From: an uncultured Bacteroidales bacterium | Lineage (GTDB): Bacteria; Bacteroidota; Bacteroidia; Bacteroidales; FEN-979 | Direction: 5' to 3' | Length of the DNA: 43,876 nt | Assembly (NCBI GenBank): GCA_903845055.1 | Contig: CAIMWF010000163.1 | Location: 1 to 43,876 of the forward strand | Shown here: positions 1 through 43,876 of the stretch, one piece after another | Layout of the letters: each line of letters begins with the position of its first letter | Position numbering within the stretch: position 1 is the first letter of the stretch | Translations under genes and position numbers: made by a program | Notes under the pieces: generated by a model | Databases searched by the model: none | Seen by the model: only the letters and a program-made list of their open reading frames with translations | What the model was told of the DNA's origin: nothing

Positions 1-3000
1 AAAAGTAACCATTGTTCCTGCACATACTGTGGTTACCGGCGTTGCAACTGTTACCCCGACCTGCAGGTTGGGATTGACGGTCATGGTAACGGGAAGGCTG
101 GTTGCCGGGTTCCCGGTGGCGCAGGGTTCGGAGGAGGTCATTTCGCAGGTAACGATATCCCCGTTCAGCGGCATGTATGCATAAACTGCATTGGTTGCAT
201 TGTTTACATTGGTTGCATTGACTTTCCATTGGTAGGCAGGGGTCACGCCACCGAAGACCGGCGTGGCAGTTAGGGTAACCGGTGTCCCGGCGCAGACCGT
301 CGTTGCCGGGGTCGAAACCGACACGCCTGCTGGCATGCTTTGATTGACGACCATGCAGATCTGGTTCGAAGTGGCCGGGCTTCCAGTCGTGCAGGCTGAA
401 TTTGAGGTCAGGACGCAGACAACGCAATCCCCGTTGGCGGGAACATAGGAAAAGAACGGACTGTTTATTCCGACCGCGATGCCATTCACCATCCACTGGT
501 AGGTGGGGGTGTTCCCCCCAAGGAGGGCAACCGCCGTAATAGTGACCTGGGTTGACGGACAAACGGGATTCTGGGAAACGGTGATCGTGATCGATACCGG
601 GATCGTCGGCTGAACGACCAGTTGCGCCGTATCGCGCCCCATGCAGCTGTTGGGGCCGACCACCGTAACCATGTAATTCCCGGCGGTGCCCGTGGTGTAA
701 GTTTGACCGTTGCCGATGTTCGGCTGGCCCAGGGTCAGGTTGCCCCATTGGAAGGAACAACCGGCGCAGGCCCCTGCGTCAAAGGTGTGGCTTTGCCCGC
801 TGCAGATGGTGACATCGGGCCCAAGGGCAACATTTGGCCCCGACATGACGGTCACATTCACGGCATCACTCGCCGAACAGCCATATTTTGTAACGGTTAC
901 CGTGTAGGTTCCTGCAGCAAGCACCGTGATGGTGCGCGTGGTGGCCCCGGTGGACCAGAGGTATGAATAAAAACCGGCGCCTGCATCAAGGGTGGCCGAA
1001 CTTCCCGGGCAGATGGAGCGGTCGCTCCCGAGGTTGACAACCGGGGGGGCCATCACGACGATATTCTTGCATTCACTTGTCTGGTTCGGCAATCCCTCGT
1101 TTACGATCAGCTGGATGTTGTATGTTCCCGGCTGGTTGTAAGAAAAGGGCGGCGGGGTGAAGAGCGTAGAGGATGCAACGGATGCATTGGTGCAGGGCAG
1201 GAACCGCAGGCGGGTGAGGGTAAAATTCTGCCGGTTCGTATTGTACAGGAACAGGGTGTCGCCCACCCTGAAAAGTTCTGAAAATACCGACGGCCGGCTC
1301 ATGGCGCCGATGTTTCCCAGCGAGGTCCCGGTTACCGGCCCGGTAATGCCCGACGGGAATGAAAGTCGCCAGATGAGGTCGGGGGAGGAGGTGGAGTAGT
1401 TAAGCTGGAATCCTGATGTGTTTTCGCAGTCACGGATCATGGCCAGCCCGCCCGGGGTGACAATCGCCGGGCAGACCACGCCGAGGTTAACCCCCGTAGG
1501 GTCGTTGAACAGGGAGGTGCCGAAATTCAGCCGGGTCATGGTGTTGTTTCCCCAGTTCGGGACCATCCCGTACCAGGTTCCGTTTTCCTTTAAAAACCTT
1601 AGAGTGGTGGGCATGTTCATGGCCCCGGGTGTCCCCAGGTCAGTAAGGGTTGGGGTGTTCAAGAGGCTGTTGCCAAAGGTCAGCCGCACGAGTTTATTCC
1701 CGGTCGAACAGGTGACATACCCGACCCAGGATCCCCCTTCGTTGAAGATGTTGATGCTGTGCGCCACGAAAAGCATGGCATAGGGGCCGAGCAAAGCGGC
1801 GGTGGGCGCATTGCCCGGGGAGGTTCCGAAATTAAGCCTGACAATGCGGTTGTTGTTGCTGATAAAGGCAATCCACTGCCCGTTGTCGTAATTGAAATTA
1901 ATTCCTTCGACCGTGTCGCCGATCATTCCGAAACCGCCCAGGTTGGTCCATGAAACGGGGTTGTTGCTGAAGCTGGTCCCGTGGTTGTATCGAACCACAT
2001 TTTTATTTCCCTGGTTGGTCACAAAGGAATAGCAGGTGGAGCCGTCTTTAACCAGGGTGATGTACCCGGGGATGTTCAGAAGAGCCCCGGGGTTCCCGAT
2101 GTTGACACCCAGTGGGTTCGAGAGGGTATTTCCCGAACAGAAACTCCAGTAATAGGTCTGCCCGGTGGCGGTTTGATTGGTGACATTCACCGTACTCCCG
2201 GTGCAAACAGTGTCGGGAGTGGTAAAGGCAGCAGTATCGGGCGGGTTGATCACCACGATGTTCTTGCATATCGACGACTGGATTGGAAGCCCTTCGTTAA
2301 CAATGAGTTCCACGTTGTAGGTACCCGGCTGGTTGTATGAATAGACCGGCGGGTTGAATAAGGTGGAGGAGGGCACCGAGGCATTGGAACAGGGAAGGAA
2401 CCTCAGGCGGGTGAGGGTGCCCTGCCGGTTGGTATTGTAAAGGAACAGGGTGTCGCCTTCCCTCACAAGTTCCGAAAATTGCGCCGGCTGGGTCATGTTC
2501 CCGATATTTCCCAGGGAGGTCCCGGTAATGGTCCCGGTAATCCCGGTCGGGAAATTGAGGCGCCAGATTTTATCGGGGGAGGAGGCTGAATAATTGAGAT
2601 GGAAGCCTGCCGTGTTTTCGCAGTCGCGGATCAGGGCAATTCCGCCCGGGTTTACCGACGGGCAGATTACCCCTAGGTTGACCCCGGTCGGGTCGGTGAG
2701 CAGCGAACTGCCGAAGGTCAACCGGGTCATGGTATGGTTTGTCATATTCGAAACCAGCCCGTACCATGTCCCGTTTTCGTTAATAATGCGGAACACCCCC
2801 GGGAAATTCATCGCCCCCGGCGAACCGAGGTCGGTAACCACCGGTATGTTCAGCAGGCTGTTTCCGAAGTTCAGCCTGATCAGCTTGTGGTTTCCCCAGC
2901 TTGTTACAAACCCGACCCAGGTTCCGCCATCCTTGATAACGTCAATGCAGTGGGCAACATAGAGAAAAGGCCACGGTCCCAGCAGGGAGGCCACGGGGGC

Positions 3001-3519
3001 GTTGGAGAGCGAGGTGCCGAAACTGAGCCTGACGATCCGGTTGTTGTTGTTCACAAACCCGACCCACTGGCCGTTGTCGTTACAGACCCGGATGCCCAGG
3101 AGGGAATCGTTAAGATACCCCATGCTCCCCAGGTTAGTCCAGGATATGGGATTATTGCTGTAACTGGTTCCATGGCTGTAACGGATGACCGACGAGGTTC
3201 CCACATTGGTGATGAAGGTATAGCAGGTGTTCCCGTCCTTGGCCAGGGTGGGGTAACTTGGAACGTTGAGCAGGCCACCCGGGTTCCCGATGTTGACACC
3301 CACAGGGTCGTTCAGGGCATTGCCCGAACAGAAACTCCAGTACCAGGTTCCGGTGCCCGTTGTGGTATTGGTAATGGTGACCGGGCTGCCGGTATAAACG
3401 GTGGCGGGGGCGGTAAATCCGGCCACCTGTGCATAAAGATGTGGCAGGGGCAGGAACAAGATCAGCATGCAGGTGATGACAACTGCAGGAAGTCTCCGGA
3501 AAGACAATAATGGTATCAT
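1..3519 (-). CDS. Large secreted PKD/repeat protein, C-terminus beyond the window
   Basis: A single open frame runs from an ATG at 3519 to the window edge (1173 codons, no stop), so the protein is partial. Residues 1-31 form a signal peptide (basic start, hydrophobic core, LYAQ end). Residues about 34-428 and 429-827 are two tandem copies of one module; corresponding CKNIVV motifs lie 399 residues apart (418 and 817). Each module begins like a PKD domain (WYWSFCSGN), is followed by six repeats of about 50 residues of the type W-x-G-F-V...R-L-x-F-G-T-S...LG, and ends with the second half of a PKD domain (YNQPGTYN). The six repeats may form a beta-propeller set into a PKD loop (inference). Residues about 828-1173 are PKD/Ig-like units with LGxDxxIC starts. 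Probably a surface or released adhesin-like protein; a type IX sorting domain could lie off-window but cannot be seen. Confidence 0.85.
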   Translation of the reverse strand, partial: MIPLLSFRRLPAVVITCMLILFLPLPHLYAQVAGFTAPATVYTGSPVTITNTTTGTGTWYWSFCSGNALNDPVGVNIGNPGGLLNVPSYPTLAKDGNTCYTFITNVGTSSVIRYSHGTSYSNNPISWTNLGSMGYLNDSLLGIRVCNDNGQWVGFVNNNNRIVRLSFGTSLSNAPVASLLGPWPFLYVAHCIDVIKDGGTWVGFVTSWGNHKLIRLNFGNSLLNIPVVTDLGSPGAMNFPGVFRIINENGTWYGLVSNMTNHTMTRLTFGSSLLTDPTGVNLGVICPSVNPGGIALIRDCENTAGFHLNYSASSPDKIWRLNFPTGITGTITGTSLGNIGNMTQPAQFSELVREGDTLFLYNTNRQGTLTRLRFLPCSNASVPSSTLFNPPVYSYNQPGTYNVELIVNEGLPIQSSICKNIVVINPPDTAAFTTPDTVCTGSTVNVTNQTATGQTYYWSFCSGNTLSNPLGVNIGNPGALLNIPGYITLVKDGSTCYSFVTNQGNKNVVRYNHGTSFSNNPVSWTNLGGFGMIGDTVEGINFNYDNGQWIAFISNNNRIVRLNFGTSPGNAPTAALLGPYAMLFVAHSINIFNEGGSWVGYVTCSTGNKLVRLTFGNSLLNTPTLTDLGTPGAMNMPTTLRFLKENGTWYGMVPNWGNNTMTRLNFGTSLFNDPTGVNLGVVCPAIVTPGGLAMIRDCENTSGFQLNYSTSSPDLIWRLSFPSGITGPVTGTSLGNIGAMSRPSVFSELFRVGDTLFLYNTNRQNFTLTRLRFLPCTNASVASSTLFTPPPFSYNQPGTYNIQLIVNEGLPNQTSECKNIVVMAPPVVNLGSDRSICPGSSATLDAGAGFYSYLWSTGATTRTITVLAAGTYTVTVTKYGCSASDAVNVTVMSGPNVALGPDVTICSGQSHTFDAGACAGCSFQWGNLTLGQPNIGNGQTYTTGTAGNYMVTVVGPNSCMGRDTAQLVVQPTIPVSITITVSQNPVCPSTQVTITAVALLGGNTPTYQWMVNGIAVGINSPFFSYVPANGDCVVCVLTSNSACTTGSPATSNQICMVVNQSMPAGVSVSTPATTVCAGTPVTLTATPVFGGVTPAYQWKVNATNVNNATNAVYAYMPLNGDIVTCEMTSSEPCATGNPATSLPVTMTVNPNLQVGVTVATPVTTVCAGTMVTF
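1051..3420 (-). repeat. Tandem duplication of about 1.2 kb inside the PKD-protein gene
   Basis: Two diverged direct copies, roughly 2251-3420 and 1051-2250, can be followed almost throughout. Matching points are offset by 1197 bases near the PKD end (GGCTGGTTGTA at 1130 and 2327) and 1191 bases near the start (CAGAAACTCCAGT at 2138 and 3329), so small in-frame indels have accumulated. The protein copies are clearly similar but not identical, so the duplication is not recent. Confidence 0.85.
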
Positions 3520-3602
3520 GCTGTGATAATACAAGGTAAATATAGCAATAAAAAGCAAGCACAGCGTGTTTGTCTATTTTTTACCATAAAAATGGGTTAC
3601 TG

Positions 3603-3613
3603 CCCCCCCCCCC
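3603..3613. repeat. Run of 11 cytosines between divergent genes
   Basis: An uninterrupted C11 tract lies between the divergent starts of the PKD protein (3519) and kbl (3709), about 84 bases upstream of the former and 95 bases upstream of the latter. Such tracts can vary in length by slippage. It is not inside a coding region, so any effect would be on promoter spacing. It could also be a sequencing artefact. Confidence 0.7.
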
Positions 3614-3675
3614 GGCCACGGGCTAAAAAGATCATCACAGACTGATTTCCATGGTTTATGTCCGCCTTAAATTCT

Positions 3676-3683
3676 TAAATTTG
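3676..3683 (+). promoter_or_regulatory. Bacteroidota-type -7 box upstream of kbl
   Basis: TAAATTTG matches the TAnnTTTG consensus of the main Bacteroidota sigma factor and sits 25 bases before the ATG. The expected TTTG-like -33 element is only weakly present (TTTA at 3655-3658, spacer 17). Confidence 0.4.
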
Positions 3684-3708
3684 CGGTTGGATATAAAACC
3701 ACAAAACT

Positions 3709-4908
3709 ATGTACGGGAACTTTCAGCAACATCTACAAAAACAACTCGATTCGATCATCTCCGAGGGATTATTCAAACACGAGCGGATCCTGGTCACCCC
3801 CCAGGGCGTGGAAATCAAAACCGACCGGAACCAGAAGGTCCTCAACTTCTGTGCGAACAACTACCTTGGCCTCTCGAATGATCCCCGTGTCATGGCCGGC
3901 GCAAACTATACCTTTTTCCGTTATGGTTTCGGAATGTCGTCGGTACGGTTCATCTGCGGCACGCAAAAAATCCACAAGGACCTTGAAGCGAAACTGAGCG
4001 AATTCCTTGGCATGGAGGACACGATCCTCTATTCCTCCGCCTTTGACGCCAACGGCGGTGTATTTGAACCCCTGCTCGGCGAACAGGATGCCATCATCTC
4101 CGATGAACTCAACCACGCCTCCATCATCGACGGGGTGCGCCTGTGCAAGGCCCAGCGTTTCCGGTATAAAAACAACGATATGGAGGACCTTGAGGAGGTG
4201 CTCCAGGATGCCAGTGAGGCCCGGTTCAAACTGATCGTCACCGACGGCGTTTTTTCCATGGACGGCATCATCGCCCAGGTCGACAGGATCTGCAACCTGG
4301 CCGAAAAATACAATGCACTGGTGATGGTCGACGATTCGCATGCCACGGGCTTTGTTGGCCGCACCGGGAGGGGAACCGTTGAACATTGCAATGCGCAGGG
4401 CAGGGTCGACATCATCTCCACCACCTTTGGCAAGGCGCTCGGGGGTGCTTCCGGCGGCTGTATCTCGGCCAGGAAGGAGATTGTAGACCTCCTTCGCCAG
4501 CGTTCGCGCCCGTACCTTTTTTCCAATACGCTTGCTCCCGCCATTACCGGCGCCACACTGGAGGTCTTGAACATGTTGTCGGAAACAACCGCCCTCAGGG
4601 ATAAATTATTTGAAAACACCCAGATGTTCAGGAAAGGAATGGAGGATGCAGGATTCCGCATCGTCCCGGGTATCCACCCGATTGTGCCCGTCCTGTTCGG
4701 CCACCTTCCCAACGACGCCAAACTGTCGCAGGAGTTCGCCAACGAACTGCTTGAGGAGGGTATTTATGTCATCGGCTTCTATTACCCGGTGGTTCCCAAA
4801 GGCAAATCCAGGATCAGGGTGCAGATCAGCGCGGCCCATTCAATGGAACAGATCGGGTTTGCCCTCGACAAATTCAAAAAGGTCGGGAAAAAACTTGGAG
4901 CCATTTGA
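3709..4908 (+). CDS. kbl: Glycine C-acetyltransferase (2-amino-3-ketobutyrate CoA ligase)
   Basis: A PLP enzyme of the alpha-oxoamine synthase family that cleaves 2-amino-3-oxobutyrate with CoA to glycine and acetyl-CoA, the second step of threonine breakdown. The 399-residue length matches E. coli Kbl, and the sequence is very close to it by eye: FCANNYLGL (47-55), [11 protein letters not shown] (76-86), LNHASIIDG (134-142), the PLP-binding DDSHATGF (208-215) and the Schiff-base lysine K242 in [12 protein letters not shown]. It is followed by a weak hairpin and intergenic repeats. The partner threonine dehydrogenase is at 41784-42737, not adjacent. A second, more divergent paralogue lies at 7994-9241. 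Cytosolic. Confidence 0.92.
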
Positions 4909-4942
4909 TTGACGAATGACGAGTGACGAATGACGATTGAAA
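4909..4942. repeat. Short tandem phrase TGACGAATGACGA
   Basis: The heptamer-like word TGACGAA/TGACGAG/TGACGAT recurs about four times in a row directly downstream of kbl. It resembles the other intergenic phrase repeats of this window in style but has a different sequence. Confidence 0.6.
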
Positions 4943-4970
4943 AGGGGGTTTCCGGGTGATTCGGGAACCC

Positions 4971-5210
4971 CTATATTCTTGTGTGGGGGTGAATGCACAT
5001 TTTTAACTGATTTTCCTGTTTTATAAATTTCCGGGTGTAGGCTCCTTGGCTGATTGGGACTTTGACCTGGCCGACCCCGTCGGGAATGGTTGCGATGCAG
5101 TTGGTGTCCTTTGTTAAGGAATTGCCGGCCCGCCAATTTTGCCATTTGAAAAAATTTGTAATTTGCAGATTGATTTGCAGGTTTACCAAAACAGATTTTC
5201 GTTGATCCAT
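4971..5210 (-). CDS. Doubtful small ORF of 79 codons
   Basis: This frame starts MDQRKSVLVNLQ and has an AAGGAGGT-like Shine-Dalgarno sequence (5222-5229) about 13 bases upstream of its ATG at 5210. I recognise no family, transmembrane segment or motif. It lies opposite to its neighbours, and the competing frame 4840-5220 is also open, so it may be decayed or non-coding sequence. The Shine-Dalgarno match is the only reason for listing it. Confidence 0.2.
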   Translation of the reverse strand: MDQRKSVLVNLQINLQITNFFKWQNWRAGNSLTKDTNCIATIPDGVGQVKVPISQGAYTRKFIKQENQLKMCIHPHTRI

Positions 5211-5338
5211 GAAAAAACAACCACCTCCTTTGCCAGTACCGGGAATGGTATTTTCAAGAAGCGCTTTGCCACTTCATCTGCGAATGCAGGCATTGAGGTC
5301 ACTCTTTGACTTATTCAACACGCAATAACAAAGATAGT

Positions 5339-5740
5339 ATGATATACGGTATAGGAACAGACATCATTGAAGTCGAGCGCATCCGGAAGGTGATAGAGCG
5401 CGACATCGGTTTCCGCGACAAGATCTTCACCCCGGGCGAGATCGAATACTGCGAGACCAAAAAATTCAAATACCAGAATTACGCCGCCCGTTTTTCGGTC
5501 AAGGAATCGTTCCTCAAAGCCATCGGGACCGGCTGGCGGTTCGGCATCCGTTTTGCCGATATTGAGGTTTACCACGACGAACTCGGGAAGCCTTTTATCC
5601 GAACATACGGCAAAGCCAAAGAATTGATGGAGGAGTTGTCTATTTCAAAAATACATGTATCTTTATCCCATCTAAAGGAGTTGGCTACAGCGATTGTAAT
5701 ACTTGAATGCGAAACTGCTGAAAACAATGTTCAAGCCTGA
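5339..5740 (+). CDS. acpS: Holo-[acyl-carrier-protein] synthase
   Basis: AcpS transfers 4'-phosphopantetheine from CoA to the conserved serine of carrier proteins. The 133-residue product shows the signature GIGTDIIEVERI with the metal-binding D8, and RFSVKESFLKAIGTG with E56, plus the closing SLSH segment (108-111). The ATG at 5339 is chosen because family homology begins exactly there; an upstream TTG would add eleven unrelated residues. It sits 1995 bases before a carrier-protein gene (7736), in the same direction, with an AMP-forming ligase between them, so that carrier is a plausible local substrate besides the fatty-acid ACP. Confidence 0.93.
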   Translation: MIYGIGTDIIEVERIRKVIERDIGFRDKIFTPGEIEYCETKKFKYQNYAARFSVKESFLKAIGTGWRFGIRFADIEVYHDELGKPFIRTYGKAKELMEELSISKIHVSLSHLKELATAIVILECETAENNVQA

Positions 5741-5804
5741 CTTAACATATCCTGACCCTCCTGTCAGCGATTCTCCCCTGCTTCCCAAAGCTAAAATTTC
5801 CTTT

Positions 5805-5857
5805 TTCGCCATTTCGCTATTTTGCTACCTCGCCACCTCGCTACCTCCTTTTTTCGC
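5805..5857. repeat. Intergenic phrase repeat, copy A (CTACCTCGCTACCTC)
   Basis: Pyrimidine-rich stretch built from the words TTTCGCTATTTTG, CTACCTCGC and CACCTCGC. The same vocabulary recurs at 7666-7700, 9242-9300 and 11941-11980, always between genes. This copy is directly upstream of the AMP-forming ligase. Confidence 0.65.
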
Positions 5858-5896
5858 CTCCCCGCCAATCAACATTCACCCAAAAAATACCGGCCT

Positions 5897-7600
5897 ATGT
5901 CGAACATCGGATCTTATGATGAGCGTGTAAACAATTTCAACTGGGATATCGCCGAAAAAGAGCTTGACTTCAAGCCCGGCAACATGATCAATATCGGCTG
6001 GTATTGCTCCGACCGGATCTGCCGGATGGGAAAATCCGGTAAAACCGCCCTGATCTGGGAGGGATCGGCAGGGAATGAAAAACGGTATACCTACGACGAC
6101 CTGCGGCTGAACAGCAACACCATCGGCCATTTCCTGCGCAGCCTTGGCATCATGCCCGGGGAACGGGTATGTCTGTTCATGGATAAGATCCCCGAACTCT
6201 ACATCGGCTTTCTTGGAATCCTTAAAATGGGCGCCATCGCCCAGCCGCTGTTCTCGGCATTCGGCGATGAATCGCTTTTTGTCAGGCTCGACAATGCACA
6301 GACCACGGCCATCATCACCCAGAAAAAACATGCCCCCAAGGTGCGGAAGATCATGGACAAGATGCCCTATCTCAAACACATGATCATCGTCGATGCCGAC
6401 CCGGGCAAACCCCTCCCCGAACGCGAGGTGGCCTTCGACATGGAGAGAGCCGAAAAGATAGACCGGTTTGAGTTACACCCGACCTATGCCGAAACGGCGT
6501 CGGTGCTGCATTATACATCGGGCACCACGGGTCAGCCCAAAGGAGTGAAGCATGTGCATTATTCGCTTATTTCGCAATACCTCACCGCCAAATGGGTGCT
6601 CGACCTGCAGGAATCCGACATTTACTGGTGCACCGCCGACCCGGGATGGGTGACCGGAACCTCCTACGGGATCATGGGGGCCTTCAGCAACGGGGTAACC
6701 CAGTGTGTGCTGGATGCCGGGTTTTCGGCCGACAACTGGTACAGGTTCATTGAAAAACATAAGGTGAGCATGTGGTATTCGGCCCCCACAGCCATCCGCT
6801 CCCTGATGAAGGCCGGCGACGAAGTCATTAAAAAATACGACCTTTCAACCCTCCGGCACCTGGCCTCCGTGGGTGAGCCGCTCAACAGCGAGGCGGTCAT
6901 ATGGTCGGAAAAGGTGTTTGGGAAACCCTTCCTCGACACTTACTGGCAAACCGAAACCGGCTCCATCATGATCACCAATTTTCCCGGGATGAAGATCAAG
7001 CCCGGTTCGATGGGCAAACCCTTCCCCGGCATTACGGCAACGGTTATCGATGCCGAGACTTTCGAGCCTTTTGCGGAACCCGGTAAGATCGGGCTGATCG
7101 CCATCAGGCCCGGGTGGCCCTCCATGATGCGAACCTACTGGAACAATGAAACGACCTACCAGAACAAGTTCAGGAACGGCTGGTATCTCCCCGGCGACCG
7201 CTCAAGCATCGACAAGGAGGGATATTTCTGGTTTGTGGGCCGCGACGACGACGTGATCAACACAGGCGGCCACCTGGTAAGCCCCTTCGAAGTCGAATCG
7301 GCCTTGCTCGAACACCCGGCCGTTGCCGAATCGGCCGTGGTGGCCAAACCCGATTTCGTGAACATGGAGGTGGTCAAGGCTTTTGTCACCCTCAAACCGG
7401 GGTTTACAGGGAGCAAGGATCTTGATCTTGACATCATGAACTTTGTCAGGAAAAAATTATCGCCGCTGGCCATGCCCCAGGAGATCGAATTCATCGACAA
7501 CCTTCCCAAAACCCGCAGCGGCAAGATCATGCGCCGGATTCTCCATGCAAAGGAATGGGGAGAGGAGATCGGGGATACCAGCACACTTGAGAATGATTAA
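5897..7600 (+). CDS. AMP-forming acetyl-CoA synthetase-like acyl-CoA ligase
   Basis: An ANL-superfamily enzyme that activates a carboxylate with ATP to an acyl-adenylate and transfers it to CoA (or possibly to a carrier thiol). Visible motifs are YTSGTTGQPKGV (206-217), DPGWVTGTSYG (248-258), YWQTETGS, a GWYLPGDRSS hinge region, RDDDVINTGGHLV, and the C-terminal catalytic lysine in KTRSGKIMRR. The 567-residue length and motifs resemble the AcsA-type acetyl-CoA synthetases of Bacillus. The ATG at 5897 is preferred because family homology starts with MSNIG; the longer frame from 5822 reads through an intergenic repeat. Neighbours are acpS, a carrier protein, two alpha-oxoamine synthases and an acetate permease. 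Acetate is the likely substrate, but another short acyl acid is possible. Confidence 0.88.
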   Translation: MSNIGSYDERVNNFNWDIAEKELDFKPGNMINIGWYCSDRICRMGKSGKTALIWEGSAGNEKRYTYDDLRLNSNTIGHFLRSLGIMPGERVCLFMDKIPELYIGFLGILKMGAIAQPLFSAFGDESLFVRLDNAQTTAIITQKKHAPKVRKIMDKMPYLKHMIIVDADPGKPLPEREVAFDMERAEKIDRFELHPTYAETASVLHYTSGTTGQPKGVKHVHYSLISQYLTAKWVLDLQESDIYWCTADPGWVTGTSYGIMGAFSNGVTQCVLDAGFSADNWYRFIEKHKVSMWYSAPTAIRSLMKAGDEVIKKYDLSTLRHLASVGEPLNSEAVIWSEKVFGKPFLDTYWQTETGSIMITNFPGMKIKPGSMGKPFPGITATVIDAETFEPFAEPGKIGLIAIRPGWPSMMRTYWNNETTYQNKFRNGWYLPGDRSSIDKEGYFWFVGRDDDVINTGGHLVSPFEVESALLEHPAVAESAVVAKPDFVNMEVVKAFVTLKPGFTGSKDLDLDIMNFVRKKLSPLAMPQEIEFIDNLPKTRSGKIMRRILHAKEWGEEIGDTSTLEND

Positions 7601-7652
7601 ATAAATGAATATCGAATATTGAACAATGAATTATGAATATCGAAGTTTGACC
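7601..7652. repeat. Intergenic phrase TGAATATCGAATATTGAA
   Basis: AT-rich words TGAATATCGAA, TATTGAACAATGAA and TATGAATATCGAA repeat immediately after the ligase stop codon. It is followed 14 bases later by a copy of the CTACCTCGC phrase. No coding potential seen. Confidence 0.5.
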
Positions 7653-7665
7653 TGCGGTCGTGGCA

Positions 7666-7700
7666 ATTTCGCATTTTCGCTACCTCGCTACCTCGCTAGT
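7666..7700. repeat. Intergenic phrase repeat, copy B
   Basis: Contains ATTTCGCATTTTCGC followed by two CTACCTCG words. Same family as copies at 5805, 9242 and 11941; it lies upstream of the carrier-protein gene. Confidence 0.65.
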
Positions 7701-7735
7701 TATTTTTTAACCCTTAAAATATAGGAGAACCCATT

Positions 7736-7978
7736 ATGGACGAAATGCAGGAAATTATCAAAAATTATGTGATCAAAGAATATGTCGAAGATGATACGGA
7801 ACTCACCTACGACACCCCGCTCATTTCGGGCGGCATTGTCGACAGCTTTTCAATGGTTTCACTGAAACGGTTCCTCGAGAACAAATACAGCATCTCCATT
7901 CCCGACGACAGGGCAACCCCCGAGGCTTTTGATTCGGTGAACAAGATCTGCGCACTGGTCAGGGAATTTGTAAAATAA
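7736..7978 (+). CDS. Acyl/peptidyl carrier protein
   Basis: An 80-residue carrier protein. The phosphopantetheine attachment site is visible as GGIVDSFSM with the conserved Asp-Ser (D36-S37), followed by a typical helix II/III region. The sequence differs from the usual housekeeping AcpP (DSLDTVEL), which suggests a dedicated carrier. An AGGAGA ribosome-binding site is at 7723-7728. The gene is followed after 15 bases by an alpha-oxoamine synthase with its own strong Shine-Dalgarno sequence, so the two are almost certainly co-transcribed. Inference: it carries the acyl chain used by that synthase, or accepts an acyl group from the upstream ligase. Confidence 0.88.
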   Translation: MDEMQEIIKNYVIKEYVEDDTELTYDTPLISGGIVDSFSMVSLKRFLENKYSISIPDDRATPEAFDSVNKICALVREFVK

Positions 7979-7993
7979 AAAAAGGAGGTAAAA

Positions 7994-9241
7994 ATGGCCT
8001 ATTCCGACAAAACACGCGGGATGTATTCCGAAGTCCTCACCGGGCTGCAAAGTGCCGGCTTGTTCAAACAGGAACGCTACATCCATTCAGCCCAGGCTGC
8101 CGACATCGAAGTGGAATTCCCTTCGGGGGCTCCCCTGAAAAAGGTAATCAACATTTGTGCAAACAACTACCTGGGCATGTCGAGTCATCCCGAGGTGGTA
8201 AAAGCAGCCCACGACGGGCTCGATTCGCATGGCTACGGGATGTCGTCCGTGAGGTTCATATGCGGGACCCAGGACATCCACCGCACCCTTGAAAAAATGG
8301 TCACGCAGTTCCTCGGGACCGAAGACACGATCCTGTTTCCCTCCTGCATGGATGCCAACGCGGGGGTTTTCGAAGCCGTACTGACCAAAGACGACGTCAT
8401 GATCTCCGACCGGCTGGTACATGCCTCGATCATCGACGGGATCAGGCTTTGCAGCGCCATGCACGACACCTTCAAGCATTCCGACATGGAACACCTGGAG
8501 GAGAAACTGCAGCTGCACAACGACAAACGCCTGAAATGTGTGATCACCGACGGGGTGTTCTCCATGGATGGCGACACCGCCCGGCTCGATAAAATGGTCG
8601 AATTATGTGACAAATATGACGCCCTGCTCTTCGTCGATGATTCCCATTCAAGCGGTTTCATCGGGAAAACCGGCAGGGGGACGCACGAACTGTGCGGTGT
8701 GATGGGTAAGATTGACATCATCACCACAACCTTTGGCAAGGGACTGGGAGGAGCATCGGGCGGATGCGTTTCGGGCAGGAAGGAACTGGTGGAAATGTGC
8801 CGCCAGAAAGCCCGTCCCTACCTCTTCTCCAACACCATCGCCCCACCGGTCGTCGCCGGTGTGATCAAAGTCCTGGAAATCCTCTCCGCCTCCACCGACC
8901 GCCGCGACAAACTTGAAAGCAATACGGCTTTCTGGCGCAAGGGGCTGACCGATGCCGGCCTGATCATCAAGGCAGGCGACACCCCCATCGTACCGGTGAT
9001 GCTTTTCAATGCCAAGCTGGCACAGGACGTTTCCCGCGACCTTTACGACGAAGGCATCTACGCCATCGGGTTCTTCTTCCCGGTTGTACCGCAGGGGCAG
9101 GCCCGCATTCGCACCCAGATCTCGGCCGGCCACGAAATCCATCATCTTGAAAAAGCCCTCGAAGCCTTTAAAAAAGTAGGAAAAAAGTATGATATCCTGG
9201 GCAAAACCAAACAGGAGATCATTGAAATGTATGGAATGTAA
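7994..9241 (+). CDS. Second alpha-oxoamine synthase, Kbl-like
   Basis: A 415-residue PLP-dependent paralogue of the Kbl at 3709. It keeps ICANNYLGM (54-62), [14 protein letters not shown] (83-96), VDDSHSSGF (214-222) and the Schiff-base lysine K249 in TTTFGKGLGGASGG. It differs from true Kbl at several spots: LVHASIIDG instead of LNHASIIDG, an insertion near residue 45, and a C-terminal extension of about 15 residues (KTKQEIIEMYGM). The family condenses an amino acid with an acyl-CoA or acyl-ACP. Its place 15 bases behind a carrier protein, with AAGGAGGT at 7982-7989, makes an acyl-carrier-linked substrate plausible. Databases would probably call it glycine C-acetyltransferase; a duplicated Kbl is the conservative alternative. 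Confidence 0.85.
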   Translation: MAYSDKTRGMYSEVLTGLQSAGLFKQERYIHSAQAADIEVEFPSGAPLKKVINICANNYLGMSSHPEVVKAAHDGLDSHGYGMSSVRFICGTQDIHRTLEKMVTQFLGTEDTILFPSCMDANAGVFEAVLTKDDVMISDRLVHASIIDGIRLCSAMHDTFKHSDMEHLEEKLQLHNDKRLKCVITDGVFSMDGDTARLDKMVELCDKYDALLFVDDSHSSGFIGKTGRGTHELCGVMGKIDIITTTFGKGLGGASGGCVSGRKELVEMCRQKARPYLFSNTIAPPVVAGVIKVLEILSASTDRRDKLESNTAFWRKGLTDAGLIIKAGDTPIVPVMLFNAKLAQDVSRDLYDEGIYAIGFFFPVVPQGQARIRTQISAGHEIHHLEKALEAFKKVGKKYDILGKTKQEIIEMYGM

Positions 9242-9300
9242 AAAGGTAGCGAGGTAGCGAGGCAGTGAAATAGCGAAAATTTCGCTACCTCGCTATTTAT
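9242..9300. repeat. Intergenic phrase repeat, copy C, forming a hairpin
   Basis: Contains the phrase in both orientations: GGTAGCGAGGTAGCGAGG, then TTTCGCTACCTCGCTA. The centre TAGCGAAA/TTTCGCTA can pair, so the transcript could fold into a stem just after the second oxoamine synthase and before the permease. Other copies are at 5805, 7666 and 11941. Confidence 0.65.
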
Positions 9301-9319
9301 TATTGTTAATCCAGGTAAT

Positions 9320-9877
9320 ATGGACTCAAAACTTGCCAACCCCGCCCCCCTCGGACTGATGGGTTTCGGGATGACAACCGTGCTGCTGAACATTCACAAC
9401 GCCGGTTTTTTTCCCGTCAGTGCCATGATCCTTGCCATGGGAATTTTTTACGGTGGGATCGCCCAGGTCATCGCCGGAATCCTTGAATTTAAAAAGGGGA
9501 ACACCTTCGGACTTACGGCCTTCACCTCTTACGGGATGTTCTGGCTTACGCTGGTCGCCCTCTGGATCTTCCCGGATACGGCTGCATCGAAAGGGGCCAA
9601 AACGCCCGAATCCTTTATGGGCTGGTACCTTTTCATGTGGGGGGTCTTCACCCTCTTTATGTGGCTGGGAACCTTCGGTAAAAGCAGGGTACTCCAGTTC
9701 GTTTTTTTCTCGCTGTGGATCCTGTTCTTCCTGCTGGCACTGCGCGACTGGCTCGAATCGCCGCTCATCGGAACCATCGCCGGTTACGAGGGGATTCTTT
9801 GCGGATTGTCCGCCATCTACCTGGCCATGGCCGAGTTGCTCGAAGAGGCCCGGGGAAGGAAAATCCTGCCGTTTTAG
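9320..9877 (+). CDS. GPR1/FUN34/YaaH family acetate (acetate/succinate) permease
   Basis: A 185-residue inner-membrane protein with about six hydrophobic segments. The family signature NPAPLGL lies at residues 7-13, followed by GFGMTT, and the length is typical for SatP/YaaH (about 190). Members carry acetate or succinate with protons. Its place behind an AMP-forming acetyl-CoA-synthetase-like gene suggests uptake of acetate for activation, or export of acetate formed by the cluster. It is separated from the preceding gene by repeat copy C. Confidence 0.88.
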
Positions 9878-9954
9878 ACCGCTTCCCTGCCCGGCATAAA
9901 AACCGGACAGCGCAACCGGAATTTTGCTACTTTAGCATTTTAAAACCCAACCCT

Positions 9955-10482
9955 ATGAACCAGCTGGTTAAAATTATCCTTTTCCTGTTCATTGCGCATT
10001 GCTCGATGCTCACCGCCACCGCCCAGGCCCCGGGCAAACCCTACAACGAAAACCAGGATGTCCGTGCCGACCTGAAGAAGGCGAAGGAACAGGCCATGAA
10101 GGAAAACAAGCATATTCTCATCCAGTTCGGCGGCAACTGGTGCCCATGGTGCATGAAGTTCCATGCCCTGGTAACCGGGCTGCCGAAACTCGACTCGCTG
10201 ATGAAGAAGAATTATGTTTACCTGCTGGTCAATGTCCCCCATGAAAAACTGAAAAGAGACAATGATCTCTTTCGTGAATTCGGTTATCCCAACCGCTTCG
10301 GTTTCCCGGTTTTCGTGATCCTTGATAAGAATGGCAACCGGCTCAACACGCAGGATTCAGATGCCTTTGAACATTCCGATCCCCGGGTGAAGGGATATGA
10401 TACCACCAAGGTGGCCCGTTTCCTCACGATGTGGACGCCCGAAACCCTGAACCCGGCTACCTACAAGGCTGCAACCCGGTAA
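9955..10482 (+). CDS. Secreted thioredoxin-fold protein (WCPWC)
   Basis: A 175-residue periplasmic thioredoxin-like protein. A signal peptide covers residues 1-24 (ends TATAQA). The redox motif is N-W-C-P-W-C with C63 and C66, preceded by HILIQFGG, as in the Thioredoxin_7/YyaL-type domains. The stretch FGFPVFVILDKNGN is the usual cis-Pro region and following strand. The ATG at 9955 is chosen because the longer frame from 9715 overlaps the permease gene. Probable role: thiol-disulfide exchange or reduction in the periplasm; partner unknown. Confidence 0.85.
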   Translation: MNQLVKIILFLFIAHCSMLTATAQAPGKPYNENQDVRADLKKAKEQAMKENKHILIQFGGNWCPWCMKFHALVTGLPKLDSLMKKNYVYLLVNVPHEKLKRDNDLFREFGYPNRFGFPVFVILDKNGNRLNTQDSDAFEHSDPRVKGYDTTKVARFLTMWTPETLNPATYKAATR

Positions 10483-10512
10483 TCGGGTTGAACAGCGATC
10501 TTGTTCCTCAAC

Positions 10513-11856
10513 TCAGAAAAAATAGAATACCCCGATCAGCACGCGGAAATTGCCAATCTCTTTGGAGTTGGACACTGTTCCGTTCGGCATCGTCTTTCCA
10601 TAGGCTGCCACGGTGTAGTCAAACTCGGAGGACAACTTCAGTTTTTTTACGGTCAGGCTCAGCCGCGGCGCAATACGGTAGATATAATCGATGTTGGCCC
10701 CGCGGGAATAAATGGCCCCGGTGATAATGTCGGACGATCCCAGGTTCTTACTGAATGCACCATAAATCCCGGGCGACCAGCGCGTGCCGTTGGTCTTGAA
10801 ATCGGTCCACACTGAGGCGGTGGTGATATTGGTATAATCAACGATCCCCCGCGATGGATCCACGACGCTTTTCACGGCATACCCTCCGATCATGTTCAGT
10901 GCATAGCAGTTGCCACCGTAAACAGCGCCCGCCTTGATGGTCACCTTTGCCAGTTGCAGCTTTGTGAAAAAATTGACCACCACGGAACTGATCGTGGTAT
11001 TTGTTTTATAGATGCTGTAAACCGCATCATGGTGGACCACCACCCCGTTTTTCACCGAATCCCAGGCGGCTGATTTCAAAACCGAGGTGTTCAGCAGCGG
11101 CATCAGGGAGAGATAATCGATTCCGGCGCCAATCAGGAACTCCGTGTGTGATTTTTCATTTTTCAGGCAATACTGCACCTGGAAGTTCAATTCGGGGATC
11201 AGCGACTGGCGCAGGTACTTGGTATTCGGCCCGTCGGGACCGGTGCTGGTTGCATCCAACTGGCTGTTGGCGGCAATCACAACCTTGAAATTCCCAAGTT
11301 TCTGTGTGAGGCGGATCTGCGGGTTGCGGGAGAATACAAGGAAGGGGGCACCCGTATTCAGCGAAATGGTCTCCGGGAAGCACGATGGAACAAACATCGG
11401 GTGCCAGTACTGTCCAAAGAGAAGCTCCGTGCCGGGCCAGTTCAACCTGATATATGCATGCCGAAGACGGAATGAATTGATGTTTGCAGGGGCATTCCCG
11501 TAAAATTCTCCTTCGATGTAACCGGATGATTTTGCCTTGAAAATATCGGGGCCGGTGATGGTCCCCGTCAAACGGGTCAGGATGCTCAGGATGGTGAAGG
11601 TTCCCCTTGCGTTGATGTCCTTGCCCTGGGCATCCGGTTTCACGGCATCAGGGTAGAACAGCCAGTCGCCGTCGCGTGCCATGACGGTCTGTCGCGAATC
11701 AAAGATGAAATCGGTATTGACAAATCCCGAAAAAGCAATCCCGAACAAAGGGGGCTTTACAGGTGCTTTCGTGGAGGTTGAATCCTTGGTTTGGGCAGTG
11801 GCCGGTTGCGCCATTACCATGAGAAGAAGAAGGAAAGTCAGAATAATTTTTTTCAT
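10513..11856 (-). CDS. Outer-membrane porin-like beta-barrel protein
   Basis: A 447-residue protein with a signal peptide (MKKIILTFLLLLMVMAQPATA) and a C-terminus ending GVFYFF, the aromatic end expected for an outer-membrane beta-barrel. The body alternates short amphipathic strands and resembles DcaP-like porins (FVNTDFIFDSRQTV near residue 43, then LRHAYIRLNWPGTELLFGQYW). It probably forms a diffusion channel for small acids, but the substrate cannot be read. The start at 11856 is chosen because the longer frame adds residues ahead of a perfect signal peptide. It converges with the thioredoxin gene and is divergent from the acyl-CoA synthetase at 11981. Confidence 0.75.
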   Translation of the reverse strand: MKKIILTFLLLLMVMAQPATAQTKDSTSTKAPVKPPLFGIAFSGFVNTDFIFDSRQTVMARDGDWLFYPDAVKPDAQGKDINARGTFTILSILTRLTGTITGPDIFKAKSSGYIEGEFYGNAPANINSFRLRHAYIRLNWPGTELLFGQYWHPMFVPSCFPETISLNTGAPFLVFSRNPQIRLTQKLGNFKVVIAANSQLDATSTGPDGPNTKYLRQSLIPELNFQVQYCLKNEKSHTEFLIGAGIDYLSLMPLLNTSVLKSAAWDSVKNGVVVHHDAVYSIYKTNTTISSVVVNFFTKLQLAKVTIKAGAVYGGNCYALNMIGGYAVKSVVDPSRGIVDYTNITTASVWTDFKTNGTRWSPGIYGAFSKNLGSSDIITGAIYSRGANIDYIYRIAPRLSLTVKKLKLSSEFDYTVAAYGKTMPNGTVSNSKEIGNFRVLIGVFYFF

Positions 11857-11927
11857 GCAGGTCTGATTTATGATAAGGAGTGCAAAATAAGCCATTTTCA
11901 ACGGTTTTTTAAAATAGAATTTAACCG

Positions 11928-11935
11928 TAGCTTTG
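11928..11935 (+). promoter_or_regulatory. -7 box (TAGCTTTG) upstream of the NDP-forming synthetase
   Basis: Exact TAnnTTTG match 45 bases before the ATG at 11981. A T-rich stretch (11905-11910) stands at the expected -33 distance but is not an exact TTTG. Confidence 0.4.
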
Positions 11936-11940
11936 TATTT

Positions 11941-11980
11941 GATTTCACCATTTCACCATTTCGCTATTTCGCCATTTAAT
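11941..11980. repeat. Intergenic phrase repeat, copy D (TTTCACCATTTCGCTATTTCGCC)
   Basis: Four consecutive TTTC(A/G)C(C/T)A words occupy the leader between the -7 box and the start codon of the synthetase gene. Same vocabulary as copy A at 5805. Confidence 0.6.
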
Positions 11981-14665
11981 ATGAATATCCACAAGTTAAA
12001 CAACATCTTCAACCCGCAGCGGATCGTGCTGATCGGTGTCACGACGAATCCCAACAGTGTAAGCGGAAAGGTGCTGATCAACCTTGTAAGCGGCGGGTTC
12101 CGGGGTGTTGTTTACCCGGTCAACCCCGACCATGAAGCCGTCATGGGCATCCCCTGTTTTCCCTCGGTGGGGATGCTTCCGAAAGTTCCCGAACTGGCCA
12201 TCATCTGTACGGCAGCCGAAAAGGTGCCTGCAGCCATCAGGGAATGCGGCGATTTCGGGATACGCGGTGTCATCATCATGTCGGCCGGTTTCCGGGAAAC
12301 CGGTGAAGAGGGGAGACTCCTGGAAGAGGAGATAAAAAATGAGATTCACAATTATGAGGGGATGCGGGTCATCGGCCCCAATTGCCTGGGCATCATCGTC
12401 CCGGGTCTGAAATTGAACGCCTCCTTCGCAGCCGACATGCCCAAACCGGGCAACATCGCCTTCATCTCGCAATCGGGGGCGCTCTGCACCTCGGTGCTCG
12501 ACTGGGCCATCGAAGGCAAGATCGGTTTTTCACAGTTTGTCTCCATCGGGAACAGCATGGATGTTGAGTTCGGCGACCTGATCGACTATTTCGGGGAGGA
12601 TGAGAACACCCGTTGCATCATCCTGTATATTGAATCGATCAGGGATCCGCGGAAATTCATGACCGCTGCACGTGCCTTTGCGCGTAAAAAGCCCATCATC
12701 GTTTACAAGGCCGGCCGGTTTCCCGAATCGGCCCATGTTGCGGCATCGCATACCGGGGCGATGGCTTCTGAAGATGCAGTATACGACGCAGCTTTCCAGC
12801 GTGCGGGGCTTGCCCGGGTTTACGAGATCGGCGACATCTTCAGCGTGGCCGAACTAATCGGCAGGAACAGGTTTCCACAGGGTCCGCGCCTTGGCATTGT
12901 TACCAATGCCGGCGGGCCCGGCGTCATGGCCACCGATGCCCTGATTGCTGCAAACGGAACACTGGCCGAACTTTCAGCGGATACTATGGTCCTGTTGAAC
13001 GAAAATCTTCCGCTTTTCTGGTCTCACGGGAATCCAGTGGATGTGCTGGGCGACGCAAGGGCCAAGCGGATCGCCAAAGCCACCCAGATCGTGCTGGAGG
13101 ACCCGGGAGTCGATGCTGTGCTGGTGATCCTGACCCCGCAGGCCATGACCAACCCGAATGCCACGGCCAGGGAGATCAGCGCGCTCGTCACCTCTACGAA
13201 AAAACCCATCCTGGCTGCGTGGCTGGGGGGGCGGAGCATGCACGAAGCCGACGACATCCTGGTTGAAAACGGCATCCCCTCCTACAAAACGCCTGAGCAG
13301 GCCATCCGGGCCTTTATGACCATGGTGGCTTACAACCGGAACCTTGCAACCCTGTATGAAACCCCGAGGGATGTCCCCGTAGAATTCAAACTTGACCGTA
13401 TCGAGATGCGCGCCATTTTCTCGCGGATGGTTGAAGGGCAGGGACCCGTGCTTCCCGAACACATCTCAAAGCAGGTGCTTGAAAATTTCGGGATCGCCAC
13501 GACACAACCTTTCCTGGCGGCCACAGCCGGCGAAGCGGTTGAAATTTCAGGGAGAATCGGCTACCCGGTGGTCCTTAAGATCCATTCAGCCGAAATATCG
13601 CATAAATCGGATGTGGGCGGGGTTCAGTTAAACCTTGGAACGGAGAATATGGTCCGTGCCGCCTATGAACGGATCATGGAATCGGTGCGGGGTAAGATGC
13701 CCGGGGCAAAGATTGAAGGGGTGACCGTTCAGAAGATGGTAGCCCGGAAAGATGCGGTGGAAATGATCCTCGGGATCAAGAAAGACAAGGTTTTTGGCAC
13801 GGTTCTCATGGTGGGCATGGGCGGTCTCACCGCCGAGCTTTTTGGAGATAAGGCGCTGGGATTCCCTCCCCTGAACGAACGGCTTGCCCGCCATATGATC
13901 GAATCACTCAGGATCTATCCCTTGCTGAAGGGATATCGCGGCGCCCCTGCGAAAAACATCGATCAGCTCATCCAGGTGATGATCAGGTTGTCGTACCTGG
14001 CTGCCGACTATCCCGAGGTAACCGAACTGGACATCAATCCCCTGCTGGTCACCTCCGACGAGGTGGTGGCACTGGATGCACGGATTGTCATCGACCCGCT
14101 CATCCGCAGGTGCGAAGAGAATCCCTATGCTCATCTTGCACTCCATCCCTATCCCGAAAAGTATGTGAAGCAGACGGTGTTGCACGACGGGACGGCGGTG
14201 CTCCTGCGCCCGATAAAACCCGAAGATGAGCCACTGTGGCTTGAAATGCTTGGATCCTGTTCCAAAGAGACCCTTTACAGCCGGTTTCGCTATTTTTTCC
14301 ATTGGGAAACCCATGAAGTTGCAACGCGATACTGCTACATCGACTACGATCGCGAGATCGCCATCGTCGCCGAGATCATCGAGGATGGCAGGAAAAAACT
14401 CATCGGCGTGGGGCGCCTTGTGGCCGATCCCGACCATGAGACCGTTGAATATGCCGTCCTCGTTGCCGATGCCTGGCAGCAGAAGGAACTTGGAAACATC
14501 CTGACCGATTTCTGCCTTGAAGTGGCCGGAAACGGGAAACTGAAGAAAATTGTCGCCCAGACCACCACCGACAACATGCGCATGATCTCTGTTTTTCAGA
14601 AACGCGGCTTTGATGTGAAGGTGAATAACCAGGATTCCACGGTCGATGTATTTAAAAATTTATAA
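11981..14665 (+). CDS. NDP-forming acyl-CoA (acetyl-CoA) synthetase fused to a GNAT acetyltransferase domain
   Basis: An 894-residue fusion. Residues 1-460 are the alpha part: CoA-binding Rossmann fold (ILIGVTTNPNS-like start), VIGPNCLGI (130-138) and the phosphohistidine loop AASHTGAMASED with H257. Residues about 475-715 are the ATP-grasp beta part (YPVVLKIHSAEISHKSDVGGV). Residues about 728-894 are a GNAT domain. The order matches the Pat/YfiQ-type architecture. In E. coli and Salmonella Pat the synthetase part is inactive and the protein acetylates lysines, including on AMP-forming acetyl-CoA synthetase. Here the catalytic histidine is kept, so it may still interconvert acyl-CoA and acid with ATP or GDP/ADP. 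The start at 11981 avoids reading through the repeat at 11941. Confidence 0.85.
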   Translation: MNIHKLNNIFNPQRIVLIGVTTNPNSVSGKVLINLVSGGFRGVVYPVNPDHEAVMGIPCFPSVGMLPKVPELAIICTAAEKVPAAIRECGDFGIRGVIIMSAGFRETGEEGRLLEEEIKNEIHNYEGMRVIGPNCLGIIVPGLKLNASFAADMPKPGNIAFISQSGALCTSVLDWAIEGKIGFSQFVSIGNSMDVEFGDLIDYFGEDENTRCIILYIESIRDPRKFMTAARAFARKKPIIVYKAGRFPESAHVAASHTGAMASEDAVYDAAFQRAGLARVYEIGDIFSVAELIGRNRFPQGPRLGIVTNAGGPGVMATDALIAANGTLAELSADTMVLLNENLPLFWSHGNPVDVLGDARAKRIAKATQIVLEDPGVDAVLVILTPQAMTNPNATAREISALVTSTKKPILAAWLGGRSMHEADDILVENGIPSYKTPEQAIRAFMTMVAYNRNLATLYETPRDVPVEFKLDRIEMRAIFSRMVEGQGPVLPEHISKQVLENFGIATTQPFLAATAGEAVEISGRIGYPVVLKIHSAEISHKSDVGGVQLNLGTENMVRAAYERIMESVRGKMPGAKIEGVTVQKMVARKDAVEMILGIKKDKVFGTVLMVGMGGLTAELFGDKALGFPPLNERLARHMIESLRIYPLLKGYRGAPAKNIDQLIQVMIRLSYLAADYPEVTELDINPLLVTSDEVVALDARIVIDPLIRRCEENPYAHLALHPYPEKYVKQTVLHDGTAVLLRPIKPEDEPLWLEMLGSCSKETLYSRFRYFFHWETHEVATRYCYIDYDREIAIVAEIIEDGRKKLIGVGRLVADPDHETVEYAVLVADAWQQKELGNILTDFCLEVAGNGKLKKIVAQTTTDNMRMISVFQKRGFDVKVNNQDSTVDVFKNL

Positions 14666-14705
14666 TAAAAGTTCCATAAACCCGTTTAAAAAATAAAAAA
14701 TCAAC

Positions 14706-15212
14706 ATGAACAGACCCAAAACAATTGCCTCTGCACTTTTTGCCATTGCCGTCATGATCCTGACCTCCTGCGCCATTGCTCCCCATCCGAACGAAAAAAC
14801 CATCGTAGGGATCTGGAAACCGGTCAAAGTGGAAAAGATCATTGACTCCTCGGCCGTCCAGGCGGCAACTCCCCATTCAACTGCCGTCCCTGGAAAGGGA
14901 ACAAAACCCGGGGCAGAGGGTGTTGATCCCGATGCCGGGAAAATAGCCGCTTCCGTCGACCGCCTCGTGCAGACCGAGATGCGGGCCACCCTTGAAATCT
15001 TTGCCAATAAAACCGCGGTGAAAAACTACCCCGGGAAACCGATGCACGCAACCTGGAAAATGAAGGGAAAGGGAACACGGCTTGTTGCAAAAAACCTGGC
15101 GAACAAATCCAAATTTGTAATCGATATCCTGGAAATCAGCCAGGATGAAGTAATCATTGTGGAGCACGCCCGCATGATAGATCTGAAAATTACCTATGAA
15201 CGACAAAAATAA
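14706..15212 (+). CDS. Small lipoprotein of unknown function, lipocalin-like
   Basis: A 168-residue protein with a lipoprotein signal: hydrophobic segment ending ILTSC, lipidated Cys at residue 21. After it comes IVGIWKPVKVEK, the opening typical of lipocalin-like Bacteroidota lipoproteins, then a low-complexity linker, and a final beta-rich part (ATWKMKGKGTRLVAKN). Specific function unknown. It lies 40 bases after the synthetase gene and is followed by a strong terminator, so it may end that transcript. Confidence 0.7.
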   Translation: MNRPKTIASALFAIAVMILTSCAIAPHPNEKTIVGIWKPVKVEKIIDSSAVQAATPHSTAVPGKGTKPGAEGVDPDAGKIAASVDRLVQTEMRATLEIFANKTAVKNYPGKPMHATWKMKGKGTRLVAKNLANKSKFVIDILEISQDEVIIVEHARMIDLKITYERQK

Positions 15213-15262
15213 GCATTCAAATACCAGGTTTTCCCAGGAAACAAACCCCGCATTTTTTTCGA

Positions 15263-15288
15263 AACCCGCAGCCCTGCGGGTTTTTTTT
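15263..15288 (+). terminator. Rho-independent terminator
   Basis: Perfect stem AACCCGCAG / CTGCGGGTT with a two-base loop followed by a T-run (stem partly overlapping the run). It is about 50 bases after the lipoprotein stop and separates it from the acyl-CoA dehydrogenase operon. Confidence 0.88.
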
Positions 15289-15303
15289 GTCAATTTAAAT
15301 TCG

Positions 15304-15311
15304 TATTTTTG
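15304..15311 (+). promoter_or_regulatory. -7 box (TATTTTTG) of the acyl-CoA dehydrogenase operon
   Basis: Matches TAnnTTTG, directly after the terminator and about 50 bases before the ATG at 15363. The T-run of the terminator would supply a T-rich -33 region. Position and consensus support it, but there is no start-site evidence. Confidence 0.4.
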
Positions 15312-15362
15312 TATTCACCTTAGTACAAGTGATTTAAATTGTGAATCTTAGAACCCAGAGCC

Positions 15363-16505
15363 ATGAATTTCGAATTTACTGAAGAACAGATCATGATCCA
15401 GCAATCTGCGCGGGATTATGCCCAGCGGGAACTGATCAAAGACGTCCTGGAGCGCGACGCAAAAGCTGAATTTCCGACACAACATGTTAAAGCCCTTGCC
15501 GAGCTGGGCTTTCTTGGCATGCTCGTCGATACCAAATATGACGGAGGAGGCATGGACACGATTTCCTATGTCCTGGCGATGGAGGAGATTTCGAAGATCG
15601 ACAGTTCGGTATCGGTGATCATGTCCGTAAACAATTCACTGGTGTGCTATGGCATCGAGGCCTATGGCAATGAGGAACAAAAACAAAAGTGGCTGAAACC
15701 CCTGGCGCGCGGTGAAAAGATCGGAGCGTTTCTCCTCTCCGAACCCGAAGCCGGGTCGGATGCAACATCACAGCGGACCACCGCGGTCGACATGGGCGAC
15801 TATTACCTGGTCAACGGGGTAAAAAACTGGATCACCAACGGCAATTCAGCCTCCACCTATGTGCTGATTGCACAAACCAACCCCGAGAAAAAACACAAGG
15901 GGATCAATGCCTTCCTGGTCGATCGCCATGCCCCCGGAATCTCCATCGGACCGCACGAGGATAAAATGGGCATGCGCAGCAGCGATACCCATTCGGTCAT
16001 GTTCACAGATGTGAAAGTTCCAAAGGAAGACCGGATCGGCGAGGATGGCTTCGGGTTCAAATTCGCCATGAAAACCCTCGAAGGCGGACGCATCGGTATC
16101 GCCTCGCAGGCTTTGGGCATCGCCCAGGGAGCCTATGAGCGCGCCCTGAAATATTCAAGGGAACGGAAAGCCTTCGGCACTGAAATCTTTAACCACCAGG
16201 CCATTGCCTTTAAACTGGCCGAAATGCACACCCGGATTGAGGCGGCACGCTTTTTCTGCCTGAAGGCAGCCTGGCTCAAAGACCAGGGACAGCCTTACGG
16301 AACCGAAAGCGCCATGGCAAAATACTGGGCGGCCGAAACGGCCATGTATGTCACCACCGAGGCCGTCCAGATTCACGGCGGATACGGGTATGTTCGCGAA
16401 TACCACGTTGAACGCCTGATGCGTGAAGCCAAACTCACCCAGATATACGAAGGTACCAGCGAAATACAGCTGGTGATCATTTCAAGGGCCATCATGAATG
16501 ACTAG
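15363..16505 (+). CDS. Acyl-CoA dehydrogenase (short-chain type)
   Basis: A 380-residue FAD enzyme that oxidises an acyl-CoA to the trans-2-enoyl-CoA and passes electrons to ETF. Visible family features are FLLSEPEAGSDA (FAD/substrate loop), GVKNWITNG, MGMRSSDTHSVMF, QIHGGYGYVREY and the C-terminal YEGTSEIQ, in which E363 is in the usual place of the short-chain-type catalytic base. It is 30 bases upstream of icmF, so its substrate is probably butyryl-CoA, isobutyryl-CoA or a related branched acyl-CoA. ETF genes are not in the window. Confidence 0.92.
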   Translation: MNFEFTEEQIMIQQSARDYAQRELIKDVLERDAKAEFPTQHVKALAELGFLGMLVDTKYDGGGMDTISYVLAMEEISKIDSSVSVIMSVNNSLVCYGIEAYGNEEQKQKWLKPLARGEKIGAFLLSEPEAGSDATSQRTTAVDMGDYYLVNGVKNWITNGNSASTYVLIAQTNPEKKHKGINAFLVDRHAPGISIGPHEDKMGMRSSDTHSVMFTDVKVPKEDRIGEDGFGFKFAMKTLEGGRIGIASQALGIAQGAYERALKYSRERKAFGTEIFNHQAIAFKLAEMHTRIEAARFFCLKAAWLKDQGQPYGTESAMAKYWAAETAMYVTTEAVQIHGGYGYVREYHVERLMREAKLTQIYEGTSEIQLVIISRAIMND

Positions 16506-16535
16506 TTGTTGCAACGTGGTTAAATATGCTTGCTG

Positions 16536-19500
16536 ATGAATAATCCTGAGGTTTACAAACCGCGGCACCATATCCGTATCGTTACCGCGGCCGCCCTGTT
16601 CGACGGGCATGATGCCGCCATCAACATCATGCGCAGGATCCTGCAGTCGAGTGGTGCCGAGGTGATCCATCTCGGTCATAACCGGTCGGTCCGCGAAGTG
16701 GTCGACTGCGCCATCCAGGAAGATGTCCAGGCAGTGGCCATCACATCCTACCAGGGCGGACACATGGAATATTTCAAATACATGCACGACCTGTTCAGGG
16801 AGAAGAACTGCGGCCATATTAAGATTTTCGGAGGGGGAGGAGGCGTGATCCTGCCTCACGAGATGAAAGAACTGCATGAATATGGCATTGCCAGGATCTA
16901 TTCCCCCGACGACGGCCGTACCATGACCCTCCAGGGGATGATCAACGACCTGCTCGAACAGTGTGATTTCCCTGTTGGAAACAAGCAGGAATACGATCTT
17001 GAAAAAATCAGGAACAAGGACATCCGGGAGATTGCCGGACTGATCTCTGCAGCCGAAAACTATCCCGAAAATGACCGGTCGTTCCTCGACCAGGTTGGCC
17101 GGGAAGCTGAAACCAGGGCCATCCCCGTGCTGGGCATCACCGGCACGGGCGGGTCGGGCAAGTCATCGCTGGTCGACGAGATCGTGCGCAGGTACCTGGC
17201 CGACCTGCAGGACAAGACCCTGGCGATCATCTCTGTCGACCCGACCAAGAGAAAGACTGGCGGGGCACTCCTTGGCGACCGCATCCGAATGAACGCCATC
17301 TTCAACCCGCGGGTTTACATGCGTTCGCTGGCCACCCGGCAGTCGAACCTGGCGCTCTCAAAATATGTCCGCGATGCCATCAATATTGCAAAGGTGGCCG
17401 GGTTTGACATGGTGATCGTCGAAACATCCGGCATCGGGCAATCCGACACCGAAATCGTCGATCACAGCGATGTCACGCTTTATGTGATGACCCCGGAATA
17501 CGGGGCCGCCAGCCAGCTTGAGAAGATCGACATGCTCGACTTTGCCGACATGGTGGCCATCAATAAGTTTGACAAGCGCGGAGCCCTCGACGCCCTGCGC
17601 GATGTGAAAAAACAGTACCAGCGCAACCATAAATCCTTCGATCGCCCGGTAGAGGAAATGCCGGTATATGGCACGGTAGCATCCCAGTTCAACGACCCGG
17701 GGGTGAATGAGCTTTACCGCGCGCTCGTTGCAAAGGTGAAGGAAAAGACCAGGATTTTGCTCCCCGCTCTTTTTGAGGAGGGAGCTGAACCACCTGCAAA
17801 GATTTACATCATTCCTCCTGCCAGGACCCGCTACCTGGCCGAGATTGCAGAAGCGAACCAGGCATGCAACCAGTGGACGGCCGAGCAGGCCGGGATTGCC
17901 CAGCGGCTCTATTCCATCGCCAAAACGATCGATACCATGGCTGCTTCCCACATTGCTCCCGGAAAGGAAACCGGCGCAAAGACAGGGTTGCTGCTCGAAC
18001 TGGACATGCTGTACGAACAAACGCTGAAAAAGCTGGACCCGGCCAACCACGAGATCCTGAAAAACTGGGACGCAAAGGTAAAGGCGTATAAAAATGACTT
18101 TTATATATACAAGGTCAGGGACAGCGAGATCCGCATCGAGACCCATTATGAATCGCTTTCGCGCCTGAAAATCCCCAAAATCTCGCTGCCCCGTTACGAG
18201 GCCTGGGGCGATATCCTGAAATGGAACCTCCGTGAAAATGTTCCGGGTGAATTTCCCTATGCTGCCGGCGTTTTCCCTTTCAAGCGCGAAAGCGAGGATC
18301 CGACGAGGATGTTCGCAGGTGAAGGAGGCCCTGAACGCACCAACAAGCGCTTCCATTATGTATCATTCGGGATGCCCTTTGTCAGGCTTTCCACGGCCTA
18401 TGACTCGGTAACACTTTATGGGTTCGATCCCGACCTGCGGCCTGACATCTACGGCAAGATCGGCAATGCCGGGGTCTCGATCGCCTGCCTGGATGACGTA
18501 AAAAAACTTTATTCCGGGTTTGACCTGTCTGATAAAAACACCTCTGTTTCCATGACAATCAACGGTCCGGCTCCCGCCATGGTCGGTTATTTCATGAATG
18601 CAGCCATCGACCAGCAGTGTGAGAAGTACATCCGGGAGCACGGGCTGGAAGAGGAGACCGGGAAAAAAATAGCGACCATTTACCGGAAAGCGGGAACACA
18701 ACGGCCATGTTACCAGGGCGACCTGCCCGGGGGCAACGACGGACTTGGACTGATGCTGCTCGGCGTTACCGGCGATCAGGTATTGCCTGCAGCGGTATAC
18801 GAAAAAATCAGGAAAGAGACCCTGGGCCAGGTGCGCGGCACCGTCCAGGCTGACATCCTGAAAGAGGACCAGGCCCAGAACACCTGCATCTTTTCCATCG
18901 ATTTCGCCCTCAAGATGATGGGCGACATCCAGGAATATTTCATTGAAAACAATGTCAGGAATTTCTATTCCGTCTCCATTTCGGGCTACCATATCGCCGA
19001 AGCGGGCGCCAATCCCATTTCGCAGCTTGCCTTCACCCTGGCCAACGGGTTTACCTACGTGGAGTATTACGTTTCAAGGGGGATGGATGTCAACAAATTC
19101 GCCCCGAACCTCTCCTTCTTTTTTTCAAACGGCATTGATCCGGAATACTCGGTAATCGGCCGTGTTGCCAGGCTGATATGGGCCAAGGCCATGAAATACA
19201 AGTACAAGGCAGACGCACGTTCGCAGATGTTGAAATACCATATCCAGACTTCAGGCCGATCGCTCCATGCGCAGGAGATCGACTTCAATGATATCAGGAC
19301 CACGCTGCAGGCATTGTATGCCATTTACGACAATTGCAATTCACTGCATACCAACGCCTACGATGAAGCCATTACCACGCCCACCGAAGAATCGGTGCGC
19401 AGGGCCATGGCCATCCAGATGATCATCAACCACGAACTGGGGCTGGCCAGGAACCAGAACCCCCTGCAGGGATCCTTCATCATCGAAGAGCTGACCGACC

Positions 19501-19934
19501 TCGTGGAGGAGGCGGTGATGCTTGAATTTCATCGGATCTCCGAGCGTGGCGGCGTGCTGGGCGCCATGGAGACCATGTACCAGCGCAGCAGGATCCAGGA
19601 GGAGAGCCTCTATTACGAAACCCTCAAACATTCAGGCAAACTCCCGATCATGGGGGTTAATACTTTCCTTTCAAGCAAGGGCTCCCCGACCGTCACACCC
19701 GGGGAGGTCATCCGGGCAACGGAAGAGGAAAAGCAATACCAGATCGCCATGCTTGCCGAACTGCACCGGACCAACGCGGAAAAATCGGGGATCATGACCC
19801 GACAATTGAGGGAGGCAGCTATAAAAAATAATAATATCTTTGAAAGCCTGATGGAGGCAACAAAATACTGTTCCATCGGGCAGATTACCGACGCTCTTTT
19901 CGAGGTCGGGGGACAATACCGGCGCAATATGTAA
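16536..19934 (+). CDS. icmF: Fused isobutyryl-CoA mutase with G-protein chaperone (IcmF)
   Basis: An 1132-residue adenosylcobalamin-dependent mutase that interconverts isobutyryl-CoA and n-butyryl-CoA (some members also isovaleryl/pivalyl-CoA). The domain order is diagnostic: N-terminal B12-binding domain with [13 protein letters not shown] and SYQGGH; a MeaI-type GTPase with P-loop [21 protein letters not shown] and NKFDKRG; a linker; and the C-terminal TIM-barrel mutase with AEAGANP and [12 protein letters not shown]. The ATG at 16536 is preferred; a TTG two codons earlier is also open. It is sandwiched between an acyl-CoA dehydrogenase and butyrate kinase, 19 bases before the latter. No B12 riboswitch was seen upstream. 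Confidence 0.93.
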
Positions 19935-19953
19935 CCCATTAAAATCCTGATAA

Positions 19954-21030
19954 ATGATCCCTTTCAATATTTTAGTTGTCAATCCCAAGGACTACCTGAC
20001 ACAAGTTGCTGTTTACCAGAACCACAAGCTGCTATACATGATCAGCCGCAAGCACTCGGCCGCGGAGCTCAGCCAATTCAAAACCATTTATGACCAGGTT
20101 CAATTCCGCAAGGAAAGTATACTTAAGGAGCTGAAAAACAATGAGTTTACGCTTGATGAACTGAAGATTGTGATTTCACGGGGGGGGTTGATCAAACCGG
20201 TCCAGTCGGGCGTTTTCGCCGTAAATGCATTGCTGAAAAAGGACCTGGCCCACAGCCCGGTCGGTGAGGACATCATCAACATCGGCGGCCTGGTGGCCGA
20301 CGCAATTGCCGGCGAGGTTCTTTCTGCCATCGCCCTGATTGCCGATCCCACGGTGGTCGACGAGTTTCATGACCTGGCCAGGATTACCGGGTCCCCTGAG
20401 ATTCGGCGCAAGTCAATTTTCCATGCACTGAACCAGAAAGCTGTTGCCAAGATGCATGCCGAAACCCACAAAAAGAAATACGAGGAGATGAACCTCATCG
20501 TGGCCCATATCGGGAACGGTACCACCGTTGGCGCCCATCGCAAAGGCCGCGTGATCGACGTGAACCAGGGATTTGAAGGCGACGGACCTTTTTCCATGGT
20601 CCGCAGCGGCTCTCTCCCCATGGGCGATGTGGTCAAGATGTGTTACAGCGGCGAGAAGACCCTCGATGAAATGTTGTGCCTGCTCACCCATTGCGCAGGG
20701 GTGAATGCCTATCTCGGGACCCGGGATATCAGCGAAATAGAGTCACGGATCAACAATGGCGATGCACATGCAAAACTGATCATGGAGGCCATGGCCTACC
20801 AGGTGTCAAAATGCATCGGTGAAATGTTCGCCGTGCTCAAAGGCGATGCGGATGCCATCCTGATCACCGGAGATATCGCCCACAGCCAGTTCGTGGTGCA
20901 GAACATCATTGAGCACGTTGAGAAATTTGCACCTATTTTCCTTTACCCGGGCGACAACGAGCTGCAGTCCATGGCCGGCAATGCCCTGAGGGTGCTGAAA
21001 GGCGAAATGACCGTACAGGAATATGTCTGA
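19954..21030 (+). CDS. buk: Butyrate kinase
   Basis: A 358-residue acetokinase-family enzyme, butyryl phosphate + ADP = butyrate + ATP, also active on branched acids in many members. Motifs include ILVVNPKDY at the N-terminus, VAHIGNGTTVGAH, VIDVNQGFEGDGPFSMVRSG and the C-terminal adenosine region ILITGDIAHS, where the more common reading is TGGIA. Translation probably follows icmF (19-base gap). With IcmF the pair points to conversion of valine-derived isobutyryl-CoA to butyryl units with ATP gain, or the reverse uptake of branched acids. The phosphotransbutyrylase needed to link CoA ester and acyl phosphate is not in the window. Confidence 0.9.
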   Translation: MIPFNILVVNPKDYLTQVAVYQNHKLLYMISRKHSAAELSQFKTIYDQVQFRKESILKELKNNEFTLDELKIVISRGGLIKPVQSGVFAVNALLKKDLAHSPVGEDIINIGGLVADAIAGEVLSAIALIADPTVVDEFHDLARITGSPEIRRKSIFHALNQKAVAKMHAETHKKKYEEMNLIVAHIGNGTTVGAHRKGRVIDVNQGFEGDGPFSMVRSGSLPMGDVVKMCYSGEKTLDEMLCLLTHCAGVNAYLGTRDISEIESRINNGDAHAKLIMEAMAYQVSKCIGEMFAVLKGDADAILITGDIAHSQFVVQNIIEHVEKFAPIFLYPGDNELQSMAGNALRVLKGEMTVQEYV

Positions 21031-21150
21031 AGAACTTAAAACGCAAAGATCAAAACTCAAAACGATAGCTGGCCAATGTTAACTATGACAGCCATGTTTT
21101 ATTTTTGAGTTGCAGCTTTGATCTTTAAGTTTTGACTTTTAAGTTTCCAA
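21031..21150. repeat. Long imperfect inverted repeat between buk and the MBL gene
   Basis: The left arm (about 21035-21062, CGCAAAGATCAAAACTCAAAA) is mirrored by the right arm (about 21101-21150, TTTTGAGTTGCAGCTTTGATC and TTTAAGTTTTGACTTTTAAG). The transcript could form a long AT-rich hairpin. Both arms consist of repeats of the words AAAACTCAAAA / AAAACTTAAA, another intergenic phrase of this genome. Confidence 0.55.
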
Positions 21151-21162
21151 CCAAGTGCTATT

Positions 21163-22002
21163 ATGATTCTGTATCCTATCCATACCGGCAACCTCAAACT
21201 CGACGGCGGCGCCATGTTCGGCGTGGTTCCCAAAGTCATCTGGGGAAAGGCCTATCCGAGCGACGAAAACAACCTCTGCAACTGGTCGATGCGCTGCCTG
21301 CTGATCGTCGACGAAGACCGCAGGATATTAATCGATTGCGGGATCGGCGATAAACAATCTGAAAAATTCTTCGCCAATTACCATCTCAACGGGGAGGAGA
21401 CCCTTGAAAAATCGCTGGCCTCCTTCGGCTATTCGACCGACGACATTACCGACCTTATCCTCACCCATCTTCATTTCGACCATGCCGGCGGCGCCATCCG
21501 CCGGAAGGAGGATAAAAGCGATTACACCGCCACCTTTAAAAACGCCATCTGCCACACCAGCCGGCAGCAGTGGGAATGGGCAACCAGCCCGAATAACCGT
21601 GAAAAGGCCTCGTTCCTGGAGGAAAATATCCTCCCGATCAAAGAGAAGTACAGGCTTGAACTGATCGAAAACGACACCGAACTTTTTCCCGGCGTTTCGG
21701 TGCGGATCTTCAACGGTCACACCGACGGCCAGGTGATCCCCGTCATCAGTTACAAGGACAAAAAGGTGGTGTACATGGCCGACCTGCTCCCATCGGCGGC
21801 ACATGTGCCCCTGCCCTGGGTCATGAGTTACGACACCCGCCCGCTGATCACGCTGAAGGAAAAGGAGAATTTCATGGCTGAAGCAGCCCGCGAGGGATTT
21901 GTCCTCTTCCTAGAACATGACCTTTACCACGAATGCTGTACCGTCGAGGCAACCGAAAAGGGAGTCAGGCTGAAGGAGACCTTTTCGCTCTGCGAAGTAT
22001 GA
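21163..22002 (+). CDS. Metallo-beta-lactamase-fold hydrolase
   Basis: A 279-residue dinuclear-zinc hydrolase. The metal motif THLHFDHAGG gives H102, H104, D106 and H107; a further conserved pattern is FNGHTDGQVIP and MADLLPSAAHVP. The general layout (GGAMFGVVPKVIWGK near the N-terminus) resembles AHL-lactonase-like and other small ester/lactone hydrolases. The substrate cannot be assigned. It follows buk after an intergenic inverted repeat and precedes an MFS carrier by 71 bases. Confidence 0.85.
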   Translation: MILYPIHTGNLKLDGGAMFGVVPKVIWGKAYPSDENNLCNWSMRCLLIVDEDRRILIDCGIGDKQSEKFFANYHLNGEETLEKSLASFGYSTDDITDLILTHLHFDHAGGAIRRKEDKSDYTATFKNAICHTSRQQWEWATSPNNREKASFLEENILPIKEKYRLELIENDTELFPGVSVRIFNGHTDGQVIPVISYKDKKVVYMADLLPSAAHVPLPWVMSYDTRPLITLKEKENFMAEAAREGFVLFLEHDLYHECCTVEATEKGVRLKETFSLCEV

Positions 22003-22073
22003 TCTCCATATGACACGAGACAATTGACGCGTGCCGATTTTTCTTGTACCTTAATCTGTTTAAATCATTACCA

Positions 22074-23306
22074 ATGGCCAAAGAAGAATTCCGGGTGTAT
22101 GCCTACCGCTGGGTCATCCTGGCGGTGTTCATGTGCGTGGTTGTGGTCAACCAGCTCATGTGGATCACCTTCGCCCCGGTTACCGGCAGCGCGGCTGCCT
22201 TTTATAAAGTTTCCGACCTCAGCATCGGGCTGCTTTCCATGATTTTCATGGTGGTGTATATCATTGTTTCCATCCCTGCCTCGTGGGTGATCGATACCTA
22301 TGGGTTTCGGGTGGCCGTAGGGATCGGGGCCGTTCTTACCGGTGTTTTCGGACTGATCCGCGGACTGGCGGCCGACCATTTTACATGGGTGCTCATCGCA
22401 CAGACAGGAATTGCCATCGGTCAGCCCTTCCTGCTGAACGCGCTTACAACGGTTGCCGCCCGCTGGTTTCCAATCAGTGAACGGGCCGTTGCCTCCGGGC
22501 TTGGTTCCCTGGCAATGTATCTTGGGATCATCATCGGCATGATCCTCACCCCATACCTGGTTATCCAATCGGGGATCGGGAGCACCCTGCTTATTTATGG
22601 CATCATCTCGATGGCTGCGGCAGTGCTGTTCCTAATTTTTGCGAAGGAGCGACCGCCAACGCCGGCCTGCCTTCCGGGGCAGGAGGAGCGCTCCATGGTG
22701 TTTGAAGGGCTGAAAAACATGCTTCGCAAAAAAACCTATATCCTGCTGCTGGTCATTTTCTTCATTGGCCTCGGGGTGTTCAACGCGGTCGCCACCTGGA
22801 TCGAAGAGATTGTCAGGCCGAGGGGATTTTCGATCACCCAGGCGGGTGTTGCCGGCGGACTGATGATCCTCGGCGGGCTGGTCGGGGCGGTGATCATCTC
22901 CTGGCTGTCTGACCATTACCGCCGCAGGGTTCCCTTCATCCTGCTCGCCCTGTCGGCCTCGTGTATCGGGCTTGCCGGGATCACCTTCGCAACCAATTAC
23001 AACCTTCTCCTAGCATCCTCCTTTATACTTGGATTTTTCCTGCTAAGCGCCGGCCCCGTTGGCTTTCAGTACGGCGCCGAAATTGCCTACCCTGCACCCG
23101 AAGGAACGTCAAACGGGCTGTTGCTGATGATGGGCCAGATTTCGGGAATCATCTTTATCATCGGCATGGACCAGTTCAAATCGACGGGAAACGGGTCGAT
23201 GACTGTTTCGCTGGTCATCCTGACAGGGCTGCTCCTGGTCTCCTTCCTCGTGGGTACCCGGCTCCGGGAATCGGCCTTGCTTACCGGGAAAGAAAATCCG
23301 GCGTAA
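22074..23306 (+). CDS. MFS transporter, FLVCR/SLC49-like
   Basis: A 410-residue inner-membrane carrier with about twelve hydrophobic segments. Near the N-terminus it has LMWITFAPVTGSAAAF followed by SIGLLSMIFMVVYI, a pattern seen in FLVCR-type MFS proteins (haem or choline carriers in animals; bacterial substrates mostly unknown). The ATG at 22074 gives the usual charged cytoplasmic start (MAKEEFRVYAYRW). A central cytoplasmic loop of about 30 residues (RPPTPACLPGQEERS) separates the two halves. The substrate is unassigned. Confidence 0.8.
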   Translation: MAKEEFRVYAYRWVILAVFMCVVVVNQLMWITFAPVTGSAAAFYKVSDLSIGLLSMIFMVVYIIVSIPASWVIDTYGFRVAVGIGAVLTGVFGLIRGLAADHFTWVLIAQTGIAIGQPFLLNALTTVAARWFPISERAVASGLGSLAMYLGIIIGMILTPYLVIQSGIGSTLLIYGIISMAAAVLFLIFAKERPPTPACLPGQEERSMVFEGLKNMLRKKTYILLLVIFFIGLGVFNAVATWIEEIVRPRGFSITQAGVAGGLMILGGLVGAVIISWLSDHYRRRVPFILLALSASCIGLAGITFATNYNLLLASSFILGFFLLSAGPVGFQYGAEIAYPAPEGTSNGLLLMMGQISGIIFIIGMDQFKSTGNGSMTVSLVILTGLLLVSFLVGTRLRESALLTGKENPA

Positions 23307-23477
23307 CATCCGCCCACGCCGGCAGCAGGCAACAACGTGGAAAATATAATACAGCGTTATCCTTACTGTCACATTTTGCCTGAATGCTCGTCATTATCAA
23401 GTAGGTTCAGAATAATACAATCCGGAACACCGAACCCCAGGGGTCATTATCCCTACATAACCTGTATCCCTGTTACC

Positions 23478-24635
23478 ATGAAAAAAAATCAACTCCTTTT
23501 AGCGTTGTTACTGGTGTTCTGCCATACGTTATTTGCTCAGCAGTCAAGACCTGTGATCAGGGCAACTTCAGCAATGGTTGATATCAGGGACAACGGGAAA
23601 TTAAGCAGGAAAACCTGGACGATCACCCCGAAACTCAAACCCGATGTCTATACGACGCCGCATAAAAACGCCAGGGTCTCCTTTATCACCGATTCCGACT
23701 CCATCAGCTTCAAAGTAAGGCCAGGCCGGACCTATGATTTTAGCATCCTCCTTAACGGGAAAGACACCGCCTGGACCCGGGTTAAATACGAACCGGTTGA
23801 CAAAGGGCAGCAGCCGGCCTACCTCGACATCCTGAAAAAGGCATCCAGATACAATTATTCCGATCACCGGGAGATCCCCCGGTTTACTTACCAGCCTGCT
23901 TCCACGCCCGAACTGGTGGCGCTGAAGGAGCATTTCAGGCTCGATTCCGTCGCAGGTGAAGGAAACGAGGTCTCAAAAATCATCAACCTGATGCACTGGG
24001 TGCACAACCTGGTGCCGCACGACGGTACCCACGACAACCCCGTTGTTAAAAATGCAATGAACATGATCACCGAATGCAAAAGAGACCATAAAGGATTAAA
24101 CTGCCGGGGACTGGCCACTGTCCTGAACGAATGTTACCTGGCCGAAGGGATCAGGTCGAGGTTCATCACCTGTATGCCGAAAGATTCCGTTTTCGACGAT
24201 TGTCATGTCATCAACATGGTGTGGAGCAATGACGCCGGGAAATGGTTATGGATGGATCCGACCAACGACGCTTACGTGATGAACGAAAATGGGGACCTCC
24301 TGGGTATTCGCGAGGTAAGGGAAAGACTGATTTCCGGCAAAGCAATGATAATCAATCCGGATGCGAACTGGAATCACCGTTCGTCGGCAGTAAAGGAAGA
24401 ATATCTTTACCGGTACATGACCAAAAACCTCTACCGTCTTGAAACCCCGGTGGGCAGCGAATATGACACCGAGACCTCCTCAAACGGGAAAAGGGTCGAT
24501 TACGTGGAACTGCTCCCGCTCGACGGATACCGGCAGGAACCTCAGAAAACAGAAAAAACCGGGACGCATTCGCGACTGAAATACACCGATTACAAGACCA
24601 ACAATCCCGATCTGTTCTGGGCAAAGCCCTGGTGA
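23478..24635 (+). CDS. Secreted transglutaminase-like (papain-fold) protein
   Basis: A 385-residue exported protein. The signal peptide is MKKNQLLLALLLVFCHTLFA. The transglutaminase-like catalytic triad is visible as NCRGLATVL (C209), CHVINMVW (H243) and WMDPTND (D260) in the correct order and spacing. Bacterial members are often proteases or cell-surface enzymes; the substrate is unknown. The ATG at 23478 is chosen because it directly starts the signal peptide, whereas the longer frame from 23337 adds unrelated residues. It precedes an esterase lipoprotein by 71 bases. Confidence 0.85.
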   Translation: MKKNQLLLALLLVFCHTLFAQQSRPVIRATSAMVDIRDNGKLSRKTWTITPKLKPDVYTTPHKNARVSFITDSDSISFKVRPGRTYDFSILLNGKDTAWTRVKYEPVDKGQQPAYLDILKKASRYNYSDHREIPRFTYQPASTPELVALKEHFRLDSVAGEGNEVSKIINLMHWVHNLVPHDGTHDNPVVKNAMNMITECKRDHKGLNCRGLATVLNECYLAEGIRSRFITCMPKDSVFDDCHVINMVWSNDAGKWLWMDPTNDAYVMNENGDLLGIREVRERLISGKAMIINPDANWNHRSSAVKEEYLYRYMTKNLYRLETPVGSEYDTETSSNGKRVDYVELLPLDGYRQEPQKTEKTGTHSRLKYTDYKTNNPDLFWAKPW

Positions 24636-24706
24636 AACAACCTTTGAAATAACTGCATCACTGTCCGGGGGCCTGTTTTTAATGACCGCGGTAATAAAAA
24701 CAAATC

Positions 24707-25534
24707 ATGAACAAATTACTCCTTACGGTACTCCTTTGTATTGCCCTGGGCGCATCATGTTCAACCGTTGACACCGTGAACATATACAGCAATGCGATGC
24801 ACCGCGAAATCAAGTGTGTCATCGTCAAACCCGGCACTTACCTTGACCAGTACCGCACTTTCCCGGTGGTCTACCTTTTACACGGATACAGCGACCGTTA
24901 CGACACATGGATCCGGAAAGTCCCCGCCCTCAGGGAATATACCGACCGGTACGGAATGATCATCGTTTGTCCCGATGGCGGCTATAGCAGCTGGTATTTC
25001 GACAGTCCGCTTGATACCGCTTACAGGTTCGAAACCTTTGTCAGCCGGGAGGTGGTTGCTTTCGTCGATAAACACTACCGCACCATGGCCTCCCGCGAAT
25101 ACCGGGCCATCACCGGGCTCAGCATGGGCGGGCATGGCGCGCTTTTCCTGGCCTTCAGGCATGCCGGTACATATGGGGCTGCGGGATCGATGAGCGGGGG
25201 CGTCGATATGCGCCCCTTTCCGGACAACTGGGATATTGCCAAACGCATCGGGGATGAAAAGATTTTTGGGAAAAACTGGGAGGCGATGAGTGTGGTCACT
25301 GTGGCTGATCAGCTTGGCGCCAATGCTCCCGCGCTTATGATCGAATGCGGAACGGACGATTTCTTTTTCAAGGTCAACCTTCAACTGCACCACAAACTGC
25401 TGGCGATGAAGATTCCACATGATTGGGTGGAACGACCCGGACAGCACTCCTGGGATTACTGGTCAAATGCTGTCGAATACCAGTTGCTCTTCTTTCACAG
25501 GTATTTTACGCATCCACACCCGCCCCTGCCCTGA
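24707..25534 (+). CDS. Esterase-family alpha/beta-hydrolase lipoprotein
   Basis: A 275-residue hydrolase of the esterase D / EstA (putative esterase) family. A lipoprotein signal ends LGASC (lipidated C18), so the enzyme is probably membrane-anchored outside the cytoplasm. The triad is visible: nucleophile S139 in GLSMGGHGA, Asp in ECGTDDFFF (D217 or D218), and His H247 in RPGQHSWDYW. VVYLLHGYSDRYDTW forms the oxyanion-hole strand. Likely substrates are acyl esters such as acetylated sugars; this is inferred from the family. Confidence 0.87.
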   Translation: MNKLLLTVLLCIALGASCSTVDTVNIYSNAMHREIKCVIVKPGTYLDQYRTFPVVYLLHGYSDRYDTWIRKVPALREYTDRYGMIIVCPDGGYSSWYFDSPLDTAYRFETFVSREVVAFVDKHYRTMASREYRAITGLSMGGHGALFLAFRHAGTYGAAGSMSGGVDMRPFPDNWDIAKRIGDEKIFGKNWEAMSVVTVADQLGANAPALMIECGTDDFFFKVNLQLHHKLLAMKIPHDWVERPGQHSWDYWSNAVEYQLLFFHRYFTHPHPPLP

Positions 25535-25564
25535 CACACTAGCCGGTGGTTGCAGGTGGTCTTT

Positions 25565-27790
25565 TCATTCCTCCATTGGCATCCGGAACACTTTTATTTT
25601 CATTTTGCTGCCTTTCCCGTAATGGCAGGCTACCCAAAGATCATTGCCCTTCCCGGTAATTATTTTCGGGGCCCTTGCCGGCTCGTTGCCCGGGGTTAGT
25701 TTTACCGGTTTTTCTCCCGGATGCTGATCTTTCCGGGTAAGGTACAGGCTCCAGTCGCCCCTGGCTGAACGGCCGCTCCAGACCACAAAGACCTCCCCTT
25801 TGGCGGTGACTACCGCCTGGGGTGTCTGGTTCAGCACCGTTTTGTCATCTCCGGGCAATGTGGACGATGGCAGCCATTTCCCTGAGCCGGGTTCAAAAAC
25901 GGCATACCGGATTCGCTGGGGTTCACCATCCGCAGCATCCCATCCCGATGACTCCCAGAAAACCCATCGCTCTCCCTTTTGATCATGAACAGCACAGGGA
26001 TAACCGCCAGTTTCACTATCCTCCATTTTTTCATTCAGCCGGGTCACCGGTTGGGCCACGTCATGCAGGTTGCCTGAACAGACCCCCAGGGTGGCGGGGT
26101 AATGCTGGTTCCAGGCACCCCAGACCGTGCCGCTGGTATCAGTGTCAAGGCTGAAGCCCCAGCAGTTAACGTAACCGGACAGGTCATGACTCCGGGCAAT
26201 TTCTACCGGGTGCACGCTGTCGGGGATCCCGTTACGGATAAACCGGTAGTAAGGAAACCTGAAATTTGCCTTCCAGCAGGTCCAGGCCAGCATGAACCCG
26301 TTTCTTACGGGTGTTACGGCCGGGGATACTGCATCGCATGGAAGAATTTCCGAAAACAGGATCGGCTCCGAAAGTGCCGATCCGTCAAAACTCCTGCCGT
26401 AAACACGGTAAAACCCGTCCCGGTTGTTGAGGTAGCAGATCCAGAGTTTCCCGTTTGAAAAGGTGAGGAGCGGGTTGTAACTGTCCGACCTGTCATGTTC
26501 AACGGCGATTCTTACCGGGTGACGGCGGTCAACAGACGATAACAGGATGTCGCCATCCTCTTCCCAGCATACCCAGGCGGTTCCCAGGCTGTCCGAGGTG
26601 ATGGAAGGAAAGCGGCAGGAACCGTTCCCGAAGGTGTATTCTTCGCCAATGGCGGATTTTTTGTATCGTGGTATTTCTATGGTGACGGGATGTTCGGTGA
26701 GGACTTTTCTGACGGGTGCCCTGCAAACTCCCACGCAGTTTGCCATTGGTTTCAGGTGAGAAATACAGAGCGAATCGGAAAACCGCCAGTGGTTGCCAGG
26801 AAGCTTTTCAAATAAGCCCTGGAGCAGGATCCGGGTGGATTTTGATGTGCGGTCATAACTGTAAATGGTATAGTCAACGCTGTTGTCAAAAAATCCTTTA
26901 TCCACCATCTTTCCCCGTATTTTGAGGACGGTATATTTCTCCCGGTTCAGCGGGTTTGGAAAACAGGCCGAAATCCCCGTGGAATCAAGTCCGAAGCGAT
27001 AATTTCCCAGTTTAAGGACGGAATCGTTCTCCAGGATGAAGGGACCGTCAGAATCTGCAAATAACCTGGCAGCCTCCCGGGGAAACGGGCCTTCGAGGTA
27101 CATGTTTTTATGGAGATCCGAAGCCGTAAGAGCGCTGAAATATTTCACCAAATAGCAACTGGCACGATCCGCAAATTCACGGTTTGCCTCGAATCCTTTG
27201 ACATTGCCGTCGGCAATCACACAGGTGGCCTGATGATGAGCGTTTTCGTAAATGATCCGGGTGGCAAACTGCAGGTTGGAGACCGGCTGAAAGTGAACGG
27301 AAGGATCGTTCCAGAGGGTCATCTTGAGTGTTTCAAAACTTGAATCGTAAGGGTAAAGACTTCCTTCGGGTAATTTCACCACCTGCTCCCCATGACAGAA
27401 GGCCAGGATAACAGGAAACCCATCCCGGTGATAACGGTGGAGTTCGGGTGGCCATGTCAGGACAGGGACCTGTGAATCCTGGTAATGCTTTGTAAAGGCA
27501 TAAATATCCAGTTGCGGGTTGAACAAACACTGGGTGAAACTGAGGCCCCCTTTCCGCATGTTGGTCTCAAGGTAATTTTTTGCCGTGAACCATCCGTCGA
27601 AAAGGCAATAGCCGCAGTTGGAAGTCGAAAAAGGCTGGATCACGGTTGTTTTAGAGGAACGGATGATGCTGCCGAATGGAACTTTATTCCCCCAGAGATC
27701 CTCTGCAATTTTCACACCGGGACCCTGGGCCCGGGTGGTCATCCATGAACAAAGCAATATCATGCCGGCGAAAAGAATTCTTTTCATCAT
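25565..27790 (-). CDS. Secreted protein with N-terminal CxxC thioredoxin-like domain and long beta-repeat region
   Basis: A 741-residue exported protein (signal peptide to about residue 21, TTRAQ). Residues about 45-180 look like a thioredoxin-fold domain: TTVIQPFSTSNCGYCLFDGW holds C59 and C62 in a CGYC motif, and DGFPVILAF resembles the cis-Pro strand. The C-terminal part (about 395-741) contains repeated motifs such as GTAWVCWEEDGDI, GKLWICYLNNRDGFYRVYGR, GTVWGAWNQH and GEVFVVWSGRSARGDWSLYLTR, typical of sialidase/beta-propeller blades. No exact family is recognised. It starts 30 bases after the anti-sigma gene and probably belongs to its operon. Start could be either of two adjacent ATGs (27790 or 27787). 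Confidence 0.78.
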   Translation of the reverse strand: MMKRILFAGMILLCSWMTTRAQGPGVKIAEDLWGNKVPFGSIIRSSKTTVIQPFSTSNCGYCLFDGWFTAKNYLETNMRKGGLSFTQCLFNPQLDIYAFTKHYQDSQVPVLTWPPELHRYHRDGFPVILAFCHGEQVVKLPEGSLYPYDSSFETLKMTLWNDPSVHFQPVSNLQFATRIIYENAHHQATCVIADGNVKGFEANREFADRASCYLVKYFSALTASDLHKNMYLEGPFPREAARLFADSDGPFILENDSVLKLGNYRFGLDSTGISACFPNPLNREKYTVLKIRGKMVDKGFFDNSVDYTIYSYDRTSKSTRILLQGLFEKLPGNHWRFSDSLCISHLKPMANCVGVCRAPVRKVLTEHPVTIEIPRYKKSAIGEEYTFGNGSCRFPSITSDSLGTAWVCWEEDGDILLSSVDRRHPVRIAVEHDRSDSYNPLLTFSNGKLWICYLNNRDGFYRVYGRSFDGSALSEPILFSEILPCDAVSPAVTPVRNGFMLAWTCWKANFRFPYYRFIRNGIPDSVHPVEIARSHDLSGYVNCWGFSLDTDTSGTVWGAWNQHYPATLGVCSGNLHDVAQPVTRLNEKMEDSETGGYPCAVHDQKGERWVFWESSGWDAADGEPQRIRYAVFEPGSGKWLPSSTLPGDDKTVLNQTPQAVVTAKGEVFVVWSGRSARGDWSLYLTRKDQHPGEKPVKLTPGNEPARAPKIITGKGNDLWVACHYGKGSKMKIKVFRMPMEE

Positions 27791-27820
27791 ACAGGTTGTT
27801 GGTGAGTTGCAATAAAAAGG

Positions 27821-29155
27821 TTAATATCCTCCGTCGACGCTCCAGGTGTGAAATGAATTGTCGTTGCGGAGTGCAAGGTTTCCCGAAAGGGTATCGCCCG
27901 ATGCCGATTGAACTAGGTATGGAACGAAAATGCCCGCGTACATCCCGGAACAAAAGGAATTTCCCAGGCTCAGGATCCTGATCCCGCCAAACCGTTTTCG
28001 GAGTATCTTCATGGGGATGCCCCCGGGGATGGTGAAGAGCGGGGAGAACCTTTCGGCCGTATTCCAATCGTTTTGTTCACAGGCCCTGAAAAACTTTTTT
28101 GCAGCTTCCTCCGCGCTGATGTTTTTAAATCCACTGGCAGTCGCCTTGTCCCAGTCATCCAGCGTAAGAAGCGGGCGCATTCCTTTGTTGGTGAATACGA
28201 ACAGGGAGTCGGGCAGCAGCTGGTCAGCCACGATCGAGGCCAGCCTGAGGACACAGACCTCCTCCGCTCCCGACTTGATGGTCACCGCAAGGGCAGTCAG
28301 CAGGTGTGTTTGTTTGTCAAAATGGTAAACCCGGAGGGTATTTGCTTCGGGAATACTGGAGTTCAACACCCATGGATTTGAAAATTTGCCACTGGCCGAT
28401 GCCATCACCGACAGTTCGAGGTCATTCCCCACTTCTCTTATTTTGCAGGAAGCAGGATGGTCTTTTGCATAGGAAAGTTCCGATTCCAGGATCCTGTCGG
28501 GTTCGAGGAAGAGCTTCATCCATCCCGTAAACCCGGCTTTGGGGGTTCCTTTCAGTACATAGCCCCCCGGTTTGTTGAGCATGAACTGTGATTCGCCGTC
28601 CATGATAATGGTTCTTCCCGGTTTTTCAAACCGCCACTTCGGGTTTGGGCCGAAAGTTTTCCAAACCCTGACATCTGTATATCCGGAGGCGGGATCGATG
28701 CTTTCAAAATTTTCGCCCGGAGCGGTGCGCACGGTAAAAACCATCGAAACCGTTTTCAGCGACCGGATAGCCCGGATCGATTGCGCCAGGATATTCCCGG
28801 CGATCGCCGGATTGCGGAAGGTGGCCAGGAGAACAACCACTGCGGCGACGGTGATGAAAACCGCGAAACTGGCGGCGATCCGCAGCCTCCCTGACCAAGG
28901 TCCGCGTGAAGCCGGGGAAATGTGCCGCATCCCCGGCTCTACGGCGGCAGAGGCAAGGATTGCTTCCATGCGTGCCTGCCTGGATGTCCTTCCCATAGCG
29001 GGAGCCAGCGAACCGGCGATGGAGAGGTAGTCAAGGTAAGCAATTGAACATTCCCCGCACGACCCGAGGTGTTCCAGCAATTGCTGTTTTTCTCCCGGGT
29101 CAGCCTGGTCATCGAAAAGGTTGGCGAACCTTTCCTGGAATTCTTCACATTTCAT
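27821..29155 (-). CDS. Anti-sigma factor with zinc-finger and periplasmic LolA-like domain
   Basis: A 444-residue single-pass membrane protein. Residues 1-45 hold a zinc-binding anti-sigma motif: C3, then HLGSCGEC (H29, C33, C36). One transmembrane helix lies near residues 92-115 (AASFAVFITVAAVVVLL). The periplasmic part has repeated beta structure (SLKTVSMVFTVRTAPG, KWRFEKPGRTIIMDG, DLELSVMASASGKF) like LolA/DUF2092-type sensor domains. It is coupled to the upstream sigma gene: the sigma stop TAG lies in the AGGAGGT ribosome-binding site (29161-29167). This is the usual pair in which the membrane protein holds the sigma factor until an envelope signal arrives. Confidence 0.85.
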   Translation of the reverse strand: MKCEEFQERFANLFDDQADPGEKQQLLEHLGSCGECSIAYLDYLSIAGSLAPAMGRTSRQARMEAILASAAVEPGMRHISPASRGPWSGRLRIAASFAVFITVAAVVVLLATFRNPAIAGNILAQSIRAIRSLKTVSMVFTVRTAPGENFESIDPASGYTDVRVWKTFGPNPKWRFEKPGRTIIMDGESQFMLNKPGGYVLKGTPKAGFTGWMKLFLEPDRILESELSYAKDHPASCKIREVGNDLELSVMASASGKFSNPWVLNSSIPEANTLRVYHFDKQTHLLTALAVTIKSGAEEVCVLRLASIVADQLLPDSLFVFTNKGMRPLLTLDDWDKATASGFKNISAEEAAKKFFRACEQNDWNTAERFSPLFTIPGGIPMKILRKRFGGIRILSLGNSFCSGMYAGIFVPYLVQSASGDTLSGNLALRNDNSFHTWSVDGGY

Positions 29156-29160
29156 GGGAT

Positions 29161-29168
29161 ACCTCCTA
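29161..29168 (-). promoter_or_regulatory. Shine-Dalgarno overlapping the sigma-factor stop codon
   Basis: AGGAGGT (29161-29167) shares bases with the TAG stop (29166-29168) of the sigma gene and lies 5 bases before the ATG at 29155. It decides the anti-sigma start and implies translational coupling. Confidence 0.75.
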
Positions 29169-29693
29169 CTTTTCATGGATCATCGACCTGAGTTTCATCA
29201 TGCCATAGGTAAACCTGGATTTTACGGTTGTAACCGGAACCCCGGCGATCATCGAAATCTCGGGAAAGGTGAGTCCTTCGGCAAACCGGTAACGGATGAC
29301 CCTTGCCTGTTCCTCCGGGATACGGGTCAGCAGATCGCGGATCCCCTGCTGTCGTTCCTCACGGATCAGCTCCTCCTCCCGCGATTCGGTCACACTTGCC
29401 ACCGAATCCAGGTACAGCCCGCTTACGGTGCGGTCGTGCGAATTTCTTCGCCGGATAGCATCAAGGCAGCCGTTGCTGACAATTTTGAACATGTAGCCAG
29501 CAGGATTATCAACCACCGACAGACTTTCACGCATCCCGTAAGCACGGATGAAAGCCTCCTGCACCACATCTTCTGCTTCGGCATAGTCGTTTAGCATGAA
29601 GCCCGCATGACGAGTGAGCGGTGTTAGGTACTTTGACAGGAATGACCGGAGCTCTTCGGACGATTGCGGGAAGCGGGAGCGGGGTTCATTCAT
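29166..29693 (-). CDS. ECF (sigma-70 family) RNA polymerase sigma factor
   Basis: A 175-residue extracytoplasmic-function sigma factor. Region 2 is visible as AGFMLNDYAEAEDVVQEAFIRAY and VDNPAGYMFKIVSNGCLDAIRR. Region 4 is IPEEQARVIRYRFAEGLTF followed by EISMIAGVPVTTVKSRFTYG. It directs transcription of an envelope-response regulon and is likely held by the adjacent anti-sigma factor. The promoter region shared with the divergent gene at 29861 contains an inverted repeat at 29738-29749. Confidence 0.92.
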   Translation of the reverse strand: MNEPRSRFPQSSEELRSFLSKYLTPLTRHAGFMLNDYAEAEDVVQEAFIRAYGMRESLSVVDNPAGYMFKIVSNGCLDAIRRRNSHDRTVSGLYLDSVASVTESREEELIREERQQGIRDLLTRIPEEQARVIRYRFAEGLTFPEISMIAGVPVTTVKSRFTYGMMKLRSMIHEK

Positions 29694-29737
29694 GGAACTT
29701 CACTTTTCATCACCATAACGAAGCAGGATGGTAAAAG

Positions 29738-29749
29738 GACTTAAAAGTC
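29738..29749. promoter_or_regulatory. Inverted repeat GACTT-AA-AAGTC upstream of the sigma gene
   Basis: A 5-base perfect inverted repeat with a 2-base spacer, about 45 bases upstream of the sigma-factor ATG in the divergent intergenic region. It could be an operator or chance. Confidence 0.3.
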
Positions 29750-29832
29750 GGAATATTTTTTTTATAAAGATTGAAAATAGTGTTAATTAATAAAATACAT
29801 TAATAAACAGTAGGAAACAGTAAAATATCTAC

Positions 29833-29840
29833 TATATTTG
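29833..29840 (+). promoter_or_regulatory. -7 box (TATATTTG) upstream of the membrane-protein gene
   Basis: Exact TAnnTTTG match 20 bases before the ATG at 29861. No clear TTTG at -33. Confidence 0.45.
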
Positions 29841-29860
29841 CCTGGATAAAATTCTGCATT

Positions 29861-30649
29861 ATGAAAGCATTTTCAGGAATCAGGGAAGTTTTTGCAATCT
29901 TCCAGAACAAGGAATCCTATTTCGACGACATCAACCGTGAACAGTCCAACCGGCTGATCATCAACCAGCTCCTGCTTATCTGCGGGTTTGCGTTTGCTTA
30001 TGGGCTGGTCATGGGAAGCTACCACAGTTTCCTGCAGTCGGTGGTAACCGGGGTAAAGGTTGTTGTCCTTTTCCTTTCGACGGTTGTCATCTGTTTCCCC
30101 TCATTTTTCATCATCCAGCAGGTGCTCGGGTCGAAAATGAGTTTCCGGCAGATGGCGGTGATCGTTTTGAGCGGCGTGGTTCTCACTGCAACCATCGCGC
30201 TGTCGTTCGCCCCCATCGTGATCGTGTTCCAGGTTACCGGCGGAAATTATCACTTCCTGCAGCTCCTGCATGTGGCGATTTTTATCTTTGCCGGAATTTT
30301 CGGGATGCGCCTGATGGTGGAGGCCCTGAAGTTTGCCTGTGAGGATAAAAACATTTACCCGCAGATCGGGGTGACGGTATTCAGGATATGGATCATCATC
30401 CTCGCTTTCGTGGGAATCCAGCTTGCATGGAACCTGCGGCCCTTTTTATGCGAGAAAAACGAGGAGTTCAAACTCTTCCGGAAATACGAGGGGAATTTTT
30501 ACACGGCCATTGTTTATTCGGTGGAACAGCTGGTTTCGCCGGGGAGCCCCGTAAAGCCGGAAAACAAAAAGGTGCCCGTGGCAACATCCGACACGACGGT
30601 TAATAAACCTTCAGGGGCGGATAAAATCTTCAATCAAATCGGGAAGTAG
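29861..30649 (+). CDS. Multi-pass membrane protein, YIP1-like, function unknown
   Basis: A 262-residue protein with a short soluble N-terminus (residues 1-35, ending in FDDINREQSNR) and five to six hydrophobic segments (LLLICGFAFAYGLVMGSY, VVVLFLSTVVICFPSFFII, MAVIVLSGVVLTATIALSF, LHVAIFIFAGIFGM, IWIIILAFVGIQLAW). It ends in a polar tail rich in K, P and T. The layout resembles YIP1-like inner-membrane proteins. It is divergent from the ECF sigma gene and is followed after 3 bases by the small HTH gene, so the two are probably co-expressed. Confidence 0.72.
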   Translation: MKAFSGIREVFAIFQNKESYFDDINREQSNRLIINQLLLICGFAFAYGLVMGSYHSFLQSVVTGVKVVVLFLSTVVICFPSFFIIQQVLGSKMSFRQMAVIVLSGVVLTATIALSFAPIVIVFQVTGGNYHFLQLLHVAIFIFAGIFGMRLMVEALKFACEDKNIYPQIGVTVFRIWIIILAFVGIQLAWNLRPFLCEKNEEFKLFRKYEGNFYTAIVYSVEQLVSPGSPVKPENKKVPVATSDTTVNKPSGADKIFNQIGK

Positions 30650-30652
30650 CAC

Positions 30653-30850
30653 ATGGATGATATCATGACGCTGGAAGAGGTTGCCGGGTACCTTAAGCTA
30701 AAACCCCAGACCATTTATACCTGGGCCCAGGACGGCAGGATACCGGCAGCCAAGCTGGGCAAGGAATGGCGGTTCCGCAAATCGGTCATCGACCGATGGT
30801 TTAACCGCCACATTGATGAGAAATTCAACGAATACCTCGACGAATCATAA
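30653..30850 (+). CDS. Excisionase-family (MerR-like) helix-turn-helix protein
   Basis: A 65-residue DNA-binding protein. MTLEEVAGYLKLKPQTIYTW is the winged-helix HTH of the excisionase/helix_turn_helix_17 family, and GRIPAAKLGKEWRFRKSVID is its typical wing. Such proteins are either small regulators or directionality factors of phage integrases. No integrase or attachment site is nearby, so a regulatory role is more likely. It is 3 bases downstream of the membrane-protein gene and converges on the archaemetzincin gene. Confidence 0.85.
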   Translation: MDDIMTLEEVAGYLKLKPQTIYTWAQDGRIPAAKLGKEWRFRKSVIDRWFNRHIDEKFNEYLDES

Positions 30851-30918
30851 GAAAGGCAGACCATCTCCATGCAGACAAAATGGTGCCCGGTTTCAGAAAA
30901 AGGTCGATCGTTCCCTCA

Positions 30919-31464
30919 TTAAAATTCCACTGTATTTTCACCCAGCCATTTCCGGCATTCGGGACAAAGACTGTGGTTTTTCTGGTCGATATCCTCTACG
31001 TAAGTGCTTGATTTCATGACACAACTTTGCATCCTGCAGTGGATCAGGCCGAACATGTGTCCCAGTTCATGGATCACCTCCTTTTTAAACCTTTCGACCA
31101 TGAGGTGATGATCGGGGCTGAGACCGTAACACTCGTTGTTCAGCCGGTAGAGGGATGCGATACCGGTGCGGCCCCCCAGGAAGGCCTGCCCGAAAATATA
31201 GGTCAGGATCGGGATGAACAGGTCCACGTTGAACAACCCGAGCATTTTGCCCGTTACCGGCAGGATCAGTGAATCAACATGTTTCAGGAGGGTATTCCCG
31301 TTATACTGCCGACGGCCCGGGTCATAATAATCACTCAGGTCGATATGCCCCTCCCTGACCATCGCGGAAGTGCGGAATTCGAGTTTTACAACTTCGGCAA
31401 CACTTTCCAGGAGATCCTTCTCGAAATACCCGAATGAGATTAATGTAATTTCCGGCATTGTCAT
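30919..31464 (-). CDS. amzA: Archaemetzincin family zinc metallopeptidase
   Basis: A 181-residue metzincin. The signature HELGHMFGLIHC places the zinc ligands at H132, H136 and H142 with catalytic E133; downstream C148 in MQSCVM and the CPEC pair (C167, C170) form the second, family-specific zinc site together with C143. Length and motif layout match archaeal AmzA and the vertebrate archaelysins. The proteolytic target is unknown. It is the last gene of the kinase-regulator operon, 25 bases after the response regulator. A second ATG at 31458 (MPEITLIS) is an equally good start. No signal peptide is seen, so it is cytosolic. Confidence 0.88.
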   Translation of the reverse strand: MTMPEITLISFGYFEKDLLESVAEVVKLEFRTSAMVREGHIDLSDYYDPGRRQYNGNTLLKHVDSLILPVTGKMLGLFNVDLFIPILTYIFGQAFLGGRTGIASLYRLNNECYGLSPDHHLMVERFKKEVIHELGHMFGLIHCRMQSCVMKSSTYVEDIDQKNHSLCPECRKWLGENTVEF

Positions 31465-31489
31465 TGAGCAGGGGATAAAAGTCAGATTT

Positions 31490-32836
31490 TCAGGATCCGG
31501 AAGGGGGCTTTAATTCGTATTTTTTAATTTTGTTGTAAAGGGTAACCCTGTCAACTTTCAGGGCGGAGGCTGTGCGCGATATGTTCCAGTTGTATTTGTT
31601 CAGGATCTGGAAGATGTAGGATTTCTCGAAATCGTCAAGGCTTTCGGCAGGGGAGGCAACCATGGTTTTTTCAAGGGGAAGGTCCTTCAGGGTGATCTTT
31701 TTCCCGTTTCCGACTACAATGGCGCGTTCGATCATGTTTTCAAGTTCCCTGATGTTGCCGGGGAAGTTGAATTCCTTCAGCCGGTTCATTGCTGCCGGAT
31801 CAATTGTCATATCCTGCCGGTTCATCGAGGTACAGTATTTTCTAATGAAAAAGTCGACCAGCAGGGGAATGTCCTCGATGCGGTCGCGCAGGGGAGGTAG
31901 CTGGATGTTCATGACATTGAGGCGGTAAAAAAGATCCTCTCTGAAGGTCCCCTTTTCAACCATGCTTTTCAGGTCGCGGTTGGTAGCGCAGATGACCCTG
32001 AAATCGGAGGCGATTTCCTTGTTCCCGCCCACACGCATGAAACTTTTTGATTCGAGGACGCGCAGCAGTTCCACCTGCATTTTAGCCGAAATAGTTGCAA
32101 TTTCATCCAGGAAGATCGATCCGTTGTCGGCCATTTCAAACCGCCCTTTGCGGTTATACATGGCACCTGTAAAGGCTCCCTTTTCGTGACCGAATAGTTC
32201 GCTTTCGAGCAGGCTTTCAGTAAGTGCTCCGCAATGTACGCTGACAAACGGGAAGAACTTTCTTGGTGAATTGGCGTGGATCGCCCTTGCCACGAGTTCC
32301 TTCCCGGTACCGCTTTCACCGGTGATGATGACGGAGGAATTTGTCTGTGCCACACTCTCCACCTCGCGCAGCACATGCTTCATCGCCTCGCTGGTCCCGA
32401 TCAGGTCTTCGATGTTCTCCAGTGAAATAAGCTTGGTCCTGAGTGTTTCATTCTCCTCCGAAAGGGAGATCTGTTTGGTTGCGTTGCGGATCAGGTGCGT
32501 CAGGTCATCAGGATCGAATGGCTTGGTGACGTAATCGAAGGCTCCGTCCTTGAGGGCCTTAACCGCAGTGTCGACCGTTGCAAACGCCGTCATGACGATG
32601 ATGATGGAATCGCTCTTTAGCGATTTGATCCTCCGGAGCATCTCCAGCCCGTCCATCCCGGGCATTTTAATGTCGGCCAGGATGATGTCGTAACTGTCCG
32701 ATTCGAGCATTGTCAGTGCTTTTTTTGCATTTTCGGCACAATCCACGCTGAAACCATCCTCGGTGAACCAGTTAAACAGGGAATCCCTTACCGATTCTTC
32801 ATCATCGACCACTAGAATTGAAATTTTTCTTGGCAT
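31490..32836 (-). CDS. Sigma54-dependent response regulator (NtrC family)
   Basis: A 448-residue regulator with three domains: receiver (acidic D11/D12, phosphoacceptor D55 in LADIKMPGMDG), AAA+ ATPase (Walker A GESGTGKE, sigma54-contact loop GAFTGA, arginine/sensor region FNFPGNIRELENM) and a C-terminal Fis-type HTH (NISRTASALKVDRVTLYNKI). It activates sigma54 RNA polymerase after phosphorylation. The cognate kinase is the gene 12 bases upstream. The likely targets are the sigma54-like promoter at 39333-39348 and its upstream inverted repeats, which would make the whole 30.9-39.3 kb block one regulon (inference). Confidence 0.93.
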   Translation of the reverse strand: MPRKISILVVDDEESVRDSLFNWFTEDGFSVDCAENAKKALTMLESDSYDIILADIKMPGMDGLEMLRRIKSLKSDSIIIVMTAFATVDTAVKALKDGAFDYVTKPFDPDDLTHLIRNATKQISLSEENETLRTKLISLENIEDLIGTSEAMKHVLREVESVAQTNSSVIITGESGTGKELVARAIHANSPRKFFPFVSVHCGALTESLLESELFGHEKGAFTGAMYNRKGRFEMADNGSIFLDEIATISAKMQVELLRVLESKSFMRVGGNKEIASDFRVICATNRDLKSMVEKGTFREDLFYRLNVMNIQLPPLRDRIEDIPLLVDFFIRKYCTSMNRQDMTIDPAAMNRLKEFNFPGNIRELENMIERAIVVGNGKKITLKDLPLEKTMVASPAESLDDFEKSYIFQILNKYNWNISRTASALKVDRVTLYNKIKKYELKPPSGS

Positions 32837-32848
32837 GTTGGTGAATCT

Positions 32849-34522
32849 TTAAATTTTTGCCAGCGGGAAGGTCACGGAAATAGTTGTTCCGTGACCAAGC
32901 ACTGATTTTACCTGGATTTTTCCATTGTGGCTTTGAACGATCCCGTGCACAATGGCCAGCCCCAGTCCGATACCACTGGCGTCCTGTTTCGTCGAATAGA
33001 AAGGCTCAAAAATATGGGGAAGGTCTTCGTCCGAAATACCCAGCCCGTTATCCGTGATGTCGATCCTGATGGAATCCTCGTCGGGATTCCTGGTCTGGAT
33101 AGTGATCTCCCCGTTTTCCGTCAGGGCTTCCGAAGCATTTACCAGGATCGCAATACAGGCCTGCTTGATCTGGTTGGGGCTGCAATAGATGAGGTCGTAC
33201 TGTGCCGAAAAATCCTTTAAAAAAACGATATTGGCTATTTTGATGGGGTGCGACATGATCTCACAGGTGTCCTGGAGGATGTCGTGCAGGTTCTTCGGCT
33301 CAAAGTTATCCTGGTCTTTCCTGGAAAAATCAAGCAACCCTTTTACAATATCCCCGCAGCGTTTGGTCTCATTTTCGATCAGCTTCAGGTGTTTGAGCAT
33401 GGAGGTCCGCTTGATGTCGTCCAGGTCGGGGTTGCTCAGCTGTTTGTACAGCAATTTGGTGTAAATCAGTATTCCCGACAGGGGATTGTTGATTTCATGT
33501 GCCACGGAGGAGGATAATTTTCCAAGCGACGCCAGGCGTTCCACATGCATGAGTTCATTCTGGGCGGCACCAAGCTCTTCCGACTTTTTCTGGACCTTAT
33601 ATTCAAGCTGCTGCGACCAGTTCTCCAGTTCAATGTTTGCGGTCTGGAGGTTGTCGAGCATATCGTTGAATGCCCGCGACACCATCTTCATATCGTCGAG
33701 TTGGTTTGCTTTTATTTCAAGACGGGTATTTTTATCCCCGTTGGCGACGGCAATGCTGGCCCTGATCAGGGCGTTCAGCGGGTTTTTGATTTTTTTGCTG
33801 GTAAAGATGATCAGCAGCAACACGAGAACGAGGGTGGTAAAGATCGCCAGCAGGAAGAATTCTATGGAGGATTTCTTCACGGCGGCATCCAGGTCCCTCA
33901 GCGGGATCTTGACGATCAGTGATCCCAGAACGTCATCGGTCGCCTTATGGGCGTGGCATGAACTCAGGTAGCATGATTTTTCATTCAGGATGGGAAGTTT
34001 CATCAGCAGGTGCCGGCCTGTGTTGTCGTTCTTGTTCATCCGGCATTCGCTGTTGACATTGATAATCTTGTACGATTTCGCCCTTGGGGCGAACATGGTC
34101 TTCAGGTCGGTGTGGCAGCTGATGCAGTCGGGATTGCTGTGGCTGTTGCTGGTATCGGAGGGAATCGAAGTGTAAACGAGGTTGTCGTCGTCGTCGTACA
34201 TGTTTACCTCGTCGATCCCCGACATGGTATTCACCAGGTCGAGGGTATTCTGTAGGGTGCTTTTATTGTTTTCGAGCATTGAATGGTACAGGGATCCTTC
34301 GACGATTGATCCGATGTTGTTGCCATTCTGACGAATGACGGTGTTCAGGTACTGTTCATTGACCGACCGGAAAATAAGGCTGAAGGAGACAAACAGGAAA
34401 ACCGACATCAGGGTGATCAGGAATACCACCCGGCCATATATCGAGGAACGGAACTTGACATACCGGGAAAATATCCGGTTTCCTGTACCATTTTTATTGG
34501 CCGGTTTAGGAAAGAAAATCAT
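32849..34522 (-). CDS. Membrane histidine kinase with periplasmic haem c-type motifs
   Basis: A 557-residue sensor kinase. Two transmembrane helices (about 32-52 and 220-240) enclose a periplasmic domain of about 170 residues. This domain carries CISCH (C133-H137), a canonical haem c attachment motif, and a second CYLSSCH (C184-H190), a CX4CH spacing known from some multihaem cytochromes. A HAMP-like linker, a coiled-coil stretch (about 295-325), the phosphoacceptor H342 in AHEINNPLSG, and N/G boxes (ITDNGLGISDED, GIGLGLAIVHG) follow. It probably senses redox state or a haem ligand (oxygen, NO) outside the inner membrane and signals to the regulator behind it. Confidence 0.9.
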   Translation of the reverse strand: MIFFPKPANKNGTGNRIFSRYVKFRSSIYGRVVFLITLMSVFLFVSFSLIFRSVNEQYLNTVIRQNGNNIGSIVEGSLYHSMLENNKSTLQNTLDLVNTMSGIDEVNMYDDDDNLVYTSIPSDTSNSHSNPDCISCHTDLKTMFAPRAKSYKIINVNSECRMNKNDNTGRHLLMKLPILNEKSCYLSSCHAHKATDDVLGSLIVKIPLRDLDAAVKKSSIEFFLLAIFTTLVLVLLLIIFTSKKIKNPLNALIRASIAVANGDKNTRLEIKANQLDDMKMVSRAFNDMLDNLQTANIELENWSQQLEYKVQKKSEELGAAQNELMHVERLASLGKLSSSVAHEINNPLSGILIYTKLLYKQLSNPDLDDIKRTSMLKHLKLIENETKRCGDIVKGLLDFSRKDQDNFEPKNLHDILQDTCEIMSHPIKIANIVFLKDFSAQYDLIYCSPNQIKQACIAILVNASEALTENGEITIQTRNPDEDSIRIDITDNGLGISDEDLPHIFEPFYSTKQDASGIGLGLAIVHGIVQSHNGKIQVKSVLGHGTTISVTFPLAKI

Positions 34523-34592
34523 GGCAATACAATTTACGGAGTGGTGAAAAAATGCAGGTTACAAACGGGGCTATTTCATTGCAAAATACAAA

Positions 34593-34618
34593 AAAACCGG
34601 TGATGTCCGACCGGTTTT
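34593..34618 (-). terminator. Hairpin with T-run between the second GcvH-like gene and the kinase
   Basis: AAAACCGGT and ACCGGTTTT form a 9-base stem with an 8-base loop. On the minus strand it is followed by a run of Ts (TTTTTTTG), so it can terminate or attenuate transcription arriving from the redox genes before the kinase gene. Confidence 0.78.
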
Positions 34619-34709
34619 CAGCAATCTGTTGAATATTTTTCAATTTCACGGCATCAAAGGGCCTGCAGCGAGTCAACCGCAGCAGGAGGCCGGAAATAAC
34701 CTGCCGGGG

Positions 34710-35423
34710 CTATGGTGTTAAAAATTCCTTCTGGAAATCCTGCCAGATCTCGTTTGGAAGAGACGACAGGGTATGATCGCTCAACTCACCACCGTCCTGC
34801 AGGATGACCATTGCAGATTCAGGTGCATACTTCCGCATGGTAACGGCCAGGAAATCCTTAAACCGTTCGAGTTCCTCCTTCGACCAGTTCGTAGCCTTGT
34901 CCGCCACCATGAAGGAGGAGGTTTCGGCCACCCAGTTGGTGGGTTTAATCTTGTAAAGCCATCCTTCACCGTATGGATCCTCGTTCAGCAACCCTGGATT
35001 TTCCTGTAAAACCAGGTTGGTGCGTATGATGGTTCCCGAAAGCGGTGAAAATATCCGGAGCGGTTTCCCCTGGTGGTTGATCTCGGCGATCATGTCGCCT
35101 TTCTGAATGCTTTCAAACGGGTTCCTGAGCTTTGTAAAGACAACCTCCCCGGTGAGGTGCAGCAGTAAATCATCCAGTCCGAGGCTGGCAATCCCCGATT
35201 TTTCAAGGTGTGCCCAGGTGTGGTTTTTACTGAAAAACAGCCCCTGGGGTATCTTTAGGATGCCCGCCGAGAGAATTCCCATCGCATTCCTGAGTTGCCT
35301 GGTGATTTTAGCCTGCCGGCTCAGGATCACCGAAAAGGGGATCAGCAGGGCCAGGAAGGCAATGATAATGAGGTACTCCGCCCCTTTGGTGGCGAAAATA
35401 TCGGTATAGCTGAATCCTTCCAT
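34710..35423 (-). CDS. Membrane-anchored GcvH-like protein with a shared C-terminal domain
   Basis: A 237-residue protein: one N-terminal membrane helix (about 15-36), a GcvH-type lipoyl-domain fold (62-165) and a C-terminal part of about 70 residues. The GcvH fold is plain: LFFSKNHTWAHLE, LTGEVVF, FSPLSGTI, and LNEDPYGEGWLYKIKP. At the place of the lipoyl-lysine, however, aligned from SPLSG, stands G119, with K120 directly after it (NHQGKPL). The C-terminal motif VILQDGGELSDHTL...WQDFQ recurs in the protein at 37609-39300. The start at 35423 is chosen because it gives the membrane helix and avoids overlap with the HybB-like gene. Role unknown; part of the redox operon. Confidence 0.82.
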   Translation of the reverse strand: MEGFSYTDIFATKGAEYLIIIAFLALLIPFSVILSRQAKITRQLRNAMGILSAGILKIPQGLFFSKNHTWAHLEKSGIASLGLDDLLLHLTGEVVFTKLRNPFESIQKGDMIAEINHQGKPLRIFSPLSGTIIRTNLVLQENPGLLNEDPYGEGWLYKIKPTNWVAETSSFMVADKATNWSKEELERFKDFLAVTMRKYAPESAMVILQDGGELSDHTLSSLPNEIWQDFQKEFLTP

Positions 35424-35482
35424 TGGTTTGGTTTTTATGGGACCAGCCTGTTTTAATTTTGACAGACAGGTACCCGGTGTAT

Positions 35483-36709
35483 TTATTTTTGATCTTTGAC
35501 CCAGGCAGGCGGATCTTTTAAAACCGGCATGCGGTTGATCACCCACCTGAATATCCATATTTCAGTGAAAATTACCGCCAGGGTGACCACCAGTTCCATC
35601 CATGAGGGCACATATCTCACCGGCATGTCCCACCTGAAACCAATGACCGTTACATTCAACCGGTTCAGGATTACGCCTGCCATGGTCAGGATGGCTGCCA
35701 GCCGGATCATGATAACGTTCCTGGTACGGGAACTGTAAACAAAAAGTATCATCGGCAGTAGCACGAATCCGAGCATTTCGGTAAGAAACCAGCATCCCAT
35801 CCCTGTAAATAAAAGGTTCCAGTGCTGACCGTGGATAAAGACCAGCAACTGGAGGAAAAAATAGGCAAACATGGTCCCTGCGCAGATCTTTGCAAGTCCC
35901 TGTAGAATTCCTCCCTGGGCACGGTGGTTTTTTTCACTGATCTGAGCTGCAAAAACCTTGTGGCTGATGCTGCCTTCGAAGATCACCATCGACAACCCGG
36001 CAAAAATGCTGGAAACAAAAAACATGACAGGGATGAATTCGGAATACCACAGCGGATGTATCTTTTCCTTTGCCATAAGGTACAGGGCACCCAGCCCCGA
36101 CTGGTGAAGGGTGGAAAGGGTGATCCCGAATATGACTGCGGCAATGGTCATTCCCGACAGGATTTTTCTCGCCCGCCTCGAACCAAGCCATTCGGCAATG
36201 ACCGGGGAAAATTCGATCAGCTGGGCGAACATGTAAAGCAGGAAGTGCCAGGCGACCAAAAACAATACCGAACTGGTGCCGAAACTGTTTCCGATCACCG
36301 GGTTGATCACGTGCCACGGCCGGCCCAGGTCAAGGAGCAGGGCCCCGGCATAGAACACATAGGCCAGGAAACCGTTTAGCACGGTGATCCTGACGATTGA
36401 ATGGTATTTCCGCATGTTAAGGATGTACACCATGAAGGTAATAACGTAAGCACCCCCGGCAAAGGCAACGCCGGTCACCACATCAAATCCGATCCAGAGA
36501 CCCCATGGGATCTCCTGGGTCAGGTTGGTGATCGCACCTATCCCTTTCATGAACCGGATGACGATCAGCACCAGGCCCAGCAGCATGACGGGCAGGGAAA
36601 TCATGTTAAAAGGGGTAAAGAATTTCCCCCTGGGACGGAATTCACCTGCCAGGAATTTCCAAACGGACCTGTTTCCCTGGTCCGCGTTGATCGGAATTGT
36701 GTTATTCAT
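35483..36709 (-). CDS. NrfD/HybB-like quinone-reactive membrane subunit
   Basis: A 408-residue integral membrane protein with about ten hydrophobic segments. HybB-like signatures include EIPWGLWIGFDVVTGVAFAGG, LLDLGRPWHV and STLHQSGLGALY followed by HPLWYSEF. The family passes electrons between an iron-sulfur subunit and the quinone pool. The ATG at 36709 overlaps the end of the HybA-like gene (stop 36702-36704), and its ribosome-binding site lies in that gene. HybB normally works with a [NiFe] hydrogenase or another oxidoreductase; none is encoded in this window, which leaves the electron donor or acceptor open. Confidence 0.9.
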   Translation of the reverse strand: MNNTIPINADQGNRSVWKFLAGEFRPRGKFFTPFNMISLPVMLLGLVLIVIRFMKGIGAITNLTQEIPWGLWIGFDVVTGVAFAGGAYVITFMVYILNMRKYHSIVRITVLNGFLAYVFYAGALLLDLGRPWHVINPVIGNSFGTSSVLFLVAWHFLLYMFAQLIEFSPVIAEWLGSRRARKILSGMTIAAVIFGITLSTLHQSGLGALYLMAKEKIHPLWYSEFIPVMFFVSSIFAGLSMVIFEGSISHKVFAAQISEKNHRAQGGILQGLAKICAGTMFAYFFLQLLVFIHGQHWNLLFTGMGCWFLTEMLGFVLLPMILFVYSSRTRNVIMIRLAAILTMAGVILNRLNVTVIGFRWDMPVRYVPSWMELVVTLAVIFTEIWIFRWVINRMPVLKDPPAWVKDQK

Positions 36710-37565
36710 CTTCCTCCTCCTCCCCGTTGTTGGCATCGTTTTTTGTTGCCTGCTGAATTCCGAGCAATAATGCAGGGACCAGGACGAAAATTGTCGGCAC
36801 GCTATACAGGAACCCCTTCGTCAGGGCCGGGTAGGAGGCCTGCTGGAGGGTGGTGTTCATGCCGAGTTGCTCAAACGGAACCGGGGCCACATAAAGCCAC
36901 CCTGTGCCCCCGGCTTCATGTTCACCATAAACATGATCGTGATAGAGACCAGGTTTTTCAAAGATCCGCCGGTGTGCCTCCCTGATCAGGTCACGGCGCT
37001 TCCCGTAAAGAAGCGCATCGTTCGGGCAGTTGAAGGCACAGGCCGGTTGTTCGCCGGTTTTGAGACGGCTATAACACATGTCGCATTTCTGTATTCTTGG
37101 ATTGGCACTGTGATATTCGAATTTTGGCATGTCCCACGGACAGGAAACCATACAGTACCTGCACCCCATGCATTTATCTCCATCCCAGGTGACGGGCCCC
37201 ACAACCGTTTTATGCATGGCTTTGGTAAGGCAGGCAGCCACGCAGGCGGGCTCATTGCAATGCATGCACTGCCGCTTGATGAAAACCTCCCCACGGGATG
37301 TCTTGTAGGTATTGATGACCGTATTGCGGGTTTCGTCGGTTTTCCTGATATCGGGAACCTTTTTGACAGGTTCGGGCAAACCGTGTGCCTCGGCACAGTC
37401 AAATTCGCATCCCCGGCAGCCTTTGCAACGTGTACCGTCGTGCAGGATACCGTAATACTCGATGGTGGTGCTTCCCAACCTGCCTGCGCCGGCCTCGCTC
37501 CCGATGGCCAGGGTTGCACCCGCAACTCCCAGCGTTTTAAAAAACCCCCGTCTTGTAAGTCCCAT
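36702..37565 (-). CDS. HybA-like periplasmic [4Fe-4S] protein with Tat signal
   Basis: A 287-residue iron-sulfur electron-transfer subunit. The N-terminus TRRGFFK is a twin-arginine export signal. Sixteen cysteines form four [4Fe-4S] sites: C47/50/53/57 (CKGCRGCEFDC), C100/103/108/112, C132/135/138/142 (CMGCRYCMVSC) and C161/164/176/180. A C-terminal membrane helix (about 252-275) and an acidic tail match HybA rather than soluble DmsB. It should sit on the outer face of the inner membrane next to the HybB-like subunit and pass electrons to or from quinone. Its redox partner is not evident in the window. Confidence 0.92.
   Translation of the reverse strand: MGLTRRGFFKTLGVAGATLAIGSEAGAGRLGSTTIEYYGILHDGTRCKGCRGCEFDCAEAHGLPEPVKKVPDIRKTDETRNTVINTYKTSRGEVFIKRQCMHCNEPACVAACLTKAMHKTVVGPVTWDGDKCMGCRYCMVSCPWDMPKFEYHSANPRIQKCDMCYSRLKTGEQPACAFNCPNDALLYGKRRDLIREAHRRIFEKPGLYHDHVYGEHEAGGTGWLYVAPVPFEQLGMNTTLQQASYPALTKGFLYSVPTIFVLVPALLLGIQQATKNDANNGEEEEDE
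36707..36721 (-). promoter_or_regulatory. Shine-Dalgarno inside the acidic tail of the HybA-like gene
   Basis: On the minus strand GGAGGAGGAGGAAG runs into ATG. The same bases encode the C-terminal EEEEDE tail of the HybA-like protein and act as a strong ribosome-binding site for the HybB-like start at 36709, so the two subunits are translationally coupled. Confidence 0.7.
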
Positions 37566-37608
37566 AACCTGCTGTTTTTATTTGGTTTTTTGGGAAAAGT
37601 GATTGATT

Positions 37609-39300
37609 TTACCTGGCCTTGTCGATAAAATTCCTTTGAAAATCTTCCCATACCTTGGGATTCAGATCAGCGAGAAGGTTGTCGGTCAGGTCTCCGCCAT
37701 CCTGAAGGATGACCGGTGAAAATTCAAGGGTATGCATGTTGACCGCGGCGGCGAAGAAATCCTTAAGTCTTGAGAATTCATCCTTAAGCCAGGTCTTATA
37801 TCGGTCAGCCATCGAGAGGAATTGAATATCGCGCAGCCAGTTGGCGGGTTCAATCAGATAAACCCAGCCGTCGGTGTATGGGGCAGTGTTGAGCATGGAG
37901 GTAATGCTGAGGAGCCCTTTGTTGTGTGCCGTGATGGTCCCCGAAACAGGTGCATAAAGATGCAGTTGTTTGCCATCGTGGACCATGGTAAGCAGGGGGT
38001 CGCCCTTCCTGATTTTTTCACCTGGTTCCCTCATCTCGATGCGGGTGAGGGTCCCGGTGATGTGTTGCATAAAGTCATCAACGCCCAGTTTCACCGACCC
38101 GTCCTTTTCCATGAAGGCCCAGGTATGGGTTTTGTCGAAAAACAGACCCTTTGGCAGCACGACCGAGTTCTCATCGAATACGCCGGGGATGGAACCTGGC
38201 TGGTGGTTTTCGGCAACCATGTTTTTCCTGTTTACCCTTAGTAAGAGGTCAATGATGGACCCGATGACGACCAGCGAGATGAAAATAAGCAAAACGATTT
38301 TCAGGATGCTGTATCCGTCGAAGGAACTCACCAGTGGCGTTGCAGGAACATAATTAAGCCTGTTCATCTGTGATTCTCTTTCGTTGTACACAAGGTCGCT
38401 GATCCCCTGCGAGCCGAGCAGTTTCTGCCCGTCGGAAACAACCCACATCAGGAAGGATGCTCCCTCTCCTCCCACAGGCTGGGAGGCGGCAACGGCGTAA
38501 ATGTTCCCCGACAGAGCCCTTGGATATTTCCCGATCCACACCCCGCGCGCGAAGGCCTGGGGATCATCATATATTTTTTCCATGTAATCGATGGTGCCGT
38601 TGCCGTTCTTGTCGATGGGTACCAGCCTGATATTCTCGGGAAGGTTAAGCGAACTGGCATCCATAAGGGTGCCTAGCCTGCAGAAACCAATGGCATCCGG
38701 GTCGCTTTTCAGAAGGGCTGAGATTGCGGCTCCGTTTTCAACCACCCTCATCGTAATGATGCTCTTGTCGACCCCGGTGAAGTCAGCCACCCCTGAAACA
38801 ACATTCTTTTCATTGACCACATAACAACGAACCGGGGTATTCTGACTGTTACCCAGGAGCATTCCCCAGGTCACATCACCCTTGTTCTGAAAAATGGCCT
38901 TAAAGAAGTTGGGAGAAATGCCTTTCCTGGCAATCGCGGCTGCGAATGAATTTTTTGTACTCATCACCGGCACAATCACATCACGGCCTACTACCATGTT
39001 CCAGGAATTCTCCCCGGAAAGCAAAGGATCCGATTCGCGCGAAACAAAACCGATTTCCCCGGCCTTCAGCTGCGATTTCATTGCTCCTTCCGGGATCCTG
39101 GTCACCACCATATTCACTTTCGGGTTCAAACGGCTGTATTCAGCAGCCCACATACTGGCCATCGGATATAACCCCGGAGTACTCAGTACGTTGATAGTCC
39201 CACCTGTGCCTGCGACGATGGAGGAGGCTGGCTTCCCGCTGAATGAACTGATGCTGCCGAGCATCAGAATGGTTACGAACAAAATGATCCTGGTTTTCAT
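37609..39300 (-). CDS. PstS-like binding domain fused through a membrane helix to a GcvH-like domain
   Basis: A 563-residue fusion and first gene of the redox operon. A signal peptide (to about 22) is followed by a PstS-type periplasmic binding domain (about 30-320: GTINVLSTPGLYPMASMWA, IGFVSRESDPLL, GVWIGKYPRALSG). In it lies an EF-hand-like loop DKNGNGTIDYME (230-241). A membrane helix (333-355) leads to a cytoplasmic-side GcvH-like domain (385-490: LFFDKTHTWAFME, LYAPVSGTITAHN). At the lipoyl-lysine position, aligned from APVSG, is G443 with K444 after it (HDGKQL). The end shares VILQDGGDLTDNL and WEDFQ with the protein at 34710. Ligand and role are unknown; databases may call it a phosphate-binding protein, which I doubt because no transporter genes are near. 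Confidence 0.83.
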   Translation of the reverse strand: MKTRIILFVTILMLGSISSFSGKPASSIVAGTGGTINVLSTPGLYPMASMWAAEYSRLNPKVNMVVTRIPEGAMKSQLKAGEIGFVSRESDPLLSGENSWNMVVGRDVIVPVMSTKNSFAAAIARKGISPNFFKAIFQNKGDVTWGMLLGNSQNTPVRCYVVNEKNVVSGVADFTGVDKSIITMRVVENGAAISALLKSDPDAIGFCRLGTLMDASSLNLPENIRLVPIDKNGNGTIDYMEKIYDDPQAFARGVWIGKYPRALSGNIYAVAASQPVGGEGASFLMWVVSDGQKLLGSQGISDLVYNERESQMNRLNYVPATPLVSSFDGYSILKIVLLIFISLVVIGSIIDLLLRVNRKNMVAENHQPGSIPGVFDENSVVLPKGLFFDKTHTWAFMEKDGSVKLGVDDFMQHITGTLTRIEMREPGEKIRKGDPLLTMVHDGKQLHLYAPVSGTITAHNKGLLSITSMLNTAPYTDGWVYLIEPANWLRDIQFLSMADRYKTWLKDEFSRLKDFFAAAVNMHTLEFSPVILQDGGDLTDNLLADLNPKVWEDFQRNFIDKAR

Positions 39301-39332
39301 GGCAAATATTTTTATGGTGATTAAAACACACC

Positions 39333-39348
39333 TTCAATTATGATGCCA
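39333..39348 (-). promoter_or_regulatory. Sigma54-like -24/-12 promoter of the redox operon
   Basis: On the minus strand TGGCATCATAATTGAA aligns to TGGCACGNNNNTTGCW with the invariant GG, the exact spacing and TTG; deviations are T for C, C for G and A for the C of the -12 GC. A start site about 12 bases downstream would leave a leader of about 22 bases before the ATG at 39300. The operon's own regulator is a sigma54 activator, which supports the call. Confidence 0.6.
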
Positions 39349-39424
39349 TAGTAATAATTAATACGTAAAATACAGTAATAGAGGAACATGTGGAATAGAT
39401 GTTTAAAAAATATACAATGGTAAC

Positions 39425-39441
39425 TGTTGAAAAAATCAACA
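39425..39441. promoter_or_regulatory. Inverted repeat TGTTGA-N5-TCAACA (possible activator site 1)
   Basis: Six-base perfect arms with a 5-base A-rich spacer, about 110 bases upstream of the predicted sigma54 start site, a normal distance for an NtrC-type enhancer. The same hexamers occur in the repeat at 39504-39519. Confidence 0.45.
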
Positions 39442-39503
39442 CCCATTATAAATAATTGATATAAGAAGCAACAAATCAGCGTCATGGCCCTGGTGTATAA
39501 ATA

Positions 39504-39519
39504 TTCAACACATGTTGAA
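39504..39519. promoter_or_regulatory. Inverted repeat TTCAAC-N4-GTTGAA (possible activator site 2)
   Basis: Six-base perfect arms with a 4-base spacer; contains the hexamers TCAACA and TGTTGA also found at 39425-39441. It is about 190 bases upstream of the predicted start. Two related sites fit cooperative binding of the response regulator. Confidence 0.45.
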
Positions 39520-39949
39520 ATAATATACAGTAACATTTTAAACAACACAAAATGAATATGTTAAAGGATGACTTCTGAAAGCAGGATGAGTGTGGCAATT
39601 AAAGCATATCTTTGAGTTGCATAATATCCAAACGGATTGGATGTCAAATATGAACAGCAATTTCATGTGGTTTGAAAGAAAAAAGCAATCCGGTAATGCA
39701 TGGAAAACCCACCCCCGGTGCGCTGAAATATGGCCTGATTCTCTGCCCGTTCATCCTGCTGCTGATGGTATTTGTGCCGCGCAATTACAAGGTTCCATGT
39801 CAGCGGGTCAGGGAAAGCACCCGCTCTGGAATTTACCGACCGGATCACATATCGCCTATGCACTGGTTCCGGCCATTCCATTTCAGTGGAACATTCAGCA
39901 TTGTATTTCAATACGATACGCGATTTTTTAACGGATCAAATTTCGACCG

Positions 39950-40552
39950 ATGCATGTTGATGTACAGGAAGATAAAAGGGAATTCCTGGAGGCGATGACC
40001 TTCAGGCCCCTCACCATGGAGACCTGGAGCTGTTTTGAACAACTGTTCGGCCCCAGGGGAGCCTGCGGCAGCTGCTGGTGCATGTATTACAGGCTCAGCC
40101 GCGCCGAATTCGCAGAGGGGAAATTTGATGACGGGAACAAAATGGCGATGAAGGCGCTGATGTGGGCGGGCAAACCCGCAGGAATCCTGGGATTTTACGA
40201 AGGAGAGACCATTGCATGGTGCGCACTGGCCCCCCGTGTGGATTATCCGAAGCTCGCGAAATCAAGGGTGCACAAACCGATCGACGACCTGGAGGTATGG
40301 TCCATCACCTGCATATTCATAAACAAACAGTTCAGGAGAGCAGGCGTTTCGGTGCAGCTCCTGAAAGGGGTGGTCCGGTATGCACGGGAACAGGGGATCG
40401 GGATTGTGGAGGCCTACCCGGTCATTCCGTCGCAGGAGAAACTGGCCGACTCATTCGCGTGGACCGGCCTCTGGAAATCATTTGAGCGCGCGGGTTTCGT
40501 CATTGCCGACCGGACATCGAAAAACCGGCTCATGGTAAGATATTACACTTAA
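39950..40552 (+). CDS. GNAT-family N-acetyltransferase
   Basis: A GNAT-fold protein of 185-200 residues. The N-terminal part MTFRPLTMETWSCFEQLFG and the cysteine-rich GACGSCWCMYYRL are typical of a widespread uncharacterised GNAT group. The acetyl-CoA-binding motif A is seen as ITCIFINKQFRRAGVSVQLL. Two starts are possible: ATG 39950, or ATG 39995, which begins exactly at the family's conserved N-terminus and is my preference. The acceptor substrate is unknown. It is 10 bases upstream of the methyltransferase gene, so they may form an operon. Confidence 0.82.
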   Translation: MHVDVQEDKREFLEAMTFRPLTMETWSCFEQLFGPRGACGSCWCMYYRLSRAEFAEGKFDDGNKMAMKALMWAGKPAGILGFYEGETIAWCALAPRVDYPKLAKSRVHKPIDDLEVWSITCIFINKQFRRAGVSVQLLKGVVRYAREQGIGIVEAYPVIPSQEKLADSFAWTGLWKSFERAGFVIADRTSKNRLMVRYYT

Positions 40553-40562
40553 AAAATCAATC

Positions 40563-41750
40563 ATGCAAAAAACGCCATTCACAATTTTCATTGATAAACT
40601 GGGTTCCGCAATCGCAAAAAAGGAATTGGTCAAACTGGTGGTTGCCCGGCCGCGCGACCCGGCTTCGGACCTGAAGAGCCTGGTTGTAACCATGATTGAA
40701 ATCAAAGCCGGACCGCGACTGAATTTTGTCTACCACCACAAAACAAAGGACATTACGAAAAATTATGCATTTGATGAGGGGCTGGCAGTAGTGCTTAAGA
40801 GCCTTGAGGAAGATTTTTTCAATGCCGATCTTTTTGCCTCCGCCGAAACGGTCCAGATGTCGGTGGCAGGCCGGGGTAAGGTAAAGATCAGGACCACACC
40901 GGTGGCCCCGAAAGCTATGGAAATTACCGCACACGACCACGTCAAGGAGCGCATGATCAGCACCGCGGGGAATGTATACCTGCGCGAACTGGGGGTGCTC
41001 AACGCAGCGTTTGAGGTACGCCGCGAAATGAGCGACAAGTTCCGGCAGATCAACCGCTATATTGAACTGATCGGGCCCGTCATCGCCGAACTCCCGCTGC
41101 GTGAAGGGTTTCATGTTGCCGACATGGGTTCGGGCAAGGGTTACCTCACCTTCGCTTTGTACGATTACCTGACACGTAAACTGGGGAAATCACCGGTTAT
41201 GACAGGCGTCGAAACGCGTGCCGACCTGGTGGAGCAGTCAAACCGGATCGCTGAAAAATCGGGATTTGTCAACCTCCGTTTTGTGAGCGGCACCATTGCC
41301 GACCTTCCACTGGAAAAGATTGACATCCTCATCGCCCTGCATGCCTGCGATACGGCGACCGACGATGCCATCTTCAGGGGGATCGCCTCCGGGGCGGCCC
41401 TCATCGTATGTGCCCCCTGTTGTCACAAGCAGGTCCGAAAGGCTTTCAACGTGAACAGTGTGCTCAAACCAGTCCTGAAACACGGAATCCTGGAAGAGCG
41501 GCAGGCGGAGATCATCACCGACAGCGTGCGCGCGCTGATCATGGAGTCGCAGGGCTACCAGGCGCGTATATCCGAATTCATCTCAACGGAGCACACCCCC
41601 AAGAACCTGCTTATCACCGGGAAAAAGGTAACGCGCAAACCTGCTGAAAAGAAGAAGATCCTTGAAAGCATCAGGCAGATAAAGGAATTGTACGGCATCA
41701 AACAGCATTACCTCGAAGGGCTGCTTGAGCGTGGCGGATCAGGCAGGTGA
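40563..41750 (+). CDS. SAM-dependent methyltransferase (Methyltransf_32-like)
   Basis: A 395-residue protein. The C-terminal half is a Rossmann methyltransferase: motif I VADMGSGKGYLTFALYDYL (SAM binding), acidic VETRADLVEQ, and LIALHACDTATDDA followed by IVCAPCCHKQ, a pattern of the Methyltransf_32/GSTCD-like group. The N-terminal about 150 residues (ARPRDPASDLKSL, FVYHHKTKDITKNYAF) form a separate domain seen with this group that may bind the substrate, possibly RNA. The substrate is not known. Co-oriented with the GNAT gene upstream and convergent with threonine dehydrogenase. Confidence 0.85.
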   Translation: MQKTPFTIFIDKLGSAIAKKELVKLVVARPRDPASDLKSLVVTMIEIKAGPRLNFVYHHKTKDITKNYAFDEGLAVVLKSLEEDFFNADLFASAETVQMSVAGRGKVKIRTTPVAPKAMEITAHDHVKERMISTAGNVYLRELGVLNAAFEVRREMSDKFRQINRYIELIGPVIAELPLREGFHVADMGSGKGYLTFALYDYLTRKLGKSPVMTGVETRADLVEQSNRIAEKSGFVNLRFVSGTIADLPLEKIDILIALHACDTATDDAIFRGIASGAALIVCAPCCHKQVRKAFNVNSVLKPVLKHGILEERQAEIITDSVRALIMESQGYQARISEFISTEHTPKNLLITGKKVTRKPAEKKKILESIRQIKELYGIKQHYLEGLLERGGSGR

Positions 41751-41783
41751 AAATGAATGAAGCCCCATCCGGTGTTACGCCAG

Positions 41784-42737
41784 CTATTTCGCCAGTTTCA
41801 TGCCAACTTCACGGAGCATCACTTCGGTCATCTTCGCCAGGTCGTATTCGTAGTATAATCCCCAGTCCTTTTTTGCAACGGTATCGTTGATGCAGGCCGG
41901 CCAGGAATCGGCGATGGCCTGGCGGAAATCGGGTTTGTAGGTGATCTCGAATTCGGGGATGTGCTTTTTGATCTCGTCGGCCAGGATCTGGGGTGTGAAG
42001 CAGATGCCCGCCACGTTGTAGCTCGAGCGCAGGGTCATTTTCGAAGCGTCGGCCTGCATCACATCGATGGTTGCCTTGATGGCATCGGGCATGAACATCA
42101 TCGGCAGTGCGGAATCGGGACCGAGGAAGCACTCGTATTTTTTGTGTTTGATGGCTTCATAAAAGATCTCAACAGCGTAATCGGTCGTGCCGCCACCCGC
42201 CTCGGTTTTGTAGCTGATCAGCCCGGGGTAACGGAGACTGCGCGTATCCACGCCATATTTGTTAAAGTAATATTCGATCCACCTTTCGCCGGCCAGTTTG
42301 CTGATCCCGTAAACGGTGTTGGGTTCCATGATCGTGTACTGCGGCGTATCGAGCCGGGGGGTTGAAGGTCCGAATACGGCGATGGAGGAGGGCCAGAAGA
42401 TTTTCGGAATTTTCAGTTCCCGGGCCAGTTCCAGCACGTTGAGAAGGCTGCGCATGTTGATGTCCCACGAGGCAAGAGGGCGTTTCTCGGCATTGCCCGA
42501 GAGGATGGCTGCAAGGTGATACACCTGGGTGATCTTTTCATGTTCGAGGATCAGCTGGAGCTTCGGGGCATCGAGCACGTCGAGGATCTCAAAGGGACCC
42601 GTTCCTGCCACTTCGGGTGGGGCGGGGCGGATGTCGGTGGCTATGACCCTGGATTCGCCGTAAAGTTTGCGTAATTCGAGTGTGAGTTCTGAGCCGATCT
42701 GCCCGGAACATCCGATGACGAGTATCTTTTCTGACAT
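41784..42737 (-). CDS. L-threonine 3-dehydrogenase, short-chain (SDR/epimerase-like) type
   Basis: A 317-residue NAD-dependent SDR that oxidises L-threonine to 2-amino-3-oxobutyrate. The Rossmann motif is GCSGQIG near the N-terminus; the catalytic YxxxK is TVYGISKLAGE. The segment PGLISYKTEAGGGTTDYAV is a signature of SDR-type threonine dehydrogenases (as in Flavobacterium and animals) and separates them from UDP-sugar epimerases. Its product is the substrate of Kbl (3709-4908), 37 kb away. The start at 42737 (MSEKILVIG) is chosen over the upstream ATGs because it begins right at the Rossmann strand. A -7 box lies 28 bases upstream. Confidence 0.9.
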   Translation of the reverse strand: MSEKILVIGCSGQIGSELTLELRKLYGESRVIATDIRPAPPEVAGTGPFEILDVLDAPKLQLILEHEKITQVYHLAAILSGNAEKRPLASWDINMRSLLNVLELARELKIPKIFWPSSIAVFGPSTPRLDTPQYTIMEPNTVYGISKLAGERWIEYYFNKYGVDTRSLRYPGLISYKTEAGGGTTDYAVEIFYEAIKHKKYECFLGPDSALPMMFMPDAIKATIDVMQADASKMTLRSSYNVAGICFTPQILADEIKKHIPEFEITYKPDFRQAIADSWPACINDTVAKKDWGLYYEYDLAKMTEVMLREVGMKLAK

Positions 42738-42764
42738 AAACATGGGGAGTTTGAATTTATTACG

Positions 42765-42772
42765 CAAAAGTA
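42765..42772 (-). promoter_or_regulatory. -7 box (TACTTTTG) of the threonine dehydrogenase gene
   Basis: Matches TAnnTTTG on the minus strand, 27 bases before the ATG at 42737. The upstream T-run gives a weak -33 region. Confidence 0.42.
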
Positions 42773-42991
42773 GGAAGATTTATTGTGAAAAAATTAGCAG
42801 GCGACAGGAGTGGGTAAATTAATTCATAAAAGCGCTTTAAGCATACCACCGGTGAAAATACCTGTCGCAGGGGATTTATCGCCCGGTTTCATTGTTTCAA
42901 CCCCTCAATTCCGGTTTCTGCCGGTTTATTCTTGATTAATCTGCAGATACTGGTAAGATTTGCCATCCTGAAACAGCAAAGCCAAACCAAC

Positions 42992-43762
42992 ATGAGTAAG
43001 AAAATAATCATCATCGGGGGAGGAGTTGCCGGGCTCACCGCCGGTATTTACGGGCAACGCAGTGGTTTCGAAACCGAGATCATCGAAATGCACACAACCC
43101 CTGGAGGGCAATGCACTGCATGGAACCGGAAAGGTTACCGGTTCGACTATTGCCTGCACTGGCTGGTGGGAACCACCAAAGGCCCTTTCCATGAAATCTG
43201 GCGCGACACCCACGTACTGAATGACCAGGTTGAAATCATCGACCACGATATTCATACCCGGGTTCTAGCGGAGGACGGGAGCGATTTTATCATCTATACA
43301 AACATTGACCGATGGGAGAACTACCTGCTGGAAATGGCCCCGGAAGATGCAAGATCAATCCGTAAAATGTGCAACGACATGCGGAAAGGGATAAAACTGG
43401 AACCCTTTCTCAATCCACCCGGGTTAAGGAAGCCGGTCGAATACATGAAAGCCCTTTTCAGGATGTCCCAGGCACTGAAGGTGATTGTGCAGCATGGCCG
43501 AAAAAACTGCCGGGAATACTTTGCAGAACGCAAATTTAAAAATCAAAAACTTGCCTTCTGCCTTGACTCACTGTTTGGAGATGAGGAGTTTTCTGCTCTC
43601 GCATTCCTTTTGATGCTGGCCTGGTTCAACCAGCGAAATGCCGGTTATCTCATAGGGGGTTCTCTCCCGCTTTCCAAAAGGATGGCCGATCGCTATTTGT
43701 TGCTTGGCGGAAAATTATTACTGGGAAAAAAGGTGGTAACTATTCACCCCCTACAAATGTAG
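42992..43762 (+). pseudogene. FAD-dependent oxidoreductase of the phytoene-desaturase-like family, truncated
   Basis: The 256-residue product starts with a perfect FAD-binding motif (IIIIGGGVAGLTAGIYGQRSG) and continues like the NAD(P)/FAD-dependent, phytoene-desaturase-like oxidoreductases (MHTTPGGQCTAWNRKGYRFD, LHWLVGTTKG, GYLIGGSLPLSKRMADRYL). These are usually about 500 residues long. Here the frame stops just after LLLGKKVVTIHP, where the second half (substrate part and C-terminal FAD motif) should begin. No continuation is seen in the last 114 bases in any frame. The stop lies inside a small hairpin (43749-43764). Either the gene is broken by insertion or nonsense mutation, or it is a short variant. 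The start at 42992 fits the FAD motif. Confidence 0.7.
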
Positions 43763-43764
43763 GG
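43749..43764. repeat. Hairpin CCCTAC-AAAT-GTAGGG at the truncation point
   Basis: A perfect 6-base inverted repeat with a 4-base loop, overlapping the stop codon of the truncated oxidoreductase. It could be the edge of an inserted element or a terminator-like structure. Confidence 0.55.
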
Positions 43765-43783
43765 CATTAATTTGGGAGAGAGA

Positions 43784-43876
43784 ATGCAAAGGATTCAGAT
43801 TATTTTTAATCGCAGTATCAATTATCGATCGCAGGATTGCAAAAGATTCGGCGCCAGTGAAAGACTTGAACTGGCC
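43784..43876 (+). CDS. Possible start of a further gene, running off the window
   Basis: After GGGAGAGAG an ATG at 43784 opens a frame (MQRIQIIFNRSINYRSQ...) that continues to the window edge. Only 31 codons are visible and no family is recognisable. It may belong to whatever interrupts the oxidoreductase gene. Confidence 0.2.
   Translation, partial: MQRIQIIFNRSINYRSQDCKRFGASERLELA

Follow-up and report, generated by a model that had tools for sequence, protein, structure and literature searches.

In a 43,876-nucleotide contig of an uncultured Bacteroidales bacterium (CAIMWF010000163.1; the whole of this stretch is referred to as the window), we identified a seven-gene operon on the minus strand (positions 30919–39300) that encodes, in order, a PstS–GcvH fusion, a HybA-like protein, a HybB-like protein, a second GcvH-like protein (GcvH2), a putative dihaem histidine kinase, a sigma54 response regulator and an archaemetzincin. 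At a probability of roughly 55%, our reading of these sequences is that the operon encodes a quinone:periplasmic-cytochrome oxidoreductase with GcvH-like cytoplasmic adaptor or output domains, under the control of a dihaem two-component system. The original prediction had treated the first four genes (34710–39300) as the unit. All four are present on the minus strand with the domains assigned to them and their order recurs, but the conserved unit comprises seven genes. A search for the same order in other genomes, proposed at that time, found all seven genes in order at 47 of 56 Bacteroidota loci, counting only loci with at least 8.5 kb of downstream sequence; this recurrence exceeds chance.

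The redox core consists of two adjoining genes. The first (36702–37565, minus strand) encodes a HybA/HmcB-like four-cluster Fe–S protein with a Tat motif (TRRGFFK), at least 16 cysteines and a hydrophobic C-terminal stretch assigned as a transmembrane segment. A Tat motif of the RRxF type was present in 65 of 66 HybA proteins, and the C-terminal tail was recognized by eye. In other classes, 17 of the 18 operons read by eye had no HybA signal peptide, so the periplasmic location of HybA is uncertain there. The second gene, directly downstream in the conserved order, encodes a HybB/HmcC-like quinone subunit of the NrfD family (35483–36709, minus strand; the open reading frame is open to 36736), and the likely start at 36709 gives an 8-base overlap with HybA, as in several relatives. 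Their NCBIfam matches all fell under the cut-offs: 313 bits to HmcB (cut-off 420) and 219 bits to HybA for the first protein, and 405 bits to HmcC (cut-off 550) and 253 bits to HybB/PRK10881 for the second. The two proteins probably group with the HmcB/HmcC pair and with HybA/HybB of E. coli. HybB and the response regulator are among the most conserved proteins of the operon, with identities to the window of 75–85% in 27 of 29 window-type rows and 74–79% at five loci, respectively. Residues R89, Y99, E148 and H184 of the E. coli HybB proton path were invariant in all eight aligned sequences; PMC8076601 cites Lubek 2019 for the finding that replacing these four residues lowers H2 oxidation. The table of PMC8076601 lists 25 residues for HybB, however, and only 13 of these were invariant.

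We compared this core with known redox modules. E. coli HybA and HybB work with HybO/HybC; hydrogenase-2 shares the Tat and C-tail architecture with the window proteins (identity 28% for HybB and 35% for HybA), but no HybO/HybC catalytic subunit is encoded among the operon genes, in agreement with the original prediction that a catalytic subunit is missing. In the Hmc complex of sulfate reducers (HmcABCDEF), HmcB and HmcC are the best NCBIfam matches of the two window proteins, whereas the window operon contains no open reading frame for HmcA, HmcD, HmcE or HmcF, and the hexadecahaem HmcA is absent from the interior of window-type operons. The GcvH proteins, PstS domain and archaemetzincin fall outside the six Hmc subunits described in the available part of PMC10924467. 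That part also describes a stand-alone module of a tail-anchored HybA-like protein and HybB/NrfD with an octahaem cytochrome, which resembles the window core in having no classical catalytic subunit, in the Tat motif and C-tail of its Fe–S protein, in a HybB-like gene directly downstream and in a cytochrome c as the likely partner. The window operon differs in that it contains no cytochrome c; a few relatives have one beside or inside the operon. Section 12 of the same source, in the portion available, gives no flanking-gene pattern and does not mention GcvH, whereas GcvH-like genes and a two-component system are conserved here. Melioribacter roseus Mros1572/1571 is an Fe–S and NrfD (NrfCD-like) pair without a molybdopterin subunit, proposed in the available part of PMC3534657 to feed multihaem cytochromes. 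The complex had been predicted to be undescribed; its full composition did not appear in the literature searched, but its redox half cannot be called undescribed because the bare HybA–HybB module is already published in the part of PMC10924467 noted above. The redox core is of a known kind and what is new here is the proposed coupling of GcvH to two-component signalling, of which we found no account in the literature searched.

We also considered whether the operon supplies the membrane arm for an oxidoreductase, with the catalytic subunit of a hydrogenase, formate dehydrogenase or other molybdoenzyme being encoded elsewhere in the genome. The partnership of E. coli HybA/HybB with HybO/HybC would fit this arrangement, as would the presence of full-length PF00374 hydrogenase in 16 and PF00384 (E ≤ 1e-20) in 22 of 24 HybB-positive relatives. 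However, neither a hydrogenase nor a molybdopterin partner occurs in all of them: PF00374 is absent from 8 of the 24 genomes and PF00384 from 2, including the window's own genome at this threshold, although these genomes are 70–100% complete and absence from them is no proof. The obvious candidates for a distant catalytic subunit were thus negative, the genome's own hydrogenase operon having its own b561-type cytochrome. We regard such a membrane arm as quite improbable. Inside window-type operons (80 loci and the window) there was no open reading frame of at least 90 residues with at least three CxxCH motifs; such frames lay upstream of the operon at L062, L066 and L111. A c554-like tetrahaem protein was encoded within the operon at L126 and L205 and adjoining it at L062 and L128, and a search for c554-like cytochromes (E ≤ 1e-15) was positive for 5 of 61 relatives but negative for the window's own genome. 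No cytochrome is universal among the relatives.

In a range of anaerobes, HybA–HybB/HmcBC-type modules form the connection between quinones and electron carriers of the periplasm. In the oxidoreductase that we favour, HybB would trade electrons with the quinone pool in a reaction linked to proton movement, and the electrons would cross the four Fe–S clusters of a periplasmic, tail-anchored HybA in complex with it. HybA would then hand them to a multihaem cytochrome c that is either soluble or located in the outer membrane; the gene for this cytochrome may adjoin the cluster in some relatives and lie at another site in others. We favour outward quinol oxidation, the direction being a guess.

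The PstS–GcvH fusion (37609–39300, minus strand; 563 residues) was analysed with Pfam and NCBIfam models, AlphaFold2 (AF2), Foldseek and alignments of 29 and 78 rows. It comprises an N-terminal hydrophobic helix, a degenerate PstS-type periplasmic-binding-protein (PBP) domain (about 34–315), a transmembrane helix (329–362), a GcvH-like domain (about 380–490) and a conserved C-terminal extension. Profile matches were to GCV_H (E 1e-18) and PBP_like_2 (E 3e-5, under the curated cut-off). The AF2 model had a pLDDT of 81 and a pTM of 0.52, and because of the latter the arrangement of its domains is uncertain. The PstS domain retains the PBP fold (Foldseek matches to 4jwo, 1twy and 4omb; profile E 1e-8 to 4h1x). 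Comparison of four transporter relatives of the phylum with 78 PstS–GcvH proteins revealed that it lacks the transporter-invariant segments SGAFA, GGAGKG, TRSDxxGAA, GDPG and SPPAR, which we take to be the ligand holders, and that 56 of 107 transporter-invariant columns are retained in at most 15 of the 78 proteins. Binding of a phosphate-like ligand by this domain is unlikely, and the PstS part may have been recruited as a periplasmic scaffold that no longer has the usual ligand site. The domain shares an EF-hand-like loop (PIDxNxNGxID) with the genome's own transporter PBP, whose gene precedes two BPD_transp_1 permeases.

GcvH2 (34710–35423, minus strand, from its likely start; open to 35558) has an N-terminal transmembrane segment, a GcvH-like domain and a C-terminal extension. 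Lysine and arginine were in excess after the transmembrane segment relative to before it in 77 of 81 PstS–GcvH and 59 of 61 GcvH2 proteins, and the GcvH domains of both are predicted to be cytoplasmic. Although the fold of the fusion's GcvH domain matches that of 3a8k (TM-score 0.92, rmsd 1.5), its NCBIfam gcvH score is under the cut-off, and gapless alignment to 1onl and 3a8i placed Gly443 on the lipoyl lysine. Glycine occupied this position in all 78 PstS–GcvH proteins, followed by an invariant K444 within a hairpin of equal length. The neighbouring lysine raises the alternative that K444 carries a lipoyl or another acyl group for redox chemistry, in the manner of the lipoate carrier LbpA. 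GcvH2 had GK in 48 of 61 proteins (GR or GN in 5; 8 did not match the pattern), and some GcvH1 proteins of other classes, such as those of L126 and L131, retain lysine. This lysine is nevertheless one residue off the lipoyl position, a shift of a kind reported to abolish lipoylation in E2 domains, and Arg, Asn, His or another residue replaces it in many other-class orthologues. We consider carrier chemistry on K444 very unlikely. As no lysine stands at the lipoyl position, the parallel with LbpA, part of the original argument, is weak too; the operon proteins share the GcvH fold with GcvH and LbpA and differ from them in this position, in their membrane anchor and in their C-terminal extension. 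No glycine-cleavage or sHdr enzyme was found among the seven conserved operon families. The GcvH-like proteins seem to have no H-protein cofactor site, and some proteins matching the models for glycine cleavage H or phosphate-binding protein are probably not what these models name. In the favoured oxidoreductase, both would be membrane-anchored, cytoplasm-facing adaptors rather than lipoyl carriers.

These adaptors would couple the redox complex to the two-component system, whose kinase may carry a periplasmic dihaem redox sensor. The kinase gene (32849–34522, minus strand) encodes CxxCH and CX4CH motifs ahead of HAMP, HisKA and HATPase domains; the motifs were present in 64 of 64 and 63 of 64 kinases, respectively, and suggest haem binding and sensing. 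The regulator (31490–32836, minus strand) is of the NtrC family, and GAFTGA was present in 56 of 58 such proteins. Upstream of the operon lies a sigma54-type promoter motif, TGGCATCATAATTGA (39334–39348, minus strand; -12 element TTGA). Such a motif was found upstream of 58 of 77 loci against 0.5 expected, whereas within the window alone it is not significant (0.36 expected). An exact palindromic enhancer-like site, TGTTGA-N5-TCAACA, lies at 39425–39441, with further copies of two mismatches each at 39494–39510 and 39513–39529 (no strand assigned to any of the three); with up to two mismatches, the palindrome was found upstream of 75 of 77 loci against 4.2 expected. In the window branch, the operon's own regulator would bind this palindrome and switch the operon on at the sigma54 promoter.

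In some relatives, HybA, HybB and GcvH2 are absent as a set, leaving short operons of PstS–GcvH, kinase, regulator and protease (6 of 56 loci); the promoter motif and palindrome were both present at 8 of 8 short-type loci. HybB was absent from 9 of 33 genomes with PstS–GcvH. The short operons are scattered over the tree, forcing at least five changes, and the three genes appear to have been lost jointly several times. PstS–GcvH is therefore not solely a subunit of the redox complex, since it persists without HybA–HybB. This persistence would be expected if the apparatus served mainly to sense redox state; the GcvH proteins would then relay the quinone/periplasm redox balance from HybA–HybB to the kinase, and HybA–HybB would carry little energy-conserving flux. 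Receiver–GcvH fusions (described below) also fit such sensing, as does the scattered appearance of palindromes outside the operon among the matches listed, which would suit a regulon made up chiefly of this one operon. By contrast, HybB retains the four mutated proton-path residues and its high conservation, and the large cytochromes of the sister clusters resemble real electron flow. We judge a mainly sensory role to be unlikely.

Orthologous operons in other classes have no PstS. Loci L126–L252 were picked by matches to the GcvH part and carry that selection bias, from which only the survey of 24 HybB-positive genomes and a phylum sample of 65 HybB places are free; a GcvH-like gene was missing near 6 of these 65 places. 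A sister cluster in the same phylum combines HybA, HybB, a 13-haem cytochrome and a kinase with GcvH fused to receiver domains. There were 51 receiver–GcvH proteins in 25 loci, with HybA/HybB in the stretch at 24 of them, and cytochromes with at least 16 haem motifs occurred at 14 of the 25. The 13-haem protein of L210 matched HmcA best, at 61.6 bits against a cut-off of 400. Both haem motifs were present in 27 of 27 kinase frames of 561–679 residues and in 24 of 25 of 491–560 residues at these loci. In the receiver–GcvH proteins a lysine occupied the canonical place in 9 of 51 and the shifted place in 12 of 51, by an alignment that is rough because 20 rows have an extra residue at the lysine site. 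These lysines and the invariance of K444 weigh against the favoured reading, as some of them may be modified.

In the sister clusters the GcvH domain may itself be the response-regulator output domain. A broader proposal, possible but on balance doubtful, is that the cofactor-free GcvH-like domain is a two-component output module that docks on HybB/HmcC-type quinone complexes from the cytoplasmic side and acts as a post-translational gate on their electron flow, with periplasmic dihaem sensors upstream and multihaem cytochromes as the electron destination; PstS–GcvH and GcvH2 would be receiver-free members, PstS adding a periplasmic contact. If true, the H-protein fold would have been re-used to place a respiratory complex under the control of phosphorylation. 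To our knowledge, little is known about the control of HybA–HybB/HmcBC-type modules, and the operon and its sisters hint at an unrecognized control of respiration. They suggest that, in several classes of one phylum, the Bacteroidota, the fold of a metabolic carrier protein has lost its cofactor and taken on a new role at the membrane, as an adaptor that connects a respiratory complex with a haem-based redox sensor.

The last gene of the operon (30919–31464, minus strand) encodes an archaemetzincin (M54) with an intact zinc motif. Its NCBIfam score of 153 bits is above the cut-off of 145, and the motif HEXXHXXGXXHCX4CXM...CXXC was present in 56 of 57 of these proteins.

The four genes named in the original prediction, which encode a PstS–GcvH fusion, a HybA-like protein, a HybB-like protein and a second GcvH-like protein (GcvH2), were all present on the minus strand among open reading frames (ORFs) scanned against Pfam and NCBIfam. 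They begin a seven-gene operon at 30919–39300 on that strand of the window, consisting of PstS–GcvH (37609–39300), HybA-like (36702–37565), HybB-like (35483–36709; ORF to 36736), GcvH2 (34710–35423; ORF to 35558), a sensor kinase (32849–34522), an NtrC-family sigma54 regulator (31490–32836) and an archaemetzincin (30919–31464). The window is the entire contig, and the genome that it belongs to (GCA_903845055.1, hereafter the own genome) is 3.95 Mb and 95% complete. A genome scan yielded 239 stretches encoding a relative, and the best 80 of these were used as loci; all 80 are Bacteroidota MAGs, many of them Bacteroidales. Seven families emerged when the ORFs of these 80 loci and the window were clustered, each represented in between 56 and 81 loci; no other family occurred in more than 7. 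Where at least 8.5 kb of downstream sequence was available (56 loci), the full seven-gene order lay on a single strand in 47 and a short-type order (PstS–GcvH, kinase, regulator and archaemetzincin) in six, while three deviated (L054, L065 and L107). For the 25 loci with less than 8.5 kb downstream, L113 was complete, L078 was short-type and L121 was apparently short up to the contig end. The predicted four-gene order therefore does recur elsewhere, but the conserved unit comprises seven genes. Kinases of the window type carry dihaem motifs (CxxCH in 64/64 and CX4CH in 63/64). An archaemetzincin-like domain acting in transcription is known from CarG of Myxococcus (PMC3427221). A tblastn search of plasmids with PstS–GcvH matched 41 records, none covering more than 80% of the query, and the matches listed align to its GcvH part.

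Upstream of PstS–GcvH, we found a sigma54-type element (TGGYAH-N5-TTGA/C) in 58 of 77 window-type loci, compared with 0.5 expected, and a palindrome (TGTTGA-N5-TCAACA, at most two mismatches) in 75 of 77, compared with 4.2 expected; these expectations come from shuffling the 77 upstream sequences in two-base blocks, which is a rough control. In the window, the element lies at 39334–39348 and palindrome copies lie at 39425–39441, 39494–39510 and 39513–39529. The median distance from element to palindrome was 93 bases (57 loci), and both were present in all eight short-type loci. We also inspected 19 orthologous operons from other classes of Bacteroidota (other-class operons), for which counts were made without a shuffle expectation: 13 had at least one upstream palindrome and five had a looser promoter pattern, two of the five more than 300 bases away. 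When the palindrome was searched for in 61 relatives, AT-core copies lay at the operon in genomes with one, among the matches listed, and the remaining listed matches were scattered, as judged by eye. A wider regulon for the sigma54 regulator is not supported by the matches listed in these 61 relatives.

PstS–GcvH was present in 33 of the 61 relatives, in two of which it spans two frames; HybB was also encoded, as a single copy, in 24 of the 33. HybB adjoined PstS–GcvH by coordinates in these HybB-containing genomes, the exception being G005, in which the two were on separate contigs. A search for HybB found none in G006, G011, G032 and G035, where the operons are short-type. On a tree of 81 PstS–GcvH proteins, short operons required at least six changes, five of them forced by well-supported branches, and a count as low as that observed arose in 12 of 500 shuffles; in this scoring, L046, L058, L064, L096 and L118, where the operon type is not visible, were taken as not short, and L121, with the kinase directly next and then the contig end, as short. 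Our reading is that HybA, HybB and GcvH2 were probably lost jointly and repeatedly, because the full set is present in other classes. We read PstS–GcvH as belonging also with the kinase, regulator and protease.

The best NCBIfam matches of HybB and HybA were HmcC (405 bits) and HmcB (313 bits), respectively, both under the curated cut-offs. HybB is 28% identical to E. coli HybB over 384 aligned columns. In an eight-row HybB alignment, R89, Y99, E148 and H184 (E. coli numbering) were invariant, as were 13 of the 25 residues tabulated in PMC8076601. In E. coli HybB, hydrogen oxidation falls when the four named residues are replaced (Lubek et al. 2019, cited in PMC8076601). A Tat-type motif was found in 65 of 66 HybA proteins, and all 66 had at least 16 cysteines. 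Searching the PDB with a single HybB sequence gave no match at E ≤ 0.001, and a profile search gave 6f0k_C, an NrfD-family subunit, as the sole match.

The operon encodes no catalytic hydrogenase or molybdopterin subunit, as had been predicted, and we considered candidate partners elsewhere in the genomes. The molybdopterin domain PF00384 (E ≤ 1e-20) was present in 22 of the 24 HybB-containing genomes and absent from the own genome and G005, which rules out a molybdopterin partner as universal. A hydrogenase was rejected as partner because the group-1-like hydrogenase operon of the own genome, encoding small and large subunits, comes with a b561-type cytochrome and a maturation protease of its own, and because a full-length PF00374 hydrogenase was absent from 8 of the 24 HybB-containing genomes. 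This NiFe hydrogenase operon lies at 6766–14236 of L141 (contig C97) and is followed by hyp-like genes. A c554-like cytochrome was ruled out as a universal partner because it occurred in only 5 of 61 relatives, although all five encode HybB.

The structural model of PstS–GcvH (pLDDT 81, pTM 0.52) comprises a PBP domain, a transmembrane helix and a GcvH domain, the last of which matches the E. coli H protein (3a8k) with a TM-score of 0.92. The lipoyl hairpin aligned without gaps, with Gly443 at the place of the lipoyl-lysine and Lys444 one residue later. G443, K444 and a 19-residue span from G433 to P451 were kept in 78/78 PstS–GcvH proteins (this alignment omits L046, L108 and L118; a 29-row one omits L033, which has an internal stop). 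The suggested parallel with the lipoyl carrier LbpA is weakened by this glycine, and these GcvH domains are probably not lipoyl carriers. Lys444 may have a role; its place is taken by lysine in some other-class orthologues (L126 and L131) and by R, N, H or another residue in many. In a rough alignment of 51 GcvH domains fused to receiver domains (receiver-GcvH), lysine occupied the canonical position in 9 and the shifted one in 12. From the charge around the transmembrane segments, both window-type GcvH domains are predicted to be cytoplasmic.

The PstS domain was set against four PstS-like transporter proteins from Bacteroidota, including one that the own genome encodes upstream of a pair of permease genes. 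Of the 107 columns invariant in the transporter proteins, 29 were kept by 70 or more of the 78 PstS–GcvH rows and 56 by 15 or fewer. The lost segments include SGAFA, GGAGKG, TRSDxxGAA, GDPG and SPPAR, which, on our reading of the family, are those that hold the ligand. The PBP scaffold is retained, including an EF-hand-like loop; this loop is common to transporter PstS, which rules it out as a novelty of the fusion.

The counterpart of this operon in other Bacteroidota classes lacks PstS and opens with a gene for a transmembrane GcvH. In 13 of 16 such operons read (L126, L127, L129, L131, L132, L205, L206, L208, L210, L213, L214, L215 and L219), GcvH2 has lost its transmembrane segment and has a four-cysteine N terminus (C-x2-W/M ... 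LCD/LCE ... C-x2-C), perhaps a metal site. Visual inspection showed no signal peptide on HybA for 17 of 18 operons read, the exception being L204. The HybA proteins without a visible signal peptide (among L126–L133 and L202–L219) keep the C-terminal hydrophobic stretch, and no obvious Tat partner is seen in the cluster; a signal-less HybA-like protein adjoining an Fe-Fe hydrogenase is described in section 12 of PMC10924467. Loci L126 and L205 encode a c554-like tetrahaem cytochrome (PF13435) within the operon, and L062 and L128 encode one adjoining it.

These classes also contain a sister cluster, in the order HybA, HybB, 13-haem cytochrome, dihaem kinase, receiver-GcvH (about 265 amino acids) and transmembrane receiver-GcvH (about 385 amino acids). 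A Tat motif was present in all six of its HybA proteins read, and the one 13-haem cytochrome scanned had HmcA as its best match. There were 51 receiver-GcvH ORFs in 25 loci (L208/L209, L210, L211, L212, L216, L217 and L221–L239). HybA or HybB lay within the stretch in 24 of these 25, which were picked by GcvH matches and labelled with profile models built from these very loci; in the exception, L225, HybB is on another contig of the genome. An ORF with at least 16 haem motifs was present in 14 of 25, and L231 deviates in having a third receiver-GcvH gene and a 5-haem ORF ahead of HybA. The two cluster types adjoin each other in genomes G354 and G192. Large multihaem cytochromes (11–19 haem motifs) lie beside HybA–HybB clusters in L212, L213, L222–L227, L231–L237 and L239, as do c554-like tetrahaem ORFs and a NapC-like hexahaem protein; this multihaem set resembles a cell-surface electron conduit. 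In L213, the 18-haem protein also contains a b561 domain, and a further ORF scores as b561-like just below the Pfam cut-off. In the one sister-cluster kinase scanned (L210, 13165–15033, plus strand), a zinc-ribbon-like insertion (PF13240, residues 493–514) separates HisKA from the matched end of the ATPase domain.

A search for HybB that was blind to GcvH, run on 395 genomes of the phylum, gave 65 HybB places in 59 genomes (those in the own genome and the genome of the query included), counting gene pieces once and matches down to E of about 2e-39 and excluding weaker NrfD matches (1e-31 to 1e-34). A GcvH match lay within 8 kb of 55 of the 65. We inspected all ten others: G347 carries a gene for a receiver-GcvH protein, in G303 a GcvH gene adjoins a second HybB-like gene about 8 kb away, and the places in G393 (contig C146) and G107 run into contig ends. 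Inspection found no GcvH gene near HybB in G449, G256, G366, G374, G220 and G319 (contig C4), and five of these six places are clusters of HybA, HybB and a 12/13-haem cytochrome. HybA–HybB with a cytochrome can therefore occur on its own; the GcvH-signalling part accompanies it often but is not obligatory.

The evidence fits best with a quinone:periplasmic cytochrome c oxidoreductase that has cytoplasmic GcvH-like adaptors tied to a dihaem two-component system. Electrons would be exchanged between quinone and periplasmic cytochrome c through HybA–HybB, and GcvH-like adaptor domains on the cytoplasmic side would link this oxidoreductase to the two-component system. The receiver-GcvH fusions hint most strongly that the GcvH domain serves as a signalling output and not as a carrier.

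Stand-alone HybA-like/HybB modules with cytochromes have already been described (PMC10924467); section 12 of that paper reports flanking genes without a pattern and does not mention GcvH. An Fe-S/NrfD pair that lacks a molybdopterin subunit is described from Melioribacter (PMC3534657), and the terms glycine cleavage, lipoyl and histidine kinase do not occur in the available text of PMC8076601. By title and abstract, with most subscription papers outside the scope of the search, we found nothing in the literature joining GcvH with HybA, HybB or NrfD, and the claim that no complex of this composition has been characterised held within that scope.

Elsewhere in the window, three large ORFs on the minus strand, at 25565–27790, 27821–29176 and 10513–11901 (741, 451 and 462 amino acids), had no Pfam match at E ≤ 1e-5. 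On the plus strand, 16530–19934 encodes a fused B12-binding/MeaB GTPase/methylmalonyl-CoA mutase protein of 1134 amino acids, and 11933–14665 encodes an acyl-CoA synthetase of 910 amino acids (ADP-forming type by its domains) with a C-terminal GNAT acetyltransferase domain.
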